64,000 nucleotides of DNA from NCBI RefSeq assembly GCF_019704555.1, contig NZ_AP024745.1:7572501-7636500 (forward strand), in the 5' to 3' direction. The stretch is from Actinoplanes sp. L3-i22 (GTDB lineage Bacteria; Actinomycetota; Actinomycetes; Mycobacteriales; Micromonosporaceae). Below the pieces are notes generated by a model, which saw only the letters and a program-made list of their open reading frames with translations, was not told the DNA's origin and made no database searches. A program made the translations under genes and the position numbers. Each line of letters opens with the position of its first letter. Positions within the stretch are counted from its first letter, which is position 1. Positions 1 to 64,000 of this stretch are shown one piece after another.

Positions 1-143
1 TGCACGAAGGCCGCCGTGTTCTTGCGGAACATCGCGATGTCCGGCACCTGCTCCACCTCCTTGACCGCGGTGGCCAGGTCGATCGCCAGCTGGTGCCGGT
101 CGGCGAAGGTGCCGGGCGCGGCGTAGACATCGATCATCGGCAT
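1..143 (-). CDS. Tautomerase-family protein (C-terminus beyond window)
   Basis: The gene starts at the ATG at 143 and runs off the left edge; 47 codons are visible. The protein begins M-P-M-I-D-V-Y, so removal of Met would expose an N-terminal proline. That proline is the catalytic base in the 4-oxalocrotonate tautomerase/MIF superfamily. The following residues (APGTF..RHQLAIDLATAVKEVE) fit the first strand and helix of that small fold. It is preceded by about 215 bp containing two palindromes that look like repressor sites, with a TetR gene on the same strand upstream, so I infer repression by that TetR. The substrate is unknown. Family assignment is fairly secure; exact subgroup cannot be given from a fragment. 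Confidence 0.7.
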   Translation of the reverse strand, partial: MPMIDVYAAPGTFADRHQLAIDLATAVKEVEQVPDIAMFRKNTAAFV

Positions 144-196
144 GTTCGTGGGTCCCGTCAGAAAGTGCCTGGTGGCGCTACCGCCCCGGCAACACA

Positions 197-210
197 ATGT
201 CGATCGACAT
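197..210. promoter_or_regulatory. Palindromic operator candidate (site 1)
   Basis: ATGTCGATCGACAT is a perfect 14-bp palindrome lying 54 bp upstream of the tautomerase start. It shares its half-site ATGTCGA with the second palindrome at 240-257. This is the arrangement expected for a dimeric repressor such as the TetR protein encoded at 360-968. Confidence 0.55.
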
Positions 211-239
211 CATGTCTACGCGCCACCCGCCGCCGCTGT

Positions 240-257
240 CAATGTCGAGTGACATTG
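240..257. promoter_or_regulatory. Palindromic operator candidate (site 2)
   Basis: CAATGTC and GACATTG form perfect 7-bp arms around GAGT. The core ATGTCGAGTGACAT differs from site 1 only in the middle. The two cores start 45 bp apart, about four helical turns, so both would sit on one DNA face. Confidence 0.5.
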
Positions 258-317
258 TGATCCGGCATGGCGTCGCCCGTAGTTCCGGCGGGCGCCGGCG
301 GATCAGGGCGAGCGGAC

Positions 318-346
318 GGGACGGGGCTCACGCCGTACCCAAATCG
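318..346 (+). repeat. Short dispersed repeat, copy A
   Basis: This intergenic stretch just downstream of the tetR stop contains GGGGCTCACG followed by CCGTACCCAAATCG. Positions 318-342 match 42808-42832 at 24 of 25 bases, and 323-346 match 31750-31773 at 22 of 24. It is followed by an A/T-rich TTTTGATCTT tail. Confidence 0.5.
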
Positions 347-359
347 CGGTTTTGATCTT

Positions 360-968
360 CTAGGTTTGTGGGGTGAGACGGCGGGCCAGGTCCTCGCGGG
401 AGCGGTCGAGGAGCTCGGCGGCCAGGGCGGGGTCGCTGTCGCGGACCGCGCGGGAGAGCAGCAGTGCGCCGACCATCTGGCTGAACACCGCGACCGCGGC
501 GGCCCGGGCAGTGGCCCGGTCCAGGCCGGGCCGGGCCTCGAAGGCGGCCGTGAAACGGTCCAGGTTGCGGGCGAAGCCGTCGGTGTACCGCTGCTGCCCC
601 GGCCCGCTGAGCCGGGGCGCCTCGCCGGCGAACCCGGCATTCGAGCAACCGTGGTCGATGTCGTCGCGGTGCCGGGGCGACAGGTAGTAGGTCATCTGCT
701 CCAGCACCGCGTCCCGCCCGTTCGCCTCGGCGTCGGTGATCGCCGCGTCCAGGCTGGACCAGCCATTCGCCATCGCGCGCGCGATAACCGCTTCGACCAG
801 GGCATCCTTGGAGGCGAAGTGGTTGTAGAAGCCGCCCCGGGTCAGGCCGGCCGCGGCCATCAGCTCGTTGAGACCGACCGCGTCGGCGCCCTTCGCCCGG
901 AACAGGCGCTCGGCGGCGGCGATGATCTGCTCACGGTTCTGCGTGACCACTTCCCTGGCGACACCCAC
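360..968 (-). CDS. TetR/AcrR family transcriptional regulator
   Basis: This is a one-component repressor of about 202 residues. The N-terminal helix-turn-helix is clear: REQIIAAAERLF, then AVGLNELMAAAGLTRGGFYNHFASKDAL, the standard TetR recognition helix with the G-x-x-Y-x-H-F signature. The C-terminal part (YYLSPRHRDD..GCSNAGFAGE) resembles the YcdC/NemR-like subgroup with a conserved Cys region. I chose the GTG at 968 because GGAGGGG lies about 8 nt upstream; an in-frame ATG at 1007 would add 13 residues without a good ribosome site. The nearest targets are the palindromes at 197-257 in front of the tautomerase gene. The ligand is unknown. Confidence 0.85.
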   Translation of the reverse strand: MGVAREVVTQNREQIIAAAERLFRAKGADAVGLNELMAAAGLTRGGFYNHFASKDALVEAVIARAMANGWSSLDAAITDAEANGRDAVLEQMTYYLSPRHRDDIDHGCSNAGFAGEAPRLSGPGQQRYTDGFARNLDRFTAAFEARPGLDRATARAAAVAVFSQMVGALLLSRAVRDSDPALAAELLDRSREDLARRLTPQT

Positions 969-1029
969 CAGCGGTCCCCTCCCCGGCCGTCCACCGCAAC
1001 GAGCCAAGACTACCCAGCGTCGATGTCGT

Positions 1030-2235
1030 TCAGATCTTCGCTCCGACCGCGGCCCCGTTGGCCGGGACCAGGAACGTCGAGGTCGCGATCGAGCCGTCGG
1101 CCGCCCGCGGGCCGGTGATCGTGGTGGTGCTGGTGCTCAGCAGCGTCCAGGTGCCGCCGAGGTTCCACGAGTTCCCGGAGGCGGTCGACGAGCCGAGCGC
1201 CACCGCGGTGGCGTTGCCGACGGCGAGGTTCGCGGTCAGCTTCGCGGTCGAGCCACCATCGAAATCAAAACCGGTCTTCACATTCTGGTACGCCGTGGAC
1301 CGGTTCACCACGATCGCGCCGGTGTTGCCGTTGTCGGTGAACCCGTGCGCCGCGTTGCCGAACGCCATGCTGTTGCCGACCACGTGGCTCGCCGCCGGTC
1401 CGGTGCCGCTGCTGCCGCCGAGCTTGAACCCGTTGCCGTCACCGGAGAAGTCCGGGATGCTCCAGCGGTTGTACCCGTTGCCGTACGCGATGGAGTTCTG
1501 GATCGTGATCGGGGAGCTGAAGCTCCAGGCGTCGAAGCCGTCGTCGACGTTGTTCCAGAGCCGGGCCCCGCGCACGATGTTGGCGGCGCCGCTGCCCTCT
1601 TTGACGCCGAGACCGTCGGCGCTCTCGCCGTTCTTGCGCGGGTCCCGGTTGTCGTGGCTGTCCAGGTTCAGGATCAGGTTGCCGGCCGACGCGCCCTGCA
1701 GCTGGAAGCCGGTCTCGTAGTTGTCGTGCGTGATCAGCTGGTCGAAGGTGTTGCCGGTGCAGTTGTCGCAGTACACGCCGTAGGGGCCGTGCGCGATCTC
1801 CAGCCCGGTCAGCTTCCAGTAGGACGCCGCCATGTGGATCGCGCCGCGCTGCGCGGCGGGGATGGTCGACCCGACCGCGCCCGGGGTGTAGCCGAGCGCC
1901 TCCCCGTCGATGACCACCTTCTCGGTGCCGTACCGGGTCAGCGTGATCGGCGCGGCGGCGGTGCCGCTCCTGGTGATCTGCAGGTTGGTGGCGAGCGCGT
2001 AGGTGCCGCCGCGCACCGCGACCGTGCCGCCGGCCGCGACCACGTCGATCGCCTTCTGGATCGTGGCGAACGGCGCGGCGAGCGTGCCGGCGTTGCCGTC
2101 GCTGCCGGTCGTCGCGACGTAGTAGGTGGCGGCGGTCGCGGCGTCGGCGGTGCCGACCGCGGCGGCGCCCGCACCCACCACGGTGAGCACGGACGCCGCG
2201 GCGAGCAGAAGCCTGCGCCCGGGGACTACCTTCAT
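1030..2235 (-). CDS. Secreted right-handed beta-helix pectate lyase (PL9-type)
   Basis: The 401-residue protein has a Sec signal peptide (MKVVPGRRLLLAAASVL, then A-rich to about residue 33). The mature part opens YYVATTGSDGNAGTLAAPFATIQKAID, the usual entry into a parallel beta-helix. The middle carries ADGLGVKEGSG..VRGARLWNNVDDGFDAW, which is characteristic of PL9 pectate lyases (PelL/PelX type) and includes the Asp cluster that binds calcium in that family. It should cleave polygalacturonate outside the cell by calcium-dependent beta-elimination. AGGAGG lies just upstream of the ATG at 2235. It ends 61 bp before the TetR gene on the same strand; no functional link is evident. Confidence 0.85.
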   Translation of the reverse strand: MKVVPGRRLLLAAASVLTVVGAGAAAVGTADAATAATYYVATTGSDGNAGTLAAPFATIQKAIDVVAAGGTVAVRGGTYALATNLQITRSGTAAAPITLTRYGTEKVVIDGEALGYTPGAVGSTIPAAQRGAIHMAASYWKLTGLEIAHGPYGVYCDNCTGNTFDQLITHDNYETGFQLQGASAGNLILNLDSHDNRDPRKNGESADGLGVKEGSGAANIVRGARLWNNVDDGFDAWSFSSPITIQNSIAYGNGYNRWSIPDFSGDGNGFKLGGSSGTGPAASHVVGNSMAFGNAAHGFTDNGNTGAIVVNRSTAYQNVKTGFDFDGGSTAKLTANLAVGNATAVALGSSTASGNSWNLGGTWTLLSTSTTTITGPRAADGSIATSTFLVPANGAAVGAKI

Positions 2236-2296
2236 GGGGACCTCCTGGGGGAAAGGGGTTTCCTCCAGTAGTGTCCGCGTCGGGCGGAAAGGTTGC

Positions 2297-3292
2297 TCAG
2301 GCGGCCGCGAGCATCGCCGCGCCGGTCAGTTCGACCGAGTGGACGCGGGCCTCGACCGACTGCGCGTGGTGCGCGGTGATCAACTCGTCCGCCTGGCACG
2401 ACTCGGCGAACGCCGCCAGATAGTCCCGCACCTCGTCGGGCGTGCCGACCGCGGTGTACCGGGTCATCGACGCGAGCTGCTGGCCGCCCGCCGAGGCCAG
2501 GAACGCGTCGATCTCGGCGTCGGTGTAGTTGCGGCCGACGCCGCCGCGGCTGATGAACGCCCGCGTCCTCGACCGGTACGACGACGTCATCTGCGCGACC
2601 GCCTCGTCGTGGGAGTCGGCGGCGATCACGTTCACCCCGGCGATCACGTACGGCTCGGCGAGCTGCGCCGACGGCGTGAACGTGCCGCGGTAGACGCGGA
2701 CCGCCTCGTGCAGCGCGTCCGGGGCGAAGTGCGACGCGAACGCGTACGGCAGGCCGAGCTTCGCCGCCAGTTGCGCGCCGAACAGCGACGAGCCGAGGAC
2801 GTAGAGCGGCACCGGCCGCTCGGCGCGCGGCACCGCCTGCACGCCCGGGATCACCGACTTCCCGGCCAGGTAGCCCTGCAGTTCCAGGACGTCCTGCGGG
2901 AACGACTCGGCGGACTGGTGGTCGCGGCGCAGGGCCCGCGTGGTGACCTGGTCGCTGCCGGGCGCCCGGCCCAGCCCGAGGTCGATGCGCCCCGGGAAGA
3001 GCGTCTCCAGCGTGCCGAACTGCTCGGCGATCACCAGCGGCGAGTGGTTCGGCAGCATGATCCCGCCGGCGCCCAGCCTGATCGTCTCGGTGTGCGCGGC
3101 GACGTGCCCGATCACGACGCTTGTCGCGGAGGACGCGATCGTGGCCATGTTGTGGTGCTCGGCGTACCAGACCCGCTCATAGCCGGCCCGTTCGGCGGCC
3201 CGGGCGAGCGCGATGCTGGCCTGGAAACTGTCGCGCGCGCTCTGCCCGGCGGAGATCGGCGCCAGGTCGAGCAGGGAGATCACGGTGGGCAT
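2297..3292 (-). CDS. LLM-class flavin-dependent oxidoreductase (MsnO8-like)
   Basis: The 331-residue protein belongs to the luciferase-like monooxygenase superfamily. It begins [18 protein letters not shown] and continues [21 protein letters not shown], the usual first strand and helix of the TIM barrel with the AEHH motif. [20 protein letters not shown] and [13 protein letters not shown] are typical of the MsnO8-like single-component subgroup. It would use FMNH2 or F420-type cofactor; the substrate cannot be told. The ATG at 3292 has GGAAGG upstream and lies 20 nt after the ArsR stop, so the two genes form one transcript. The in-frame extension further upstream only mirrors the ArsR gene. 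Confidence 0.88.
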
Positions 3293-3312
3293 GTGGGTGC
3301 CGCCTTCCAGAG

Positions 3313-3600
3313 TCACAGATCGTGGTGCACGCGTGCGGCGAAGGCGCGGATGCGCTCCTCGTCCCGGCGGTAGTAGGTCCACTGCCCGCGCCGCGTCGAG
3401 CGCAGGAAGCCGGCCCGCTGCAGGATGGCCAGATGCGCGGAGACGGTCGACGCGGAGCAGCCGGCCCGGCGCTGGATCAGCCCGACGCAGACGCCCGCCG
3501 CCCCGTCCTCGATCTCGGGGAAGTGGGCGGCCGGGTCCTTCAGCCAGTCCAGGATCGCCAGGCGCGTCTCGTTGGCGAGCGCCTTGCACTCCTCCAGCAT
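3313..3600 (-). CDS. ArsR-family winged-helix repressor
   Basis: This 95-residue protein is a compact winged helix. [17 protein letters not shown] is the first helix pair, [35 protein letters not shown] is recognition helix plus wing. I see no clustered Cys/His metal-binding motif of the SmtB type in helix 3 or 5, so it is more likely a redox or small-molecule sensor, or one controlled only by expression. It is the first gene of a two-gene unit with the LLM oxidoreductase and probably represses its own promoter in 3601-3727. Confidence 0.88.
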
Positions 3601-3681
3601 CTCGTCGCACCATCCTTCGGCATTTCGCTGATTAACGAAATTACGTCACCCAGCGTGGATGCCGCTAGTCGCCATGACGCG

Positions 3682-3748
3682 CCTCACCCTCCCTTCGCCG
3701 CGCCTCGCCCTCCCTTGGCGGCGCTCCTCACCTTCCCTTGGCGGCGCT
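3682..3748. repeat. Three-copy 21-23 bp tandem repeat
   Basis: Units begin at 3682, 3703 and 3726 (CCTCACCCTCCCTTCGCCGCG and close variants ending GGCGGCGCT). The last copy runs into the 3' end of the neighbouring reductase gene, so its final residues SAAKGR are encoded by repeat sequence. Confidence 0.6.
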
Positions 3749-5074
3749 CTGCCCGATCTGGGCGTAGAGGCTCTTGATCGCCGCGACGTAGATCTCGGAG
3801 AACGTCGGGAACGGCTGGATCGTGTCGCGCAGCACGGCCAGCGGAATCCGGGCCCGGATCGCCAGCGTCGCCTGCTGCAGCCACTCCCCCGCCTCCGGGC
3901 CGAGCGCGTACGCCCCGGTGACCACGTCACCGTCGCTGACCAGCGTCAGGAACCCGTTCGACGTCGCGTACGCCCGGGTGTACGCCGCGGTCTTGGCCAC
4001 ATCGGCCAGTGCGATCGTGGCGCTGAACCGGCCGTCGCCCACCCCGACCGCGGCGGCCTGCGGATCGGTGTAGACCACCCGCGGCACCGCCGTGTAGTCG
4101 GCCTCCCGCGGCTCGCCCAGGATGTTCGCCGCGACGATCCGCCCCTGGTACTTGCCGACGTGGGTGAGCAGGAACAGCCCGGTCGCGTCGCCCACCACCC
4201 AGAGCCGGTCGGCGGCGCGCAGCCGGGAGTCGACCGGGATGCCGTGCGCCCCGGGCGTGACCCCGACGGTCTCCAGGCCGATGTCGTGTACCCGGGGGCT
4301 GCGCCCGGTCGCCACCAGCAGTTTGTCGCCGCGCAGCTCGGTCCCGTCGTCGAGGCCGAGCACGTACTCGTCGCCGTCGAGGCGCGCGGCGGAGGCGGCC
4401 GGCCCCAGCGCCAGCTCGATCCCGTCGCGGCGCAGCACCTCGCCGAGCGCCTGCCCCAGCGGCGCCGGCTCGCGCGGCAGCACCCGGTCGCCGCGCGAGG
4501 TGAGCACCACCTCGCCGCCGAGCCGCCGCACGGCCTGGGCCATCTCGACGCCGACCGGGCCGGCGCCCAGCACGATCAGCCGCCGGGGGACCGCCGTCAT
4601 GCCGGTGACCTCGCGGTTGGTCCACAGGCCGGGCAGCTCGCGCAGGCCGGGCACCGGCGGGATCACCGGGTCCGCGCCGGTGGCGACGACCACGTGCTCG
4701 GCGGTGTACCGCCGGCCGGCCACCTCGACCACGCCCGGCCCGGCCAGCCGGCCCGTCCCGCGCAGCAGGTCGATCCCGTTGGCGGCGAGCCACCGTTCCT
4801 GCCCGGCGTCCGAGTAGCCGGAGACCATGAAGTCCCGCCAGGCGAGGGCCTGCCCGACGTCCACCTCCGCGGTCGCGGCGGCGTCCCGGGCGCCCCGCAC
4901 GGCCTCGCCGGGCCGCAGCAGCGTCTTCGACGGGATGCACGCGTAGTACGAGCACTCCCCGCCGACCAGGTGCGGCTCGACGACGGCCACCCGCAGGCCG
5001 CCGTCGGCCAGGGCGCCGGCGGTGTGCTCGCCGGGTGAACCGCCGCCCATGATGATCACGTCGTAGTCGCTCAT
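3728..5074 (-). CDS. Pyridine nucleotide-disulfide oxidoreductase family protein
   Basis: The 448-residue flavoprotein has an N-terminal FAD motif (IIMGGGSPGE, about 8-16), a redox-active pair in GGECSYYACIPSK (Cys41 and Cys46, the CxxxxC spacing of mercuric reductase and lipoamide dehydrogenase), an NAD(P) motif IVLGAGPVGVEMA and a second FAD motif WVVGDATG. The C-terminal dimer domain reads IQPFPTFSE where true lipoamide dehydrogenases have the catalytic H-x-x-x-x-E; the His is Phe here while Glu remains. So it is unlikely to be the E3 of an oxo-acid dehydrogenase. The ATG at 5074 lies 16 nt after the VOC gene's stop. Substrate unknown. Confidence 0.85.
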   Translation of the reverse strand: MSDYDVIIMGGGSPGEHTAGALADGGLRVAVVEPHLVGGECSYYACIPSKTLLRPGEAVRGARDAAATAEVDVGQALAWRDFMVSGYSDAGQERWLAANGIDLLRGTGRLAGPGVVEVAGRRYTAEHVVVATGADPVIPPVPGLRELPGLWTNREVTGMTAVPRRLIVLGAGPVGVEMAQAVRRLGGEVVLTSRGDRVLPREPAPLGQALGEVLRRDGIELALGPAASAARLDGDEYVLGLDDGTELRGDKLLVATGRSPRVHDIGLETVGVTPGAHGIPVDSRLRAADRLWVVGDATGLFLLTHVGKYQGRIVAANILGEPREADYTAVPRVVYTDPQAAAVGVGDGRFSATIALADVAKTAAYTRAYATSNGFLTLVSDGDVVTGAYALGPEAGEWLQQATLAIRARIPLAVLRDTIQPFPTFSEIYVAAIKSLYAQIGQSAAKGR

Positions 5075-5090
5075 CGCCGGGTCCCCGAGC

Positions 5091-5705
5091 TCACCGCGGC
5101 AGTTCGGTGCCAGCCTGTTCCGCGACCATGTACGCCGCATACCAGTCCGGCCAGTTCTCGTCGGCCTCGCCGGTGCGCGCCTCGTGCTCGCCGTGCGCGG
5201 CCGCGGCCCGGCGCATCGCGTCGGCCAGGTCGGACGACGACGCGTACGTCGTGGTCGCCGGGTCGACCCGCCCCGGCAGCCGGGTGGTGACCTCCTGCAG
5301 GATCCACCCGTTGCCGTCCGGGTCGTCGAACGACAGGTACGAGCCGTAGCTGCCCCGCTCGGCGGCCGGACCGGGCACCCGGGCGTCGGTACCGCCGTGG
5401 TGGAACACGCCCCCGGCGTCGTGCCAGACCTCGCTGGGCTCGGCGCCGAGCCGCTTGAGCTGGTCATGGGCCGCCGCGATGTCGGTGACGACCAGCTGCA
5501 GGCCCTCGGCGGTGCCGGGCCGCTGCTTGGTGACCGACGTGCCGAAGATGACCGACGCCGGCGAGCCGGGCGGGGTGACCTGCACGACCCGCAGGTCGTC
5601 GGTGGCGAAGTCGGCGTCCAGCCGCCAGCCGAGCCGGGTGTAGAAGGCCTTGGCCCGATCGACGTCGGAGACCGGGACGACGACGACTTCCAGCTTCATG
5701 TCCAT
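5091..5705 (-). CDS. VOC-family (glyoxalase/bleomycin resistance-like) protein
   Basis: The 204-residue protein opens LEVVVVPVSDVDRAKAFYTRLGWRLDADF, the classic vicinal-oxygen-chelate first module, and its second module has GSYGSYLSFDDPDGNGWILQEVTTRLPGR. After about residue 145 comes an additional C-terminal helical tail (ADAMRRAAAAHGEHEA..WPDWYAAYMVAEQAG) that many VOC proteins lack. Such proteins bind a divalent metal and act on or sequester small molecules; no substrate is evident. The ATG at 5705 follows GGAAGG by about 8 nt. It is co-directional with, and 16 nt upstream of, the flavoprotein gene, so they are probably co-transcribed. Confidence 0.85.
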   Translation of the reverse strand: MDMKLEVVVVPVSDVDRAKAFYTRLGWRLDADFATDDLRVVQVTPPGSPASVIFGTSVTKQRPGTAEGLQLVVTDIAAAHDQLKRLGAEPSEVWHDAGGVFHHGGTDARVPGPAAERGSYGSYLSFDDPDGNGWILQEVTTRLPGRVDPATTTYASSSDLADAMRRAAAAHGEHEARTGEADENWPDWYAAYMVAEQAGTELPR

Positions 5706-5774
5706 GTTCCGCAACCCTTCCGCATTCATCCGAAGTTGCCGATGAAAGCAGGTTCTCGCGGCAGCCCCGATCTG

Positions 5775-6704
5775 TCACCCACCGGAGCGGGTGAACCGCC
5801 AAGCCACCTGCTGCACCACCAGCGTCAGCAACCCGGCGACCACGATCGCGGCCAGGTTGATCGCCAGTTGCAGGGCCGACCCGGCGAACTCGTCCCAGGC
5901 CCCGTAGGCCACCGCCACCGCCGCGTTCGCCGCCGCCGGGATCGTCGTCACCGAGATCAGCACGCCGACCAGCGTGCCGGCCTTGGCCGAGGTCAGCGAC
6001 AGGATCCCGGCGACCCCGCCGAGGAAGCCGATCACCCAGGAGAGCGCGTCCGGCCGCCAGATGAAGTCGGTCAGCGGCCGCTCGGCCGTCAGCATCGACT
6101 TGTCGACGAGCCCGGCCCAGGTCAGCAGCCACACCGCCACGACGGTGACCGCCATGCCCACCGGAAAGCCCACCCCGAGCGCCAGCCCCGACCGCCGCAC
6201 CAGCGCGAACTTGCGCTGCACCACCCCGACGCAGAACGCCGCGAGCGGCCCGAACTCCGGCCCGACCACCATCGACCCGACGATCAGGATCGGCTGGTCG
6301 AGCAGCACCCCGACGGCCGCGATGATCATCGCAATGATCATGAAGGCGAGGTAGGAGGCGGACAGCGCGGCCTCTTCCCCGGTCTGCTGCTCGATCTCGT
6401 GCCACACCACCGCGTCGACACCGAGCCCGGGAACCCGCCGGGCCGCCCGATCCGCGGCGTCGGACAGCGTCGTGTCGATGCGCTCCATGACGATCGCACC
6501 GTCCCGCTCCAGCCCGAACTCCCGGAGCCGGTCCAGCACCGAACTGGCCCCCTCCCGCACCACGTCGAACTCGATCAGATCCCCGGCCGGCGACAGGGCC
6601 GCCCCCGCCAGCACCACCACGTGGGTGACCGCCACGTCCCCCGCGAGCATCTCGACAACCCGCGAGGAAACCAGCTCAGGCGCGATAACACGAACATGCA
6701 GCAT
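5775..6704 (-). CDS. DUF389 multipass membrane protein
   Basis: The 309-residue protein has a soluble N-terminal domain of about 110 residues (MLHVRVIAPELVSSRVVEML...) followed by five or six hydrophobic segments, starting at SASYLAFMIIAMIIAAVGVLL. The core GSMVVGPEFGPLAA is the conserved DUF389 signature. These proteins are widespread in actinobacteria and their function is not established; a transport or sensing role is only a guess. The start at 6704 has no Shine-Dalgarno but TAGACT lies 8 nt upstream (6713-6718), so the message may be leaderless. Confidence 0.85.
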   Translation of the reverse strand: MLHVRVIAPELVSSRVVEMLAGDVAVTHVVVLAGAALSPAGDLIEFDVVREGASSVLDRLREFGLERDGAIVMERIDTTLSDAADRAARRVPGLGVDAVVWHEIEQQTGEEAALSASYLAFMIIAMIIAAVGVLLDQPILIVGSMVVGPEFGPLAAFCVGVVQRKFALVRRSGLALGVGFPVGMAVTVVAVWLLTWAGLVDKSMLTAERPLTDFIWRPDALSWVIGFLGGVAGILSLTSAKAGTLVGVLISVTTIPAAANAAVAVAYGAWDEFAGSALQLAINLAAIVVAGLLTLVVQQVAWRFTRSGG

Positions 6705-6899
6705 GGCCCGAGAGTCTAGGGACAACCCCGAACCCAAAGATCAAATTCACTTCGCCGTACGTACGAAGTGGTCCCGAGCACCCCACGGCAGTCCCGGCGT
6801 CACGGGCGGGTCGATGCCCGGCCAACAGCACTCGGAGAGTCACACCGTCGGGGTGGCCGAGCGCTCAGCTACGCGCTGCGCCACGACCCCCGGCTCAAC

Positions 6900-7571
6900 T
6901 TATTCGGGCTCAGCCGATGCCTGGAGCTCGGCCTGCCAGGCTCGGAATCGTTCACGCAGTGCCGCGATCCGGGCGGATTCAAGACCGTAGTCCATGAAGT
7001 CCTGATCGTCGAAACGATCGATCATGCCGAGCATCTGGGCAAAGAATTGCCTGTCGAAACCCGCGTCAGCCTCCGAGGCCAGCGTGCAAAGCTGCTCCCC
7101 CGTGTATCGACCGCGGGTCATGGCGGCGTCGATGTCGATGAAGTCCCGTGCCGCGGCGCGGTTGTTCAGGGCGTCCATCTTGCCCGCCATCACATCGTCG
7201 GCATGCAGAACGGGACCGATCTGCATCTCAACGGGCGGCTGAGCACGCCAGTTGGCGACGAGTTCCACCCGGTGCTGCTGATCCGGTTCGGCCGCCCGAC
7301 TGATGAGCAGCCTCGCAAAGGTCTCCAGGCGAAGATCGACTACGACGCTGAATCCCGCGCCTTCATAGGCCGCGACAACCGCATCCACGGCGGTGGGAAA
7401 GTCCGCTCGCCGCTGCCAGTCAGCGAAGAGGTCGACATCTTCACTCGGCCGGTCGATGATGCCGTGTGCCGCGACAGCGTGGCCACCGGCGAGAGCAAAA
7501 CCGAACGGACCGCCCGCGCGCAGACCGATCTCGGCAAGAACACGGTGCAGTGGCTCCGCCTCGTGCGGCAC
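6900..7571 (-). CDS. AbiEii/AbiGii-like nucleotidyltransferase (putative toxin)
   Basis: The 223-residue protein starts at GTG 7571, which overlaps the preceding stop by one base (TAGTG). FALAGGHAVAAHG..RPSEDVDLFAD carries the nucleotidyltransferase signature: a glycine-rich turn followed by the D-x-D metal-binding pair. A conserved downstream acidic/basic stretch (DDVMAGKMDALNNRAAARDFIDIDAA) is typical of the AbiEii/DUF1814-like group, some members of which are toxins (such as AbiEii and MenT) that modify tRNA. The one-base coupling to a small upstream protein supports a toxin-antitoxin-like pair. Toxicity is inferred from family and context. Confidence 0.78.
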   Translation of the reverse strand: MPHEAEPLHRVLAEIGLRAGGPFGFALAGGHAVAAHGIIDRPSEDVDLFADWQRRADFPTAVDAVVAAYEGAGFSVVVDLRLETFARLLISRAAEPDQQHRVELVANWRAQPPVEMQIGPVLHADDVMAGKMDALNNRAAARDFIDIDAAMTRGRYTGEQLCTLASEADAGFDRQFFAQMLGMIDRFDDQDFMDYGLESARIAALRERFRAWQAELQASAEPE

Positions 7572-7951
7572 TACGCGGCCGCTCGGCGGGCGTCGGCGAG
7601 GGCCGGGTGCTTGGCCTCCCAAGCAAGTCGCACCTGTGGGGGAAGGACCAGCCCGGCCCACAGGCGCAGAAGCGTCGGTCCGTCCAGCCAGAGTTCAAGA
7701 TCTTCGCTGCCGGTGGCCTCACGCAGGACGGTTTCATACATGCTGGCCAGCCGGCGCGGGTTGCCGAGGTCGTATCGCGCCCGCCCGGACCAATCAAGCC
7801 GTCGGCCGAGCACGACTTCGCCGGTGACCGGCCCGGACAGATCCTCGAGCCGCTCGCTCACGACGTACGGCCGCTGATCGGCATAACGCGACCCCCGCGG
7901 CGCGCCTCGCACAGGCTCGGTCGGCTCAACCACAACCCTGTTCCCCTTCAT
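7571..7951 (-). CDS. Small partner protein upstream of nucleotidyltransferase (putative antitoxin)
   Basis: The 126-residue protein (start MKGNRVVVEPTEPVRG) ends with LALADARRAAA-type basic helix; its TAG overlaps the next gene's GTG by one base. I recognise no DNA-binding domain. The sequence contains PVTGEVVLGRRLDWSG, then YDLGNPRRLASMYETVLREA and LWLDGPTLLRLWAGLVLPPQVRLAWEAKHP. Comparable small proteins sit immediately before nucleotidyltransferases of this type in many actinomycetes. Its position and tight coupling make it the likely partner or antitoxin; that role is inference. No clear Shine-Dalgarno precedes the ATG at 7951. Confidence 0.6.
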   Translation of the reverse strand: MKGNRVVVEPTEPVRGAPRGSRYADQRPYVVSERLEDLSGPVTGEVVLGRRLDWSGRARYDLGNPRRLASMYETVLREATGSEDLELWLDGPTLLRLWAGLVLPPQVRLAWEAKHPALADARRAAA

Positions 7952-8249
7952 CCGCGTGCCCGGCAAACGATCAGGATCCGACCCAGATCCTATCGCCCGG
8001 ATACCTGACGAATTCGGACGGCCGCAGGTCATGTCCTTCGGCGGGCATCTCGTCGCTCGTTCCGGCCGCCGGCAATGGCGCCTCACCCCGCGCCGATCGC
8101 ACCGAGCGCGGGATGAGGACCTGTATGGGAGACGGGGCCGGGCGGGGCCGATAACCGAAACGGCGTGACAGAGATTCAAGAGCGACTCGACAGTGATGAT
8201 CGCTAATTTGCCGGCAGGGCTTCACCCAGCGATGAAGGAGCAACCGTTG

Positions 8250-8834
8250 ATGAGAAGACTGCTGGCACTGGCGGTCTCGCTGATCGTCCTGCCGACCGCC
8301 ACCGTCCTCACCCTGAGCAATCCGGCTCTCGCCTTCAACTACGGAGTTTGCAAGTTCGCCAGCGGCTCGATCAAGTGGAAGGACGCCACGAGGACGGCCG
8401 GCTACAGCACCGCCGCCCAGAACGCGATCAACGCCTGGGACAGCGCGGCGAACTCGCTGCTGACCTTCACCAAGGTGACCTCGGGCGCGGACCTCGTGGT
8501 CGCGGACGGCAACTTCGGCCGCGGCTTCGGCTACGAGAGCATCGCGCTGGGTCCCAACCAGACGAATCTCGTCAGCAACTGCGGTGTCGACGGCACTTGG
8601 ATCAACCCCATCTATGCCTGGGTGAACACCTATATGGCTGACGCCTACAGCGTGCCCAAGCGACAGAGCGCGTTCGCTCACGAGATCGGCCACGCGCTGG
8701 GTCTCGATGACTCCTCGGCGCAGAGCTGCCCCAACATTCCCATCATGCAGCCGTCGACATACCCGCGGTTCGACGTCTGTGGCTACACCGGGCCCCGCCC
8801 GGACGACATCGACGGCATCGAGGTCCTCTACTGA
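8250..8834 (+). CDS. Small secreted zinc metalloprotease (snapalysin/matrixin-like)
   Basis: The 194-residue protein has a signal peptide (MRRLLALAVSLIVLPTATVL..PALAF). The zinc site HEIGHALGLDD is at residues 144-154: His144, Glu145 and His148, with Asp154 where matrixins have a third His. Asp at that position is the mark of snapalysin (M7) of Streptomyces. PIMQPSTY supplies the Met-turn (Met166). Four cysteines (34, 111, 160, 176) could form two disulfides. I chose the ATG at 8250 because AAGGAG lies 9 nt upstream. It should be an extracellular endopeptidase. The gene faces the convergent hypothetical gene at 8847 with 12 bp between. Confidence 0.85.
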   Translation: MRRLLALAVSLIVLPTATVLTLSNPALAFNYGVCKFASGSIKWKDATRTAGYSTAAQNAINAWDSAANSLLTFTKVTSGADLVVADGNFGRGFGYESIALGPNQTNLVSNCGVDGTWINPIYAWVNTYMADAYSVPKRQSAFAHEIGHALGLDDSSAQSCPNIPIMQPSTYPRFDVCGYTGPRPDDIDGIEVLY

Positions 8835-8846
8835 GTCCTGGCCGCG

Positions 8847-9125
8847 CTACGCGGGGTTGTCGCGGGCGGCGATGGCGTCCGCGATGAAGGTCTGGAAGCC
8901 GGCGAACCGTTCCGGGGTCATCTTCCAGCGGCGGCCGCCGACGATGTCGTCCGCCCCCGAAGCCCGGCCCAGCCGGACCTTGTAGCCGTCCCCGGCCGGC
9001 GTCGCGCTGATCCGCAGGAAGGCCACGTGGTACCGCGTGCTCTCCTCGGTGCCCCGGTGAAAGATCTCCAGCACCCGGCCGTCGAGAAGCAGGATCTCGT
9101 CGTCGAACGCGAACTCGGTCGCCAT
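8847..9125 (-). CDS. Conserved-looking hypothetical protein
   Basis: This 92-residue protein (MATEFAFDDEILLLDGRVLEIFH...) is mostly predicted beta strands followed by a C-terminal helix (MTPERFAGFQTFIADAIAARD). The strand pattern FDDEILLLDGRVLEI..RYHVAFLRIS recalls small PH/GRAM-like folds in which a membrane or peptide surface is bound, but I cannot name a family. There is no signal peptide. GGGGCAGCAGC before the ATG is a weak ribosome site. Codon use is like its neighbours, so I take it as real. Confidence 0.65.
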   Translation of the reverse strand: MATEFAFDDEILLLDGRVLEIFHRGTEESTRYHVAFLRISATPAGDGYKVRLGRASGADDIVGGRRWKMTPERFAGFQTFIADAIAARDNPA

Positions 9126-9196
9126 GCTGCTGCCCCCGCCCCGGTCACCGGCCCGACCGGCGGCGACTGCCTGATGGTAGACCGCCGGGACCGGCC

Positions 9197-10957
9197 TCAG
9201 CCCGGGTCGGCCCAGGCGGCGGCCAGGCCGGCGTACGGGCCGTCCTCGGTCACCAGCGTCCGGTGCGGGCCGGCCTGGACCAGGCGGCCGTCGGCGAAGA
9301 CCAGGACCCGGTCGGCGGCCTCGGCCATCGGCATCCGGTGCGCGATCGAGATCGTGGTCCGTCCCCGGGTCAGCGTGGTCAGGGCGCGCTGCACGGCCGC
9401 GTCGGTCGCCGGGTCGATGCCGGAGGTGGCCTCGTCGAAGATGACCAGGTCCGGGTCGGCCAGGGCGGTCCGGGCGAGGGCGACGAGCTGACGCTCGCCG
9501 ATGGAGAGGCGTTCCCCGCGTACGCCGACCCGCGTCGACAGTCCGTCCGGCAGGGTCGACAGCCAGTCGCGCAGCCCGAGTCGGGTGACGATCCGCAGCG
9601 CGTCCTCGTCGGTGGCCCGGTCCGCGCCGAGCCGGATGTTGTCCGCGATGCTCCCGTCGAACAGGAACGGGTCCTGCGGCACGATCACGACCCGGCCGGC
9701 CAGGTCACCGAGCCGCGCCAGGGGTGTCCCGGACAGCCGGATCCGCCCACCGGCCGGTTCCAGGCGCCGGGTGAGCAGCTTGGCGAAGGTCGACTTGCCG
9801 GACCCGGTCCGCCCGACGACGGCCACGTGCTCGCCCGGTTCGATCCGCACCGAGACGTCCCGCAGCACCAGCGGCCCGCCGGCGTAGCGGGCCGAGACGT
9901 CGTCGAGCCGCACCCCGACCGGCCCGGCCGGCAGCGGAACGCCGTCGTCGCCGAGGGCCGCCGGGGTGGTGACCAGCTCCAGGGCCCGGCGCCACCCGGT
10001 CAGCGCGTTCTGCGCCTCGCCCAGGCTCTGCACCACGAACTGCAGCGGCCGGACGAAGAACGTCACCAGGAACACCATCGCCACCACCTCGCCCGACGTC
10101 AGCCGCGGCGCCGCGGGATGCCCGGCCAGCGCGAACCACACCCCGCCGAGCAGCACGGTCACCGTCATCGTCGAGATCGCCAGCTCGCCGAGCGACGCGT
10201 TGGAGTGCAGCGGGATCTGCGTTCCGATCAGGCTGTCCCGGGAGCGATCCACGGCGGCGTCGAGCTTGGCGCGGGTGCGGTCCGCGGTCCCGGTCGACCG
10301 GATCAGCGGTCCGCCGAGGACCGACTCCGCGACCGCCCCCTGCAGCGCGGACAGGTCCCGGCGGGCCCGGTCGAAGCGCCGCGCGATGATCCGCTGGGTC
10401 CGGCTCATCGCCACCAGCAGCACCGCGGTGATCAGCAGCACCGGGATTGCGAGCTGCCATCCGTAGACGAGCAGGATCCCGGTGGCGATCAGCAGCTGCG
10501 CCGTGTTGGTCAGGAACTGGATCCCGCCGCCCTGCAGGAACGTGGTGACCTGGTCGAGATCGCTGGTCAGCCGGGTGACCAGGTCCGCGCTGGGCAGCCG
10601 GTCGGCGCCGGCCGCTGCCATGTCGTGCACCCGGCGCAGCCCGTCCCGGCGCAGCCCGGCGAGCGCCGCCTCCACCCGGCCCTGCAGCCGCCGGTTGAGC
10701 AGCAGCGACGACCCGCCGGCGAGCACCACCGCGCCGGCCCCGACCGCGATCGCCGGCCCGACCGTGTCCGGGTCAAGTCCAGAATCGATCACGTGCTGCA
10801 CGGTCAGCGGCGCGATGATCCGCCCAGCGCCGGCCAGCAGCGCGAGCAGGAACGTCACCGCCAGTCCCTGCCGCAGTTGCGGTGACACCCGGACCGCGGT
10901 GGCGACCAGCCGGCGCGGCCCGCTCCGGCTCAGGTCGGCGAGCAGCTCAGTGGACAC
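9197..10957 (-). CDS. ABC exporter half-transporter, subunit B (catalytic Walker B)
   Basis: The 586-residue protein has a six-helix transmembrane domain (about 1-320) and a C-terminal nucleotide-binding domain. Walker A is GRTGSGKST, Walker B is VIFDEATSG with the catalytic Glu intact, and the switch is IAHR. The signature is LSIGERQ, not LSGGQ. Paired with the upstream gene, whose signature is normal but whose Walker B Glu and switch His are lost, this forms an asymmetric heterodimer with one consensus and one degenerate ATP site. The start at GTG 10957 overlaps the previous stop by 11 nt. It is the last gene of the nine-gene unit. The exported substrate is unknown. Confidence 0.9.
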   Translation of the reverse strand: MSTELLADLSRSGPRRLVATAVRVSPQLRQGLAVTFLLALLAGAGRIIAPLTVQHVIDSGLDPDTVGPAIAVGAGAVVLAGGSSLLLNRRLQGRVEAALAGLRRDGLRRVHDMAAAGADRLPSADLVTRLTSDLDQVTTFLQGGGIQFLTNTAQLLIATGILLVYGWQLAIPVLLITAVLLVAMSRTQRIIARRFDRARRDLSALQGAVAESVLGGPLIRSTGTADRTRAKLDAAVDRSRDSLIGTQIPLHSNASLGELAISTMTVTVLLGGVWFALAGHPAAPRLTSGEVVAMVFLVTFFVRPLQFVVQSLGEAQNALTGWRRALELVTTPAALGDDGVPLPAGPVGVRLDDVSARYAGGPLVLRDVSVRIEPGEHVAVVGRTGSGKSTFAKLLTRRLEPAGGRIRLSGTPLARLGDLAGRVVIVPQDPFLFDGSIADNIRLGADRATDEDALRIVTRLGLRDWLSTLPDGLSTRVGVRGERLSIGERQLVALARTALADPDLVIFDEATSGIDPATDAAVQRALTTLTRGRTTISIAHRMPMAEAADRVLVFADGRLVQAGPHRTLVTEDGPYAGLAAAWADPG

Positions 10958-12725
10958 CGCTGGGTTCTCCCTCGGAATAGGCGTTCACGATCCGCCGGAA
11001 CTCCGGGCTGTCGCGCAGTTCGTCCGGGCTGCCGGCGGCCACGATCCGCCCGCCGGCCAGCACGATCACCCGGTCCGCGACCCGCACCGCGCCGGGCCGG
11101 TTGGTGCTGATCAGCACGGTCGGCCCGCCGCCGGCGACGAGCTCGGCCAGCGCCGAGAGCACCTGCCGCTCGACCCGGGAGTCCAGCGCCGACGTGGCGT
11201 CGTCGAGGATCAGCAGCCGTGGCTCCCGGAGCAGCGCCCGGGCCAGGCAGATCCGCTGCCGCTGCCCGCCGGAGAGCGTCGCGCCGCGCTCCCCCACCAC
11301 CGTCGCCAGGCCGTCCGGCAGCCCGCGCACGATCTCCTCGGCGGCCGCGCAGCGCAGCGCCCGCCACAGGTCGGCGTCCGCATATGATCCGCCGAGCACG
11401 AGGTTGTCCCGGATCGACTCGGCGAACAGGAACGGGCTCTGCGACACCGTCGCGACGTGCGCCGGCACCGCCGCCCGGGTCAGCGACCGCACGTCCACCC
11501 CGTCCAGCAGCACGATCCCGCGGTCCGCGTGCGCCTGCCCGCCGGCCAGGTCGAGCAGCGTGGTCTTGCCGGAGCCGACCGCGCCGACGACCACGGTGAT
11601 CGTGCCGGGCGCCAGCACCAGGTCGGCGTCCGCGACGATCCGCCGCCCCTGCCGGCTCACCCCCGCGCCGCGCAGTTCCACCCGCATCGGCCGGGCAGAC
11701 CCAGGATCAAAATCAAGATCCCCATGGGGTACGACGTGAGCACTGCCCAGCACCCCCTGGATCCGTTCCCGCCCCGCCGACGACATCGGCAGCATCGACA
11801 GGAACCGGCTGATCACGTTCAGCGGGATCGCGATGGTGATCAGCAGGTACACGACGCCGACCAGATCTCCCACGCTGAGCCGCCCGTCCTGCACGCGCGG
11901 CGCCCCGAACCCGAGCACGACCAGCACGGCCGCGGTCGGCAGCAGTTCCAGCAGCGGGTCGAAGACCGAGCTGACCGACGCCATCCGCAGGTCGGCGGTG
12001 CGCAGCCGCTCCACCCCGGGGGCGAACCGGGCGTCCTCCTTCTCGATCAGCCCCAGGCTGCGGACGACCGGTCCGCCCTCGATCGACTCGTGCGCGACCC
12101 CGCTGACCACGCCGCGGGCGGCCTGCGCGTCGCGGGCGCGCGGCGCGAGCAGCCGCTGGTAGGTCAGGTTGAGCCCGAGCACCGCCACCACCAGCGCCAG
12201 CCCGACCAGACCGAGCACGAGCGCCCGGCGGAACAGCTCGGTCAACGCCAGCAGCAGCATGAAGACCATGCCGACCGCGAAGTAGGCGAACTGCATCGGC
12301 GACCAGAGCGCGTCCACGTCCCCGCCGGCGTGCGCGAGCAGCTTGCCGGGTGGTCGCTCGCGGTGCCAGTCCGGGTGCAGGTCGAGGTAGCGGCGCACCA
12401 CCGCGCGCCGGGTCTCGGCCTGGGCCCGGTACTGCACCCGGCCGGTGCTGACCCCGCGGACCAGGATGGTGAGCCACCGGGTCGCCGAGACGCCGAGGAT
12501 GAACAGGGCGCTGAGCCACCAGGCGCGGGCCGGCACCGGCTCGCCGGCCAGCGCCGGGACGACCAGGTGGTCGGTGGCCCAGGCGATCGCGGACGCGCCG
12601 GCCACCATGGTGGAGCCGTTGACCAGGCCGGTGACCGTGGCGACCAGCGCGGTGCCGGGGTTGGCGCGGGCGCCGGCGAACTGGGCCGCGAGGGCGGAGT
12701 CGCGTCGCAGGTCAGGCGGCGACAC
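10947..12725 (-). CDS. ABC exporter half-transporter, subunit A (degenerate site)
   Basis: The 592-residue protein has an N-terminal six-helix membrane domain and an ATPase domain with Walker A GAVGSGKTT and a canonical LSGGQRQ signature. Walker B reads LILDDATSALD, with Asp for the catalytic Glu, and the switch reads ISTNRP with Asn for His. Both changes fall on the degenerate side of heterodimeric exporters of the TM287/288 and BmrCD type. The start at GTG 12725 overlaps the importer ATPase gene by 14 nt. A segment at 11700-11741 (residues HGDLDFDPG) resembles the dispersed repeat seen at 318 and may be an acquired loop. Confidence 0.9.
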   Translation of the reverse strand: MSPPDLRRDSALAAQFAGARANPGTALVATVTGLVNGSTMVAGASAIAWATDHLVVPALAGEPVPARAWWLSALFILGVSATRWLTILVRGVSTGRVQYRAQAETRRAVVRRYLDLHPDWHRERPPGKLLAHAGGDVDALWSPMQFAYFAVGMVFMLLLALTELFRRALVLGLVGLALVVAVLGLNLTYQRLLAPRARDAQAARGVVSGVAHESIEGGPVVRSLGLIEKEDARFAPGVERLRTADLRMASVSSVFDPLLELLPTAAVLVVLGFGAPRVQDGRLSVGDLVGVVYLLITIAIPLNVISRFLSMLPMSSAGRERIQGVLGSAHVVPHGDLDFDPGSARPMRVELRGAGVSRQGRRIVADADLVLAPGTITVVVGAVGSGKTTLLDLAGGQAHADRGIVLLDGVDVRSLTRAAVPAHVATVSQSPFLFAESIRDNLVLGGSYADADLWRALRCAAAEEIVRGLPDGLATVVGERGATLSGGQRQRICLARALLREPRLLILDDATSALDSRVERQVLSALAELVAGGGPTVLISTNRPGAVRVADRVIVLAGGRIVAAGSPDELRDSPEFRRIVNAYSEGEPSGVH

Positions 12726-14331
12726 GGCGGCCCGGGATGGCGTCGATCAGCTCGCGGGTGTACGAGCTCCGCGGGTCGCTGAACACCCGCGCGACCGGGC
12801 CCTCCTCGACCACTTTGCCGGCGTTCATCACCGAGACCGTGTGCGAGATCTGGGCGACCACGGCCAGGTCGTGCGAGACGAACAGGTAGGAGAGTCCGAG
12901 CCGGTCCTGCAGGTCGGCGAGCAGTCGCAGGATCTGCTCCTGGACCAGCACGTCGAGGGCGGAGACCGGCTCGTCGAGCATCAGCAGCTCGGGTTCGAGC
13001 GCGAGCGCCCGGGCGATCGCGACCCGCTGGCGCTGCCCGCCGGACAGCTCGGCGGGCAGCCGGTCCAGGTAGGCGGCCGGCAGCGCGACCTGGTCGAGCA
13101 GCTCGCGGGCGCGGGCCTCGCGGCTGCGCCGGTCGCCGATCCGGAACGAGACCAGCGGTTCAGTCACCGACTGGCGGACGGTGAACTTCGGGTCCAGGGT
13201 GGCGAACGGGTCCTGGTGCACGAGCTGGGCCTTGCGCCGCAGCGGCCGCATCCGGCTCCAGGACAGGCCGCTGATCTCGGTGCCGTCCAGCACGATCGAG
13301 CCGGTGGTCGCCGACTCCAGGCCGAGCGCGATCCGCAGCGTGGTGGTCTTGCCGCAGCCGGACTCGCCGACCAGGGCGTGGGTGCGGCCGCGCGGCACGG
13401 TCACCGTCACGTCCTCGAGGGCGTTGAAGCCGCGCCGGCCGCGCCGTGGATCGGTGACCGCGAACGTCTTGCCGACCCCGATCAGGGTCAGGATCGGGTC
13501 GGGCGCGGGCTCGTCCCGTACGTCGAAATGGGCTTGAAGTTGCCCGCCGTGCGCCAACCGGGGCGCGGCGGCGATCAGCTGACGGGTGTAGCCCTCCCGC
13601 GGCGCGGACAGGATGGTCGCCGGGTCGCCCTCGTCGACCTTGCGGCCGTGGCGCATCACCACCACGCGGTCGGCGCGGTCGGCGGCGACGGCCAGGTCGT
13701 GCGTGATGATCAACAGCGCGATGCCCTGCTCGCGGACCAGGCCGGTGAGGTGGTCCAGGATCCGCTTCTGGACGGTCACGTCGAGGGCGCTGGTGGGCTC
13801 GTCGGCGATGATCAGTTTCGGGCGGCCGGCGAGCGCGATGGCGATCAGCACGCGCTGCCGCAGGCCGCCGGAGAGCTCGTGCGGGTACTGCCGGGCGCGC
13901 AGCTCCGGCTCCGGCACGCCGGCCTGGGTCAGGTGCTCGATCACCTCGGCGGTCGCGGCCGGCCCGACGATGCCGCGCAGCCGGACGGCCTCGGCGATCT
14001 GGGCGCCGACCCGCTTGGTCGGGTTCAGGCCGACCATCGGGTCCTGCGGGATCAGGCCGACCGTGGAGCCGCGCAGCCGGCGCAGGGTGCGCTCGCGGGC
14101 GCCGGCGACCTGAACTCCGTCGACCAGGATCGAGCCGGCGGTGATCTTGCCGGCGGCCGGCAGCAGGCCGATCAGCGCGTTGCCGGTGGTGGTCTTGCCG
14201 GAGCCGGACTCGCCGACGATCGCGACCACCTCGCCCTGCCCTACGGTCAGATCCAATCCGGTCACGGCGGGCTGGATGGCGCGGTGCCGGACGTACCCGA
14301 CGTCCAACCCGGAAATCTCGACCAGACTCAT
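12712..14331 (-). CDS. Dipeptide/nickel-type importer, fused two-domain ATPase (DppD-DppF like)
   Basis: The 539-residue protein contains two complete ATPase domains. Domain 1 (about 1-250) has [23 protein letters not shown] and [12 protein letters not shown]; domain 2 (about 275-539) has [23 protein letters not shown] and [11 protein letters not shown]. This is the fused form of the two peptide-transporter ATPases that are separate in many bacteria. It should power import through the DppB/DppC-like permeases encoded just upstream. The ATG at 14331 overlaps the DppC stop (ATGA). Substrate class (peptide, nickel, opine or small organic solute) cannot be fixed by sequence. Confidence 0.92.
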
Positions 14332-15200
14332 CGGTTCAGCTCCTGGAACGTTTTGGCGATGTGGTTGAGGCTGAGCACCAGCAGGGCCACGAACAGGCCC
14401 GGCAGCAGGCTCAGCCACCAGGCGGTGACCAGGTAGTTGCGGCCGTCGGCGATCAGCGTGCCCCACTCGGCGGCCGGCGGCGCGGCGCCGAAACCGAGGA
14501 AGCTCAGCGACGCGATCGCGATGATCGCCACGCCCGCGTCGAGGACGGCGAGGGCCGCGACCGGGCCCCACGAGTTGGGCAGGATGTGCCGCAGCAGGAC
14601 CCGGCCCCAACTGGCTCCGCCGGCGCGGGCCGCTTCGACGTACGGCAAAGTCTTGACCCTGAGCACTTCGGCCCGGGTCGTCCGGGCGAAGCCCGGGACG
14701 ATGCCGACCCCGACCGCCACCGCGACCGGGATGGTGCCGTAACCGAGCGCGGTGACGATGCTCAGCGCGAGCAGCAGACCGGGGATGGCCAGCAGCACGT
14801 CGATGACCCGCATCAGGAACGAGTCGGTCAGGCCGCCGAAGAAGCCCGAGACGATGCCCAGCCCCAGCCCCGCGACCAGCGCGATGGCCAGGGCGATCAG
14901 GGTCGCCCGGATGGTCAGCGGCGACCCGTGCAGGACCCGGCTCCACAGGTCGCGCCCGTAGACGTCGGTGCCGAACAGGTGACTGCCGCTGGGCGCCTGC
15001 ATGGCGGTCGCTGGATTGGTCGCGTAGGGATCCTGCCCGGTGAACAGGCTCGGCCGGAAGGCGACCGCGACGACAAAAGCCACATAGATTGCTGCCAGCA
15101 GAAAGCCGGGATTGCGAATCAACGTCCAGATTTTTCCGACACGCCGGACAGTGCGCTCTTCGGTAGCGGTGACAACCGCCTCGGTGACCACGGCGGTCAT
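14328..15200 (-). CDS. ABC importer permease, DppC/OppC-like
   Basis: The 290-residue protein has about six membrane segments. GTDVYGRDLWSRVLHG near residue 80 is the DppC/NikC signature, and EAARAGGASWGRVLLRHILPNSWGP is the EAA loop that contacts the ATPase. The N-terminus includes an extra cytoplasmic stretch before the first helix (about residue 33). Its start and stop both overlap the neighbouring genes by four bases, implying translational coupling with DppB and the ATPase. Confidence 0.92.
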   Translation of the reverse strand: MTAVVTEAVVTATEERTVRRVGKIWTLIRNPGFLLAAIYVAFVVAVAFRPSLFTGQDPYATNPATAMQAPSGSHLFGTDVYGRDLWSRVLHGSPLTIRATLIALAIALVAGLGLGIVSGFFGGLTDSFLMRVIDVLLAIPGLLLALSIVTALGYGTIPVAVAVGVGIVPGFARTTRAEVLRVKTLPYVEAARAGGASWGRVLLRHILPNSWGPVAALAVLDAGVAIIAIASLSFLGFGAAPPAAEWGTLIADGRNYLVTAWWLSLLPGLFVALLVLSLNHIAKTFQELNR

Positions 15201-16153
15201 ACGGGAACCACCTCCGGGGTGTGCGAGATCCGTGGATCCAGCAGCGGATACAGCAGGTCGACGATCAGGTTCACCGTCACGAAGACGGTCGCCGCGAGGG
15301 TCACGACGGCCAGGACGACCGGGACGTCCTGGGCCAGCACCGCCTCCTGGGCGAGCTTGCCGACGCCCTCCCGGGTGAAGACCGTCTCGACGACGATCGA
15401 GCTGGTCACGGTGAGGCCGACGATCACGCCGAGGATCGTCATGGCGGGTAGCGCCGCGTTGCGGAAGGCGTGGCGCAGGTGCACCGCCGTACGGGAGAGG
15501 CCTTTTGCCCTTGCCGTGGTGATGTAGGCCTGGGTGAGCGTCTCGTCGAAGCTCTTGATCAGGACCTGGGCGAGCACCGAGGAGGTCACCACGGAGATGG
15601 TCAGGACCGGCATGATCAGCGACTGGGCGCCCTCGTTGCCGGTGGCCGGGAGCCAGCCGAGCTGGAACGACAGGAACTGGATCAGGAACAGCGCGATGAA
15701 GAACTGCGGGAACGACGCGCCGAGCGCCGGCAGCCGGGTGAGCACCACGCGCAGCGGGTTCCAGCGGACGAACGTGGCGAGGTAGGCGAGGGCCGACCCG
15801 GCTATCAGCGTCACCACCGCGGCGGTGACGCTGAGCAGCAGGGTCGGGCCGATCCGCTGGCCGATCAGGTCGGTGACCGGCACCTGCTGGGTCAGCGAGT
15901 CGCCGAAGTCGCCGTGCAGCACGCCCGCCAGGTGGTGCCGGTACTGCGCCCAGATCGACTCGTCGAGACCGAACCGGTGCTGCATCGCGGCGAACTGGTC
16001 CGGGGTGAGGCTGTCCTCCTGGATGCCGGCGGCGGCCAGCTGCAGCTGCATCGGGTTGCTCGGCAGCAGGTACAGGATCGCGAAGGTCAGGGTGAACGCC
16101 GCCCAGAGGACGGCGCCCGCCTGCACGACGCGACCCACGACGTAGCGGATCAT
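15197..16153 (-). CDS. ABC importer permease, DppB/OppB-like
   Basis: The 318-residue protein begins MIRYVVGRVVQAGAVLWAAFTLTFAILYLLP, the typical first helix of DppB permeases. It then has the periplasmic loop (ALLPSN..QLAAAGIQED to FGDSLTQQVPV) and an EAA loop TARAKGLSRTAVHLRHAFRNAALP. It forms the transmembrane channel with the DppC partner. The ATG at 16153 lies 13 nt after the binding-protein stop; the in-frame extension upstream is only the shadow of that gene. Confidence 0.92.
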   Translation of the reverse strand: MIRYVVGRVVQAGAVLWAAFTLTFAILYLLPSNPMQLQLAAAGIQEDSLTPDQFAAMQHRFGLDESIWAQYRHHLAGVLHGDFGDSLTQQVPVTDLIGQRIGPTLLLSVTAAVVTLIAGSALAYLATFVRWNPLRVVLTRLPALGASFPQFFIALFLIQFLSFQLGWLPATGNEGAQSLIMPVLTISVVTSSVLAQVLIKSFDETLTQAYITTARAKGLSRTAVHLRHAFRNAALPAMTILGVIVGLTVTSSIVVETVFTREGVGKLAQEAVLAQDVPVVLAVVTLAATVFVTVNLIVDLLYPLLDPRISHTPEVVPV

Positions 16154-16166
16154 GGGTCGCGTCCTC

Positions 16167-17780
16167 TCAGTCCTTCGTGACGTCGTTGAGCTTGAGGAAG
16201 CTCTCCGAGGTGAACGCGAAGCCGTGCACCTTGCTGCTGACACCGGCCTTCTGCAGCCGTTCGAACAGCGGGATGGTGACGCCCTGGTCGACCAGGTAGT
16301 CCTGCAGCTCGGCGTACGTCTGCTCGGTCTGCTTCTCGTCGGTGGTCTGCAGCGCCTTGGCGAACAGGTCCTGGATCTTCTTGGTGACGTCCGGGGTGGT
16401 CGCGTTGGTGGCGAGCGCCTTGGAGTTGGCCACCTCGGGGTTCAGGATGAACTGCAGGGCGCCCGGGTCGGCGCGGGTGAAGTAGGTGCTCGTCAGGTCG
16501 TACGAGCCCTCCTTCAGGTAGGTCGCCTGCTGGGCGGTGGTCAGCGTGCGCAGCGCCAGGTCGATGCCGGCCAGCTTGAGCTGGGCCTGCAGCAGCTCCG
16601 GCCCGGCCGAGCCGGCCGTGATCGGGAAGTCGATGGTCAGCTTCTTGCCGTCCTTGGCCCGGATGCCGTCCGCGCCCGGGACCCAGCCGGCCCCGTCCAG
16701 CAGCTTCTTCGCGCCGTCCACGTCGTAGGCCAGCTTGTCCGCGAGGGACTTGAAGTACGGCGTGGTGGTCTCGAACGGCCCCTCGACGGTCGGGTAGTCC
16801 GCGCCGTAGATCGTGGTCGCGTACGTCTTGCGGTCGATCGCCTTGCTCAGCGCCTGCCGGACCGCCGGGTCGGCCAGCACGTGCCCGGCCGACGTGTTCG
16901 CGTACAGGTTGTAGGCGACGCCGGGCAGCGAGCGGCTCTCCACCGTGTCACCGGACTTCTTGATCAGCTGCTCGTCCTGCGGCGAGAACGGGTTGCGCGG
17001 CCAGGCGATGTCGGTCGCGCCGCTGACCAGGTTGCCGGTGCGGACGCTGTCCTCGGCGACGTAGTTGAAGACCGCCTTGTCGATCTGCGCCTCGCCGCGG
17101 TTGGCCGACGTCCCCGAGCCCCAGGTGTAGCCGGCCCGCTTGGTCAGCACCGTCTCGACCTTGGCGGTGTAGTGGTCCAGCGCGAACAGGCCGGAGCCGA
17201 CGACGCCCTTGCCGGTGCACCGGTCGGCCGGGCTGAGCGCGAACTCCGCCGGGTCGGTGATGGCCAGGTTCGTCGTGGACGTGGCCTGCAGGAACGACGA
17301 GTTCGGCCGGCTCAGGTCGAACTCGACGGTCAGCGGGTCGACGACCTTGGCGCCGGTCAGGCCCTGGATGTACGAGGCGCCGTAGGCCGCGCCGTTGGTC
17401 GCCTTGACCGTCGCGATCCACCCGGCCGCGTCATCGGCGACCGCCTGCGCGTCCAGCTTCTTGCCGTTGGCGAACGTCACGCCGTCCTTGAGGTGGAATG
17501 TATACGTCTTGCCGTCCGGGCTGATCTCCCACTTCTCGGCGAGCCAGGGGACGATCTCGCCGGTCTTCGGGTCCTGATCGGTCAGCGAGTCGGCGAAGTT
17601 GCGGATGATCGTGCGGCTCTCGATCCAGTAGACCTGGAACGGATCGATGCAGGAGAACGTCGGGTTGTCCGGCCAGAACGAGACCTTGAGGGTCTTCCCC
17701 TCGGCCGAGGTCGCGGAGTTCCCGCCGCACCCACTCAGGGCCAGCAGTCCGGCCGCCATCACTACTGCAAATTTTCTCAC
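16167..17780 (-). CDS. Family 5 extracellular solute-binding lipoprotein
   Basis: The 537-residue lipoprotein has an N-terminal lipobox (LALSGC, Cys18) and all the landmarks of the SBP_bac_5 family: LTDQDPKTGEIVPWLAEKWEISPDGKTYTFHLKDGVTFANG near residues 70-115, and DPAVRQALSKAIDR in the middle. It would capture the substrate outside the membrane and hand it to the DppBC channel. It starts with GTG at 17780, overlapping the acyl-CoA dehydrogenase TAG by one base. Being inserted between oxidative enzymes and permease genes, it suggests that the imported molecule is the substrate of those enzymes. Confidence 0.92.
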   Translation of the reverse strand: MRKFAVVMAAGLLALSGCGGNSATSAEGKTLKVSFWPDNPTFSCIDPFQVYWIESRTIIRNFADSLTDQDPKTGEIVPWLAEKWEISPDGKTYTFHLKDGVTFANGKKLDAQAVADDAAGWIATVKATNGAAYGASYIQGLTGAKVVDPLTVEFDLSRPNSSFLQATSTTNLAITDPAEFALSPADRCTGKGVVGSGLFALDHYTAKVETVLTKRAGYTWGSGTSANRGEAQIDKAVFNYVAEDSVRTGNLVSGATDIAWPRNPFSPQDEQLIKKSGDTVESRSLPGVAYNLYANTSAGHVLADPAVRQALSKAIDRKTYATTIYGADYPTVEGPFETTTPYFKSLADKLAYDVDGAKKLLDGAGWVPGADGIRAKDGKKLTIDFPITAGSAGPELLQAQLKLAGIDLALRTLTTAQQATYLKEGSYDLTSTYFTRADPGALQFILNPEVANSKALATNATTPDVTKKIQDLFAKALQTTDEKQTEQTYAELQDYLVDQGVTIPLFERLQKAGVSSKVHGFAFTSESFLKLNDVTKD

Positions 17781-18922
17781 TATTTATCCTTTTTGAGTAC
17801 GCGGCGTCCGCTGGCCAGGAGCACGGCGTCCTCCTGGGGTGGGTGGACCCGGATGCAGAGCGCGTCGCGCAGGTGGCGTTCCAGGGGGTGGTGACGGGAG
17901 AGGCCGGGGTTGCCGAGGGCGGCGACCGCGGTCTGGGTCGCGGCGATCACCGAGCGGGCGATCGCGACCTTGATCGCGGACAGGTCCGGCTGGTCGCCGG
18001 CGGCCAGGCGCAGCAGCGCGCCGTGCAGCAGCGTCTCGGCCTGGGTGATCTGCAGCTCGATCTCGCCGGCGACCGACTGGATGCGCTCGGTCTCGGCGAT
18101 CGGGCGGCCCAGGGCGGTGGGCACCCGGCTGCGGGCGTAGTCGGCGAACGCGCCGCGGGCCGCCCGGGCCACCCCGAGGTAGAGCGCCGGGTGACCGAAG
18201 CTGCCCGGCCCGGTGGCGGCGGCCGGATCCCGGTAGACGCCGTCGGCGCCGCGCGGGATCTCGACGAACGCGTCGGCCGGCACGCGGACGTCCGCGTAGA
18301 CGACGTCGTGGGTGTTGGAGGCGCGCAGCCCGATGTGGTCCCAGGTGTCCACCCAGGTGATCCCGGCGCTCTCCCCCGGGACGATCACGTGCCCGACCCG
18401 GCCGTCGTCGGCGGTCGCCCACACCACGTGGTAGGCCAGGGCCGCGCCGCCGGTGGCGTAGGCCTTGTGGCCGTTGAGCAGCCAGCCGTCCCCGACCCGG
18501 GTGATCGTGGTTTTGGGCAGCCCGCCGCGGGCCGGGGCGCCGAGCTCGGGCTCGGCGCGGATCGCGTTGGCCAGCGCCGGGCCCTCCGCCGAGCGGCGCA
18601 GCAGGTCGTCGTAGTACCCGGCCGGCCAGGTGGGGTGGGTGGCCTGGGCGGTGTGGGTGTTGAGCAGGTTCGCGGCGAGCAGCCCGACCGAGGCGTCACC
18701 CTCGCCGATCGCGGTCAGGATCCGGGCCGTGTCCCTCGGGCCGAGCCCCGGGCCGCCGAACTGCGTGCCGACGGTCGCGGTGAGCAGGCCGGCCCGGTGC
18801 GCGGCCTCGAGCCCGGGCCACGGGATGTCGCCGGTGCGGTCGAACTCGGCGGCGTGCGCGGCGATCTCATCGGTGACCTTGGCCAGCGCGTCACGGGAGA
18901 GATCGGGGGCGGCGAACCTCAC
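17780..18922 (-). CDS. Acyl-CoA dehydrogenase-fold monooxygenase (SfnB/DszC-like)
   Basis: The 380-residue flavoprotein has the acyl-CoA dehydrogenase layout: an N-terminal helical domain (AAEFDRTGDIPWPGLEAAHRAGLL), a middle beta domain (GGLPKTTITRVGDGWLLNGHKAYATGG) and C-terminal helices. The conserved stretch HIGLRASNTHDVVYADVRVP resembles the SfnB/DszC branch, whose members oxidise organosulfur compounds rather than acyl-CoAs. The gene starts at GTG 18922, overlapping the LLM stop (GTGA). Neighbours (LLM monooxygenase, importer) favour a sulfur-scavenging or related oxidative role; this is inferred. Confidence 0.85.
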   Translation of the reverse strand: MRFAAPDLSRDALAKVTDEIAAHAAEFDRTGDIPWPGLEAAHRAGLLTATVGTQFGGPGLGPRDTARILTAIGEGDASVGLLAANLLNTHTAQATHPTWPAGYYDDLLRRSAEGPALANAIRAEPELGAPARGGLPKTTITRVGDGWLLNGHKAYATGGAALAYHVVWATADDGRVGHVIVPGESAGITWVDTWDHIGLRASNTHDVVYADVRVPADAFVEIPRGADGVYRDPAAATGPGSFGHPALYLGVARAARGAFADYARSRVPTALGRPIAETERIQSVAGEIELQITQAETLLHGALLRLAAGDQPDLSAIKVAIARSVIAATQTAVAALGNPGLSRHHPLERHLRDALCIRVHPPQEDAVLLASGRRVLKKDK

Positions 18923-20124
18923 GGCTGGCCGGCCGTGGCGAACTCGCGGTACTCGGCGCCGTAGTTGCCCAGGTGCTCGGCCTGCAGGCGGCCGCGCTGA
19001 CCGGTCGACTTGCGGTGCGCGAGCTCCTGGCGGACCAGCGGCAGGACCTGCTTGCCGTAGTCGGCGGCGTCGGCGAGCGTGTCGTAGCCGCGGATCGAGA
19101 CCAGCGACGCGCCCCGGTCGATGTAGTCCAGGATCGCGGCGGCGACCGTCTCCGGGGAGCCGACCAGCGCGGTGGAGGCGCCGGCCGCGTTGGTCACGGC
19201 CGCGGTCCGGGTCCACAACGCGCGGTCGTAGAGCTCCTTCTCGTTCGCGAAGGCCAGGGCCCGCTGGGAGCCGACGTTCTGCGGGTTGGTGCCGGCCAGC
19301 AATGGCCGTACCCTCGCGAAGTTTTTCTCGATCTTGGTGACGTAGTCGTGGGCCTTGGCCCAGGCGAGCTCGTCGGTGGCCGCGGTGATCGGGCGGAACG
19401 TGACCCAGATCCGGGGCAGCGTGGTCCGGCCGGCGTCCCGGGCGATGCCGTGCACCCGCTCGATCTCGCTACGCAGGTCGTCGAGCGGCTCGCCCCAGAA
19501 GCTGAAGATGTCGGCCTTCGCGCCGCCGACCGCGAACGCCTCGTCGGACTGCCCGCCGATGCTGATCGGAATCGGACCCGCGTACGGCGCGAAGCCCGGC
19601 CCGAACTCGTCGAACTTGTAGAACTCGCCCGCGTGGCTGAACGGCGCCGGCTCGGTCCACGAGCGGCGCAGCACGTCGATGTACTCCGAGGTGCGCGCGT
19701 ACCGCTGGTGCTTGGGCAGGTAGTCGCCCTGCCGGGCCTGCTCGGCGTCGCTGCCGCCGGAGATCAGGTGGACCACCGCGCGGCCCTGGGTGAGCTGGTC
19801 CAGGGTGGCCAGCTTCTGCGCGCCGACGGTCGGCGGCGTGGTGTTCGGGCGCAGCGCGACGATCGGCCGGATCCGCTCGGTGAGCTGGCCGACCGCGGCC
19901 GCGGTGACGAACGAGTCGGCGCTGTTCGAGCCGTAGGGCAGCAGCGTGTAGTCGTAGCCGGACTCCTCCAGCGTGGCCACGTACCGCTTGAAGAAGTCGA
20001 AGTCGATGCCGCGCGACGGGAGCGGGTTCAGCTCGGTCGACGGGTTCAGGTGGGTCAGGCTGATGAACTCGGCCTCGGGCGACGCGGTGGCGGGCAGGTC
20101 CGTACCGAAATCGGGGGTGCTCAT
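18919..20124 (-). CDS. LLM-class flavin-dependent monooxygenase (SsuD-like)
   Basis: The 401-residue protein is a full-length alkanesulfonate-monooxygenase-type LLM enzyme. Landmarks are GIDFDFFKRYVATLEESGYDYTLLPYGSNSADSF, IVALRPNTTPPTVGAQKLATLDQLTQGRAVVHLISGG (the RP..P.T..A and LD..S.GR motifs of SsuD) and HAGEFYKFDEFGPGF. It would use reduced FMN supplied by a separate reductase; none is encoded adjacent. The start at ATG 20124 overlaps the hydrolase stop (ATGA). Likely reaction is oxygenolytic C-S or C-N bond cleavage; exact substrate unknown. Confidence 0.88.
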   Translation of the reverse strand: MSTPDFGTDLPATASPEAEFISLTHLNPSTELNPLPSRGIDFDFFKRYVATLEESGYDYTLLPYGSNSADSFVTAAAVGQLTERIRPIVALRPNTTPPTVGAQKLATLDQLTQGRAVVHLISGGSDAEQARQGDYLPKHQRYARTSEYIDVLRRSWTEPAPFSHAGEFYKFDEFGPGFAPYAGPIPISIGGQSDEAFAVGGAKADIFSFWGEPLDDLRSEIERVHGIARDAGRTTLPRIWVTFRPITAATDELAWAKAHDYVTKIEKNFARVRPLLAGTNPQNVGSQRALAFANEKELYDRALWTRTAAVTNAAGASTALVGSPETVAAAILDYIDRGASLVSIRGYDTLADAADYGKQVLPLVRQELAHRKSTGQRGRLQAEHLGNYGAEYREFATAGQP

Positions 20125-20858
20125 GAGAAGGTCCTCTCCTTGGTCGCCAGGTCGTTGCCGGCCCGCAGCCGCTCCAGGAAGAGCACGACGGTGGCGGCAA
20201 CAGTGCGGTGGGTCTGGTCGTTGAGCACGTCGTGCGGTGCGCCGGCGATGCTGACGAGCTCGGCGCGGGGCACGGCGGCGTACCACCCGCGGATGCTGTC
20301 GAGAGGGCTGATCGGGTCGAGCCGGCCGTGCAGGCCCAGGACCGGGACGGTGATCTCGCCGGGGACGTCCGGGTCGAACCACCCGGCCGGCAGGTCGGTG
20401 AAGAGCTCACCGGGGCGGACCCCGGCGTCGCTGATCCGGCCGCGGTGGGTCGGACAGAGGCTGCGGGCGTCCAGCTCGCCCGCCCAGTCGAGGGTCACCG
20501 CGGCCGTCGGCGCGGCCGGCAGACCGGCCAGGATCAGCGCGGAGGCGCGGGGCAGGCGGTGGGTCGCGGCCAGGTGGGCGGCGTACGCGGCGCCGGCGTC
20601 CGAGCCCACCACGATCCGCGGCTTCTCCGGGTCGGCGGTCTTGAAGATGTCGGTGATCTGCTCGGCGGCCAGGTCCGGGTCGTCGCTGGGCGCCGTGATC
20701 GCGTGCACCCGGTACGCGTCGGCGGCCAGCCGCCGCCCGAAGCGCTCGTAGACCTGGGCGGACTCGCCGCGCCCGGGAAGCAGGACCAGCGTCCCGCGCA
20801 GCGGGATCGGGGTGGGTTCGGTCCAGGTGAGGACGGTGTCCTCGGAGGCGAGAGTCAT
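20121..20858 (-). CDS. Alpha/beta hydrolase with Asp in the nucleophile position
   Basis: The 245-residue protein has the alpha/beta hydrolase core. The nucleophile elbow reads V-G-S-D-A-G-A: Asp87 occupies the G-x-Nu-x-G position where esterases have Ser. The likely acid is Asp181 (LHGRLDPISP) and the base is His209 (GAPHDV). An Asp nucleophile is the mark of epoxide hydrolases and haloalkane dehalogenases. It is the first gene of the unit and the ATG at 20858 follows GGAAGG by about 10 nt. It may hydrolyse a product or substrate of the two flavin enzymes. The residue reading is direct; the function is inferred. Confidence 0.82.
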   Translation of the reverse strand: MTLASEDTVLTWTEPTPIPLRGTLVLLPGRGESAQVYERFGRRLAADAYRVHAITAPSDDPDLAAEQITDIFKTADPEKPRIVVGSDAGAAYAAHLAATHRLPRASALILAGLPAAPTAAVTLDWAGELDARSLCPTHRGRISDAGVRPGELFTDLPAGWFDPDVPGEITVPVLGLHGRLDPISPLDSIRGWYAAVPRAELVSIAGAPHDVLNDQTHRTVAATVVLFLERLRAGNDLATKERTFS

Positions 20859-20902
20859 GGGGCGCGGACCTTCCGTAGGCAAACCCTAGAACGCCCACCA
20901 AA

Positions 20903-20930
20903 CTAGTAGGTTTTAGTTTCGCCTGTCCAA
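20903..20930 (-). promoter_or_regulatory. Candidate sigma-70-type promoter of the nine-gene unit
   Basis: On the minus strand TTGGAC (20925-20930) is followed after 16 bp by TACTAG (20903-20908), in an unusually A/T-rich stretch. A transcript from here would have a 5' leader of about 35-40 nt before the hydrolase ATG. Nearby AAAC/GTTT half-sites could be regulator contacts. Confidence 0.45.
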
Positions 20931-20983
20931 CACCAATCCGCGATCGTTACGATCACGCCCGCTTATCGATCCCCGATGGACCG

Positions 20984-21823
20984 CTACGCCGCCGGGGCGA
21001 GGACTGCCTGCAGGCCTTCGCGGACGGCTTCGGCCAGGTGCGGGTCAGCGCCCGCGCGCACACGCAGGCTGACCGGGGCGGGGGTGACGGTGGGCAGGTC
21101 GGCGCGTTCGGTCAGGCCCTCCGGAGTGGAGGCCGCCGTGGCCATCAGGGCGACGCCGAGGCCGGCGCGGACCGCGTCGAAGACGCCGGCGACGTAGCCG
21201 CTGTCGCAGACGACGTAGGGGTCGCGGCCGTTTGCGGACAGCGCCGCGACCGCCCGCCGGCGCAGCACGCACGGCTCCTCGATCGCGACCAGCGGGACCG
21301 CCGGGCCGGCCGGGGCCTGCCAGGTCGACGCCGCGTACCAGGTGAGCGGCAGGGCGCCGATCGGCACGCCGTCCACCGACGACGCCTCGGCCAGGTGCAC
21401 GGCCAGGTCGAGCACGCCCCGGTCGACGGCCGCGTCCAGCCGGCGGGTCCGGTCGATCCGGAAGCGCACCTGGTGATCGGGGAGCGCCGCGGTGACCGCG
21501 GACAGGATCAGGTCGGCGGCGTGCTCGGTGGCGCCGACCGTGATCGTCGGGCGACCGGGACCGATCAGCCGGCGCAGCGCCTCGTCGTGCGCGGTCAGGA
21601 TCCGCCGGGCCTCGCCGAGCAGCGCCTGCCCCTCCGGCGTGAACACGGCCGCCCGGCCCTGGCGTTCGACGGCGGGCCGGCCGAGCACCTTCTCCAGCCG
21701 CCGCACGTGCTGGCTGACCGCGGACTGGCTGATCCGCAGGGTGGCCGCGGCCCGGTGGAAGCCGCCGCAGTCGGCCACCGCGACCAGGCTGCGCAGCGCG
21801 ACGATGTCCAGGATCTGCCCCAT
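20984..21823 (-). CDS. LysR-family transcriptional regulator
   Basis: The 279-residue protein starts LDIVALRSLVAVADCGGFHRAAATLRISQSAVSQHVRRLEKVLG, a standard LysR winged helix. The effector domain follows (ITVGATEHAADLILSAV ... VPIGALPLTWYA ... GYVAGVFDAVRAGLGVALM). LysR proteins usually act on the divergent promoter and on their own gene; here the divergent gene is the reductase-rhodanese fusion and a 14-bp palindrome lies between. The nine-gene unit begins 125 bp downstream of its stop on the same strand, so it is a second likely target. The effector is unknown; a sulfur-status metabolite is plausible. Confidence 0.9.
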   Translation of the reverse strand: MGQILDIVALRSLVAVADCGGFHRAAATLRISQSAVSQHVRRLEKVLGRPAVERQGRAAVFTPEGQALLGEARRILTAHDEALRRLIGPGRPTITVGATEHAADLILSAVTAALPDHQVRFRIDRTRRLDAAVDRGVLDLAVHLAEASSVDGVPIGALPLTWYAASTWQAPAGPAVPLVAIEEPCVLRRRAVAALSANGRDPYVVCDSGYVAGVFDAVRAGLGVALMATAASTPEGLTERADLPTVTPAPVSLRVRAGADPHLAEAVREGLQAVLAPAA

Positions 21824-21864
21824 GCGCCGGACGCTAGCAGCGCACCGATAAGCAAACGCGCTCG

Positions 21865-21878
21865 ATTCCGATCGGAAT
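21865..21878. promoter_or_regulatory. 14-bp perfect palindrome between divergent genes
   Basis: ATTCCGATCGGAAT is a perfect palindrome lying 41 bp upstream of the LysR start and 44 bp upstream of the fusion gene start. Its central position in a divergent LysR promoter region makes it the best candidate for the LysR binding site. Confidence 0.5.
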
Positions 21879-21922
21879 TCAGTGTTGGACAGAGGCGTCG
21901 GGCGGCATCCATGCTGACCTGC

Positions 21923-23806
21923 ATGACTTCGGCTTCAATTCCTACTGAAACTATCGGTGATATCGGCCACTCTTCTCGGTATGTGGTCATCGGCGCGGGC
22001 GCGGTCGGCGCCTCGATCGCCGCCGAGCTGCACCGGGCCGGAGTCGAGACGCTGCTGGTCGCCCGAGGCGCCCAACTCACCGCCCTGCGGACCGAAGGGC
22101 TTTCCTACGTACGGCCGGACGGCACGCACCAGCTGCGGATCCCGGTCGCGGCCGGCCCGGACGAGGTCGAGCTGACCGGGAACGACATCCTGCTGCTGGC
22201 CACCAAGAGCCAGGACACCGAGGCCGCGGTCCGCGCCTGGGCGTGGCGCCCGGTGAAGCGGGCCGACGGCGGCACCGGGGTGGCGGCCACCGATCTGCCG
22301 CTGGTCACCCTGCAGAACGGCCTGGCCAGCGAGCGGATCGCGCTGCGCTCGTTCGCGCAGGTGATCGGCGGGGTGGTCTGGATCCCGGCGACCTACGTGG
22401 TGCCGGGCGAGGTGGTCAACCACGCCGACCCGGTCCCGGCCGTGCTGTTCCTCGGCCGCTACCCGGACGCCGCCTCACCCGCAGCCTCACCCGTGGCCGA
22501 GCGGGTCGCCGGCGGGCTGCGACAGGGCGGCTTCGTCGTGCACGTGGTTCCGGACATCACCGCGCACAAGGCCGCCAAGCTGCTCGGGAACCTGGTCAAC
22601 ACGCTCGACGCGCTCTACCTGCCGAGCCCGCTGCGGGACCGCGCCGTCGAGGTGCTGCGCGCCGAGGCCCGGGCCGTCTACGCCGCCGCCGGGATCGTGC
22701 CGGCCACCCCGGACCAGCGGGGCTTCGGCGTCGCCGAGATCCCCACCCACCCGCGGGCCGGCAACTCGACCCGGCAGAGCCTGACCCGCGCGGCCGTGCC
22801 CGAGACCGACTACCTGGACGGGGAGATCGTGCTGCTCGGGCGCCTGCACGGGGTGCCGGCCCCGGCCGCCGCGGCGATCCAGGCCCGCGTCCACCGCGCG
22901 ATCGCCGAGGGCACGCCGGCCGGGTCGCTCGACGACACCGACCTGGCCGTCATTTTCGGACAGCCCGCCGAGCGGCCCGCCGTGCTGATCTCCGCCGAGG
23001 ACGTCTACCGGCAGGCCGCCGAGCCGAACCCGCCGGTACTGCTCGACGTGCGGTGGGCACTCGGCGACCCGGACGGCGAGCAGCACTACCACGACGGGCA
23101 CCTGCCCGGCGCCGTCTACGTGGACCTGGACACCGAGCTGGCCGGGCCGCACGAGCCGCTCGCCGGGCGGCACCCGCTGCCGTCGCCGCGGCAGCTGCAG
23201 GCGGCCGCGCGGCGGTGGGGCATCAACGCGGGGACCACGGTCGTGGTCTACGACAACAGCGGTGGACTCGCCGCGGCCCGGGCCTGGTGGCTGTTGCGCT
23301 GGGGCGGGGTCGCCGACGTACGCCTGCTCGACGGCGGCCTGGCCGCGTGGCGTGCCGCCGGTTACGCCGAAGCCTCGGGATCGGCGCGGCCGCGGGCGGC
23401 CGGCGACGTCGTGCTCGACGGCGGCCACCTGCCGGTGCTGACCGCCGACGAGGCGGCCGCCCTGCCCCGGACCGGGACGCTGCTGGACGCGCGGGCCGGC
23501 GAACGCTACCGCGGCGAGGTCGAGCCGATCGACCCACGGGCCGGGCACATTCCCGGGGCGGTCAGCAGGCCGACCGGGGAGAACCTGCAATCCGGGATCC
23601 CTTACTTCAAGACCGCCGACGAGCTGCGGGAACGGTTCGCGGACGTGCGCGGGACGGTCGGCGTCTACTGCGGATCCGGGGTGACCGCGGCGCATCAGAT
23701 CGCGGCGCTGGCCGTCGCGGGGATCGACGCGGCGCTCTACCCGGGGTCGTGGTCGGCCTGGTCGGCGGACCCGGCGCGGCCGGTGGCGACCGGGGACCGG
23801 CCGTGA
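21923..23806 (+). CDS. Ketopantoate reductase-like / double-rhodanese fusion protein
   Basis: The 627-residue protein joins two enzymes in one frame with no stop. Residues about 18-345 form an ApbA/PanE-like reductase: YVVIGAGAVGASIAAEL is the dinucleotide fold (GAGAVG at 24-29), with LLLATKSQDTE, TLQNGLASE and KLLGNLVNT following. Residues about 354-627 form a tandem rhodanese: the first module (LLDVRW..GHLPGAVYVDLD) lacks a Cys, the second (LLDARAGERYRG..GHIPGAV) carries Cys583 in YCGSGVTAAH, the SseA/TST-type loop. The start at 21923 is a guess among 21911, 21923 and a GTG further in. A GTG at 22982 could also start free rhodanese. It is coupled by GTGA to the next gene. Confidence 0.85.
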   Translation: MTSASIPTETIGDIGHSSRYVVIGAGAVGASIAAELHRAGVETLLVARGAQLTALRTEGLSYVRPDGTHQLRIPVAAGPDEVELTGNDILLLATKSQDTEAAVRAWAWRPVKRADGGTGVAATDLPLVTLQNGLASERIALRSFAQVIGGVVWIPATYVVPGEVVNHADPVPAVLFLGRYPDAASPAASPVAERVAGGLRQGGFVVHVVPDITAHKAAKLLGNLVNTLDALYLPSPLRDRAVEVLRAEARAVYAAAGIVPATPDQRGFGVAEIPTHPRAGNSTRQSLTRAAVPETDYLDGEIVLLGRLHGVPAPAAAAIQARVHRAIAEGTPAGSLDDTDLAVIFGQPAERPAVLISAEDVYRQAAEPNPPVLLDVRWALGDPDGEQHYHDGHLPGAVYVDLDTELAGPHEPLAGRHPLPSPRQLQAAARRWGINAGTTVVVYDNSGGLAAARAWWLLRWGGVADVRLLDGGLAAWRAAGYAEASGSARPRAAGDVVLDGGHLPVLTADEAAALPRTGTLLDARAGERYRGEVEPIDPRAGHIPGAVSRPTGENLQSGIPYFKTADELRERFADVRGTVGVYCGSGVTAAHQIAALAVAGIDAALYPGSWSAWSADPARPVATGDRP

Positions 23807-25125
23807 GCCTGGAGTGGCTGGCCCGGACCGGGGTGCCGTGGAGCGCCGCGCCCGACGTGGTCGCGGCACGGCGGCTGGACCGGTCCGGGTGGGAGCCGGA
23901 CGGGGCTCCGGCGGCGGTGGTCTTCCCGCGAGACGTGGAGGACGTGCAAGCCGTGTTGACGGGCGCGTTCCTCACCCGTACCCCGATAGTCCCGCGCGGA
24001 GCCGGAACCGCGCTGACCGGCGCAACCACCGCAGGGGCCGGCGAGGTCGTTCTCGACCTCGCCGGAATGAACCGGATCCTGGACATCCGCCCGGCTGACG
24101 GCGTCGCCGTCGTCGAACCCGGGGTGATCACCGCGGACCTGGACCGGGCCGCCGCCGAGCACGGGCTGCGCTACGCGCCGGACCCGGCCAGTCTGGAGAT
24201 CTCCACGATCGGCGGGAACATCGCGACCAACGCCGGCGGGTTGCGCTGCGCGAAGTACGGCGTGACCCGGGACGCGGTCCTCGGCCTGGACGTCGTGCTG
24301 GCCGGCGGCGAGCGGCTCTCGACCGGGCGCGCGACCCTCAAGGGCGTCGCCGGCTACGACCTGACCGGGCTCTTCGTCGGCTCGGAGGGCACGCTCGGGG
24401 TCATCGTCTCCGCGACGCTGCGGTTGCGGCCGCTGCCCGCCGCGACCTCGACGATCGCCGCCTACTACCCGGACATCGAGGCCGCCGCGGAGGCGTCGGT
24501 GGCGCTCGCGGAGGCCCGGATCCAGCCGGTCCTCGCGGAACTTCTCGATCAGGCGACGCTGGACGCGATCGATCCCGCGCTGCGGTCCTCCGGGTCGGCG
24601 CTGCTGATCGTGCAGCTCGACGGCGGTCCGGCGGAGGCGGCTGACGCCGCCTCGGTGCTGGGCAAGGGGGCGGTCTCGGTCCAGGTCTCTCAAGATCCAG
24701 AGCATTTGCTGTACGCCCGCAGGCAGGCCCTGCCGTCGATCGAGCGCCTCGGGCGGCCGTTGATCGAGGACATCGCCGTACCCCGGTCCAAGCTCGCCCT
24801 CGCCGTGCGCGAGATCGGCGCGATCGCGGCCCGGCACGACGTCCCGATCTGCACCCTGGCGCACGCCGGCGACGGCAACCTGCACCCGATCATCGTGGCC
24901 GGCTCCTACGGCTCCCCGATCCCGGAGGCGGCGTCGCGGGCGGCCGACGAGATCTTCGAACTGGCCCTCACCCTGGGCGGGACGGTGACCGGCGAACACG
25001 GCGTCGGCGTGCTCAAGCGGCAATGGCTGGCACGCGAGGCCGGGCCGTTCTCGCTCGGCCTGCAGCAGCAGATCAAGGCCGTCTTCGACCCGCACGGCAT
25101 CCTCAACCCGGGAAAGGCCCTGTAG
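23803..25125 (+). CDS. GlcD-type FAD-binding oxidase
   Basis: The 440-residue protein has a PCMH-type FAD domain (VVFPRDVEDVQAVL, VPRGAGTALTGATT, SLEISTIGGNIATNAGGLRCAKYG) and a C-terminal FAD-oxidase domain (HAGDGNLHPII, GGTVTGEHGVGVLKRQWL, FDPHGILNPGKAL). It matches glycolate oxidase GlcD and D-lactate dehydrogenase in length and motifs, so oxidation of a 2-hydroxy acid with electrons passed to the respiratory chain is likely. It starts at GTG 23803, overlapping the fusion gene stop, and may oxidise a hydroxy acid produced by the reductase domain or by the operon opposite. Confidence 0.88.
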   Translation: MSLEWLARTGVPWSAAPDVVAARRLDRSGWEPDGAPAAVVFPRDVEDVQAVLTGAFLTRTPIVPRGAGTALTGATTAGAGEVVLDLAGMNRILDIRPADGVAVVEPGVITADLDRAAAEHGLRYAPDPASLEISTIGGNIATNAGGLRCAKYGVTRDAVLGLDVVLAGGERLSTGRATLKGVAGYDLTGLFVGSEGTLGVIVSATLRLRPLPAATSTIAAYYPDIEAAAEASVALAEARIQPVLAELLDQATLDAIDPALRSSGSALLIVQLDGGPAEAADAASVLGKGAVSVQVSQDPEHLLYARRQALPSIERLGRPLIEDIAVPRSKLALAVREIGAIAARHDVPICTLAHAGDGNLHPIIVAGSYGSPIPEAASRAADEIFELALTLGGTVTGEHGVGVLKRQWLAREAGPFSLGLQQQIKAVFDPHGILNPGKAL

Positions 25126-25244
25126 CCCGGCGGCCGGTGCCGCGGGTCCGGTCGGGCCATCGGGGATTGATCCAACGGGTACGAACGGTGTCACGAACGC
25201 GACAGACCTCTGGTAACCGCCGAGGTCACGGACCACTTTGGGGC

Positions 25245-27086
25245 GTGCATCGACGAACTCCCCCGAGAACCGCAGCGCTGATCATGGCCGCTGTCCTGCC
25301 GGTGCTGATGACCGCCGCGCTGGTCAGCCGCGATGCGGTCGTTCCGGCGGAACCGGCCCGGGCGCCGTTGCCGTCCGGTGGGCTGGTGACCGTCTGGGAC
25401 ATCCCGATCGGCGAGTTCAGCGAGGCCGCGCTGGACGAGCGCTCGGGCAGCGTCGCGCTGCTCGACCTCGCCGACCCGCTGGACCGGATCAACGGGATGC
25501 AGGTCGTCGACGCGCACAACGGCCTGCGGCGCTGGGGTGGCCGGACCGACGGTCAGTGGGTGCACAACCCGGACGGGAGCCTCGCCGCCGTCGCCGGGAT
25601 CGGGTTTCTCACCTCGGACAAATCCCGGATCTACGCCGTACGGCTGTCCACCGGGCGCCTCGCCTGGAAGTCCGATCCGGGGCTGGGCACCGCGATCGCC
25701 CTCACCGGTGAGCACCTCATCCTCCGGACCGGCACCGGCGTCGTCGCGCTCGACCCGGCGACGGGTGCGACGCGCTGGCAGTGGACGGCGCAGGGCACCT
25801 GCAGCGACTCCCGGTTCTTCGTCGACAACAGCGCGGTGACCAGCGAGTGCGGCGAAGCCGTCGTCCGCGTCGGCCTGAACGACGGCGGCGTGCGCTGGAG
25901 CCGGCCCACCCCGGACGGTTGCACGCTCCACGACATGGTCACCGGGCCGGGCGTCGTCGCGCTCTCCGAGATCTGCGGACCGGCGCTGCGGCTGGTCCTG
26001 CTCGACGGCGACACCGGCGCGGAGCGGGCGTCGCGACACGTCGCCGGCAACCCCGCCGAGGGGGACGACGGCCTGGCCTACCTCACCGCGTTCCCGGCCG
26101 GGACGACCACGCTGGTCCGGGTCTCCACCGAGCGCGGCGTCCTGTTCCGCGCTTCGGACGGCACGCCGCTGCCGCTCCTCGACGGACAGGCCCCGATCGC
26201 GCCGGACGGCGGGCCGGCACCGGACGGGCTCCTGCTGGAACGCGGCGGGGCCGGCGGGGAGGTGACGCTCAGCCTGGTCGACCCGGGGACCGGGGTAGCC
26301 CGGTGGGAGCGGGTCCTGCCGTACGCCGGGACGCGTCTCGACGGGTCGGAGGGATATCGGATCCGCGCCGCCGGCGGCCTGCTGTACCTCGTCGGGACGG
26401 TGCCGACCCTGTGGCCGAACGTGGTCGGGCTGATCGATCAACGCTCCGGTGACCTGGCCCTGTCCGCCACCGGCCGGGCCGACGTGGAGATCGCCGGCGT
26501 CTTCGCGGACGGCTCGATCCTGCTGCGGTCCGGCGTCTACGACGACGGCCGGCTCGCGAGGATCCGGCTGACCGGCGGCGCCACCGGCTTCCTGGGCACC
26601 GACGTCGCGGCCGCCCGGTGGCCCGACGCCTGCCGGCTGCTGTCCGCGGCCGACTACCGCGACGCCTACCCGGCCGGGAAGCCGGTGGTCACCCCGGTGA
26701 CCACCCAGCGGCGCGACGCCGCGCTGCCCGGGCCGGCCCGCTGCCGGTTCCTGCCCTCGTCGATCGCCGGCACCGAGGTGACCGTGTCGGTGAACTGGCT
26801 GTTCGGGAACGACGACGAGGCGGCGAAGGCGGTCGAGCTGTTCAACCTGTACAGCCGGGATCCCACGCCGGCCACCGTCGGCACGGCCCGGCGGCCCGCG
26901 CTGCGGTGGGACGATCTCAGCGGCGACGGCAGCGAGACCGGCGACCATCATCGACTGTCGTTCTCGGTCGGTCCCTGCCTGGCCTCGGTGTCGGCGATCG
27001 GGGACACGCGGCCGCTGCAGCGGCTGGCCGACACCGTCGCGGATCGCCTGGCCGATCCCGCCGTCGCCGCCGGATGTTCCGCCTAG
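25245..27086 (+). CDS. Membrane-anchored PQQ-like beta-propeller protein
   Basis: The protein (613 residues from GTG 25245; GTG 25188 and ATG 25284 are alternatives, none with a strong ribosome site) has one N-terminal hydrophobic segment (AALIMAAVLPVLMTAALV) and then repeated blades with alternating motifs such as IYAVRLSTGRLAWKSD, VVALDPATGATRWQW and VGLNDGGVRWSRP. This W-containing pattern belongs to PQQ-like/outer-membrane-protein-assembly-like propellers. From about residue 460 a separate domain (ACRLLSAADYRDAY..CRFLPSSIAGTEVTVSVNWLF) resembles the DUF3558-like lipoprotein fold. It should lie outside the membrane; no enzyme activity is apparent. It is followed 28 nt later by another membrane-anchored protein. 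Confidence 0.75.
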   Translation: MHRRTPPRTAALIMAAVLPVLMTAALVSRDAVVPAEPARAPLPSGGLVTVWDIPIGEFSEAALDERSGSVALLDLADPLDRINGMQVVDAHNGLRRWGGRTDGQWVHNPDGSLAAVAGIGFLTSDKSRIYAVRLSTGRLAWKSDPGLGTAIALTGEHLILRTGTGVVALDPATGATRWQWTAQGTCSDSRFFVDNSAVTSECGEAVVRVGLNDGGVRWSRPTPDGCTLHDMVTGPGVVALSEICGPALRLVLLDGDTGAERASRHVAGNPAEGDDGLAYLTAFPAGTTTLVRVSTERGVLFRASDGTPLPLLDGQAPIAPDGGPAPDGLLLERGGAGGEVTLSLVDPGTGVARWERVLPYAGTRLDGSEGYRIRAAGGLLYLVGTVPTLWPNVVGLIDQRSGDLALSATGRADVEIAGVFADGSILLRSGVYDDGRLARIRLTGGATGFLGTDVAAARWPDACRLLSAADYRDAYPAGKPVVTPVTTQRRDAALPGPARCRFLPSSIAGTEVTVSVNWLFGNDDEAAKAVELFNLYSRDPTPATVGTARRPALRWDDLSGDGSETGDHHRLSFSVGPCLASVSAIGDTRPLQRLADTVADRLADPAVAAGCSA

Positions 27087-27114
27087 TGCCGCCCCGCAGG
27101 TCGAAAGGACGTTC

Positions 27115-28014
27115 GTGACCAGCAAGAAGAACAAGAAGCCGCCGCAGAGCCGTGGACCGGGCCGCGCCGCGCCGCCGGCTTCCGAGCCGCCGGCGCCGAC
27201 TTCCGCGCCGCCCGCCGGTGAGGAGAAGCAGCCCTGGTACAAGGCGATGACAGCCAAGATCGGCGGGGCGCTCCTGGCGATCATCGTGATCGCCGTGGGC
27301 GCCTGGGCCTCGAAACAGGCCGAACGCCACGTGCCGCCCGCCCCGGATCCCAAGCCCACGCCCGGCAGCGGCTTCGAACCCGCGGTCACGGTCATCCCCC
27401 GGTGCGGGCAGATCTACGCGATCGACCGGGTCGTCGACCCGGACACCGACGCCGCCCAACTGCTCGGCCTGGCCGGTTCCGGCGCCGCGGGCTTCAACGA
27501 CTTCCTGCGTACGGAGCGGGCCGCGCCCGTCGGCTCGATCACCGTCGAGGTCGTCTTCACCGGCCTGCTGGAACGCCCCACCCGGATCCTCGACGTGCGC
27601 GTCGACGGACTCGCCACCACCCCCAGCACGGCCGGCACCGAGCTGCAGACCTACTGCGGTGGTGACCCGCCGACCCGGTCGGTCACCCTGGACATGGACA
27701 CGCCGCCGCGATCGCTGATGAGCGCCGGCAAGGCGTACTTCACCGACCGCGACCTGGACGTCTCGGTCACGGAACGGGAGACCCTGCGCATCTCCGTGTC
27801 CGCGGCGCGCCAGAACTACCGCTGGTACTTCGCGATCGACCACATCGACGCCACCGGGGCCCGCGCCACCAGCTACCTCGACGCCGCCGGACACCTGCAC
27901 ACCGACCCCGCCCGGGTGCCGGTCGCCGACTTCTTCGCCGTCACCGGCGCGGCGAAGTCCTACGGCGCGCGATACACCGAGACCGGCGGGCGCTTCCGCG
28001 TGCACGACCGCTGA
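27115..28014 (+). CDS. Single-pass membrane protein, unknown function
   Basis: The 299-residue protein starts with GTG after GAAAGGAC. A charged, proline-rich cytoplasmic stretch (KKNKKPPQSRG..EEKQPWYKAM) precedes one transmembrane helix (IGGALLAIIVIAVGAWA, about 44-60). The extracellular remainder has a few Cys residues (CGQIYAIDRV; YCGGD) and predicted beta strands. I do not recognise a family. Its spacing after the propeller gene suggests co-expression and perhaps a shared envelope role. Confidence 0.65.
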   Translation: MTSKKNKKPPQSRGPGRAAPPASEPPAPTSAPPAGEEKQPWYKAMTAKIGGALLAIIVIAVGAWASKQAERHVPPAPDPKPTPGSGFEPAVTVIPRCGQIYAIDRVVDPDTDAAQLLGLAGSGAAGFNDFLRTERAAPVGSITVEVVFTGLLERPTRILDVRVDGLATTPSTAGTELQTYCGGDPPTRSVTLDMDTPPRSLMSAGKAYFTDRDLDVSVTERETLRISVSAARQNYRWYFAIDHIDATGARATSYLDAAGHLHTDPARVPVADFFAVTGAAKSYGARYTETGGRFRVHDR

Positions 28015-28053
28015 GGGCAGACCCGCAAGCCCCCGAGGGGCCAGGATGGGCGG

Positions 28054-28299
28054 ATGGACGATCAAGAACTGATCCGCGACATGATCCGGCGCATCCAGGA
28101 GGACAACCACGAATACGCCTATGTCGCGAATCAATTCGGCCCACACGCGCTCCTCAACAGCCATCTGCCGATGCTCGACCTGATCGAATCGCTGGCGGCC
28201 GAGTGGCTGATCATGGATCCGGCCGACGACCGCTATGTCGGCCTCGCCCACGCCCTGCGGGTGATCGCCCAGGCCTACGCCGAAGACCAGGACAACTGA
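28054..28299 (+). CDS. Small hypothetical protein
   Basis: The 81-residue acidic protein (MDDQELIRDMIRRIQEDNHEYAYV...) is predicted to be almost entirely helical, with segments LLNSHLPMLDLIESLAAEWLIMDP and YVGLAHALRVIAQAYAED. There is no membrane segment or known motif. AGGATGGGCGG before the ATG is a weak ribosome site. It lies 39 bp after the membrane-protein stop and could be part of that transcript. Confidence 0.55.
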   Translation: MDDQELIRDMIRRIQEDNHEYAYVANQFGPHALLNSHLPMLDLIESLAAEWLIMDPADDRYVGLAHALRVIAQAYAEDQDN

Positions 28300-28374
28300 C
28301 TTCGGGGCGGGAGCTGTCGGGCCTCGGTGGCGGCGGAGCGAGGACACCGCGCCACCCGGACCGGATGGCCGCGG

Positions 28375-28782
28375 TCAGGACAGGCGGACGCGGCTCCCGA
28401 GAACGGCGGGCAGGTGGGCGAAGAGGACGGCGTGGGCCGGGTCGTTGTTCAGCCAGAGGAGTTTGTGCCGGGTGCCGTCGTGCAGGGTGATCCGCAACGC
28501 GCCCGAGACGGTGCCCTTGACCAGCTGGGCCGCGGCGATCGAGTCATACAGGATGAATTTGTTGGTGTGATGCTCGGACAGGATCGTGCCGGGATTCAGC
28601 CAGGCCGCGTCGAGCTGCGGGAGCGGCAGGCGGACGGTCGGGCCGTAACCGTTGCTCATCGTCTCAGCGAGGGTGAGGCGGCGGCGGACCAGCGCCCAGG
28701 GGGTCAGCCACAGCTCGCCGTGGATCCAGTCGAGCCAGCCGGTGGTGCAGCTCCTGCTCACGCACTCCGCGACGTCGGGCAC
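28375..28782 (-). CDS. Hypothetical protein with leaderless-type start
   Basis: I place the start at GTG 28782 (VPDVAECVSRSCTTGWLDWIHGELWLTPWALVRRRLTL), giving 135 residues. TATGAT lies exactly 6 nt upstream of that GTG, so transcription would begin at the start codon. The protein is mostly beta (LRITLHDGTRHKLLWLNND, AVLFAHLPAVLGSRVRL) and recalls small GRAM/PH-like domains (GELWLTPWALVRR..TNKFILYDSI), but this is a shape resemblance only. Upstream in-frame codons are shadows of the divergent oxidoreductase gene. Confidence 0.6.
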   Translation of the reverse strand: MPDVAECVSRSCTTGWLDWIHGELWLTPWALVRRRLTLAETMSNGYGPTVRLPLPQLDAAWLNPGTILSEHHTNKFILYDSIAAAQLVKGTVSGALRITLHDGTRHKLLWLNNDPAHAVLFAHLPAVLGSRVRLS

Positions 28783-28788
28783 CCGGTG

Positions 28789-28794
28789 ATCATA
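28789..28794 (-). promoter_or_regulatory. -10 element of leaderless promoter
   Basis: TATGAT on the minus strand sits 6 nt before the GTG at 28782. No ribosome site intervenes, as expected for a leaderless transcript. Confidence 0.5.
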
Positions 28795-28900
28795 GAGAAC
28801 AGTGACCCAAGTCCCGAGCTGCGGGAAGGCTCCGACGGGTCGGGCCGGCATGTCGGTAATGTGCGGGGACTGCCCGACTACAGATTGCACTGGAAACAAC

Positions 28901-31693
28901 GTGACGACCGCTGCGATTTCGACCGACCTCGTGCAGAGCCTGAACCGGGCCGGCGTGACCGATGTGCTGACCGACGCGGCGCATCGCTCCGCGTATGCGA
29001 GCGACGCCTCCCTGTACCGGATCGTGCCGCAGGCGATCGTGCGGCCGCGGCACGACGACGACGTGCTGGCCACCCTGGCGGTCAGCCGGGAGCTGGGGAT
29101 CCCGGTCACCGCGCGGGGCGCCGGCACCTCGGTGGCCGGCAACGCGATCGGGCCGGGGGTGATCCTGGACTTCAGCCGGCACATGAACCGGGTGCTCGAG
29201 GTCGACGGCGACGCGCGGACCGCGCGGGTGCAGGCCGGGACGGTGCAGTCGGTGCTGCAGGCCGCGGCGAAACCGTTCGGGCTGCGGTTCGGGCCGGATC
29301 CGTCGACGCACACACGCTGCACGATCGGCGGGATGATCGGGAACAACTCCTGCGGGTCACGGACGCTGGGCTACGGCCGTACGTCGGACAATGTCGTTGA
29401 TCTGAAAGCCTTCACGATCGACGGCGAGGACCTTTTCGCGTCGAAGATCGTCGATTCGCTGCGGGATCTGATCGGGGCGAATCTCGCGGTCGGGCGGACC
29501 GAGTTCGCGACGTTCGGGCGGCAGGTGTCGGGGTACGCGGTCGAGCACCTGCTGCCGGAGAACGGGTTCAACCTCACCGAGTTCCTGGTCGGCAGCGAGG
29601 GCACGCTCGCGGTGGTCACCGAGGCGACGGTACGACTCGTCGCCGACCCGAAGTTCCGCACGCTCGTGGTCCTCGGCTACCCCGACTTCGGCACCGCCGG
29701 CGACGTCATCCCGGGCATCCTGGAGTTCAAGCCGACCGCGTGCGAGGGCCTCGACCACCGGATCTGCGACGTGGTGCGCAGCCGGCGCGGGCCGGACGCC
29801 GTCCCGCCGCTGCCCGGTGGCACCGCCTGGCTGATGGTCGAGATCGCCGGCGACGACGCGGACGAGGTCCGGTCGCGGGTCGACGCGCTGATCCCGGCGG
29901 CGCACGCGATCGACCACCTGGTCGTCGAGGATCCGGCGCTGGCCGCGCCGCTGTGGAAGATCCGCGAGGACGGCGCCGGGCTGGCCGGGCGGGCGCCGAG
30001 CGGCCTGCCCGCGCACGGTGGCTGGGAGGACTCGGCGGTGCCGCCCGCCAAGATCGGGGCGTATCTGCGGGACTTCGACGCGCTCGGCGCGCGGCACGGA
30101 CTCTCGGTGATGCCGTACGGGCACCTCGGCGACGGCTGCGTGCACGTGCGGCTGGACTTTCCGCTGGACAAGCCGGGTGGGCCGGGCAAGTTCCGGGCGT
30201 TCCTGGAGGACGCCGCCGACCTGGTGGTCAGCTACGGCGGGTCACTGTCCGGCGAGCACGGGGACGGGCGGGCGCGCAGTGAGCTGCTCAGCCGGATGTA
30301 CTCCCCCGCGGCGATGACGCTGTTCCGGCAGATCAAGCACACGTTCGACCCGGCGAACCTGCTCAACCCGGGCAACCTGGTCGACCCGGATCCGGTGGAC
30401 GCGAACATCCGGGTCGCGCAGGCCCGGCCGGTGACGACGAAACTCGCCCTCGCCTATCACCACGACGGCGGAGATTTCAACCAGGCGGTGCACCGGTGCA
30501 CCGGCGTGGGCAAGTGCCGTGCCGACACCACGGTGCTCGGCGGCGTGATGTGCCCGTCGTTCCTGGCCACCAAGGACGAGAAGGACTCGACGCGCGGGCG
30601 GGCGCGGGTGCTCCAGGAGATGCTCGACGGGGACCTGGCGCCGGACTGGCGGGCGCCGGCCGTACACGATGCGCTTGATCTTTGTTTGTCCTGCAAGGGG
30701 TGTGCTTCGGACTGCCCGACCGGGATCGACATGGCGGCGTACAAGTCGGAGGTGCTGCACCAGAGCTACCAGGGGCGGGCTCGGCCGCGGTCGCATTACT
30801 CGCTCGGGTGGCTGCCTCGGTGGTCCCGGCTGGCCTCTCGTCTTCCCCGCCTCGCGAACCTGATGACCAGCCTGCCGGGGATCCGTGGGCTGGCGCTTTT
30901 CGCCGCCGGCGTCGACTCGCGACGATCGATTCCGACATTTGCTCCTAAGACTTTCAAGTCGGGTTTCAAGCCGATCAAGACCGGCAAGCCGGTGATCCTG
31001 TTCGTGGACAGCTTCACTGATCATTTTGCGCCGGAGATCGCGCAGGCGTCGGTCGACCTGCTCGTCGACGCCGGTTACGCGCCGCAGGTCACCAGCCGGA
31101 AGGCCTGCTGCGGGCTGACCTGGATCAGCACCGGCCAGCTCGACGCCGCCCGGCGCATCCTCGGCGCCACCGTCGACGAGCTGCACCGCGCGGTCAAGCA
31201 GGGCATCCCGATCGTCGGCCTGGAACCGTCCTGCACCGGCGTGCTGCGACAGGACGCGGTCGAGCTCGTCGACACCGAGGCCGCCCGGGAGGTCGCGGCG
31301 GCCACCAGGACGGTGGCTGAGCTGCTTGCCGCCACTCCCGGTTGGTCTCCCCCCTCACTTGCCGGGGTACGGGTGATCGCCCAGCCGCACTGTCATCACC
31401 ATGCCGTGATGGGCTGGGAAGCCGACGCCAAGCTGCTGAAACAGACCGGGGCGACGGTCAAGCGGCTCGGCGGGTGCTGCGGGCTGGCCGGGAACTTCGG
31501 GGTGGAGCGCGGGCACTACGAGGTATCAGTAGCGGTCGCCGAGCAGCAGCTGTTGCCGGCGCTCGCCAAGGCCGAGGAGGGGGACATCTTCCTGGCGGAC
31601 GGGTTCTCCTGCCGGACCCAGGCGGACGATCTCGCCGACGTGTCGGGGGTGCACCTCGTGCAGCTGCTCGCGAACGCGCTGCCCCGCACGTGA
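28901..31693 (+). CDS. FAD-binding and (Fe-S)-binding oxidoreductase (GlcD-GlcF-like fusion)
   Basis: The 930-residue protein fuses a GlcD-type flavoprotein to a GlcF-type iron-sulfur subunit. The N-terminal half has VTARGAGTSVAGNAIGPGVILDFSRHMN, GGMIGNNSCGSRTLGYGRTSDNV and GGSLSGEHGDGRARSELL. A 4Fe-4S ferredoxin-like module follows with RCTGVGKCR..GVMCPSF and CLSCKGCASDCPTG (about 595-608). The C-terminal CCG domains carry KACCGLTWIS and LGGCCGLAGNFG. Such fusions oxidise 2-hydroxy acids such as D-lactate or D-2-hydroxyglutarate and pass electrons to the membrane. The GTG at 28901 has only a weak ribosome site. It is coupled to a GNAT gene by GTGA. Confidence 0.88.
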   Translation: MTTAAISTDLVQSLNRAGVTDVLTDAAHRSAYASDASLYRIVPQAIVRPRHDDDVLATLAVSRELGIPVTARGAGTSVAGNAIGPGVILDFSRHMNRVLEVDGDARTARVQAGTVQSVLQAAAKPFGLRFGPDPSTHTRCTIGGMIGNNSCGSRTLGYGRTSDNVVDLKAFTIDGEDLFASKIVDSLRDLIGANLAVGRTEFATFGRQVSGYAVEHLLPENGFNLTEFLVGSEGTLAVVTEATVRLVADPKFRTLVVLGYPDFGTAGDVIPGILEFKPTACEGLDHRICDVVRSRRGPDAVPPLPGGTAWLMVEIAGDDADEVRSRVDALIPAAHAIDHLVVEDPALAAPLWKIREDGAGLAGRAPSGLPAHGGWEDSAVPPAKIGAYLRDFDALGARHGLSVMPYGHLGDGCVHVRLDFPLDKPGGPGKFRAFLEDAADLVVSYGGSLSGEHGDGRARSELLSRMYSPAAMTLFRQIKHTFDPANLLNPGNLVDPDPVDANIRVAQARPVTTKLALAYHHDGGDFNQAVHRCTGVGKCRADTTVLGGVMCPSFLATKDEKDSTRGRARVLQEMLDGDLAPDWRAPAVHDALDLCLSCKGCASDCPTGIDMAAYKSEVLHQSYQGRARPRSHYSLGWLPRWSRLASRLPRLANLMTSLPGIRGLALFAAGVDSRRSIPTFAPKTFKSGFKPIKTGKPVILFVDSFTDHFAPEIAQASVDLLVDAGYAPQVTSRKACCGLTWISTGQLDAARRILGATVDELHRAVKQGIPIVGLEPSCTGVLRQDAVELVDTEAAREVAAATRTVAELLAATPGWSPPSLAGVRVIAQPHCHHHAVMGWEADAKLLKQTGATVKRLGGCCGLAGNFGVERGHYEVSVAVAEQQLLPALAKAEEGDIFLADGFSCRTQADDLADVSGVHLVQLLANALPRT

Positions 31694-32085
31694 TCCGGGC
31701 GTTTCGCTGGGACGACTACGACGCGGTCGCGGCGGTGTGGACCGCGGCCGGGGCTGACGTCGTACCCAAATCGGAATTGACTGTGAAGTTGACCCGCGAT
31801 CCGGAGTTGTTCCTGGTTTTCGAGTCCGGAAATGATGTCGTCGGGGCGATTCTCGGCACGTGGGACGGGCGGCGTGGGTGGATCTTCCGGCTCGCCGTCG
31901 ATCCGGGTCGGCGCCGGCAGGGGATCGCTACGCGGCTGGTCCGTGAGCTGGAGACGCGGTTTGCGGCGCTGGGGTGCCCGCGGATCAATCTGCTGGTGCT
32001 GCCGCACAACGAGGCCGGGCTGCGGTTCTGGCAGGAGCTCGGGTACCTGCCCGCGCCGGATGTGCTCTGCACCAAACCGCTTTGA
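31690..32085 (+). CDS. GNAT-family N-acetyltransferase
   Basis: The 131-residue protein starts at GTG 31690, overlapping the preceding stop. IRAFRWDDYDAVAAVWTAAG is the first GNAT strand and helix; RLAVDPGRRRQGIATRLVRELETRF is the acetyl-CoA pyrophosphate-binding motif A (Q/R-x-x-G-x-A). LGCPRINLLVLPHNEAGLRFWQELGYLP completes the fold, as in RimI/YpeA-like enzymes. The acceptor is unknown. Codons 21-28 fall in a copy of the short dispersed repeat (31750-31773). Confidence 0.85.
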   Translation: MIRAFRWDDYDAVAAVWTAAGADVVPKSELTVKLTRDPELFLVFESGNDVVGAILGTWDGRRGWIFRLAVDPGRRRQGIATRLVRELETRFAALGCPRINLLVLPHNEAGLRFWQELGYLPAPDVLCTKPL

Positions 32086-32125
32086 CGTCTTTTCGCGACG
32101 TGGCGCGGGCGTGGTCGAATGGGGC

Positions 32126-33127
32126 ATGCTGCTCGCTCCGATGCTCGTGGCCGCGGTCGCGGCCGGCCCGGTCTGCAAGATCGACGACAAGCGCATGGAC
32201 GAGCTGTCCGGGCTGGTGGCCACCGACGACGGTTACGTGGTGGTGAACGACGGGGCCGACGAGGCGTCGCATCGGAAGATCTTCTACCTGAAGAAGGACT
32301 GCTCGGTACGGCGGACCGTGTCCTACCCGTCGCGGCCGCGGGACACCGAGGACCTGCAACTCGGGCCGGACGGGACGCTCTGGGTCGCGGACATCGGCGA
32401 CAACGGGGCGTCGCGGGACACGATCGCGCTGTGGAAAGTGGCGCCGGGATCGTCCAAGCCCAAGCTGTACCGGATGTCGTACCCGGACGGGGCGCACGAC
32501 GCCGAGGCGCTGATCATCGCGCCGGACGGCACGCCGGTCATCGTCACGAAGACGCCGGGAGCGGCGGGTGTCTACGTTCCGACCGGCGCGCTGAAGCCCG
32601 GCGGGACGACGGTGCTCAAGCCGGTCGGCTCGGTCTCGGTGCCGATCACGACGACCAGCAACCCGTACTCGTTTCCCGGCCGCATGGTCATCACCGGGGC
32701 GGCGACCAGCCCCGATCGGACACGCGTGGTCCTTCGGACCTACGCCGACGCTTTTGAGTACGACGTGAGCGGCGGCGACGTCGTCAAGGCGCTCACGTCC
32801 GGAACGCCGAAGCAGATCCCGCTGCCGGACGAACCGCAGGGCGAATCGGTCGCCTACACGGTCGACGGCACCGCGCTGCTGACCGTCTCCGAGGGGACGA
32901 AGCCGACGCTGCTGCGCTATCCCCTGCCGGACCCGCCTGCCCCGGTGAAGTCGCCGCCGCCGGTCGTGGCCGGTTCCCCGGGCCCGTCACCGGCGGTCGC
33001 CGCCGCCAAGTCGTCGTCCTCGGCGCTCCCGCTCTACGTTTTCCTGTTCGCCGCGTTCGGGATCGGCATCCCGGTCGCCGCCGTCCTGGTCCGCCGGTTC
33101 AGGAGGCGGACAGGACGTCCACGATGA
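32126..33127 (+). CDS. Secreted or membrane-anchored beta-propeller-like protein
   Basis: The 333-residue protein has a short N-terminal signal (MLLAPMLVAAVAAGPVC), repeated strands such as LSGLVATDDGYVVVND, DLQLGPDGTLWVADIGDN and ALIIAPDGTPVIVTKTP suggesting a propeller of the esterase/SMP-30 sort, a proline-rich linker (PPAPVKSPPPVVAGSPGPSP) and a C-terminal membrane helix (LYVFLFAAFGIGIPVAAVLV) followed by RRFRRRTGRPR. The layout implies an exported domain tethered by a C-terminal anchor. The ATG at 32126 is preferred to GTG 32111. Its last 29 bp overlap the convergent FKBP gene. Confidence 0.7.
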   Translation: MLLAPMLVAAVAAGPVCKIDDKRMDELSGLVATDDGYVVVNDGADEASHRKIFYLKKDCSVRRTVSYPSRPRDTEDLQLGPDGTLWVADIGDNGASRDTIALWKVAPGSSKPKLYRMSYPDGAHDAEALIIAPDGTPVIVTKTPGAAGVYVPTGALKPGGTTVLKPVGSVSVPITTTSNPYSFPGRMVITGAATSPDRTRVVLRTYADAFEYDVSGGDVVKALTSGTPKQIPLPDEPQGESVAYTVDGTALLTVSEGTKPTLLRYPLPDPPAPVKSPPPVVAGSPGPSPAVAAAKSSSSALPLYVFLFAAFGIGIPVAAVLVRRFRRRTGRPR

Positions 33128-33812
33128 AGCGGAGCGTGCCGGCCGGCTGGCCGCCGGTCGGGGCGGTGCCGTAGGCCAGGGCGGCCGGGATGTCGAGCTG
33201 CACACGGCTGCCCACCTTCACGCCGATCAGGCCCTGGTCCCAGCCCTTGATGACGCTGCCGGTGCCGACCTGGAAGCTGAACGGCTCGGAACGCTTCCAG
33301 GACGAGTCGAACTCCTTGCCGTCGGCGTACGTGACGCCGACGTAGTTCACGTCGATCGTCTGCCCCTGCTGGACGGCGGCGCCCGTACCCTGGATCAGGG
33401 TTGTCGTCTTGAGCTTGGTGATCGTGCCGGTGCCGGCGGTGGCCGCCGGCTTCTTGGCCAGGGCCGGGTCGGCGCCCGCGGGCAACGACGGGAAGGCCGC
33501 GGCCGACTCGGCCGGGGCGGCGGCGCTCGGGGCCGTGCTGGCGGCCGGGGTGCTCGCGGTCGACGTGCTCGAATTCGACGAGGTGCTCACCCAGTAGATC
33601 AGGCCGACCAGGAGAGCCAGCACCACCGCGGCGGCGCCGGCGACGGTCAGCGTCTGGCGGCGTTTCTGCATTGCCCGGGCTCGGGCCTTCGCGGCTTTGG
33701 CCTCGGCTCGTTTCTCGGCCTTGGTCTTGAGGGGCGGGCCGCTCCGGCGGGGCGGAGTGGGGACGGCACGCCTGGTGACCGCGGTGTCGCGGCTCGTTAC
33801 GGGATCGGGCAC
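33099..33812 (-). CDS. Membrane-anchored FKBP-type peptidyl-prolyl isomerase
   Basis: The 237-residue protein has a basic cytoplasmic N-terminus, one transmembrane helix (LTVAGAAAVVLALLVGLIYW, about 75-94), an Ala/Ser/Thr-rich linker and a C-terminal FKBP domain. The domain shows VQQGQTIDVNYVGVTYADGKEFDSSWKR, FQVGTGSVIKGWDQGLIGVKVGSRVQLDIP and AYGTAPTG..AGTLRFIVDVL, all standard FKBP landmarks, so it should catalyse proline isomerisation in exported proteins. The GTG at 33812 has TATCGT (33819-33824) 6 nt upstream, again a leaderless arrangement. Confidence 0.88.
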   Translation of the reverse strand: MPDPVTSRDTAVTRRAVPTPPRRSGPPLKTKAEKRAEAKAAKARARAMQKRRQTLTVAGAAAVVLALLVGLIYWVSTSSNSSTSTASTPAASTAPSAAAPAESAAAFPSLPAGADPALAKKPAATAGTGTITKLKTTTLIQGTGAAVQQGQTIDVNYVGVTYADGKEFDSSWKRSEPFSFQVGTGSVIKGWDQGLIGVKVGSRVQLDIPAALAYGTAPTGGQPAGTLRFIVDVLSAS

Positions 33813-33818
33813 AGGCCG

Positions 33819-33824
33819 ACGATA
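33819..33824 (-). promoter_or_regulatory. -10 element of leaderless promoter
   Basis: TATCGT on the minus strand stands 6 nt from the FKBP gene GTG, the same spacing as at 28789-28794 and 39632-39637. Confidence 0.4.
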
Positions 33825-33980
33825 CGACACTCCGCTGTGATCGGAGGTACTCGACACAAGGGCTTTCACATCCTGCTCTGTTGGCAGTTCGTCCGCGCTT
33901 CCTGTCGTTCGCCCGCGCTGCTGTCGTTTCTGTGCCTCGGTCGTTCGGCCCGCGCTCCCGGCCCGCCCGGCCCGCCCGGC

Positions 33981-34095
33981 CGGCGCTCCCGGCCCCGCCC
34001 CGCCGGCGCTCCCGGCCCCGCCCCGCCGGCGCTCCCGGCCCCGCCCCGCCGGCGCTCCCGGCCCCGCCCGGCCGGCGCTCCTGGCCGCTCGGCCG
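33981..34095. repeat. Minisatellite, 23-bp unit, five copies
   Basis: The unit CGGCGCTCCCGGCCCCGCCC plus CGC recurs with starts at 33981, 34004, 34027, 34050 and 34073, an exact 23-bp period; the last copy drifts. It lies in the 396-bp gap between the FKBP and CorA genes, which holds no convincing gene. Confidence 0.8.
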
Positions 34096-34103
34096 CGCTC
34101 CTG

Positions 34104-34185
34104 GTCGTTGGGGTGCGCGCTCCCGGTCGTTGGGGTGCGCGCTCCCGGTCGTTGGGGTGCGCCTCGGTCGTTGGGGTGCGCTTCT
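34104..34185. repeat. Minisatellite, 22-bp unit, four copies
   Basis: GTCGTTGGGGTGCGC recurs at 34104, 34126, 34148 and 34167 (periods 22, 22, 19), linked by GCTCCCG. It abuts the 23-bp array and ends 24 bp before the CorA start codon. Confidence 0.75.
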
Positions 34186-34208
34186 CGGAAAGTACGCTTC
34201 GACCGGGG

Positions 34209-35267
34209 GTGGAAATCTTGGAAGCCCGACGCGCCTGGCAACCGCCTCGGCCGGCCGGTCAGCGACGTGCCGACCACACCGCCATCGTGGGCTGCGACCT
34301 GTTCGTCGACGGGGTCGTCGCCGAGAGTCCCGACTCGGCCGCGGACCTGGTGCAGCTCTACGCGAGGGCCCGGGAGCAGGACGACGCCTTCGTGTGGCTC
34401 AGTCTGCACGAGCCGACCGAGGCCGCGCTCACCCGCGTCGCCGACGTGTTCGGCCTGCATCCCCTGGCGGTCGAGGACGTCCTGCACCGTGAGCTGCGGG
34501 TGAAGATCGAGCGGTACGAGGACGTGACGTTCCTCGTCGTGCGGGCCGCGCACTATCTCGACTACGAACGGGAGATCGTCAGCACCGGGTTCGTCCGCGT
34601 CTTCGTCGGCCCGCACTTCATCATCACCGTGCTGCAGGGCAGCGTGATGGAGCTGAACTCACTGCGGGCCGGGCTCAGTTCCGAGCCGGGACTGCTGACC
34701 CAGGGGCCGTGGTCGGTGGCGCACGCCGTGCTGGACCGGCTCGTCGACGCGTACGTCGACAGCGCGGCGGCGATGCAGATCGACATCGACCTGACCGAGG
34801 CGGCCGTGTTCGCGGCCCGGGCGCCGGTCTCCGTCGAGCAGATCTACCAGCTCAAACGCCAGCTGATGAAGTTCAAGGCGGTGGTGCTGCCGCTGCAGCG
34901 GGCGCTGGCGTTGCTGGTCGGCCGGCACGTCAGTGACGTACCCAAGGGGATCCGCCGCTACTTCGGCGACGTCGCCGACCATCACTCCGCGGTCGTCGAG
35001 CAGGTGGCCGCGTTCGACGACGTGGTCAACGCGCTGCTCCAGGCCCGGCTCACCCAGGTGACCGTCGACCAGAACAACGACATGCGCAAAATCGCCTCCT
35101 GGGCCGCCATCGGCGCGGTCCCGACCACGGTCGGCGGCATCTACGGCATGAACTTCTGGCACATGCCCGAACTCCACTCGCGGTTCGGCTACCCCAGCGT
35201 CGCCCTGTTCATCCTGCTGAGCGCCGCCATCCTCTACTACCTCCTCCGCCGCGCCGGCTGGCTGTAA
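34209..35267 (+). CDS. CorA-family magnesium/cobalt transporter
   Basis: The 352-residue protein has a long cytoplasmic N-terminal domain and two C-terminal membrane helices. The signature YGMNFWHMPE (GMN at about 313-315) sits at the end of the first helix, and the loop that follows ends in FGYPSVALFILLSAAILYYLLRR, the second helix with its basic tail. This matches the CorA pentameric channel for Mg2+ or related divalent ions. The start is taken at GTG 34209 after GACCGGGG; in-frame codons upstream are minisatellite sequence. TACGCT (34193-34198) may be the -10. Confidence 0.9.
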   Translation: MEILEARRAWQPPRPAGQRRADHTAIVGCDLFVDGVVAESPDSAADLVQLYARAREQDDAFVWLSLHEPTEAALTRVADVFGLHPLAVEDVLHRELRVKIERYEDVTFLVVRAAHYLDYEREIVSTGFVRVFVGPHFIITVLQGSVMELNSLRAGLSSEPGLLTQGPWSVAHAVLDRLVDAYVDSAAAMQIDIDLTEAAVFAARAPVSVEQIYQLKRQLMKFKAVVLPLQRALALLVGRHVSDVPKGIRRYFGDVADHHSAVVEQVAAFDDVVNALLQARLTQVTVDQNNDMRKIASWAAIGAVPTTVGGIYGMNFWHMPELHSRFGYPSVALFILLSAAILYYLLRRAGWL

Positions 35268-35618
35268 CTCCGCCGAGCCCCGCCCCGCCGCGCCCCACCA
35301 GCCCCGCCATGCCTCGCCCCACCAGCCCTGCCCTCCCCCGCCTCGCCACGCCAGCCCAGCCCCGCCTCGCCAGCCCCGCTTCGCCATGCCAGCCCAACCC
35401 CGCCTCGCCAGCCCTGCCCCGCCCCGCTCCGGCCGTTCTCGGTCACGCCACGCCACGCCACGGATGGTTAACACCACCCACCAGCCGCGCCATGCTGGAT
35501 GGCTTTAACGCCGCCCATCAGCCGCGCCGTGGCGATCCCGCCCGGGCGGGGCATCCGCACGCCTCGCCCGCCCATCCCCGGGGCGCCGCGCCGGTGGTCG
35601 GCCGCGGCGGGCCTTCGC
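35268..35618. repeat. Low-complexity repeat-filled intergenic region
   Basis: Between CorA and the DUF427 gene, 35272-35460 is a pyrimidine-rich imperfect array of CCCCGCC/TCGCCA units. It is followed by a 27-bp direct repeat, TTAACACCACCCACCAGCCG onwards at 35468 and a variant at 35505 (37-bp period). Open frames here have no protein-like composition, so I call no gene. Confidence 0.65.
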
Positions 35619-36080
35619 TCACCAACCAGTCGTGCCGGGACCGCCCTTGAACGGGCCGATGATGTCCGCGGTGATCCAGCCACCGTAGAAGTCGCCCTCC
35701 TGAGGCCGGACCAGCTCACCGCCGACCCGGCACTCGTCGACCCGGCTCGGATAGAAGGCGACGGCACCGGCCATCTCCACGTATGCCGGCGTGGGCTGCT
35801 CGTAGGACCAGCCGACCCGCTCCACCCGGACGTTCCCGATGACCAGATCCCAGTAGCTCGCCATGCCCTTGAACTCGCAATACGAACTCCCGCCGACCGG
35901 CTCCAGCACCCCGTCGGCGATGTCGTCCCGGGGCACGTAGTAGACCGGCGGGTGCGAGGTCTCCAGGACCCGCCAGCACCGATCGCTCTCGACAACCACC
36001 AGCCCGCCATGCGTCACCGTCACCCGAGCACCAACGCGCTCCAGCCGCGGCGGCCGCGGGTAGTCCCAGACCGACTCCAT
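35619..36080 (-). CDS. DUF427 domain protein
   Basis: The 153-residue protein starts MESVWDYPRPPRLERVGARVTVTHGGLVVVES and has the DUF427 core YYVPRDDIADGVLEPV..SYCEFKGMASYWDLVIG..RVGWSYEQPTPAYVEMAGAVAFYPSRVD. This compact beta fold is common in actinobacteria and cyanobacteria; its biochemical role is not established. The C-terminal tail reads GGWITADIIGPFKGGPGT. The ATG at 36080 lacks a good ribosome site. Neighbouring gaps on both sides are filled with minisatellites. Confidence 0.88.
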   Translation of the reverse strand: MESVWDYPRPPRLERVGARVTVTHGGLVVVESDRCWRVLETSHPPVYYVPRDDIADGVLEPVGGSSYCEFKGMASYWDLVIGNVRVERVGWSYEQPTPAYVEMAGAVAFYPSRVDECRVGGELVRPQEGDFYGGWITADIIGPFKGGPGTTGW

Positions 36081-36152
36081 CACCCCAGCCTGCCAGCCCG
36101 GCCGTCCCACCGCAGAGCCAAGCCGGGCCGGCCTCCGCGGACCCGAGCCAGG

Positions 36153-36300
36153 ACAGCCTTCGCGAGCAGCGTCAGGCCAGCCTTCGCGAGCAGCGTCAGG
36201 CCAGCCCTTCCCGGAGCAGACCCAGGTCAGCCCTCGCGAGCAGCGTCAGGCCAGCCCCTCGCAGAGCAGACCCAGGTCAGCCCTTCCCTGGCAGCGGCAG
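36153..36300. repeat. Minisatellite, 24/50-bp composite units
   Basis: CGCGAGCAGCGTCAGGCCAG occurs at 36161, 36185 and 36235; GAGCAGACCCAGGTCAGCCC occurs at 36214 and 36264. The larger period is exactly 50 bp. It fills the gap between the DUF427 gene and the membrane protein at 36363. Confidence 0.75.
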
Positions 36301-36362
36301 CGAGAGCGGGACGACCCGGCAGCGTTGCGCGAGCGGGAACCGAGGCAGCACCTCGGCCCGGG

Positions 36363-37295
36363 TCACCAGCCGCCGTTGACGAAGGCCTGGAAAGCGGGCT
36401 CGGGGTTGATCGCGACGGACGTGTTCGCCACCGCCAGCACGATCATCCCAGCCGACAGCAGGGCGGCAACGGCACCGAACGAGCCGACCGCGAGGCGTCT
36501 CCGACGGTCGGACGGCTCCACCCGCGCAGGACGGCTCTGCCGGTCGGACGGCTCCACCCACGCAAAACGGCTCTGCCAGTCGGACGGCTCCACCCACGCC
36601 AAGCGACCCCGGCGGTTGGACAGTTCCGTCCGTCCCGCCCGCGCGAGGCGACTCCGGCGGCCAAACGGCTCCGTCCGCGCGAGGCGACTCCGGGGGTCGG
36701 AGGGCTCTGTTCGGGCGAACCGGCGGCCGGCCAGAGCTGTCGCCCCGATGAACGTGGCCGCCAGGACGGCGGCGATGACCGCCATCGCAACGTGATAGCG
36801 CGCGAAGTCGTCGACCATCACGGCGACCGCCGCCGGCGGATGCGCGCCCGCGGCCAACTGCGGAGCAACCTGGGCCAGCGCGTCGCCCGGCAGCATCGGG
36901 AGCAGCGAGGACAGCGGCGCGATCGCGCCCTGGAGGTTGGCCATCACCGCCACGAGCGCGACCAACGCGAGCAGGCCGACGGACACGCCGGCAAACGCCC
37001 GCGCGGGCCCGCCGGAGCGCACGAACGCCCGGGTGATCAGCACGCCGAGCGGGATCAGCACGCCCAGCAGCAGCGCGGCGATCGCGCCCTTGGCTATGTG
37101 ATAGCGGAACCAGTAGTCGACGACGGTCTGCAGATGGGCCTGCTGATCAGCACGCCAATACTCCTCGAAGGACTCGCGGAGGGCCGCCCCGAGGCCGCCC
37201 GGCAAGCTGCCGGCCAGCGCCCCGGGAGCGACCACGAAGGCCGCGATGAGAATCGCGGCGAGTGCGGTGAGCGCGGCGGGAATCCGTGACGTCAT
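36363..37295 (-). CDS. Membrane protein with an internal 12-residue repeat insert
   Basis: The 310-residue protein has about five hydrophobic segments: an N-terminal one (ALTALAAILIAAFVVAPGALA), two around residues 65-120, one near 168-190 (YHVAMAVIAAVLAATFIGATALAG) and a last one near 275-295. Two related extracellular stretches (VVDYWFRYHIAKGAIAALL and VVDDFARYHVAMAVIAAVL) suggest an internal duplication. Between the fourth and fifth helices lies a basic insert of about 75 residues made of repeats such as RLAWVEPSDWQSR, encoded by a 36-bp minisatellite. Family unknown; the insert is probably cytoplasmic and dispensable. Confidence 0.7.
   Translation of the reverse strand: MTSRIPAALTALAAILIAAFVVAPGALAGSLPGGLGAALRESFEEYWRADQQAHLQTVVDYWFRYHIAKGAIAALLLGVLIPLGVLITRAFVRSGGPARAFAGVSVGLLALVALVAVMANLQGAIAPLSSLLPMLPGDALAQVAPQLAAGAHPPAAVAVMVDDFARYHVAMAVIAAVLAATFIGATALAGRRFARTEPSDPRSRLARTEPFGRRSRLARAGRTELSNRRGRLAWVEPSDWQSRFAWVEPSDRQSRPARVEPSDRRRRLAVGSFGAVAALLSAGMIVLAVANTSVAINPEPAFQAFVNGGW
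36498..36724 (-). repeat. Coding minisatellite, 36-bp unit
   Basis: Anchors of the GACGGCTCC type fall at 36511, 36547, 36583, 36619, 36664 and 36700 (periods 36, 36, 36, 45, 36). All spacings are multiples of three, so the reading frame of the membrane-protein gene is kept. Confidence 0.85.
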
Positions 37296-37378
37296 GCACC
37301 CGAGCCTGCCGGGCCCGCCCGGCCGAAGCCATCACGCCAGGGTGAGTCTTCTTGGTAATGCCAGCACTACCGACAGGC

Positions 37379-39109
37379 TCACACCACGTCGATGAAGATG
37401 GGATTCGCGTACAGCCAGGTGTCCAGCCACGGGTCGCCATCACCCGGGGTGTGGGCGATCGGGCCGTGCGGGTCGATGCGGGCGCCGAGCAGGCCGGCGC
37501 CGTGCCGGTTGCCGTCCGAGCCACGGACGCGAACATAACCTGAGGAGGAGACCTTGCCCAGCGAGATGCGAATCGTGAAGCGGCCGCTGCGCCGGGACAC
37601 GTCCACGGTCTCCACGACGCGCGTGTCGGGCGCGCGCCAGGAGTCCGGGTCCGCCGGCGGCCGCCCGGTGACCACGCCGCGGATGACGTCCAGGTGGGCG
37701 AGTCTCGGCAGGACTCCGTGGAAGTTCGGCCGGGACGCGCTGTCCACGGTGACGGTCAGCGTGATCCGCTCGCCGCGGCGGGCTCGCAGCCGGCCACCGA
37801 GGGTCGCCGACCGGCCGTGCTCGGAGGAGAGCCGCACGTCGAGGCCGTCCACGAGCTGGCCGTGGTCGACCCAGACCCGTCCGGCGCGGAGACCGGCCAT
37901 CACCTCGCGGTATCCGTATCGGGTGACGCCCACGTGCGTCCGGCTGAACTGTCCCGGCCAGAAATCGCTGCCGGCCTGCTCGACGCCGGTCTCGATCGGG
38001 TCGGGCACCTTGCCGAGGCTGTCGAAGGTAGCGCCGGCCGGGAAGTCGCCGTTGCGCAGAGTGTCGTGGACAGTCCGATGATTGTCCGAGTTGGTGGTGA
38101 TCGAGAAGAGCCGGCCCTCGGCGAGCAGCGCGTCCCACATGCCGCCGACGGTCGCGGTCATCCAGTCGAAGCCGCCGTAGGTGACGTAGGCCTCGGCGGG
38201 GTAACCGGGGTGCGACTGGGCGGACGGCTTGTTCTCGTACTCGCCGCGGATGCTGTTCGGGCCGCGCAGGCCGGGCAGGGCAGCGCCCTGGGCGCCGGGT
38301 GCGCCCTCCATCCCGATCATGAGTTCGGGCGCGGCGTCACGCCAGGCGCGGATCTCGTGCGGGGCGTCGATGCCGAGCCGGGACGGGTGGTTGGCCAGCA
38401 TCAGGGCGTCACTGACGTATCCGGACGACTTCTGGACGGCGAGCCACTTGATCGCGGCGACGGCCAGCGCCTCGTTCGTGGCGGTGCCCTCGGTGCGGGC
38501 GTTCAGCTTCCCGTCGTAGACCTGTTCGAACTGCCGGAGCACGTCGACCTCGTGCTCGCCGGGTGGCGTGAAGACGGTCGCGTGCTCGGCGCCCGGGATG
38601 TACCACTCCAGACCTTGGAAGATCAGCAGCCGCGGGTTCTCAGCGCGCGCGTTCAGGATCTCGGTGTGCTCCTGGGCGGCGCCGATGTTCTCGTGACCGA
38701 AGTTGCTGTGCTCGGTTACCACCATCCAGTCCAGGCCGAACTGGGCGCCGCGGCGAGCGGCCTGCGCGAGGGTGTATTTCGCGTCGTGGCTGTACTGGGT
38801 GTGCACGTGGTGGTCGCCGACGAGATAGACCAGTTCGGGGTCGTGATCCGCGGACGAGGTCGCCGACGGCGCGGGCGACGTGGCAACGCGCGCGGCGGCA
38901 GCCGATGTGGCGGCAATAGAGGTGGCGTCAGCAGGCGCGGCGGCAACGGGCGCGGCGGCAGCGGGGGCGGCGGCCGGCAGGGCGCTGGTCGCGGCGAACG
39001 CCGCGCCGAAGAGTCCGGCCCGCTTCAGGAGGCCGCGGCGGTTGAGACCCTGAGGGTCAAGATCATTTTCCGGTACGGCGGGATCGGCCCACTCGGGCAG
39101 CGCGGTCAT
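37379..39109 (-). CDS. Tat-exported PHP-domain metal-dependent phosphoesterase-like protein
   Basis: The 576-residue protein carries a twin-arginine signal (NRRGLLKRAGLFGAAFAA, Arg24-Arg25) followed by an Ala/Pro/Ser-rich linker of about 60 residues. The catalytic domain begins LVGDHHVHTQYSHDAKYTLAQAARRGAQFGLDWMVVTEHSN, the H-x-H and TEHSN motifs of the PHP superfamily. Further ligands appear in LANHPSR and TTNSDNHR. The last 150 residues form a beta-rich domain (RITLTVTVDSASRPNF). It should act outside the membrane on a phosphate ester or related compound. The ATG at 39109 follows GGTCGGGGG. Confidence 0.85.
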   Translation of the reverse strand: MTALPEWADPAVPENDLDPQGLNRRGLLKRAGLFGAAFAATSALPAAAPAAAAPVAAAPADATSIAATSAAAARVATSPAPSATSSADHDPELVYLVGDHHVHTQYSHDAKYTLAQAARRGAQFGLDWMVVTEHSNFGHENIGAAQEHTEILNARAENPRLLIFQGLEWYIPGAEHATVFTPPGEHEVDVLRQFEQVYDGKLNARTEGTATNEALAVAAIKWLAVQKSSGYVSDALMLANHPSRLGIDAPHEIRAWRDAAPELMIGMEGAPGAQGAALPGLRGPNSIRGEYENKPSAQSHPGYPAEAYVTYGGFDWMTATVGGMWDALLAEGRLFSITTNSDNHRTVHDTLRNGDFPAGATFDSLGKVPDPIETGVEQAGSDFWPGQFSRTHVGVTRYGYREVMAGLRAGRVWVDHGQLVDGLDVRLSSEHGRSATLGGRLRARRGERITLTVTVDSASRPNFHGVLPRLAHLDVIRGVVTGRPPADPDSWRAPDTRVVETVDVSRRSGRFTIRISLGKVSSSGYVRVRGSDGNRHGAGLLGARIDPHGPIAHTPGDGDPWLDTWLYANPIFIDVV

Positions 39110-39254
39110 GACCCCCGACCGTAGGCACACGCCCAGATCCCGCGGCGACCCACACATGTCGATTCGATGATCTCCTCGTGACCACGCGTCTCCCCCACAG
39201 CCCCACCCAGGGCGCTACCACCGACGCGGCGCCCGGCGGGCGCGGCGAGCCCGG

Positions 39255-39370
39255 CTAGGCGCGGCCGGCTCGGCTGGCGTGGCGGGCGCGGCTGGCGCGG
39301 CTGGCGCGGCTGGCGCGGCCGGCTCGGCTGGCGCGGCCGGCGCGGCCGGCTCGGCTGGCGCGGGAACGGT
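39255..39370. repeat. Minisatellite, 9-bp unit GGCTGGCGC
   Basis: GGCTGGCGC and GGCCGGCGC/GGCTCGGCT variants are strung together across this part of the 534-bp gap between the PHP gene and the ABC ATPase gene. The encoded frames are simple Ala/Pro or Ser/Arg runs and are not treated as genes. Confidence 0.75.
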
Positions 39371-39460
39371 TGGCGCCGCAGCCAGCGCGGCACGGACGGC
39401 GTGGCGGCCAGGTAGGCACGGACGCGGTGGGGGTGGTGGCGGCTGAGTGAGGGGTGGGCG

Positions 39461-39560
39461 GGCCGGGTGAGGGTGGGGCGGGCCGGGTGAGGGCGGAGAG
39501 GGCCGGGTGAGGGCGGAGAGGGCCGGGTGAGGGCGGGCCGGGTGAGGGTGGGGCGGGGCT
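39461..39560. repeat. Minisatellite, 20-bp unit, five copies
   Basis: GGCCGGGTGAGGG begins at 39461, 39481, 39501, 39521 and 39536, an exact 20-bp period shortened to 15 for the last copy; the spacer is CGGAGAG or TGGGGCG. It ends 48 bp before the predicted promoter at 39608. Confidence 0.8.
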
Positions 39561-39607
39561 TGGGGGCGTGCGGGCAAGTTCTGGTTTTTCGGGGGTCTGT
39601 TTATTTC

Positions 39608-39637
39608 TTGCATTGACGAGTTGAATACTTGTAGCGT
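39608..39637 (+). promoter_or_regulatory. Leaderless promoter of the ABC transporter operon
   Basis: TTGCAT (39608-39613), an 18-bp A/T-rich spacer and TAGCGT (39632-39637) stand 6 nt before the GTG at 39644. The A/T richness contrasts with the GC-rich minisatellite just upstream. Confidence 0.5.
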
Positions 39638-39643
39638 TCGGTC

Positions 39644-40585
39644 GTGGATGACACGGGGGCGCTGGTCAGCGCACGGGGACTGACCAAGGTCTATGCCGGG
39701 CCGCCGGAGCACGTCGCGGTTGGTGGGATCGACTTCGACGTGCTGCGCGGGGAGGCTTTCGGGTTCCTCGGGCCGAACGGCGCGGGCAAGTCGACGACCA
39801 TGCGGATGATCGGGTGCGTGTCGCCGCGGAGCGGGGGTGAGCTGAGCATTCTCGGTCACGACGCGGGGCGGGAGCGGAGGGCGATCAAGGCGCGGATCGG
39901 GTCGGTGCCGCAGGACGACACGCTGGACACCGAGTTGACCGTGCAGGAGAACATCCTGATCTACGGGCGGTACTTCGGGCTGCCCAGGGCCGTGATCCGG
40001 GAGCGGACCGACCGGCTGCTGGAGTTCGCGCGGCTCACCGACAAGCGCACGGCCCGGGTGCAGGACCTGTCCGGCGGCATGCGGCGGCGCCTGACCATCG
40101 CGCGGTCGCTGATCAACGAGCCGGACCTGCTGCTGCTGGACGAGCCGACCACCGGGCTCGACCCGCAGGCCCGCCACCTGCTGTGGGAGCGGCTGTTCCG
40201 GCTCAAGCAGGACGGCGTCACGCTGATCCTGACCACGCACTACATGGACGAGGCCGAGCAGCTCTGCGACCGGCTCGCCGTGATGGACGGCGGAAGGATC
40301 GTCGCGCACGGGTCTCCGCGGGAGCTGATCGAGCGGCACGTCACGCGCGAGGTGCTCGAGCTGCGATTCGCTCTTGACCAGCACGACCAGGCAGCGGAGA
40401 AGGCGCGCGGCATCGGCGAGCGGATCGAGGTGCTGCCGGACCGGCTGCTCTGTTACACCGCCGACGGCGAGGCCGCGCTGGACGAGGTCCGCCGGCGCGG
40501 GCTCGATCCGCTGACCGCGCTGGTGCGCCGGGCCGGGCTCGAGGACGTGTTCCTCACCCTGACCGGACGGACGCTGGTCGAGTGA
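39644..40585 (+). CDS. ABC transporter ATPase, DrrA/NodI-like
   Basis: The 313-residue protein contains Walker A GPNGAGKST, signature LSGGMRRRLTIA, Walker B LLLLDEPTTGLDP and switch THYMDEAEQL. The C-terminal 80 residues (LELRFALDQHDQAAEKARG..VFLTLTGRTLVE) match the extension of DrrA/NodI-type export ATPases. With the two following ABC-2 permeases it should form an export system for a drug, lipid or polysaccharide. The start is GTG 39644 (reads MDDTGALVSARGLTKVY), with no ribosome site but a -10 box 6 nt upstream. Stop and next start overlap. Confidence 0.92.
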   Translation: MDDTGALVSARGLTKVYAGPPEHVAVGGIDFDVLRGEAFGFLGPNGAGKSTTMRMIGCVSPRSGGELSILGHDAGRERRAIKARIGSVPQDDTLDTELTVQENILIYGRYFGLPRAVIRERTDRLLEFARLTDKRTARVQDLSGGMRRRLTIARSLINEPDLLLLDEPTTGLDPQARHLLWERLFRLKQDGVTLILTTHYMDEAEQLCDRLAVMDGGRIVAHGSPRELIERHVTREVLELRFALDQHDQAAEKARGIGERIEVLPDRLLCYTADGEAALDEVRRRGLDPLTALVRRAGLEDVFLTLTGRTLVE

Positions 40586-40626
40586 GCACTGATCGAATGA
40601 GCGCTGATCGAATGAGCGCCGGCCGA
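40582..40626 (+). repeat. 15-bp tandem repeat multiplying a start codon
   Basis: Three copies of a 15-bp unit (ATGAGCGCTGATCGA and variants) each begin with a start codon in the same frame and end just before the fourth, ATGAGCGTGCTC. Confidence 0.8.
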
Positions 40627-41367
40627 ATGAGCGTGCTCGCGGTCCACGAGTTCGGCTACTGGTGGCATCGGTACCGGCGGACCTGGCGCGGCACCGTCGT
40701 GATCAGCATCGCCAACCCGCTGCTGTTCGTCACCGCGCTCGGCTTCGGCCTGGGCCAGCTTGTCGACGCCGGCAACAGCGCCTACCTGCACGGCGGGTCG
40801 TATCTGGACTTCGTCGGGCCCGGTCTGCTGGCCGCGTCCGCGATGCAGATGGGCTTCGTGCACGGGGCCGGGCCGGTGTTCCAGTCCGCGCGGCCCGGCG
40901 GAAACTACCGTGCCGCGGTGACCACGCCGATGGAGCCGTCCGACATCTTCGCCGGGCACCTGTTGTTCACCGCTTTCCGCGCGACGCTGGACTCCGCGGC
41001 GATCCTGCTCGTGCTGATCATTTTCGGCGCGGCTTCGCCGGCCGCCCTGGTGGGCGCGGTGCTCACGGCCCTCGCGTTCGCGGCACCGATTTCCGCGTAC
41101 GCGGTCAGCACCGACCGCCCCGCGAAACTCACCGCGGTCTTCCGCTTCGTGATCATGCCGCTGTACATGTTCTCCGGCACGTTCTTCCCGGCGTCACAGC
41201 TGCCCGGCCCGCTGCGGGAACTGGTCTGGCTCAGCCCGCTCTGGCACGGCACCGAGCTGTGCCGCGGCTCCTCCTACTACGCGGTGCATCTGGCCGTCCT
41301 GATCGCGCTGATCCTCGGCGGCTTCCTGGCCGGGCGGCGCGCCTACACCCGGAGGCTCACCGCATGA
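40582..41367 (+). CDS. ABC-2 type permease (first)
   Basis: The 261-residue protein has six membrane helices beginning at VVISIANPLLFVTALGFGLG, with the ABC-2 family hallmarks YLDFVGPGLLAASAM and LSPLWHGTELCRG. The first 16 residues are a tandem repeat, MSTDR-MSADR-MSAGR-MS, so four in-frame start codons (GTG 40582, ATG 40597, 40612, 40627) lie 15 bp apart. The outermost overlaps the ATPase stop as GTGA and is probably used by coupling; the true start is uncertain. It pairs with the ATPase and with the second permease at 41417. Confidence 0.88.
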   Translation: MSTDRMSADRMSAGRMSVLAVHEFGYWWHRYRRTWRGTVVISIANPLLFVTALGFGLGQLVDAGNSAYLHGGSYLDFVGPGLLAASAMQMGFVHGAGPVFQSARPGGNYRAAVTTPMEPSDIFAGHLLFTAFRATLDSAAILLVLIIFGAASPAALVGAVLTALAFAAPISAYAVSTDRPAKLTAVFRFVIMPLYMFSGTFFPASQLPGPLRELVWLSPLWHGTELCRGSSYYAVHLAVLIALILGGFLAGRRAYTRRLTA

Positions 41368-41420
41368 GCAGGCTTGGCAGCGAACGGCGACGCCGGGGAG
41401 CAGCGGGGGTGCACGAGTGA
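41364..41420 (+). CDS. Possible 18-codon bridging mini-gene
   Basis: ATG 41364 overlaps the first permease stop (ATGA) and its own TGA at 41418 overlaps the next permease GTG (GTGA). It would encode MSRLGSERRRRGAAGVHE. It fills the 49-bp gap exactly and could couple translation of the two permeases, or it may be chance. No protein role is implied. Confidence 0.25.
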   Translation: MSRLGSERRRRGAAGVHE

Positions 41421-42178
41421 GCGCCGCGGTTCTGGTCGAGCGCAATCTGATGATCTACAAGCACACGTGGTACGTGCTGCTGGCCGAGATCTTCGAGCCG
41501 ATCTTGTACCTGCTCTCGATCGGTGTGGGGATCGGGGTGCTGGTCGGCACGGTCACCGACGTCCCCGGCGGGGAGCCGGTCCGCTACGCGGCGTTCGTCG
41601 CCCCGGCCCTGCTCGCCACGGCCGCGATGAACGGCGCGATGAACGAGACGACCTTCCTGATGTACGGAAAATTGAAGACCGACCGGACGTACGAGTCGAT
41701 GCTCGCCACCCCGCTGACCGAACGTGACGTGGCACTCGGCGAGATCGGCTGGGCCGTTCTCCGCGGCACCGTCGTGAGCCTGGCGTTCCTCGCGGTCATC
41801 ACCGCGCTGGGCCTGGTCCGGTCGCCGTGGGCGCTGCTCGTCGTGCCCGGCGCCGCGCTGATCGCGTTCGCGTTCGCCACCGCGGGCGTGGTGGTCGTGA
41901 CGTATCTGCGGGACTGGCAGGACATGCAGTACATCCAGCTGGTGATGCTGCCGATGTTCCTGTTCGCCACGACGTTCTATCCGCTGTCGGTCTATCCCCG
42001 GCCGGTGCAGGTCGCGGTGCAGTGGCTGCCGCTCTATCAGGCGATCGAGCTGCTACGGAACCCGGCGCTCGGGATCCTCACCCCGAAGATCCTGGTGGCC
42101 GTGCTCTACCTGACCGCGATGGGCGCGCTCTGCCTGGTGATCGCGGTCCGCCGGCTCGGCCGAACCCTGGCCGGCTGA
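41417..42178 (+). CDS. ABC-2 type permease (second)
   Basis: The 253-residue protein has six helices and the ABC-2 pattern: LVERNLMIYKHTWYVLLAEIFEPILYLLSIGVGIG, YAAFVAPALLATAAMNGA, MLATPLTERDVALGEI, and FLFATTFYPLSVYP..WLPLYQAIELLRN. Two different permease genes with one ATPase suggest a heterodimeric channel, as in DrrB/DrrC-type and lipooligosaccharide (NodJ-like) exporters. The GTG at 41417 is preceded by GGAGCAGCGGGGG. The substrate is unknown. Confidence 0.88.
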   Translation: MSAAVLVERNLMIYKHTWYVLLAEIFEPILYLLSIGVGIGVLVGTVTDVPGGEPVRYAAFVAPALLATAAMNGAMNETTFLMYGKLKTDRTYESMLATPLTERDVALGEIGWAVLRGTVVSLAFLAVITALGLVRSPWALLVVPGAALIAFAFATAGVVVVTYLRDWQDMQYIQLVMLPMFLFATTFYPLSVYPRPVQVAVQWLPLYQAIELLRNPALGILTPKILVAVLYLTAMGALCLVIAVRRLGRTLAG

Positions 42179-42237
42179 TCCGGCGGCCTGTTCGCCGACG
42201 GGTGCGCCGGCAGTCCGGGCCCCGGGCGGGGGGCCGG

Positions 42238-42789
42238 TCAGGCGGGCTTCAGGCGCTTGCGCTCGACGATGCTCGTGGCGGTGACGACGCTCATCGGCGG
42301 CACGTCCTTGGCGACGACCGCGCCCGCGCCGACGACCGAGCCGCGACCGATCGTCACGCCGGGCGTGACCGTCACGGCCGCGCCGATCCACACGTCGTCC
42401 TCGATGACGATCGGCGCGGACGTGATGAAGGCGAACCGTTCGGCGACCTCGACCGGGTGGCCCGCCGTGCTCAGCGTGACCCGCGGGCCGATCATCACCC
42501 GGTCACCGATGGTGATTCCGCCGTAGTCCAGGAAGAAGCAGCCCTGGTTGATGAAGACGCGGTCGCCGAACGTCGCGCCCAGCCCGTAGTCGCAGTGGAA
42601 CGGCGGCAGGATCGACAGCGACTCCGGGATCGGCCCGCCGAAGATCTCGGTCAACGCCGCCCGGCGCGCGTCCAGGTCGTCGAACGGCAGGGCGTTGAGG
42701 CGGGCACTCAGGGTCATGGCGACCTGGACCCGCTCGGCGAAGGCCCGCGACTCGGGGGTCCGGGTGGGGAGGCGTTGCTCGTTGCGCAC
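42238..42789 (-). CDS. Maltose/galactoside-type hexapeptide O-acetyltransferase
   Basis: The 183-residue protein has a helical N-terminal cap (MTLSARLNALPFDDLDARRAALTEIFG) and a left-handed beta helix: GATFGDRVFINQGCFFLDYGGITIGDRVMIGPRVTLSTAGHPVE, then APIVIEDDVWIGAAVTVTPGVTIGRGSVVGAGAVVAKD. The catalytic His lies in TAGHPV. This matches LacA/Maa enzymes that acetylate sugars with acetyl-CoA. The start is GTG 42789 or possibly the in-frame ATG at 42717. It is isolated, convergent to the ABC permease. Confidence 0.9.
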   Translation of the reverse strand: MRNEQRLPTRTPESRAFAERVQVAMTLSARLNALPFDDLDARRAALTEIFGGPIPESLSILPPFHCDYGLGATFGDRVFINQGCFFLDYGGITIGDRVMIGPRVTLSTAGHPVEVAERFAFITSAPIVIEDDVWIGAAVTVTPGVTIGRGSVVGAGAVVAKDVPPMSVVTATSIVERKRLKPA

Positions 42790-42807
42790 GCGGCCATGCT
42801 GACACAG

Positions 42808-42836
42808 GGGACGGGGCTCACGACGTACCCAAGCGA
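42808..42836 (+). repeat. Short dispersed repeat, copy B
   Basis: This intergenic copy (GGGACGGGGCTCACG then ACGTACCCAA) matches 318-342 at 24 of 25 bases. It lies 19 bp upstream of the acetyltransferase start, in the gap before the DUF4166 gene. Confidence 0.5.
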
Positions 42837-42889
42837 TGGCCGCAGCCCGGACCGGCGGCGAAGGGTGAGCGAAGGCCGGAGCCGAAAAT

Positions 42890-43558
42890 CTATGCGGGGT
42901 TTTCGCGCAGCGGGCGGACCGCGGCCGGCACCGGTGTCCCGCCCGGCAGGAACGCGGCCCGGAAGCTGCCGTGATAGCCGAACAGCGGCCCGAACCGCCG
43001 GTTCGTCACGGTCACCCGGATGTCGAAGCGCTCGGCCCGCTCGTCCCACGACTCGCGCACCTCGGCCTCGGCCATCACCAGGCCGGGGCAGCGGACGCCG
43101 CCGCGGAAGATCTGGGCGCCGCTGCGGATCCGCAGGCCACCGCGGTCGTCGACGGACACGTCGAGGTCGACGGCGAGGTGCTGGGTGGTGCCGAGGTAGT
43201 CGACGACCACCTCGCGGCCGGGGTGGTAGACCATCGTGGCGTCGAAGCGGCGGCGCCGGTGCGGGCGGACCTGGAACGTGCGGACGAAGGTGAGCGTCGG
43301 CCGGTCGTAGGTGTCGCGGTAGGCGTAGTTCTCGATGGTGAACGGGATGTTCGTGCCGGTCTCCGGGAACAGGATGTGCCGCAGCGTCCCGAAGTACAGG
43401 AACGGGGCGGTGAACGCGCCGCCGCGCCACACCCGGTCCATCGTGCCGGTGCCGACGCAGCCCTGGTCGCGGTCGCCGTCCACCCCGAAGCGGCGCTGCA
43501 GTCGCGGGTGGAGGCGGTCGAAGTCGTCGCCGAGCGCCTGTGCGAAAACGGAGGTCAT
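42890..43558 (-). CDS. DUF4166 domain protein
   Basis: The 222-residue protein starts MTSVFAQALGDDFDRLHPRLQRRFG, the usual opening of DUF4166 proteins, and continues GTGTMDRVWRGGAFTAPFLYFGTLRHILFPETG..FTIENYAYRDTYDRPTLTFVRTF. The fold is predicted mainly beta; no activity is established, though some homologues are fused to dehydrogenase-like proteins. The ATG at 43558 overlaps the upstream SRPBCC stop (ATGA), so the two proteins are made together and probably act together. Confidence 0.88.
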   Translation of the reverse strand: MTSVFAQALGDDFDRLHPRLQRRFGVDGDRDQGCVGTGTMDRVWRGGAFTAPFLYFGTLRHILFPETGTNIPFTIENYAYRDTYDRPTLTFVRTFQVRPHRRRRFDATMVYHPGREVVVDYLGTTQHLAVDLDVSVDDRGGLRIRSGAQIFRGGVRCPGLVMAEAEVRESWDERAERFDIRVTVTNRRFGPLFGYHGSFRAAFLPGGTPVPAAVRPLRENPA

Positions 43559-44199
43559 TCCTGGTTGTCCTTTCCGGGCCGACGCTTGCAGCGACGGGCG
43601 GCGGGGGTCGAGGGGTGCGGGGGCAGCACGACGGCCAGGGCCGCCAGGATCCACCAATGGGCGCCGACCGCGACGGCGATCAGTGCCGCGCGCAGCAGCG
43701 CCTCGGTGACGGCGTGCCGGCGGGCCCGCTCGGGCGGGATGCCGCGTTCCAGCCAGAGCCGCAGGCGGTCGAACGACCAGGCGGTGGCCCAGCCGAAGAG
43801 CGGGCCGAAGACGGTGTCGATCAGCCGGCCGAGGCGGCCCCAGCGGGGGCGGTAGGAGTACCCGGTGAGGAAGCGCACGCCGCCGTGGACCGGAACATAA
43901 CGCCAGTAGCCGGAGCCGTCGCGGATCAGCGACCGCACGTCGTCGGAGCCGAACCGCAGCGCCGAGACCGCGGCGCCACCGTCCGGCCGCCGGTCGCCGC
44001 TGTGCACGCCGTAGCCGGCGATCTCGACGCCGGGCAGCACCGCGGTGGCGTAGGTGAACGCGGCGGGGACGGCGCCGGGCACCGGATCGATGCGCCCGAA
44101 CCGCGCGTCCCAGCGGGCGTGCTCGCCCGGATCCTGGGTGGCTGCCCAGATCCGGTCCATCGACGCGGCAATGATCGTCTCGACGTAGACCCTGGCCAC
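43555..44199 (-). CDS. SRPBCC-family (START-like) protein with C-terminal membrane segment
   Basis: The 214-residue protein opens ARVYVETIIAASMDRIWAATQDPGEHARWDARFGRID, the first strand and helix of the polyketide-cyclase/START-like fold, which binds hydrophobic ligands. It then has FLTGYSYRPRWGRLGRLIDTVFGPLFGWATAWSFDRLRLWLE and ends with a hydrophobic segment (LLRAALIAVAVGAHWWILAALAVVL) and a basic tail. The GTG at 44199 has GGGGAGG 6 nt upstream. Two operator-like inverted repeats (44218-44260) lie in its promoter, so it and DUF4166 are probably under a TetR-type repressor encoded elsewhere. Confidence 0.85.
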   Translation of the reverse strand: MARVYVETIIAASMDRIWAATQDPGEHARWDARFGRIDPVPGAVPAAFTYATAVLPGVEIAGYGVHSGDRRPDGGAAVSALRFGSDDVRSLIRDGSGYWRYVPVHGGVRFLTGYSYRPRWGRLGRLIDTVFGPLFGWATAWSFDRLRLWLERGIPPERARRHAVTEALLRAALIAVAVGAHWWILAALAVVLPPHPSTPAARRCKRRPGKDNQE

Positions 44200-44217
44200 G
44201 ACACCTCCCCGTTCGGT

Positions 44218-44233
44218 TTGAGCGACCGCTTAA
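44218..44233. promoter_or_regulatory. TetR-type operator candidate (promoter-proximal)
   Basis: TTGAGCGACCGCTTAA has 7-bp arms with one mismatch around AC. It lies 19 bp from the SRPBCC start codon and matches the second site at 44245. Confidence 0.6.
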
Positions 44234-44244
44234 ATCTAGCAGTT

Positions 44245-44260
44245 TTGAGCGTTCGCTCAA
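44245..44260. promoter_or_regulatory. TetR-type operator candidate (distal)
   Basis: TTGAGCGTTCGCTCAA has perfect 7-bp arms around TT. The two sites start 27 bp apart, flanking an A/T-rich stretch (TTAAATCTAG) that would contain the -10 region, so binding should block transcription. Confidence 0.65.
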
Positions 44261-44460
44261 GACCCAATTTTTGGCGTACGGCGTGGAGCCGCCCGAGTTT
44301 TGTCACACCCCTCCGGTATCAAGGTCACTGTCCGGTGAGTCCGGCGAAACGAGTGCCTGATGCCTGCCGAGCCCGAGATCGCCCCCGTCGTCGACGCAGC
44401 ACACGCCGAGCCGTTCGACGCCGAGCCGGCCTGTCACGCGGCGATCGGGCGGCGGCCGGC

Positions 44461-44771
44461 ATGGCGGTGTGCACGACCGCCGACGAGCTGATCGGCTCGA
44501 TGACGGCGCGGTGCGCGGCCACCGTCGAGCAGCTGGAGGAGGTCGAGGGGGCCTGACCCGCAACGAGGGCAACGAGGCGGTCGAACACCTGGGTGGTAAG
44601 TCGTCCGGCTCGGTCTCCAAGCGGACCGACCTGGTCGTGGTCGGCGACGGGGCCGGCTCGAAGGCGGCCAAGGCCGAGGAGCTGGGCCTGCGCATCATGC
44701 CGTCGGACCGGTTCGCGGCGCTGCCGGCCGCCCACCACGCCGGCGAGGAGCCCGCCCTCGACGACTTCTGA
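44461..44771 (+). pseudogene. ligA: Decayed C-terminal fragment of NAD-dependent DNA ligase
   Basis: Two frames carry remnants of LigA. Up to 44556 one frame reads [25 protein letters not shown], like the helix-hairpin-helix end (..[14 protein letters not shown]). From 44553 another frame reads [30 protein letters not shown] followed by [15 protein letters not shown], the BRCT-domain pattern of LigA (LGGK..GSVSK.T..VV.G....SK..KA..LG). The rest of the ligase (adenylation, OB, zinc finger) is absent and the two pieces are joined by a stop and frameshift. This is most likely a relic of a second ligase gene copy left by recombination; it should not be functional. Confidence 0.75.
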
Positions 44772-44945
44772 CCTGTCCCGTACCGGCGCGACGTCGTAGC
44801 GGTGGCCTCGCCGGTCCCGGTACCGTGGGCTCGAAATCCGCCGAGAGGTGGAGGATCCCTGTCTCGGTGGAATGCCGGCGGATGCGGTGCCGGATTCGAA
44901 TTCGTCGCAGCGGCCCACGAGGCAGGAACGTGAGGTTCTTCTGCC

Positions 44946-46025
44946 ATGACCGATGACCAGCAGATCCCCGACCTGTCGCCAGAGGGCGACAAACCGTGCC
45001 ACGGCAACGCCGAACAGGTGTGGCATCTGGTGAAGACCTACGGGCCGGAGGTGACCGGCCTGTGCCGGGCCGGCTCGACCGTGCTCCCCAGCATCGGCGG
45101 GCTCGGCCTGTCGACCAGTCCCATCGGGGCCGGCCTGCCGGTCCTGCCGCGGACCAGGTTCAGCAGCGACCGGGCCAGCGAGCTGCTCGAAGCGGCACAG
45201 CACACCTGGAACGAGGGCCCGTGCCGGGACGCCGCCGCCACCGGCCGGCCGGTGCAGGCCGTCGACCTGACCGGCCGGCCGTGGGAGCGCCGGTGGCCCG
45301 GGTTCACCCCGGCCGCGCTCGACGCCGGCGTCCAGGCGGTCCTCGCGCTGCCGCTGCACGCCGGCGCGGTCCGCCACAACGGAGCCGTCGACCTGTCCCA
45401 GCCGCGACCGGGCGGGTTCGCGGCGGAGTACACCCTCGCGACCGCGTTCGCCGCCGCCACCGCCGAGCTGCTCAGCCTGGAACGCCTCGAACTGGACTGG
45501 CTCGGCGCCTTCACCGCCGCGCGCCGCGACAGCGACATCCTCGACGTCGCCGGCGGGGCGACGGCCGAGGCACGACCGGCCCTCGCGTCGGAGACCACCA
45601 CCGACCTTCCGCTGGCCCGCTGGTTCGACCGCGCGTCGCTGGCCGCGGTCCGCCGGCAGGTGCACGGCATCGCCCGGAAGCGGGGACTGCCCGGTGCCGC
45701 GGCGTACCCGTTCAGTCTCGCGGTGCACGAGGCCATGGCGAACGCGGTGCAGCACGGCGGCGGCTGCGGCCAGCTGCTGCTGTGGCTGCGTGACGACCGG
45801 CTGTGGTGCGAGATCAGCGACCACGGCCCCGGTATTCCCGACGCCGTCCTGCCCCGCAGCCACCCCGGCCACGCGCCGACCGGCGAGGGGCCACCGGAAC
45901 GCCACGGGCTCTGGATCATCGAGCGGGCCTGCACCAGTCTCGACATCATCACCGACGCCACCGGCACCCGGCTGTTGCTGAGCCACCGCATCGAATATCT
46001 CAACGGGCACCACACTCCACGGTGA
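44946..46025 (+). CDS. GAF and HATPase_c (anti-sigma-kinase-like) regulator
   Basis: The 359-residue protein has an N-terminal GAF-like region (LVKTYGPEVTGLCRAGSTVLPSIGGLGLSTSP..HTWNEGPCRDAAATGRPV, with the EGPC motif common in ANTAR-linked GAF domains) to about residue 160. The C-terminal ATPase domain has AYPFSLAVHEAMANAVQHGGG (N box) and CEISDHGPGIPDA (G1 box), resembling RsbW/SpoIIAB kinases. Such proteins phosphorylate STAS antagonists and release or hold sigma factors. A STAS gene follows 257 bp downstream on the same strand, which fits a partner-switching pair. Confidence 0.82.
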   Translation: MTDDQQIPDLSPEGDKPCHGNAEQVWHLVKTYGPEVTGLCRAGSTVLPSIGGLGLSTSPIGAGLPVLPRTRFSSDRASELLEAAQHTWNEGPCRDAAATGRPVQAVDLTGRPWERRWPGFTPAALDAGVQAVLALPLHAGAVRHNGAVDLSQPRPGGFAAEYTLATAFAAATAELLSLERLELDWLGAFTAARRDSDILDVAGGATAEARPALASETTTDLPLARWFDRASLAAVRRQVHGIARKRGLPGAAAYPFSLAVHEAMANAVQHGGGCGQLLLWLRDDRLWCEISDHGPGIPDAVLPRSHPGHAPTGEGPPERHGLWIIERACTSLDIITDATGTRLLLSHRIEYLNGHHTPR

Positions 46026-46282
46026 CCGTCCGGGTTGGTGCGCTGACTGCCAGGCGTCGCGAAGCCGCCGGACGGATGGCAGCGGTAGCGGCCGCCATGC
46101 GGTAACTTGACAGCAAGCTTGCCGGCCCGGACCCAGCCGCGCATGTCGGCGCGTCTTTCTCACACCGAGACCTCTCGACGCGTTGATGGCCGTTGCGGCG
46201 ACAGGGGGTTCCCGGTGACACGCTCGGACAATCAGCCTCAGAACGGCGACGGGGCCCTACCGCCGGCGCGAACGGCATCGGG

Positions 46283-46642
46283 GTGGCGGACCTCGTGATC
46301 GACATAACCGTCGGCGAGACTCCGCTGAGCGCGGTCGTGAGCGCCGAGGCCGGCCGGGTCCGGGTCGCGCTGCGCGGGGAGATCGATCGCCTGACCGGGC
46401 CGGCGCTCGCCGATCTACTGTGCACGACGCTGGACGACGGCATCTCGCTCGTCGAGGTGCAGATGGCCGATGTCGCGTTCGTCGACCTCGAGGGCGTTCG
46501 CATCCTGGTCCAGGCGCACGCCTACGGCGCCAAGCGCGGCATCCCGCTGACCCTGCGGCAACCGGCTTCGGAGGTCTGCTGGCTGCTGGAGCTCAACGGT
46601 GCCGACCACCTGCTGCCGAGCGAGGAAGACGACGCCGCGTAG
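46283..46642 (+). CDS. STAS-domain (anti-anti-sigma-like) protein without the usual Ser
   Basis: The 119-residue protein has the STAS fold: AGRVRVALRGEIDRLTGPALADLLCTTLDDG then LVEVQMADVAFVDLEGVRILVQAHAYGAKRG. In phosphorylated anti-anti-sigma factors the loop reads D-S-S-G; here it is D-L-E-G, so the phosphorylatable Ser is missing and a Glu stands next to it. It may act as a constitutively de-repressed or phospho-mimic form. The start is taken at GTG 46283; upstream in-frame sequence is not protein-like. Its stop is 9 bp from the convergent GAF-ANTAR gene. Confidence 0.78.
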   Translation: MADLVIDITVGETPLSAVVSAEAGRVRVALRGEIDRLTGPALADLLCTTLDDGISLVEVQMADVAFVDLEGVRILVQAHAYGAKRGIPLTLRQPASEVCWLLELNGADHLLPSEEDDAA

Positions 46643-46651
46643 CGGAACCGG

Positions 46652-47395
46652 TCAGGGTGTGCCGGGATCGGCGAGCTCCGGCAGGCTGGCCAGGTCGGTC
46701 ACCACCGTGTACGCGACGTCGCTGAGCCGGCGGTTGGTGCGCCGCGCATAGCCGCGGATCAGCTGGAACGCCGCGTCGACGTCGATGCCGTGGGTCTGCG
46801 CGATCGCGCCCTTGGCCTGCTCGATGACGATGCGGCTGTTCAGCGCGCCCTGCAACTGCTCGGTCAGCACCTCGGCGCGGCGAATCGTGCGCTCCTGCAG
46901 CAGGCTGATCGCGGCGACGTCGGCCAGGGCCTGCACGATCTGCACATCGCCGCCGCCGAGGTCACCGACGGTGTCGCCGAACAGGCCCATCACGCCGATG
47001 ATCTCCTGCCGCAACCGCAGCGGGAACGCCCGCACCGACCGGAATCCGGCGGTGGCGGCCTGCGGCGCGAACCGCGGCCACCGCACGGACGCGGCGGCCG
47101 CGGCGAGGTCGGTGCCGACCACCGACTCGCCGCTGTGGAACGCGTCGACGCACGGCCCGTCCTGCGCCCGGACCTGGAACAGCTCGAGAAACCTGGTGGT
47201 CTCGTCGGAGGCCGCCATGAAGTGCAGGCGCCGCCTCGGGTCGGCGAGCAGGATCCCCACGGTGGCGTCGTCGGTCAGCCCGGCGACCCGGTTCGCGAGC
47301 ATCTGCAGAAACTCGATCAGGTCGAACTCGTCGACGAGGGTGTCGGCAACCTCGACGAAGACTTTCGCGAGGCGCTCAGCGGAAACGGTGGTCAT
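46652..47395 (-). CDS. GAF-ANTAR transcription antiterminator-like regulator
   Basis: The 247-residue protein has a GAF domain (VADTLVDEFDLIEFLQMLANRVAGLTDDATVGILLAD..QDGPCVDAF) and a C-terminal ANTAR domain (LQGALNSRIVIEQAKGAIAQTHGIDVDAAFQLIRGYARRTNRRLSDVAYTVV, about 178-235). ANTAR domains bind paired RNA hairpins and prevent transcription termination. The GAF domain probably senses a small molecule or redox state. It is preceded by a second GAF-ANTAR gene 36 bp upstream, presumably co-transcribed. Confidence 0.88.
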   Translation of the reverse strand: MTTVSAERLAKVFVEVADTLVDEFDLIEFLQMLANRVAGLTDDATVGILLADPRRRLHFMAASDETTRFLELFQVRAQDGPCVDAFHSGESVVGTDLAAAAASVRWPRFAPQAATAGFRSVRAFPLRLRQEIIGVMGLFGDTVGDLGGGDVQIVQALADVAAISLLQERTIRRAEVLTEQLQGALNSRIVIEQAKGAIAQTHGIDVDAAFQLIRGYARRTNRRLSDVAYTVVTDLASLPELADPGTP

Positions 47396-47431
47396 GGCTG
47401 CCTCCCGGCCTGACTGCCCGGCGACGGGCGT

Positions 47432-48100
47432 TCACGAGTGATCACGATCGAAGTGCAGCCGGCCGGCGACGATGTCCGCGGCCACCTCGCCCAGGCGACG
47501 GTCGGTGCGGTAGGCGTATGCGCGCAGTCGAACCAGCGCCTCGGCGAGGGTGACGCCCAGCATCACCATCACCATGCCCTGCGCCTGCCACACCACCGCG
47601 CCGTGCTCGATGACCTCGTCGATGTCGTCGTCGCCGTGGACCCGGCCCTGCCCGTCCAGCAGGGTCGCCACCGCGAGATCGCTGAACGTGATCGCCCGGC
47701 CGAGCTCGCCCCGGGACAGCGGCCCGACCTCGGTGCGGAACACGTCGAGGACACCGAGGCGGGCCGCGCCGACCTGCAGCGGGAACGCGAACACCGCACG
47801 GATCCCGGCCTGCCGCACGGCCGGGGTGTAGACCGGCCACCGCCGCACCGCCTCGCCGTCGAGATCGGCGATCAGCACCGGGCGCTGCGAGGAGAAGGCG
47901 TCGACGCACGGGCCCTCACCGAAGGTGAACTGCAGCTCCTCGATGCGTTCGGTGGCCGGATCCGAGGCGGCCGCCATGCCGTACCCACCGTCGGTGGCCT
48001 TCATGCTGACGCCGACGCCGGCGGCGGACAGCTCCCGGGTGGCGTCCGCGCAGAGCGCCCGCAGGCGGCTCACCGCGCCACGAGGTGACGGTGTCTCCAT
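47432..48100 (-). CDS. GAF-ANTAR regulator, second copy
   Basis: The 222-residue protein has an N-terminal GAF domain (LCADATRELSAAGVGVSMKATDGGYGMAAASDPATERIEELQFTFGEGPCVDAFSSQRPV) and a C-terminal ANTAR domain (VVWQAQGMVMVMLGVTLAEALVRLRAYAYRTDRRLGEVAADIVAGRL). EGPCVDAF is shared with its neighbour. The ANTAR helices are more hydrophobic than usual (GMVMVMLG). The two genes probably arose by duplication and divergence; different GAF sequences suggest different signals. RNA targets are not identifiable here. Confidence 0.88.
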   Translation of the reverse strand: METPSPRGAVSRLRALCADATRELSAAGVGVSMKATDGGYGMAAASDPATERIEELQFTFGEGPCVDAFSSQRPVLIADLDGEAVRRWPVYTPAVRQAGIRAVFAFPLQVGAARLGVLDVFRTEVGPLSRGELGRAITFSDLAVATLLDGQGRVHGDDDIDEVIEHGAVVWQAQGMVMVMLGVTLAEALVRLRAYAYRTDRRLGEVAADIVAGRLHFDRDHS

Positions 48101-48283
48101 GTCGTTCAGCCCGGCCGGCCCGGCGTCGACACGACCCGGCGCACCCTGTCACGACCTCGACCTGCGCGCATGATTTCACCCTTCCGAGTAATGATCATCG
48201 CTGGGTCTGAGGAAGCCGACAACGACCAGAAACCGCTCCCAACACTAGTCGCCCGGGACGCACCGCGATATGCCGACCCGCCG

Positions 48284-48916
48284 TCAGGCCGTGGCGCGGA
48301 GGAAGACGTAGTGGCCCAGGGTCCGGCGGCCCCCGCCCCGGCCGTTCCCGGTCGCGCCGGACAGGCCGGCCTCGGTCATCACCTCGACGAGGTGGGCGGG
48401 CGTGTGACCCGCGAGCCGGGAATGCCCGTGGTGGTTCGAGCCCTCGCGCGGGGTGCCGTCCGCGTCGACCACGTGCAGCTCACCGCCGGGGCGGAGCACC
48501 CGCCGGACCTCCCGCATCGCCGCGACCTGCGGTTCCGGGTCAAGGTGGTGCAGCATGTAGGAGGACAGGACCCGGTCGAAGCTCGCGTCCGGGAAGGGCA
48601 GCTCGTCGGCGTACGCCCGCTCGAAGCGGACCTCGACCCGCCGCCGCCGGGACTTGCGCCGGGCCCTGCGCAGCGCGGCCGGGTCCGGGTCGATGCCGAC
48701 CAGCTCGACCCGCGGCACCCGCCGGCCGAGCTGCAGCAGCAGGTCGCCGGGCCCGCAGCCGATCTCCAGCACCCGCTCGCCGGGCTGGACCCCGGCCCGG
48801 TCGAGCAGCTCGCCGTGCACCCGGTGCAGGCCGGCGATCCGGGTGAACGGTTCGTAGAGGAACAGCATCCAGTGTCGCCCCATCGCCGGGATGTAGGGCC
48901 GGACAGTCTCGGTCAT
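48284..48916 (-). CDS. Class I SAM-dependent methyltransferase
   Basis: The 210-residue protein has motif I VLEIGCGPGDLLLQLG, motif II-like VELVGIDPDPAALRRARRK, an ELPFPDASFDRVLSSYMLHHL stretch and VRRVLRPGGELHVVD. This is the UbiE/MenG-like methyltransferase-11 layout. The N-terminal GRHWMLFLYEPFTRIAG stretch suggests contact with a hydrophobic substrate. It is divergent from an AraC regulator gene across 50 bp, so that regulator may control it. The substrate is unknown. Confidence 0.88.
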   Translation of the reverse strand: MTETVRPYIPAMGRHWMLFLYEPFTRIAGLHRVHGELLDRAGVQPGERVLEIGCGPGDLLLQLGRRVPRVELVGIDPDPAALRRARRKSRRRRVEVRFERAYADELPFPDASFDRVLSSYMLHHLDPEPQVAAMREVRRVLRPGGELHVVDADGTPREGSNHHGHSRLAGHTPAHLVEVMTEAGLSGATGNGRGGGRRTLGHYVFLRATA

Positions 48917-48966
48917 CGCGCACTCCTGATGGTGATCAGACGAAATTCGGTCGTACGCTCAGCGTC

Positions 48967-49944
48967 ATGCAGCGCGACACCAGTGGCATCACCGATTCTT
49001 CGGCCGGGATGCGACATTCCTCGGATGTTCCGCACGCCCGGCCGACACGGCTGGACCGGCGCACCGCCGAGGGCGTGCCGGTCGCGGTCTACCGGCGCTC
49101 CCCCGGCACCCCGCCGGTCGCCGTCGCGCGCCTGCCCGACGTGTCGCTGACCCCGCACCCGCTGCCCGGCCCGCAGACCCACACCCACGACTTCCTGGTC
49201 CTCTTCTACGCCCACCGGGCCGCCGGCACGTTCCTCATCGACGACCGGAAGTGGTCAGTCGCCGACGGGGACCTGTTCGTCATCGCGCCCGGCCAGGTGC
49301 TGTCGTTTCCGGTCACGACGGCCGACGTCGTCACGGACGGCCGGGCCGTCTTCTTCCCCGCCGACGTGATCCGCGCCGGGGCGTACCCGTCCTGGCGCGC
49401 CCACCCGCTGCTGTTCCCGTTCGCCCGCGGCGCCGACCGCGCCCAGCGCCTGCGCATCCCGCCGGCGGAGCGGGCCGGCTGGCTGGACCGGCTGACCGCG
49501 CTGGAGGCCGAGTTGCGGGCCAGGCGGACCGGTTACGCCGAGGCCGCGCTGGCCCACCTGACCCTGCTGCTGGTCACCGTCGCCCGGCTGACCGGCGACG
49601 TCGCCGGCGACCTGCGGTCGGCCGACGAGCCGCTGCTCGCTGCCGTCTTCGACGTCATCGAGCAGCGCTTCCGGGACCCCATCTCACTGTCCGACGTCGC
49701 CGCCGAGGTCGCCCTGACTCCAGGCCATCTGACCACTTTGGTACGGCGTAAGACCGGCCGCACGGTCCAGCAGTGGCTCACGGAGCGCCGCATGCAGGAG
49801 GCCCGCCGCCTGCTGACCGAGACCGATCTGACCGTGGCAGCGATCAGCCGCCGGGTCGGCCACCCGGACGTCAGCTACTTCATCAAGCGCTTCCGCGCCG
49901 AGCACGACGCCACCCCGGCCCAGTGGCGCCGCCCCACCGACTGA
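48967..49944 (+). CDS. AraC-family transcriptional regulator
   Basis: The 325-residue protein has an N-terminal cupin-like sensor (THTHDFLVLFYAHRAAGTFLIDDRKWSVADGDLFVIAPGQVLSFP) and a C-terminal double helix-turn-helix: ISLSDVAAEVALTPGHLTTLVRRKTGRTVQQWLTERRMQEARRLLTETDLTVAAISRRVGHPDVSYFIKRFRAEHDATPAQWR. The second motif is the AraC signature. It probably binds the short region shared with the divergent methyltransferase gene. The ligand is unknown. Confidence 0.9.
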   Translation: MQRDTSGITDSSAGMRHSSDVPHARPTRLDRRTAEGVPVAVYRRSPGTPPVAVARLPDVSLTPHPLPGPQTHTHDFLVLFYAHRAAGTFLIDDRKWSVADGDLFVIAPGQVLSFPVTTADVVTDGRAVFFPADVIRAGAYPSWRAHPLLFPFARGADRAQRLRIPPAERAGWLDRLTALEAELRARRTGYAEAALAHLTLLLVTVARLTGDVAGDLRSADEPLLAAVFDVIEQRFRDPISLSDVAAEVALTPGHLTTLVRRKTGRTVQQWLTERRMQEARRLLTETDLTVAAISRRVGHPDVSYFIKRFRAEHDATPAQWRRPTD

Positions 49945-49948
49945 CGCC

Positions 49949-50497
49949 TCAGGGTCTGTCCAGGTCGCGGCGGATGTCGCGGACCTCGGCGCGGATGTCC
50001 TCCAGTTCGCGGCGCAGGTCCCGGCGTTTGCGCCATTTGTTCCAGCGACGCCGACGCTCGCGGTACTCGGTAGCGATGTCCTTGCGGCCGCGGTAGATCC
50101 CCACTCCGCCCGGGACCGTCATCATGAACAGGCCGGCGATCGCCGAGCCCAGCAGCTGGACGGCGCTGGTGTCGGTGTAGGCCTGCGTCGCGGACGGGCC
50201 GCTGACGGTGGCCGGCACCGGGCCGGTCGGGCGGTCCCACGGCCGCGGGGTGATCCGCACGTTGTTCACGCGCAGCCCGCCGCCGGTGAAGACGCCGCGG
50301 CACTCCCAGCCGGGGTCCTTGTCGGAGCTGGTCCGCTCGACCCACCGGCAGTCCGCGAACGGCGCGACCTTGCCCGGCTGCCCGACGAAGTACGCCTTCG
50401 CCGGATCCCAGCCGTGGTAGAGCACGACGGCACCGGCGACGATCGGGGCGCAGAAGACGAGCACGATCGCCGCCAGTGCCCAGTCCCAGGATTTCAC
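49949..50497 (-). CDS. Two-helix membrane protein with charged coiled-coil tail
   Basis: The 182-residue protein starts at GTG 50497 (VKSWDWALAAIVLVFCAPIVAGAVVLYHGW), has a 90-residue external domain with two Cys (FADCRWVER..WECRGVF) and a second helix (LLGSAIAGLFMMTVPGGVGIY). The tail (RERRRRWNKWRKRRDLRRELEDIRAEVRDIRRDLDRP) is a strongly charged helix with heptad spacing, probably a coiled coil. No family recognised. It overlaps the acetyltransferase gene stop (GTGA) and may belong to the glycan unit. Confidence 0.7.
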   Translation of the reverse strand: MKSWDWALAAIVLVFCAPIVAGAVVLYHGWDPAKAYFVGQPGKVAPFADCRWVERTSSDKDPGWECRGVFTGGGLRVNNVRITPRPWDRPTGPVPATVSGPSATQAYTDTSAVQLLGSAIAGLFMMTVPGGVGIYRGRKDIATEYRERRRRWNKWRKRRDLRRELEDIRAEVRDIRRDLDRP

Positions 50498-51099
50498 GCC
50501 TCGGTGAGCGCCTCGGTGAGCGCGCCGCCGGCCTCGACGTACGAGGCGCCGGTCTCCGGGCACACCCAGACGCCGTCGCCCTCGGCGGTCAGCGGCTTGC
50601 CTGCCTTGCCGACCCAGCCGATGCGGCGCGCGGGCACGCCCACGACCAGCGCGAAGTCCGGCACGTCCTTGGTCACGACCGCACCGGCCGCGACGAGAGC
50701 CCAGCGGCCCACGGTCACCGGGGCGACGCAGACCGCGCGGGCCCCGATCGCCGCGCCCTCGCCGATCGTGACACCGACCGCGACCCAGTCGTGCCCGTCC
50801 TTGAGCTTGCCGTCCGGGGTGACCGAGCGCGGGTACTCGTCGTTGGTCAGCACCGCGGCCGGGCCGATGAAGACCCCGTCGGCGAGCCGGGCCGGCTCGT
50901 ACACCAGCGCGTGGTTCTGCAGCTTGACGTTGTCGCCGATGGTGACGCCGGGGCCGACGTACGCCCCGCGCCCGATGTTGCAGTTGGCACCGAGTGTCGC
51001 GCCCTCGCGGATCTGGGCGAGGTGCCAGACCCGGGTGCCGGCGCCGATCTCGGCACGGGAGTCCACATCGGCCGTCGCGGCCACTGTCACATCGGACAT
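50494..51099 (-). CDS. Left-handed beta-helix N-acetyltransferase (WbpD/FdtC-like)
   Basis: The 201-residue protein (MSDVTVAATADVDSRAEIGAGTRVWHLAQIREGATLGANCNIGRGAYVGPGVTIGDNVKLQN) has the hexapeptide coils and the GTRVWHLAQIREGA opening of sugar-nucleotide N-acetyltransferases such as WbpD and FdtC, which acetylate a 3-amino sugar. VWHLA holds the likely catalytic His. A short C-terminal domain (GVWVCPETGASYV) has Cys residues. The amino sugar would be made by the Gfo/Idh and DegT enzymes encoded divergently from 51330. It starts 230 bp from that operon. Confidence 0.85.
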   Translation of the reverse strand: MSDVTVAATADVDSRAEIGAGTRVWHLAQIREGATLGANCNIGRGAYVGPGVTIGDNVKLQNHALVYEPARLADGVFIGPAAVLTNDEYPRSVTPDGKLKDGHDWVAVGVTIGEGAAIGARAVCVAPVTVGRWALVAAGAVVTKDVPDFALVVGVPARRIGWVGKAGKPLTAEGDGVWVCPETGASYVEAGGALTEALTEA

Positions 51100-51329
51100 G
51101 GAATGCCTCTCACGTAAGGTCGGGCACAGGGTAGCGGAGGCGATCGAGGGAGGATGTCGGGAAGTCGACGGCTCACTCCGAAGTGGCCGTTGGTCTACCT
51201 CGAACGGCCGAACGGATCGGCTTCCCCCTCCGGGCGCGCGGGAATGCGACACCGGTCTGGCGTCGCTCCTAAGGGGATGGATAGCTTCCCAGGAGTCTGT
51301 GAGTCCTGACCAGAGAGACGGGAAGTCTG

Positions 51330-52388
51330 TTGAACGCGTCCGAGCCGATCGGGATCGCCGTCATCGGGGCCGGGTACTGGGGCCCCAACCTCGTCCGCAA
51401 CTTCCAGGGGAGCACGCAGTTCCGACTGCGCTGGCTCTGCGACCTCGACGTCGAACGGGCCAACCGGGTCCTCGGCGGGTACTCCACCGTCCAGGTCACC
51501 GCCGACCTCGAGGAGGTGCTCGCCGACCCGTCCGTGCACGCCGTCGCGATCGCCACCCCGGCCGGCACCCACCTGAAGGTCGCCCTGGCCGCACTGCGCG
51601 CCGGCAAGCACGTGCTGGTCGAGAAGCCGCTCGCGGCCACCTACGAGGAGGGCCTGCAGCTGGTCGAGGAGGCCGACGAGCGCGGCCTGACCCTGATGTG
51701 CGACCACACGTACTGCTACACCCCCGCGGTGCTGCGCATCCGCGAGTTGCTGCACTCCGGCGAGCTGGGCGAACTGCACTTCCTGGATTCCGTACGGATC
51801 AATCTCGGTCTCGTGCAGAAGGACATCGACGTGCTGTGGGACCTGGCGCCGCACGACCTGTCGATCCTGGACTTCGTGCTGCCCGAGGGCCTCACCCCGG
51901 TCGCGGTCGCGGCGCACGGCGCGGACGGGATCGGGGCCGGCCGGGCCTGCGTCGCGTACCTCACGCTGCAGCTGAGCAACGGCGCGATCGCGCACATCCA
52001 CGTCAACTGGCTGTCCCCGGTGAAGATCCGCACGGCGATCTTCGGCGGTTCGAAGCGGACCCTGGTCTGGGACGACCTGAACCCCAGCCAGCGGCTGGCC
52101 ATCTATGACCGGGGCGTCGACGTGGCGTCCCCGGACGAGCTCGGCGACGAGCAGCGCCGGGACATCCTGATCTCGTACCGCTCCGGCGACATGGTCGCGC
52201 CGGCGATCGGCGAGCGGGAGGCGCTGCGCACCATGGTCGACGAGTACGCACGGGCGATCACCACCAAGACGCCCGCGCTCACCGACGGCCGCTCCGGCCT
52301 GCGGGTGCTGGAGCTGCTGCAGGCGGCCTCCCGTAGCCTCGCCGAGGGCGGCACGATGATCAAGCTCAACGAAGGGCACATGGCGTGA
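51330..52388 (+). CDS. Gfo/Idh/MocA-family sugar dehydrogenase (WbpB-like)
   Basis: The 352-residue protein has an N-terminal NAD fold (IGIAVIGAGYWGPNLVRNF) and EKP motif (GKHVLVEKPLAAT), then a C-terminal substrate domain with SVRINLGLVQKDIDVLWDLAPHDLSIL. The H in APHDLS is the conserved catalytic region of WbpB/WlbA-type enzymes that oxidise C3 of a nucleotide-sugar uronate before transamination. The start is TTG 51330, with GGGAAG 5 nt upstream; no ATG or GTG fits better. It is coupled by GTGA to the epimerase. Confidence 0.88.
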   Translation: MNASEPIGIAVIGAGYWGPNLVRNFQGSTQFRLRWLCDLDVERANRVLGGYSTVQVTADLEEVLADPSVHAVAIATPAGTHLKVALAALRAGKHVLVEKPLAATYEEGLQLVEEADERGLTLMCDHTYCYTPAVLRIRELLHSGELGELHFLDSVRINLGLVQKDIDVLWDLAPHDLSILDFVLPEGLTPVAVAAHGADGIGAGRACVAYLTLQLSNGAIAHIHVNWLSPVKIRTAIFGGSKRTLVWDDLNPSQRLAIYDRGVDVASPDELGDEQRRDILISYRSGDMVAPAIGEREALRTMVDEYARAITTKTPALTDGRSGLRVLELLQAASRSLAEGGTMIKLNEGHMA

Positions 52389-53350
52389 CGGCTGTATCGA
52401 TCGAGGGCGCGCGCGCTCTGGTCACCGGCGGAGCGGGCACCATCGGCTCGCACGTGGTCGACGAACTCGTCCGCGGCGGCGCCGCCGAGATCGTCGTCCT
52501 GGACAACTTCGTCCGCGGCCGGCGGGACAACCTGGCCTGGGCGCTGGCGAACGGCCCGGTCGAGCTGGTCGAGGGCGACATCCGCGACGTCGACCTGGTC
52601 CGCAAGGTGACCGAGGGCAAGGACCTGGTGTTCCACCTGGCCGCGATCCGGATCACGCAGTGCGCCGAGGAGCCGCGGCTGGCCAACGAGGTGCTCGTCG
52701 ACGGCACGTTCAACGTGATCGAGGCGGCCGCCGAGGCGGGCGTCAAGAAGCTGATCGCGTCGTCGTCGGCGTCGGTCTACGGCCTGGCCGAGGAGTTCCC
52801 GACCACCGAGCGTCACCACCCGTACAACAACGACACGTTCTACGGCGCGGCCAAGGCGTTCAACGAGGCCACCCTGCGCAGCTTCAAGGCCATGAAGGAC
52901 CTGGACTACGTCGCCCTGCGGTACTTCAACGTGTACGGCCCGCGGATGGACATCTTCGGTCTCTACACCGAGGTGCTGATCCGCTGGATGGAGCGCATCG
53001 AGTCGGGCACCCCGCCGCTGATCCTCGGCGACGGCCTGCAGACGATGGACTTCGTGCACGTCGCCGACATCGCCCGGGCCAACATCCTGGCCGCCCAGGC
53101 GGACGTCACCGACCAGGTGTTCAACATCGCCCGCGGCGAGGAGACCAGCCTCAAGGAGCTGGCCGCCGCGCTCTCCGCGGTGATGAAGGCCGACCTGGTG
53201 CCCGAGCACGGCCCGGCCCGCGCGGTCAACGGGGTCACCCGCCGCCTGGCCGAGACCGAGCACACCGCGCAGGCGATCGGCTTCCGCGCCGAGATCGGCC
53301 TGCACGAGGGCTTGGAAGGGCTCGTCGACTGGTGGCGGTCCTCGAAGTGA
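52385..53350 (+). CDS. NAD-dependent epimerase/dehydratase (SDR)
   Basis: The 321-residue protein has TGGAGTIGSHVVDELV (TGxxGxxG), the SDR catalytic Ser-Tyr-Lys set (SSSASVYG and YGAAK) and ALRYFNVYGPRMD, the UDP-glucose 4-epimerase-like signature. It would act on a nucleotide sugar (UDP- or dTDP-linked), by 4-epimerisation or dehydration. It is coupled on both sides by GTGA overlaps to the Gfo/Idh gene and the aminotransferase, so one coordinated sugar-modification pathway is likely. Confidence 0.9.
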   Translation: MTAVSIEGARALVTGGAGTIGSHVVDELVRGGAAEIVVLDNFVRGRRDNLAWALANGPVELVEGDIRDVDLVRKVTEGKDLVFHLAAIRITQCAEEPRLANEVLVDGTFNVIEAAAEAGVKKLIASSSASVYGLAEEFPTTERHHPYNNDTFYGAAKAFNEATLRSFKAMKDLDYVALRYFNVYGPRMDIFGLYTEVLIRWMERIESGTPPLILGDGLQTMDFVHVADIARANILAAQADVTDQVFNIARGEETSLKELAAALSAVMKADLVPEHGPARAVNGVTRRLAETEHTAQAIGFRAEIGLHEGLEGLVDWWRSSK

Positions 53351-54483
53351 GCGACCTCCGCAAGATCCCGGTGATGATCCCCATGCTCGGCGAGGAGGAG
53401 GCACAGGCCGCGGCCGATGCCGTCCGCTCCGGCTGGGTCGCCCAGGGTCCGCGGGTCAAGCAGTTCGAGCAGGAGTTCGCGGCCACGGTCGGCGCCGGCC
53501 ACGGCGTCGCGGTCAGCTCCTGCACGACCGGCCTGCACCTGTCGCTGGTCCTGCTCGCCCTGCAGCCGGGCGACGAGGTCATCGTCCCGTCGCTGTCGTT
53601 CATCGCGACCGCGAACGCGGTCCGCTACGTCGGCGCGACGCCGATCTTCGCCGACGTCGACCTGGCCACCGGCAACCTGACCGTGGAGACGATCGACGCG
53701 GTCCGCACCGACCGGACCCGGGCGATCATCGCGGTGCACCAGGGCGGCGTGCCGTTCGACACGGCCGGCCTGCGCAAGGCCGCGGCGGACTGGGGCCTGG
53801 CGCTGGTCGAGGACGCCGCCTGCGCCGCCGGCTCGACCGCTTATGGTCAGCCGGCCGGCACCGGCGCCGCGATCGCCGCCTGGTCGTTCCACCCGCGCAA
53901 GGTGCTCACCACCGGCGAGGGTGGCATGGTCACCGTCGACGACGCCGAGGTCGCGGTGCGGCTGCGTCGGCTGCGCGAGCACGGCATGAACGTGTCCGCC
54001 GCTGATCGGCACGCCAGCTCCCAGCCGGTGCTCGAGGCGTACCTGGAGACGGCGTACAACTACCGGATGACCGACATCCAGGCCGCGGTCGGCCTGGTGC
54101 AGCTCGGCCGGCTGGCGGGCCTGGTCGAGCAGCGGCGGTCGCTGGCCGCCAACTATCAGCAGCTGCTGTCCGGCATCGACGGTCTGGTCCCGGTCCGGGA
54201 CCCGGCCCACGGGACGACGAACTACCAGTCGTTCTGGGTGCTGATCAACGAGCCGTACCGGACCGGTCGCGACGACGTGCTGGCTGAGCTGGCCAAACGT
54301 GGCGTCTCGGCCCGGCGCGGGATCATGGCGTCCCACCTGGAGCCGGCCTACGCCGACGTCACGCCCGGGCCGCTGCCGGTCACCGAACGGATCACCAGCG
54401 ACTCACTGATCCTCCCGCTGCACCACAAGGTGACCGAAGACGATCAGAAGTACATCGTCGACATCCTCCGCGAGCTGGCATAA
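53347..54483 (+). CDS. DegT/DnrJ/EryC1 PLP-dependent sugar aminotransferase
   Basis: The 378-residue protein has GWVAQGPRVKQFEQEFAATVGA, the SSCTTGLHLSL phosphate-binding region, DAACAAGS and SFHPRKVLTTGEGG with Lys185 as the Schiff-base lysine. TAYNYRMTDIQAAVGLVQLGRL is the second family signature. It should convert the 3- or 4-keto sugar from the preceding enzymes to an amino sugar with glutamate. Its GTG at 53347 overlaps the epimerase stop. A clear hairpin follows at 54497. Confidence 0.92.
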   Translation: MSDLRKIPVMIPMLGEEEAQAAADAVRSGWVAQGPRVKQFEQEFAATVGAGHGVAVSSCTTGLHLSLVLLALQPGDEVIVPSLSFIATANAVRYVGATPIFADVDLATGNLTVETIDAVRTDRTRAIIAVHQGGVPFDTAGLRKAAADWGLALVEDAACAAGSTAYGQPAGTGAAIAAWSFHPRKVLTTGEGGMVTVDDAEVAVRLRRLREHGMNVSAADRHASSQPVLEAYLETAYNYRMTDIQAAVGLVQLGRLAGLVEQRRSLAANYQQLLSGIDGLVPVRDPAHGTTNYQSFWVLINEPYRTGRDDVLAELAKRGVSARRGIMASHLEPAYADVTPGPLPVTERITSDSLILPLHHKVTEDDQKYIVDILRELA

Positions 54484-54496
54484 GAGAAAAGAATGC

Positions 54497-54523
54497 GGCG
54501 GGCGCTCATTCCGGGCGCCCGCC
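54497..54523 (+). terminator. Intrinsic-terminator-like hairpin
   Basis: GGCGGGCGC and GCGCCCGCC form a perfect 9-bp stem around a 9-nt loop, 14 bp after the aminotransferase stop. The following bases (CATTACCCATTTAATT) are moderately A/T-rich without a strict U run, as is common in actinomycete terminators. Confidence 0.7.
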
Positions 54524-54752
54524 CATTACCCATTTAATTCACATACCTTTTTGCCGATGTCCGCCGGGGTACAGATCGTCGCTCCCGCGGGGACCCTTCC
54601 GACCCTCGCAGGGCGCTGGCGCGCCCAGAACGCGAGGCCCGAAAGGGCGACGTCCGAGGGTGGTTGCGGTCAACCCGCAAACCGCGAGCCGCGTCACCGG
54701 CCGGGTCACAAATCGCTCGCGTAGGCTGTTTTAGTCCGCGGGTGGGCACGGT
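54524..54752. other. Convergent intergenic region with further hairpins
   Basis: No convincing gene. On the plus strand GCCCGAAAGGGC (54639-54650) is a stem capped by a GAAA tetraloop, and TTGCGGTCAACCCGCAA is another stem nearby. A 71-codon minus frame here is basic and repetitive and I do not accept it. The region may hold a second terminator for the minus-strand gene or a structured RNA. Confidence 0.35.
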
Positions 54753-55406
54753 TTACCCCAAAACCTGGAAAACCACGCCCTCGCCGTTCGGGATGCGGTC
54801 GTAGTCGGTGTTTCCCTTCTCCCGCATCCAGGCGTCGAAGTAGTCGAAGCCGATGTCGGTCGACAGCATCCGGTCGTGGATCGGGAACGCCCGCTCCGGA
54901 GCCACCGCGCGGACGAAGTCCAGCGCCTCGCTCAGCTTGAACCACGGCGCCGCGGCCGGCACGAGCAGCGTCGTCACCGGCTGCGCGGGGACGAAGAACG
55001 AGTCTCCCGGGTGGTAGACGCCCTCGACCAGATAGCCGACGTTCGCACAGCCGGGCAGGCCCTCGTAGACCTCGGCGTGCTCCCCGCCGACCGCCGTCAC
55101 CGCGAACCCGTCGGCGGTGAAGGTGTCACCGGGAGCGACCGGAGTGATCGCGTCGGCAACCCCACTCGCGCCTTCCCGCACGGCCAGCTCCCGGACCGCC
55201 GACGGCGCGAAGATCCGCAGCTCCCGGTCGATGAGCAGCGCGCCGATCCGCTCCAGGTCGATGTGGTCGTCGTGTTCGTGGGTGACCAGCACGTCGGTGA
55301 CACCCTCGAACGCCGCCGGCTCGGTCCAGATGCCCGGGTCGATCAGCAGCCGCCGATTCCCGTCCTCGATCCGGACACAGGCATGGGTGAACTTGCTCAG
55401 CCGCAT
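54753..55406 (-). CDS. MBL-fold metallohydrolase
   Basis: The 217-residue protein has LLIDPGIW and THEHDDHIDLERIG, the H-x-H-x-D-H zinc motif, followed by GGEHAEVYE and YHPGDSFF, and a terminal FPIHDRM with a last His. This matches the UlaG/YtnP-like short metallo-beta-lactamase hydrolases. The substrate is unknown (lactones, phosphodiesters and others are possible). It lies 42 bp downstream of the asparagine-synthase-like gene on the same strand and may be co-transcribed. Confidence 0.88.
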   Translation of the reverse strand: MRLSKFTHACVRIEDGNRRLLIDPGIWTEPAAFEGVTDVLVTHEHDDHIDLERIGALLIDRELRIFAPSAVRELAVREGASGVADAITPVAPGDTFTADGFAVTAVGGEHAEVYEGLPGCANVGYLVEGVYHPGDSFFVPAQPVTTLLVPAAAPWFKLSEALDFVRAVAPERAFPIHDRMLSTDIGFDYFDAWMREKGNTDYDRIPNGEGVVFQVLG

Positions 55407-55448
55407 CGGCTCACCCTACTGATCGGCCGGGCCCCGCACCGCCCCTCG

Positions 55449-57191
55449 TCAGGCCGCCGCCAGCAGGTTGAGCAGGAACGCGACCGTGGCCGGCTCCGGC
55501 GTGACCCGCCCGGCCAGCATCTCGTCCAGCCACGCGTCCCGGACCAGGCCGGTGTCGCGCAGCGGGGCCGCCACCGACGGCTCGGCCCGCAGGTGCGCGA
55601 CCACCAGCGACGCCATCTCGGCCGCGCCCAGCTGGGGACGGCCCTGGCCGCGCACCTTCTGCCGGATCTTGCGGGCCGCCTTCTGCGCGGTCACCCGGTA
55701 CGCCGCGGTGCGGGCGGCCAGGCCGGGCCTGCCGAGCCGGTTCGGGACCAGCCCGGAGTCCAGCGGGACCGCGGCCAGCGCCGGGTCGAGCAGCGTGATC
55801 AACCGGCCGGTGAGCAGACCGTCCCGCTTCTCCGAGGGCCGGACCGCGTGGGCCAGCTGGATGAACCGGCGGTCGAACATCGGGTTGATGAAGTGCCGGT
55901 TCGCCGCGGCGACCGAGCCGTGCGCGCCGGACCAGCGCTGCATCCGCTGGTACAGGTAGAAGTGATCGGTCGCGGCCAGCCACTCGTCCGGATAGCCCTC
56001 GAACGACTCGGTGATCAGCTCCAGCGCGGTGGCCCGGGCGGACGCCGCGAACTCCGGCGCCAGCGCCTCGGTCTGCACGGCCTCGTTGGCGTAGAGCCGC
56101 CAGGTCGCCAGCTTCTCGATCAAGCGAGGGCCGGTCGTCGCGCCGGACGGCTGGCCGAAGTAGTAGAACCCGCGGCACGTCTCCCCGCCCAGCCCGGACA
56201 GCCGGTGCCCCTGGTCCAGCTGGGCCTCGGCGCGCAGCAGCGGCGCCAGCGCGAGCGGGCTGGCCATGCAGTCCAGCTCCCGCGCGGCGCGCAGGGCCAG
56301 GTCGAACGCCGCGGCCGGGGGAACCGCCGGGCCCTCGTCCATCCAGTGGATCTGAAGTTTCATCCCGGTCAGGTCGGCGAGCCGGGTCGCGAACCGCGAG
56401 TCGGTGCCGCCGTGCGTGTCCAGGGTCAGCGCGGGCAGCCCGGCGCGCAGCTCGGCCGGGATCGCCGAGAGCAGCACCCGGGTGTCCTGCCCGCCGGTCA
56501 GCTGCAGCACCGACCGCGGGTGATCGCGCAGGTAGGCCCGGTGGAACTCGGTCATCAGGGCGGCCTGCTCGGTGGCGGCCTCCTCGACCGACGGCGGCGG
56601 GCCGTCGACGGCGAGCGACTCCGCCACGTACCGGTGCAGGGTGACCCGGCCCTCGTCGAGGACCGCGACGTTGCCGGCCGGGACCTTGTGCACGCCGGCG
56701 AAGACCGTGCGCAGGCCGACCTGCCAGCCGACCAGGCTCTGCACGGCCAGCGCCGGCCGGTCGAGCTCCGCCCCGGCCAGGGCGGCGAGCGCGAGGGCGC
56801 TGGTGGAGACCGCGGCGACGCCCGGCCCCTGCCACCAGAACAGCTGCTGGAAGCCGAGCCAGTCGGTGGCCACCACGACCGGCGCCGCCGGCCCGTCGCG
56901 GTGCGCGGCGGCGAACGGCGGGACCAGCGCGGCGAGCGGGCCGCCGTCGACCTTGGCGCCGTCCCGCAGCAGGATGCCGAGGGCCTCGGTGGAGACGTCA
57001 CCACCACGGGTCCGGGCGGCTTTGCCGAGCCGGACGGTGAACGCGCCCGCGTCGACCCGGTCGGTGGACTCGGCGCCGCCCATCGCGACCCAGCCGGTGG
57101 CGGTGCGGGTGACGACCGGATCGCCGGTCAGACGAGCCAGGACGGTGGGTGTCGGAGCGAGCTCCCCGGAAACCGCGAGGAACGACCTCAC
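55449..57191 (-). CDS. Asparagine synthase-like amidotransferase, no glutaminase Cys
   Basis: The 580-residue protein resembles asparagine synthase. The synthetase ATP loop is LTGGQDTRVLLS (about 231-242), a variant of S-G-G-x-D-S, and SGLGGETCRGFYYFG matches the second family stretch. The N-terminal region (about 1-190, with TDWLGFQQLFWW and VHKVPAGNVAVL) keeps the glutaminase-like fold, but it starts VRSFLAVSG, lacking the catalytic Cys2, so ammonia may come from elsewhere. Similar proteins in polysaccharide and natural-product loci amidate carboxyl groups of uronates or peptides. The start is GTG 57191. Context suggests action on a sugar acid; this is inferred. Confidence 0.82.
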   Translation of the reverse strand: MRSFLAVSGELAPTPTVLARLTGDPVVTRTATGWVAMGGAESTDRVDAGAFTVRLGKAARTRGGDVSTEALGILLRDGAKVDGGPLAALVPPFAAAHRDGPAAPVVVATDWLGFQQLFWWQGPGVAAVSTSALALAALAGAELDRPALAVQSLVGWQVGLRTVFAGVHKVPAGNVAVLDEGRVTLHRYVAESLAVDGPPPSVEEAATEQAALMTEFHRAYLRDHPRSVLQLTGGQDTRVLLSAIPAELRAGLPALTLDTHGGTDSRFATRLADLTGMKLQIHWMDEGPAVPPAAAFDLALRAARELDCMASPLALAPLLRAEAQLDQGHRLSGLGGETCRGFYYFGQPSGATTGPRLIEKLATWRLYANEAVQTEALAPEFAASARATALELITESFEGYPDEWLAATDHFYLYQRMQRWSGAHGSVAAANRHFINPMFDRRFIQLAHAVRPSEKRDGLLTGRLITLLDPALAAVPLDSGLVPNRLGRPGLAARTAAYRVTAQKAARKIRQKVRGQGRPQLGAAEMASLVVAHLRAEPSVAAPLRDTGLVRDAWLDEMLAGRVTPEPATVAFLLNLLAAA

Positions 57192-57353
57192 CGCTCAATT
57201 CCAATCATGCGAGCCAGCCTAGTATCCACAGTGGGTTACGAAAAGCGCCGGGACGACAGCCGAATCAGACATTCGGCCCGCATTTCCCGTACGTCCGCTG
57301 TCTTTGTTCTGACGAACTGGAATTTGACGAAGAGGGCGTGGTCTAATCCTCTG

Positions 57354-58607
57354 ATGCGGGCTCCAATCTGGACGCGGCGAACCGTCGACACGGCCTTCTC
57401 CGGCCCGGAGAACAGTTTCGGTTTCCTTCGCCTGTTGTTCGCCTTCGCGGTGCTGGTCTCCCATTCCCTGCCGCTGGGTTACGGCCGGGAGGATCCGGGC
57501 GGCGGCCTCACCCACGGGCAGACCGCGCTCGGCGAGATCGGCATCCTGGGCTTCTTCACGATCTCCGGGTTCCTGATCACCCGCAGTGCCGGCCGGGTCC
57601 CGCTCCCCCGCTACCTGTGGCACCGCGGCCTGCGGATCCTGCCCGGCCTGTGGGTGTGCCTGATCGTCACGGCGTTCGTCTTCGCCCCGGTCGTCGCGTT
57701 GATCGAGCGCGGCAGCCTGACCGGCCTGTTCACCGAGCCCGGCGGCCCGTTCGGGTACGTGGTGAACAACGCCGCCATCGCGATCCGCCAGTACGGGATC
57801 GCCGGCCTGCTGCTCCACACGCCGTATGGTCGGCTCACCGGCACGTCGGTCTTCGACGGCTCGCTGTGGAGCCTGATGTACGAGGTGCTCTGCTACTTCA
57901 TGGTCGCCGGCCTGGCCGTGATCGGCGTGTTGAAGCGGGCCCGCTGGGTCGTCGCGGTGCTGGCCGCCGGCCTGTTCGCGGTGATCGTGCGGGACTTTCT
58001 GACCGCGCCGCACCTCCCCGGCCCGCAGGGCGACCACGGCCCGTTCCTGGGGATCGGCGGCCTGGACTCGTACTCGCTGGTCTACCTCACCTACGTGTTC
58101 CTGCTGGGCGCGCTGTTCGAGGCGTACCGCAAGCGGATCGTCCTCAACGACGGCTTCGCGATCGTCGCGGCGGTCGTGCTGCTGGCCAGCCTGCAGTTCG
58201 GCGGCTTCGACGTGGTCGGCTACCCGGCCTTCGCGTACCTGGTGCTGTGGCTGGCGATCCGGCTGCCGAAGCCGTTGCAGCGGGTCGGCCGCCGGCACGA
58301 CTACTCGTACGGCTTCTACATCTACGCGTTCCCGGTCCAGCAGCTGCTCGCCCTGCTCGGCGTTCCGGACCTCGGCCTGTTCGTCTACATCGTGCTGGCC
58401 AGCATCGGCACGTTCGCGCTGGCCATCCCGTCCTGGCACCTGATCGAGCGCCCGGCGATGTCACTCAAGCACTGGAAGCCGCGTCAGCGGACGACCGCCG
58501 GCGACCAGGCATCCGGGATGAACACCGCCGGCGTGCCGCTGCCGTCCGCCGGGACCACCCAGACGTCGCTGGCCGACGGCCCGCTGCCGGAGCGCGGCAG
58601 GCCGTAG
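57354..58607 (+). CDS. Acyltransferase-3 family membrane O-acyltransferase
   Basis: The 417-residue protein has about ten membrane helices. FGFLRLLFAFAVLVSHSLPLGYG is the first helix with the conserved R..H pair, FTISGFLITRS and RYLWHRGLRILPGLWVCL are further acyltransferase-3 signatures, and SLWSLMYEVLCYF is typical of OafA-like enzymes. It should transfer an acetyl or other acyl group to a surface glycan. The last 45 residues (TTAGDQASGMNTAGVPL...) are non-homologous tail, encoded by sequence antisense to the convergent gene's 3' end (overlap 124 bp). Confidence 0.88.
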   Translation: MRAPIWTRRTVDTAFSGPENSFGFLRLLFAFAVLVSHSLPLGYGREDPGGGLTHGQTALGEIGILGFFTISGFLITRSAGRVPLPRYLWHRGLRILPGLWVCLIVTAFVFAPVVALIERGSLTGLFTEPGGPFGYVVNNAAIAIRQYGIAGLLLHTPYGRLTGTSVFDGSLWSLMYEVLCYFMVAGLAVIGVLKRARWVVAVLAAGLFAVIVRDFLTAPHLPGPQGDHGPFLGIGGLDSYSLVYLTYVFLLGALFEAYRKRIVLNDGFAIVAAVVLLASLQFGGFDVVGYPAFAYLVLWLAIRLPKPLQRVGRRHDYSYGFYIYAFPVQQLLALLGVPDLGLFVYIVLASIGTFALAIPSWHLIERPAMSLKHWKPRQRTTAGDQASGMNTAGVPLPSAGTTQTSLADGPLPERGRP

Positions 58608-59509
58608 AGCACCCGCGAACCGTCCAGCCACTCGATCTGGTCGTCGACGCTGCGCTTCTCGGTGAGCAGCGTGGACTTCCCGGTCGCGAGGTCGTAGACG
58701 GCGATCATCCACTGGCCCTCGGGCTGCCCGTTGCGGGTCTTGAACGCGACCCGGGTGCCGTCCGGCGACAGCGACGGGCACTCGGCGTCCTCGCGCAGCG
58801 CGGTCAGCGTGCGATCTTTCAGACTGCCGCGGACGAGCCAGGTCTTGTCGCCCGACGCGGCGGTCGCGTAGAAGTGGTCGTCGTCGCCGGTGAAGGTGAC
58901 GCCCCACAGGTTGCGGTTCTGCGCGGTGATGCGCCTGCCGTCGACGTACAGCCGGAAGTCGGTTTCCAGGTTGAGGGGTTTGCCGGCGCCGGCGCCCAGC
59001 GGCGTCACCAGGGTCTCGGTGGAGAAGTCGCCCGGCGAGGAGTAGGCGTGCCCGGAGACGAACGTGGTGGTCGCCGCCCAGGTGCCGTCCGGTGACAGAC
59101 GGGTGCGGCTCGGCACCCCGGCCAGCTCGAGCTCCCGGCCGGCCGTCCACGAGGCGTCGAACATCTCCGCCTTGTACGTGGTGACCAGCCCCGGCTTCGA
59201 GTAGAGGCAGACCGCCTCGTCCCGGTGCGCGTAGACGCGCTCGCAGGTCGCCTTCGTGAACGCCCGCGGCCCGGCCGGGTCGGCGAGCGGCACCAGCGCG
59301 ACCCGGCCGTAGTCGTTGCCGATCGCGGTGCTCCGGAACACCACGTGCGCCTGACCGGAAACGGTCGCCAGGTCGGTGACCGGGACCGGCGGCGCGGCCG
59401 CGACCGCCGCCGCCTGCTCCTGCCGGGTGTGCACGATCGAGAAGACCGTGCCGCCGATCGCCAGCACGAGCACGACGGCGAACGTCGCCAGTTTGGTCCG
59501 CGGACTCAC
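58484..59509 (-). CDS. Membrane-anchored TolB/propeller-like protein
   Basis: The 341-residue protein starts at GTG 59509 with one N-terminal helix (LATFAVVLVLAIGGTVFSIV) and an external domain of repeated strands: RTRLSPDGTWAATTTFV, AECPSLSPDGTRVAFKTRNG, QWMIAVYDLATGKSTLL and DVWVVPADGSGTPAVF. The SPDG motifs are typical of TolB/PD40 propeller blades. It is coupled (GTGA) to the upstream MFS gene, so it may be an accessory of that transporter. Function is otherwise unknown. Confidence 0.75.
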   Translation of the reverse strand: MSPRTKLATFAVVLVLAIGGTVFSIVHTRQEQAAAVAAAPPVPVTDLATVSGQAHVVFRSTAIGNDYGRVALVPLADPAGPRAFTKATCERVYAHRDEAVCLYSKPGLVTTYKAEMFDASWTAGRELELAGVPSRTRLSPDGTWAATTTFVSGHAYSSPGDFSTETLVTPLGAGAGKPLNLETDFRLYVDGRRITAQNRNLWGVTFTGDDDHFYATAASGDKTWLVRGSLKDRTLTALREDAECPSLSPDGTRVAFKTRNGQPEGQWMIAVYDLATGKSTLLTEKRSVDDQIEWLDGSRVLYGLPRSGSGPSASDVWVVPADGSGTPAVFIPDAWSPAVVR

Positions 59510-60723
59510 GTGTCGATGCCCTTCAGCAGCCACCCGGCCACCCCGATGCCGACGGTCAGGAAACCAGCCGCCAGGAACAGCGCCTGCGACGGCCCCATCG
59601 CCTCCCACAATCCGGCGAAGGCCAGCGAGACGGCGAACCGGGCCAGCACCACGACGGTCTGCGCGGCCGCGATGCCGCTGCCCCGGGCGGCCGCCGGGAC
59701 GCGCTTGCTGATCAGCGCGGGCAGCACGCCGTCGGTGGCCGCGTAGTACGCGCCGACCAGCGCGAGCGCGACGAGCGTGGCGACCAGGCCACCGCGGGAG
59801 CCGCCCGCGACCAGGTAGGTGACCAGCAGCGCGAGGTGCCCGCCGAGGAACACCCGGGCCCGGCCGATCCGGTCGGCGAGCCGGCCGAGCGGGATCGCCA
59901 GGGTCAGGTAGACCAGGTTGGCGCCGACGTACATCAGCGGGAACCAGCGGGCCGCGAAACCGCCGCTGTGCTGCAGCGACAGGTAGAGGAAGCCGTCGCT
60001 GACGGTGAACAGGCCGAGCAGTCCGGCCGCGAGCAGCGGCTTGCGCAGGCGCGGACTGGCCAGCTCGTGGAACAACCGCTTCGCGGCCAGACCCCCGCCC
60101 GACGTACGGCGATCCGGCACGAACAGCACCAGCACCGTCACGCCGAGCAGGCCGAACGCGAACGACGCCACGAAGACCGAGGAGTACCCGCTCGGGACGA
60201 GCAGCAGCAGCCCGAACGCGACCAGCGGCCCGAGCGCGGCGCCGATCGTGTCCAGGGTGCGGTGCACGCCGAACGCGCGGCCCAGCATCGACGGCTCGGA
60301 CGCGTCGGCGATCAGCGCGTCGCGCGGGGCGGTCCGGAAACCCTTGCCGAGCCGGTCGGCGGTGATCACGCCGGTGATCGCGGCGAAGCTGTGCGCCGGG
60401 ATCAGCGCGATCCGGCTGATCGCCGAGATGCCGTAGCCGAAGACGGCGACCCACTTGGGGCGGCTGGTGCGGTCGTTCAGGTAGCCGCCGAAGATCCGGA
60501 CCAGGGCGCTGACACCCTGGTAGAGGCCGTCGACGACACCGTAGGCCAGCAGGCTCAGCCCGAGCTCGGCGGTCATGTAGAGCGGCAGGATCGCGGTCAC
60601 CATCTCCGAGGAGATGTCGGTGAGCAGGCTGACCACGCCGAGCAGGACGACCGTGGTCGCCACCCGAGCCTTGGGACCGGCCGCCCTGTCCTTGGCCGGC
60701 CGGTCCCGGATGGTGATGTACAC
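59506..60723 (-). CDS. MFS transporter
   Basis: The 405-residue protein has twelve predicted helices. LLGVVSLLTDISSEMVTAILPLYM is the first helix with the SE motif, GYLNDRTSRPKWVAVFGYG is the loop 2-3 motif (G-x-x-x-D-R-x-x-R-R/K) and LGRLADRIGRARVFLGG is its C-terminal duplicate. GKGFRTAPRDALIAD is seen in bacterial MFS exporters of this subgroup. The GTG at 60723 lies 8 nt after the aminotransferase stop, so it belongs to the same transcript and may export the product of the amino sugar pathway. Substrate unknown. Confidence 0.88.
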   Translation of the reverse strand: MYITIRDRPAKDRAAGPKARVATTVVLLGVVSLLTDISSEMVTAILPLYMTAELGLSLLAYGVVDGLYQGVSALVRIFGGYLNDRTSRPKWVAVFGYGISAISRIALIPAHSFAAITGVITADRLGKGFRTAPRDALIADASEPSMLGRAFGVHRTLDTIGAALGPLVAFGLLLLVPSGYSSVFVASFAFGLLGVTVLVLFVPDRRTSGGGLAAKRLFHELASPRLRKPLLAAGLLGLFTVSDGFLYLSLQHSGGFAARWFPLMYVGANLVYLTLAIPLGRLADRIGRARVFLGGHLALLVTYLVAGGSRGGLVATLVALALVGAYYAATDGVLPALISKRVPAAARGSGIAAAQTVVVLARFAVSLAFAGLWEAMGPSQALFLAAGFLTVGIGVAGWLLKGIDT

Positions 60724-60731
60724 GCTGTTAC

Positions 60732-61841
60732 CTAGTTCTCCAGAGCTTTGGCGAGCGCTCGCGCGGTCGTCTCCTGCTGGTCCACGGTGATCTGCGGGTA
60801 CAGCGGGAGCGACAGGATCTGGCCGGCGGCCTGCTCGGCGAGCGGGAAGCTGCCGACCGGGTACTTCTCGTCGGCGAAGGCGGGCGTCAGGTGCAGAGGG
60901 TACGGATAGTGGATGCCGGCGCCGACGCCCGCCTCGTGCAGCTTGGCGAGAACGGCGTCGCGCCGGGCCGGGCCGCCGGGGATCCGGACGACGTACAGGT
61001 GCCAGACGTGCTCGTTGCCGGCCAGGGTCTGCGGCAGCACCAAGTCCAGGTCGGCGAGCAGCTCGTGGTAGCGGGCGGCGGCGGCGCGGCGCAGCCGGTT
61101 CCAGGTGCCGAGGCGGGCCAGTTTCGCGCGCAGCACGACGGCCTGCAGGGCGTCGAGGCGGGAGTTCACCCCGACCAGGTCGTGCACGTACTTCTGGAGG
61201 CCGCCGTGACTGCCCAGCGTCCGTACCGTAATCGCTTGATCTTGATCGGGGGTGAGCACCGCGCCGGCGTCACCGTAGGCACCCAGGTTCTTGCCCGGGT
61301 AGAAGCTGGTGGCGGCGATGCCGTCGGCGCCCGCGGCCCGGCCGTGCCGCAGCGCGCCCTGCGCCTGCGCCGCGTCCTCGACGACCGCCACGCCGGTGCC
61401 GGCCAGCGCCTCGCGCAGGCGCGGGGCGTCGGCGAGCTGGCCGTAGAGGTGGACCGGGACGACCGCCTTGGTCTTCGGGCCGACCGCGGCGAGCATCCGG
61501 TCGACGTCGACGAGGTAGGTGGCCGGATCGATGTCGGCCAGCACCACGTGGGCGCCGATCCGGGCGACCGGCTCGGCCGTGCCGACGAACGTGTTGGCCG
61601 GCACGACGACCTCGTCGCCCGGGCCGACACCGGCCGCGCGCAGGGCGAGCTCGACCGCGTCGGTGCCGTTCGCGACGCCGACGACGTGCGCCGCGCCGGA
61701 GAACTCGGCGAACTCGCGCTCGAACGCCGCGACCTCGGGACCGCCGACGAAACCGGTGGTGGCCAGCACCCGCTTGAAGCCGGCGTCGACCTCCTCGGCG
61801 ACCTCGGCGTGGGCGGCTTGCAGATCGACGAGCGGAATCAT
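60732..61841 (-). CDS. DegT-family nucleotide-sugar aminotransferase (WbpE/FdtB-like)
   Basis: The 369-residue protein opens MIPLVDLQAAHAEVAEEVDAGFKRVLATTGFVGGPEVAAFEREFAEF, matching 3-keto-sugar aminotransferases. It has GVANGTDAVELALRA, EDAAQAQGA and SFYPGKNLGAYGDAGAVL with Lys184 as the PLP lysine. A loop just after it (LTPDQDQAITVRT) is encoded by A/T-rich sequence (TTGATCTTGATC at 61235-61246, plus strand). AGGAG precedes the ATG at 61841. It is first in a three-gene unit with the MFS and propeller proteins. Confidence 0.92.
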   Translation of the reverse strand: MIPLVDLQAAHAEVAEEVDAGFKRVLATTGFVGGPEVAAFEREFAEFSGAAHVVGVANGTDAVELALRAAGVGPGDEVVVPANTFVGTAEPVARIGAHVVLADIDPATYLVDVDRMLAAVGPKTKAVVPVHLYGQLADAPRLREALAGTGVAVVEDAAQAQGALRHGRAAGADGIAATSFYPGKNLGAYGDAGAVLTPDQDQAITVRTLGSHGGLQKYVHDLVGVNSRLDALQAVVLRAKLARLGTWNRLRRAAAARYHELLADLDLVLPQTLAGNEHVWHLYVVRIPGGPARRDAVLAKLHEAGVGAGIHYPYPLHLTPAFADEKYPVGSFPLAEQAAGQILSLPLYPQITVDQQETTARALAKALEN

Positions 61842-62146
61842 GTCAGCGTAACTCCTGCGAAGAGGGGTCTGGAGTGGACGGACGCTACTACCGGGGCGAC
61901 CCCTGCGGCAGAGCTGTGACGGCTATCCGGCAGGCCGGTTTTCGTCACGGTACGTCGCGATCGGCTCGTCTACTGTAGTCAGCGCCACACGCACGCCGGT
62001 GCCATCCGTTGGGTGGGGCAGACCGGCCGTTCGGCTCGTATTCGACGATCCCCGTCGGCTCCACGATGGCTGAAGGTGTCTCCAATGGAGGCCCGCCCAT
62101 CGGTAGGGTCGGGCGCGATGGATCACCGCCCTCGGGGAGGCAGATA
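61842..62146. other. Divergent promoter region
   Basis: This 305-bp gap separates the divergent aminotransferase unit from the E1 subunit genes. I see no gene. It contains several A/T-rich patches (TTTTCGTCACGG, TCTACTGTAGTC) that could hold promoters but no box pair that I can place with confidence. GGGGAGG at 62134-62140 is the E1-alpha ribosome site. Confidence 0.4.
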
Positions 62147-63079
62147 GTGACTTCGACGGCGCTCGCGCCGGTGCGGACCGACCAGCTGCTCACAGGAGTC
62201 GCCGGCGAACCGCTCGACCACCGGCGTTACCGGCGGATGCGGTTCATCCGGCGATTCGAGGAGACGCTGCTCCAGCTGTTCGAGGAGGGTGCGTTGAACG
62301 GGACCACGCACGCTTGCATCGGGCAGGAGGCGGACGCGGTCGCCGTCACCGAACACCTCACCGAGGGCGACCACATCTTCAGCAACCACCGCTGCCACGG
62401 GCACTACCTGGCCCACTCCGGGGACGCGCTGGGGCTGCTGGCCGAGATCATGGGCAAGACCGCGGGCGTCTGCCGCGGCATGGGCGGCAGCCAGCACATC
62501 TGCGCGCCCGGCTTCAAGTCCAACGGCGTGCAGGGCGGCATCGTGCCGAACGCGGCCGGCATCGCCCTGGCCAACCAGCTCGAGGGCAACGACGCGGTCA
62601 GCGTGGTCTTCATCGGGGACGGCACGCTCGGCGAGGGCGTGGTCTACGAGACGCTCAACATGGCCGCGCTGTGGAAGCTGCCGCTGCTGGTGGTCTGCGA
62701 GGACAACCGGTGGGCGCAGAGCACGCCGATCGCCGCCAACATGGCCGGGTCGTTCGCGGGGCGGTTCGCCGCGTTCGGCGTTCCGGTCCGCTCCCTGGAC
62801 TCCACCGACGTGGTCGAGATCAGTCAGGCCGCCGGTGAGGAGATCGCCGCGGTGCGGGCCGGCGAGGGGCCGCGGGTGCTGCTGATCCACACCTACCGGC
62901 TGTGTCACCACTCCAAGAGCGACGACGAGCGGCCGCAGGCCGAGATCGACGCGCACTGGCTGGTCGAGCCGCTGGTCGTGCACGGCCGGCGGCTCGCCGA
63001 CGACGACCGGGTGCGGATCGACGACGAGGTGGAGACCGCGCTGGGCGAGGTCGTCGCGACGGCGAGGGCCCTGCCGTGA
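62147..63079 (+). CDS. TPP-dependent dehydrogenase E1 component, alpha subunit
   Basis: The 310-residue protein starts at GTG 62147 with GGGGAGG 6 nt upstream. It has MRFIRRFEETLLQLFEEGALNGTTHACIGQEADAVAV, RCHGHYLAHSGD, CRGMGGSQHI and the TPP/magnesium motif VFIGDGTLGEGVVYETLNMAALWKLPLLVVCEDN. It lacks the long N-terminal region of pyruvate dehydrogenases and the usual phosphorylation loop is replaced by LCHHSKSDD. Such stand-alone E1 pairs can carry out acyloin-type C-C bond formation on sugars. The stop overlaps the beta-subunit GTG. Confidence 0.9.
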   Translation: MTSTALAPVRTDQLLTGVAGEPLDHRRYRRMRFIRRFEETLLQLFEEGALNGTTHACIGQEADAVAVTEHLTEGDHIFSNHRCHGHYLAHSGDALGLLAEIMGKTAGVCRGMGGSQHICAPGFKSNGVQGGIVPNAAGIALANQLEGNDAVSVVFIGDGTLGEGVVYETLNMAALWKLPLLVVCEDNRWAQSTPIAANMAGSFAGRFAAFGVPVRSLDSTDVVEISQAAGEEIAAVRAGEGPRVLLIHTYRLCHHSKSDDERPQAEIDAHWLVEPLVVHGRRLADDDRVRIDDEVETALGEVVATARALP

Positions 63080-64000
63080 TCTTCGCGAAGGAGCTCGGGG
63101 ACACGCTGCGCGGGGCGCTCAGCGACGACCGGCGGGTCGTGCTGCTCGGGGAGGACATCGCCGATCCGTACGGCGGGGCGTTCAAGGTCACCCGTGGGTT
63201 GTCCACGGCGTTCCCGGCCCGGGTGCGGACGACGCCGATCAGCGAGGGCGCGATCGCCGGGATCTCGGCCGGGCTCGCGCTGGCCGGATACCGGCCGATC
63301 GCCGAGGTGATGTTCGGGGACTTCCTGACGCTGATGTTCGACCAGGTGGTCAATCACATCGCTAAATACCAGGCGATGTACGCGGGGCAGGCCACCTGTC
63401 CGGTGATCATCCGCGCGGCGACGGGTGGGCATCGCGGGTACGGGCCGACGCACAGTCAGAGCCTGGAGAAGCACTTTCTCGGGGTGCCGCATCTGCGGGT
63501 GGTGGCCGCATCGCTCTATCACGACCCGCGGGTGGTGTTCGCGGACTTCCTGGGGCGGGACGAGCCGGTGCTGTATGTCGAGCACAAGCTGCTCTATCCG
63601 CAGCATCTGACGCTGCCCGTCGACGGGATGGTCGGAGAGCTGGTGGCTACCAGTGACTCCTCGCCCGGGATGCTGCCCACCGTGCGGCTGTCGGCGGTGC
63701 CGGCTTCGGACTGTGTGGTCAGTGTGCTCGCCTATGGGTATCAGGCGCTGCTGGCGGCGAAGGTGATCGAGCGGCTGGCGATGGAAGAGGAGATCTTCGC
63801 GGAGCTGGTGGTGCCGGCTCAGATCGCGCCGATGGACTGGGGGCCGGTGGAGCGGTCGGTTTCGGTCACCCGGCGACTGGTGACCGTTGAGGAAGGGGCC
63901 GATGGGTGGTCGTGGGGGGCTGAGGCGGCTTCGGTGATCTCTCGGCGGCTGTTCGAGCGGTTGGATCGGCCGGTGGAGGTGGTGGCGAGCGCTCCTACGG
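63076..64000 (+). CDS. TPP-dependent dehydrogenase E1 component, beta subunit (partial)
   Basis: The gene starts at GTG 63076 (overlapping GTGA) and runs past the window end; 308 codons are visible of a family length of about 325-340. Landmarks are VVLLGEDIADPYGGAFKVTRGL, TTPISEGAIAGISAGLALAGYRPIAEVMFGDFLTLMFDQVVNHIAKY, and RAATGGHRGYGPTHSQSLEKHFLGVPHLRV. Together with the alpha subunit it makes the heterotetrameric E1 that decarboxylates a 2-oxo acid. After the His-containing loop the middle (VDGMVGELVATSDSSPGML) differs from standard PDH beta chains. No E2 or E3 gene is seen in the window. Confidence 0.9.
   Translation, partial: MIFAKELGDTLRGALSDDRRVVLLGEDIADPYGGAFKVTRGLSTAFPARVRTTPISEGAIAGISAGLALAGYRPIAEVMFGDFLTLMFDQVVNHIAKYQAMYAGQATCPVIIRAATGGHRGYGPTHSQSLEKHFLGVPHLRVVAASLYHDPRVVFADFLGRDEPVLYVEHKLLYPQHLTLPVDGMVGELVATSDSSPGMLPTVRLSAVPASDCVVSVLAYGYQALLAAKVIERLAMEEEIFAELVVPAQIAPMDWGPVERSVSVTRRLVTVEEGADGWSWGAEAASVISRRLFERLDRPVEVVASAPT

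Follow-up and report, generated by a model that had tools for sequence, protein, structure and literature searches.

A ketopantoate-reductase-like domain fused to a tandem rhodanese, usually in sulfur-scavenging-type gene clusters of actinobacteria

Results and Discussion

What does a dehydrogenase of the ketopantoate reductase kind do in one reading frame with a tandem rhodanese, and is the joined protein real? The question is raised by a gene in a 64,000-nucleotide stretch of the Actinoplanes sp. L3-i22 genome (the window), in which an initial annotation had seen an ApbA/PanE-like dehydrogenase running in frame into a tandem rhodanese with an active Cys583. We conclude that this is a real, widespread and new domain architecture, usually found in a sulfur-scavenging-type cluster, and that the gene very probably yields a fused protein. 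Its novelty is that of a new combination of known enzymes.

The fusion gene and its domains

The annotated architecture stood up on both counts: the frame is single, with the active-site residues of the ketopantoate-reductase-like (KPR) domain kept, and Cys583 lies in a loop of the MST type within the tandem rhodanese (MST) domain (Table 1). The KPR part matches Pfam ApbA and ApbA_C above their curated cut-offs (77 vs 22.2 bits and 27.5 vs 22.7 bits), and by fold and catalytic residues it belongs to the ketopantoate reductase superfamily. Lys, Ser and Glu are the catalytic residues of PanE, and in alignments the ST-x-Q and E-x-D motifs are present in the solved KPR relatives. The motif CG[S/T]GVTA is the active-loop mark of MST; the second half of the fusion is a tandem rhodanese carrying it, with the Cys, Gly, Ser, Gly and Val found in 45 of the 46 fused loci described below. 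By the usual loop rule, we take this loop to be of the mercaptopyruvate and not the thiosulfate type. The fusion falls below the cut-offs of both the NCBIfam PanE model TIGR00745 (101.1 vs 141.35 bits) and the SseA equivalog NF008557 (131.4 vs 250 bits).

Table 1. Features of the fusion gene and its surroundings in the window
Feature	Position	Strand	Remarks
KPR-MST fusion gene, 627 aa	21923..23806	+	one open frame; at least 46 distinct fused loci
KPR domain, residues 18-333	21974..22921	+	invariant Lys219, Ser282, Gln285, Glu294
Interdomain linker, about residues 334-352	22922..22978	+	pLDDT <50 at 347-350
Tandem rhodanese (MST) domain, residues 353-627	22979..23803	+	Pfam rhodanese, two stretches
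Cys583 codon, in loop CGSGVTA	23669..23671	+	Cys in 45/46 fused loci
GlcD-type FAD oxidase of 2-hydroxy acids	23803..25125	+	Pfam and NCBIfam; start inferred, four-base overlap with fusion gene
LysR-type regulator, divergent	20984..21823	-	nearest NCBIfam model LrhA, below its cut-off
14-base palindrome ATTCCGATCGGAAT, divergent promoter region	21865..21878	.	followed by TTGGACA at 21885-21891
Alpha/beta hydrolase (ABH), elbow G-S-D-x-G	20121..20858	-	
Luciferase-like monooxygenase, related to SsuD, MsuD and SfnG	18919..20124	-	
Acyl-CoA-dehydrogenase-like flavoprotein, related to SfnB and DszC among others	17780..18922	-	
SBP5-OppB-OppC-OppDF type importer, four genes	12712..17759	-	
ABC exporter-type half-transporter pair, end of same-strand run	9197..12725	-	

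Distribution and conservation of the fusion

The fusion was searched for in five overlapping genome samples, of relatives (100 genomes), family (300), order (397), class (394) and phylum (396), and long matches were then checked for both domains sharing one open frame. The initial annotation had proposed such a search, and had named orthologues always encoded as two genes as an outcome against its view. They are not always so encoded: at least 46 distinct loci in 45 genomes have KPR and MST in a single open frame, there being one locus more than genomes because G004 carries two. These loci comprise at least 26 from Actinoplanes sensu lato (window included), one from Prauserella cavernicola, at least nine from the order search (eight in family group f15, one in f2) and at least ten from the class search, all in family group f32. 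The class search gave 19 long rows, all in f32, of which ten were fetched and confirmed as single frames; four of the 19 cover the query partly. Among the matches listed for the phylum sample of 396 genomes, with E up to 1e-88, none was full-length except the window's own. Within the genus, 21 of 60 genomes (its own included) have the fusion as one frame. The counts leave out 12 loci that are fragments or come from contigs already represented (L057, L086-L093, L095, L096 and L153), and also Actinoplanes liguriensis (G031), whose copy is split over two contigs and frames. As the 46 loci were chosen for sharing a frame, their in-frame state carries no independent weight; how many independent genomes have the fusion does. 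A missed stop or assembly error is ruled out by the 46 loci across 45 genomes, as is a fusion private to strain L3-i22 by the fused loci elsewhere.

No description of the KPR-MST architecture or pathway was found in the literature covered, which was that of open-licence PMC articles alone. The available parts of PMC8557817 and PMC6957218 likewise gave no description of a KPR-rhodanese fusion, and none is so named among the 41 PDB sequences compared.

In the alignment, Lys219, Ser282, Gln285 and Glu294 are kept in 46/46 fused loci. Cys583 is kept in all except L041 (Actinoplanes regularis), a shortened copy with a gap there, in which the C-terminal half of MST, active Cys included, is missing. 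Over ten closely related pairs, some with a common member, dN/dS was 0.12-0.31 for KPR and 0.09-0.25 for MST, and both domains are under purifying selection in these pairs. Judged from their sequences, both domains are probably active. The stretch between them measures 2-90 aa across the 46 loci by BLAST boundaries, at times with short repeats, and varies widely in sequence as well as in length.

An internal start at the junction

It is quite improbable that translation starting at an internal GTG at 22982 (Val354) yields the rhodanese on its own, the fused protein being absent or not the sole product. GTG does occupy the first conserved MST valine (Val354, codon 22982-22984) in 30 of 46 loci, which makes 0.67 of the 45 Val codons there. 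Among 18 well-conserved Val columns no share is higher (others 0.02-0.63), and all Val codons in these fusion genes together give 0.40; the second-highest share, 0.63, is that of Val376, deep inside MST. In the window, the GTG at 22982 has a 3-base Shine-Dalgarno match. On the other side, this position is without GTG in 16 of 46 loci, and in seven of 46 the junction stretch scanned holds no ATG, GTG or TTG at all. A Shine-Dalgarno score of at least 5 is reached in 2/46 junctions and of at least 4 in 10/46, against 226/1422 and 581/1422 called genes, a comparison that is weak because 429/1422 called genes score zero. The GTG excess could be a relic of the start codon that MST had as a gene of its own, and it fits a minor internal start in some species. 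For this excess we raised the probability of an internal start a little, from a still lower value, and lowered slightly that of the fused protein. Translation of the rhodanese solely from an internal start, which the initial annotation had named as an outcome that would overturn its view, is thus unlikely in the light of the 16 loci without GTG, and keeps some standing through the 30 that have it.

Gene neighborhood

The fusion had been described as lying beside an organosulfur-type operon and as coupled to a GlcD oxidase. Both statements fit what is found: SsuD/SfnG-related and SfnB/DszC-related enzymes and an importer are encoded near it, and the GlcD gene, which probably starts at the GTGA overlap, also lies near the fusion in many other loci. 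The nearest PDB entries to GlcD are glycolate oxidase and D-lactate dehydrogenases. A second GlcD-type protein, a 930-aa FAD oxidase with Fe-S and cysteine-rich domains, is encoded near the cluster (window 28901-31693). The monooxygenase is closest to SsuD and MsuD and stays below the equivalog cut-offs (SsuD, 172.8 vs 518.2 bits; SfnG, 119.8 vs 382.95), making it a relative and not a member; the flavoprotein is likewise under its equivalog cut-offs. The hydrolase of the cluster has Asp instead of Ser at the nucleophile elbow, and G-x-D-x-G occurs there in 36/36 rows, seven of them second copies. Dehalogenases and epoxide hydrolases likewise have an Asp at this elbow. Homologues of the exporter pair also occur in L041, L047, L048, L051 and L163.

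Seven families were taken to define the cluster: LysR, alpha/beta hydrolase, SsuD-like monooxygenase, acyl-CoA-dehydrogenase-like flavoprotein, Opp importer, GlcD and exporter pair, with the genes around each locus predicted by a simple purpose-written caller. At least three of them lie within 9 kb of 32/46 fused loci vs 9/75 MST-only loci, the latter having been gathered by similarity and not as a random sample. All nine of these MST-only loci are cluster loci, and one, L034, adjoins a fused gene. Taken one by one over the same distance, the hydrolase is found at 30 of the 46 fused loci, GlcD at 28, the flavoprotein at 26, LysR at 25, the monooxygenase at 23 and the Opp importer at 22. Fewer than three families are present at 14/46; these include two short stretches (L052, L229) and two loci that retain two families (L039, L041). 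In L225, the fusion is beside HSP70-like, LuxR-type, YkuD and molybdopterin genes, and the neighbor genes of L223, L226, L227, L228 and L230 are similar in size to those of L225. A role of the fusion in organosulfur scavenging is likely. Two studies of Gordonia report sulfurtransferases raised on organosulfur sources (PMC7661421, PMC11852219), and in one of the two the rise came alongside SfnB and luciferase-like oxidoreductases. By analogy, as other genes are concerned, this induction fits a role under sulfur limitation.

Separate genes, missing halves and origin of the fusion

KPR and MST are encoded on separate chains in the same kind of cluster in L083, L084, L163 (Nocardioides), L241, L081 and L080. 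Such clusters support the idea that the two functions are linked even where the genes are not fused. The order in L083 and L084 is KPR-GlcD-MST. The MST of these two loci (L083 9555-10739, L084 10713-11879) has a third rhodanese stretch, which in L083 matches the rhodanese part of MoeB. In L060 and L061 the two genes are adjacent, still separate, and without the cluster.

KPR is absent from the clusters of L054 and L055 (genomes G042 and G040) and of L242, the Pseudonocardia plasmid pBCI1-2, where LysR, hydrolase, MST, GlcD, monooxygenase, flavoprotein and importer occur together; being missing, it is not needed in these clusters. G042 has a 48% KPR-like match on a different contig. Plasmid pBCI1-2 is 850 kb long and typed as mobilizable. 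An M20 peptidase and a GNAT acetyltransferase (7468-8544 and 13581-14471) flank the KPR-free cluster of L054, a pair that we take to be reminiscent of N-acetyl cysteine-conjugate salvage. Conversely, MST is absent beside KPR in L047, L048 and L049, and in G051, G010 and G022 a KPR without MST lies beside at most the hydrolase and exporter pair.

MST also has other fusion partners. In L080, from a same-family genome with the same cluster type, it is fused to the alpha/beta hydrolase (9505-11100, minus strand, 531 aa), and in L079 to an aldose 1-epimerase (9595-11391, minus strand), followed by a D-isomer 2-hydroxyacid dehydrogenase. L045 has KPR-MST between the epimerase and the 2-hydroxyacid dehydrogenase, so L079 may have arisen by deletion of KPR from such an order.

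The KPR tree is unrooted. In it, Actinoplanes rows with KPR alone (L047-L049 and L056) nest within fused rows and are therefore read as losses of MST. L080, L083, L084 and L163 cluster together, L060-L062 join the fused f15 and Prauserella rows, and the placement of L081 and L241 among fused rows is weakly supported. In the MST tree, L054 and L055 nest within fused rows and are therefore read as losses of KPR. With the nested KPR-alone rows counted as fused, and in the version without paralogues from the window's own genome that was used for label counts, the KPR tree needs four changes of label, at least two being forced by starred branches; the MST tree needs seven, four of them forced. One origin with losses, or a few separate fusions, are both possible and compatible with these trees.

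Possible function

The best explanation, to which we give slightly less than an even chance, is a single bifunctional polypeptide for sulfur salvage. The fusion, its conservation, its residues and its cluster are observed; substrate, direction, cofactor and channelling are what we infer. An imported organosulfur compound would be oxidized by the SsuD-like and acyl-CoA-dehydrogenase-like enzymes, a sulfur-bearing 2-hydroxy or 2-oxo acid would form, and its two forms would be interconverted by GlcD (with flavin) and the KPR domain (with NADP(H)). With 3-mercaptopyruvate or an analogue as the 2-oxo form, MST would draw off its sulfur as a persulfide on Cys583 and hand it on, and a flexible linker would hold the redox and sulfur-transfer steps close to each other. 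That both domains act on one intermediate, such as mercaptopyruvate, is the more doubtful part: KPR is missing from some clusters, MST is lacking beside some KPR genes, MST has other fusion partners, and at 14/46 fused loci no more than two cluster families are nearby. KPR and GlcD would also work in opposition if both freely used the same acid. The scores under the PanE and SseA cut-offs and the frequent GTG at Val354 count against the bifunctional reading as well. It is unlikely, though conceivable, that the KPR half sets the ratio of mercapto-2-oxo to 2-hydroxy acid and passes the oxo form to the MST half, as a redox gate on sulfane sulfur. Such gating, if true, would lead imported organosulfur directly to a protein persulfide, bypassing free sulfite or sulfide.

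The chief rival of the sulfur-salvage explanation, somewhat unlikely in itself, gives the halves two unlinked jobs in one pathway: KPR would reduce or oxidize what is left of the carbon skeleton once the C-S bond is cut (a 2-oxo acid or similar), MST would handle the released sulfur, and their substrates would differ. SsuD and MsuD release sulfite, and the likeness of the monooxygenase to these two, together with a Tau-like importer in L038 that has homologues in other clusters, suggests sulfonates. The single losses of MST and of KPR in some loci are also in its favor. The MST might, with similarly modest probability, pass sulfane sulfur to sulfite and so form thiosulfate, but its loop is presumably of the mercaptopyruvate type, and sulfite as acceptor is assumed. 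It is unlikely that the fusion is only a by-product of gene order, MST being a C-terminal module repeatedly joined to the gene upstream with equal expression as the only gain. Because MST has three partners, KPR (46 loci), the hydrolase (L080) and the epimerase (L079), the fusion may merely follow gene order; the separate neighbors in L060 and L061 and the variable linker point the same way. Against this, at least four family groups retain KPR-MST, and its two domains are under purifying selection, a pattern that suggests more than neighbors joined by chance. Finally, the closest solved structures of the KPR domain bear the name ketopantoate reductase, yet it is highly improbable that the domain is the organism's pantothenate enzyme. 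Among eight ApbA-family matches in the genome, the fusion included, two other proteins exceed the TIGR00745 cut-off (221 and 215 vs 141 bits, the fusion reaching 101), which led us to reject this role, and 39 of 60 same-genus genomes are without the fusion as one frame. The domain name alone should therefore not assign such genes to pantothenate biosynthesis.

Relation to known systems

From the PanE/ApbA ketopantoate reductases, a fold that also includes D-mandelate dehydrogenase, the fusion differs in its score under the PanE cut-off, its sulfurtransferase part and the presence of the two above-cut-off proteins elsewhere in the genome. From SseA/MST it differs in its score below the SseA cut-off, the reductase in front and its usual position near organosulfur-type genes. 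The ssu, sfn and dsz clusters share with the window an SsuD/SfnG-related monooxygenase, an SfnB/DszC-related flavoprotein, an ABC importer and LysR; the window cluster adds GlcD, alpha/beta hydrolase, MST and KPR, and its monooxygenase and flavoprotein stay under the equivalog cut-offs. YnjE and EanB, both multi-domain rhodaneses, resemble the fusion in having a tandem rhodanese within a longer chain, whereas the partner in the fusion is a dehydrogenase. Two common enzyme families are joined in this protein, and the join is preserved in several families of actinobacteria; a link of sulfur transfer with 2-oxo-acid redox thereby becomes testable. The fusion points to an uncharacterized organosulfur pathway of LysR, hydrolase, monooxygenases, GlcD, MST and KPR, and offers a handle on how soil actinobacteria may obtain sulfur from organic sources.

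Promoter region

The palindrome ATTCCGATCGGAAT between the LysR gene and the fusion gene is perfect in the window and in L075, and is partly kept in others of 20 aligned rows (window included). An ATG follows about 30 bases beyond TTGGACA, and the arrangement, at 21865-21925 in the window, is partly kept across the 20 rows. This order of palindrome, TTGGACA and ATG may represent a leaderless start at 21923.
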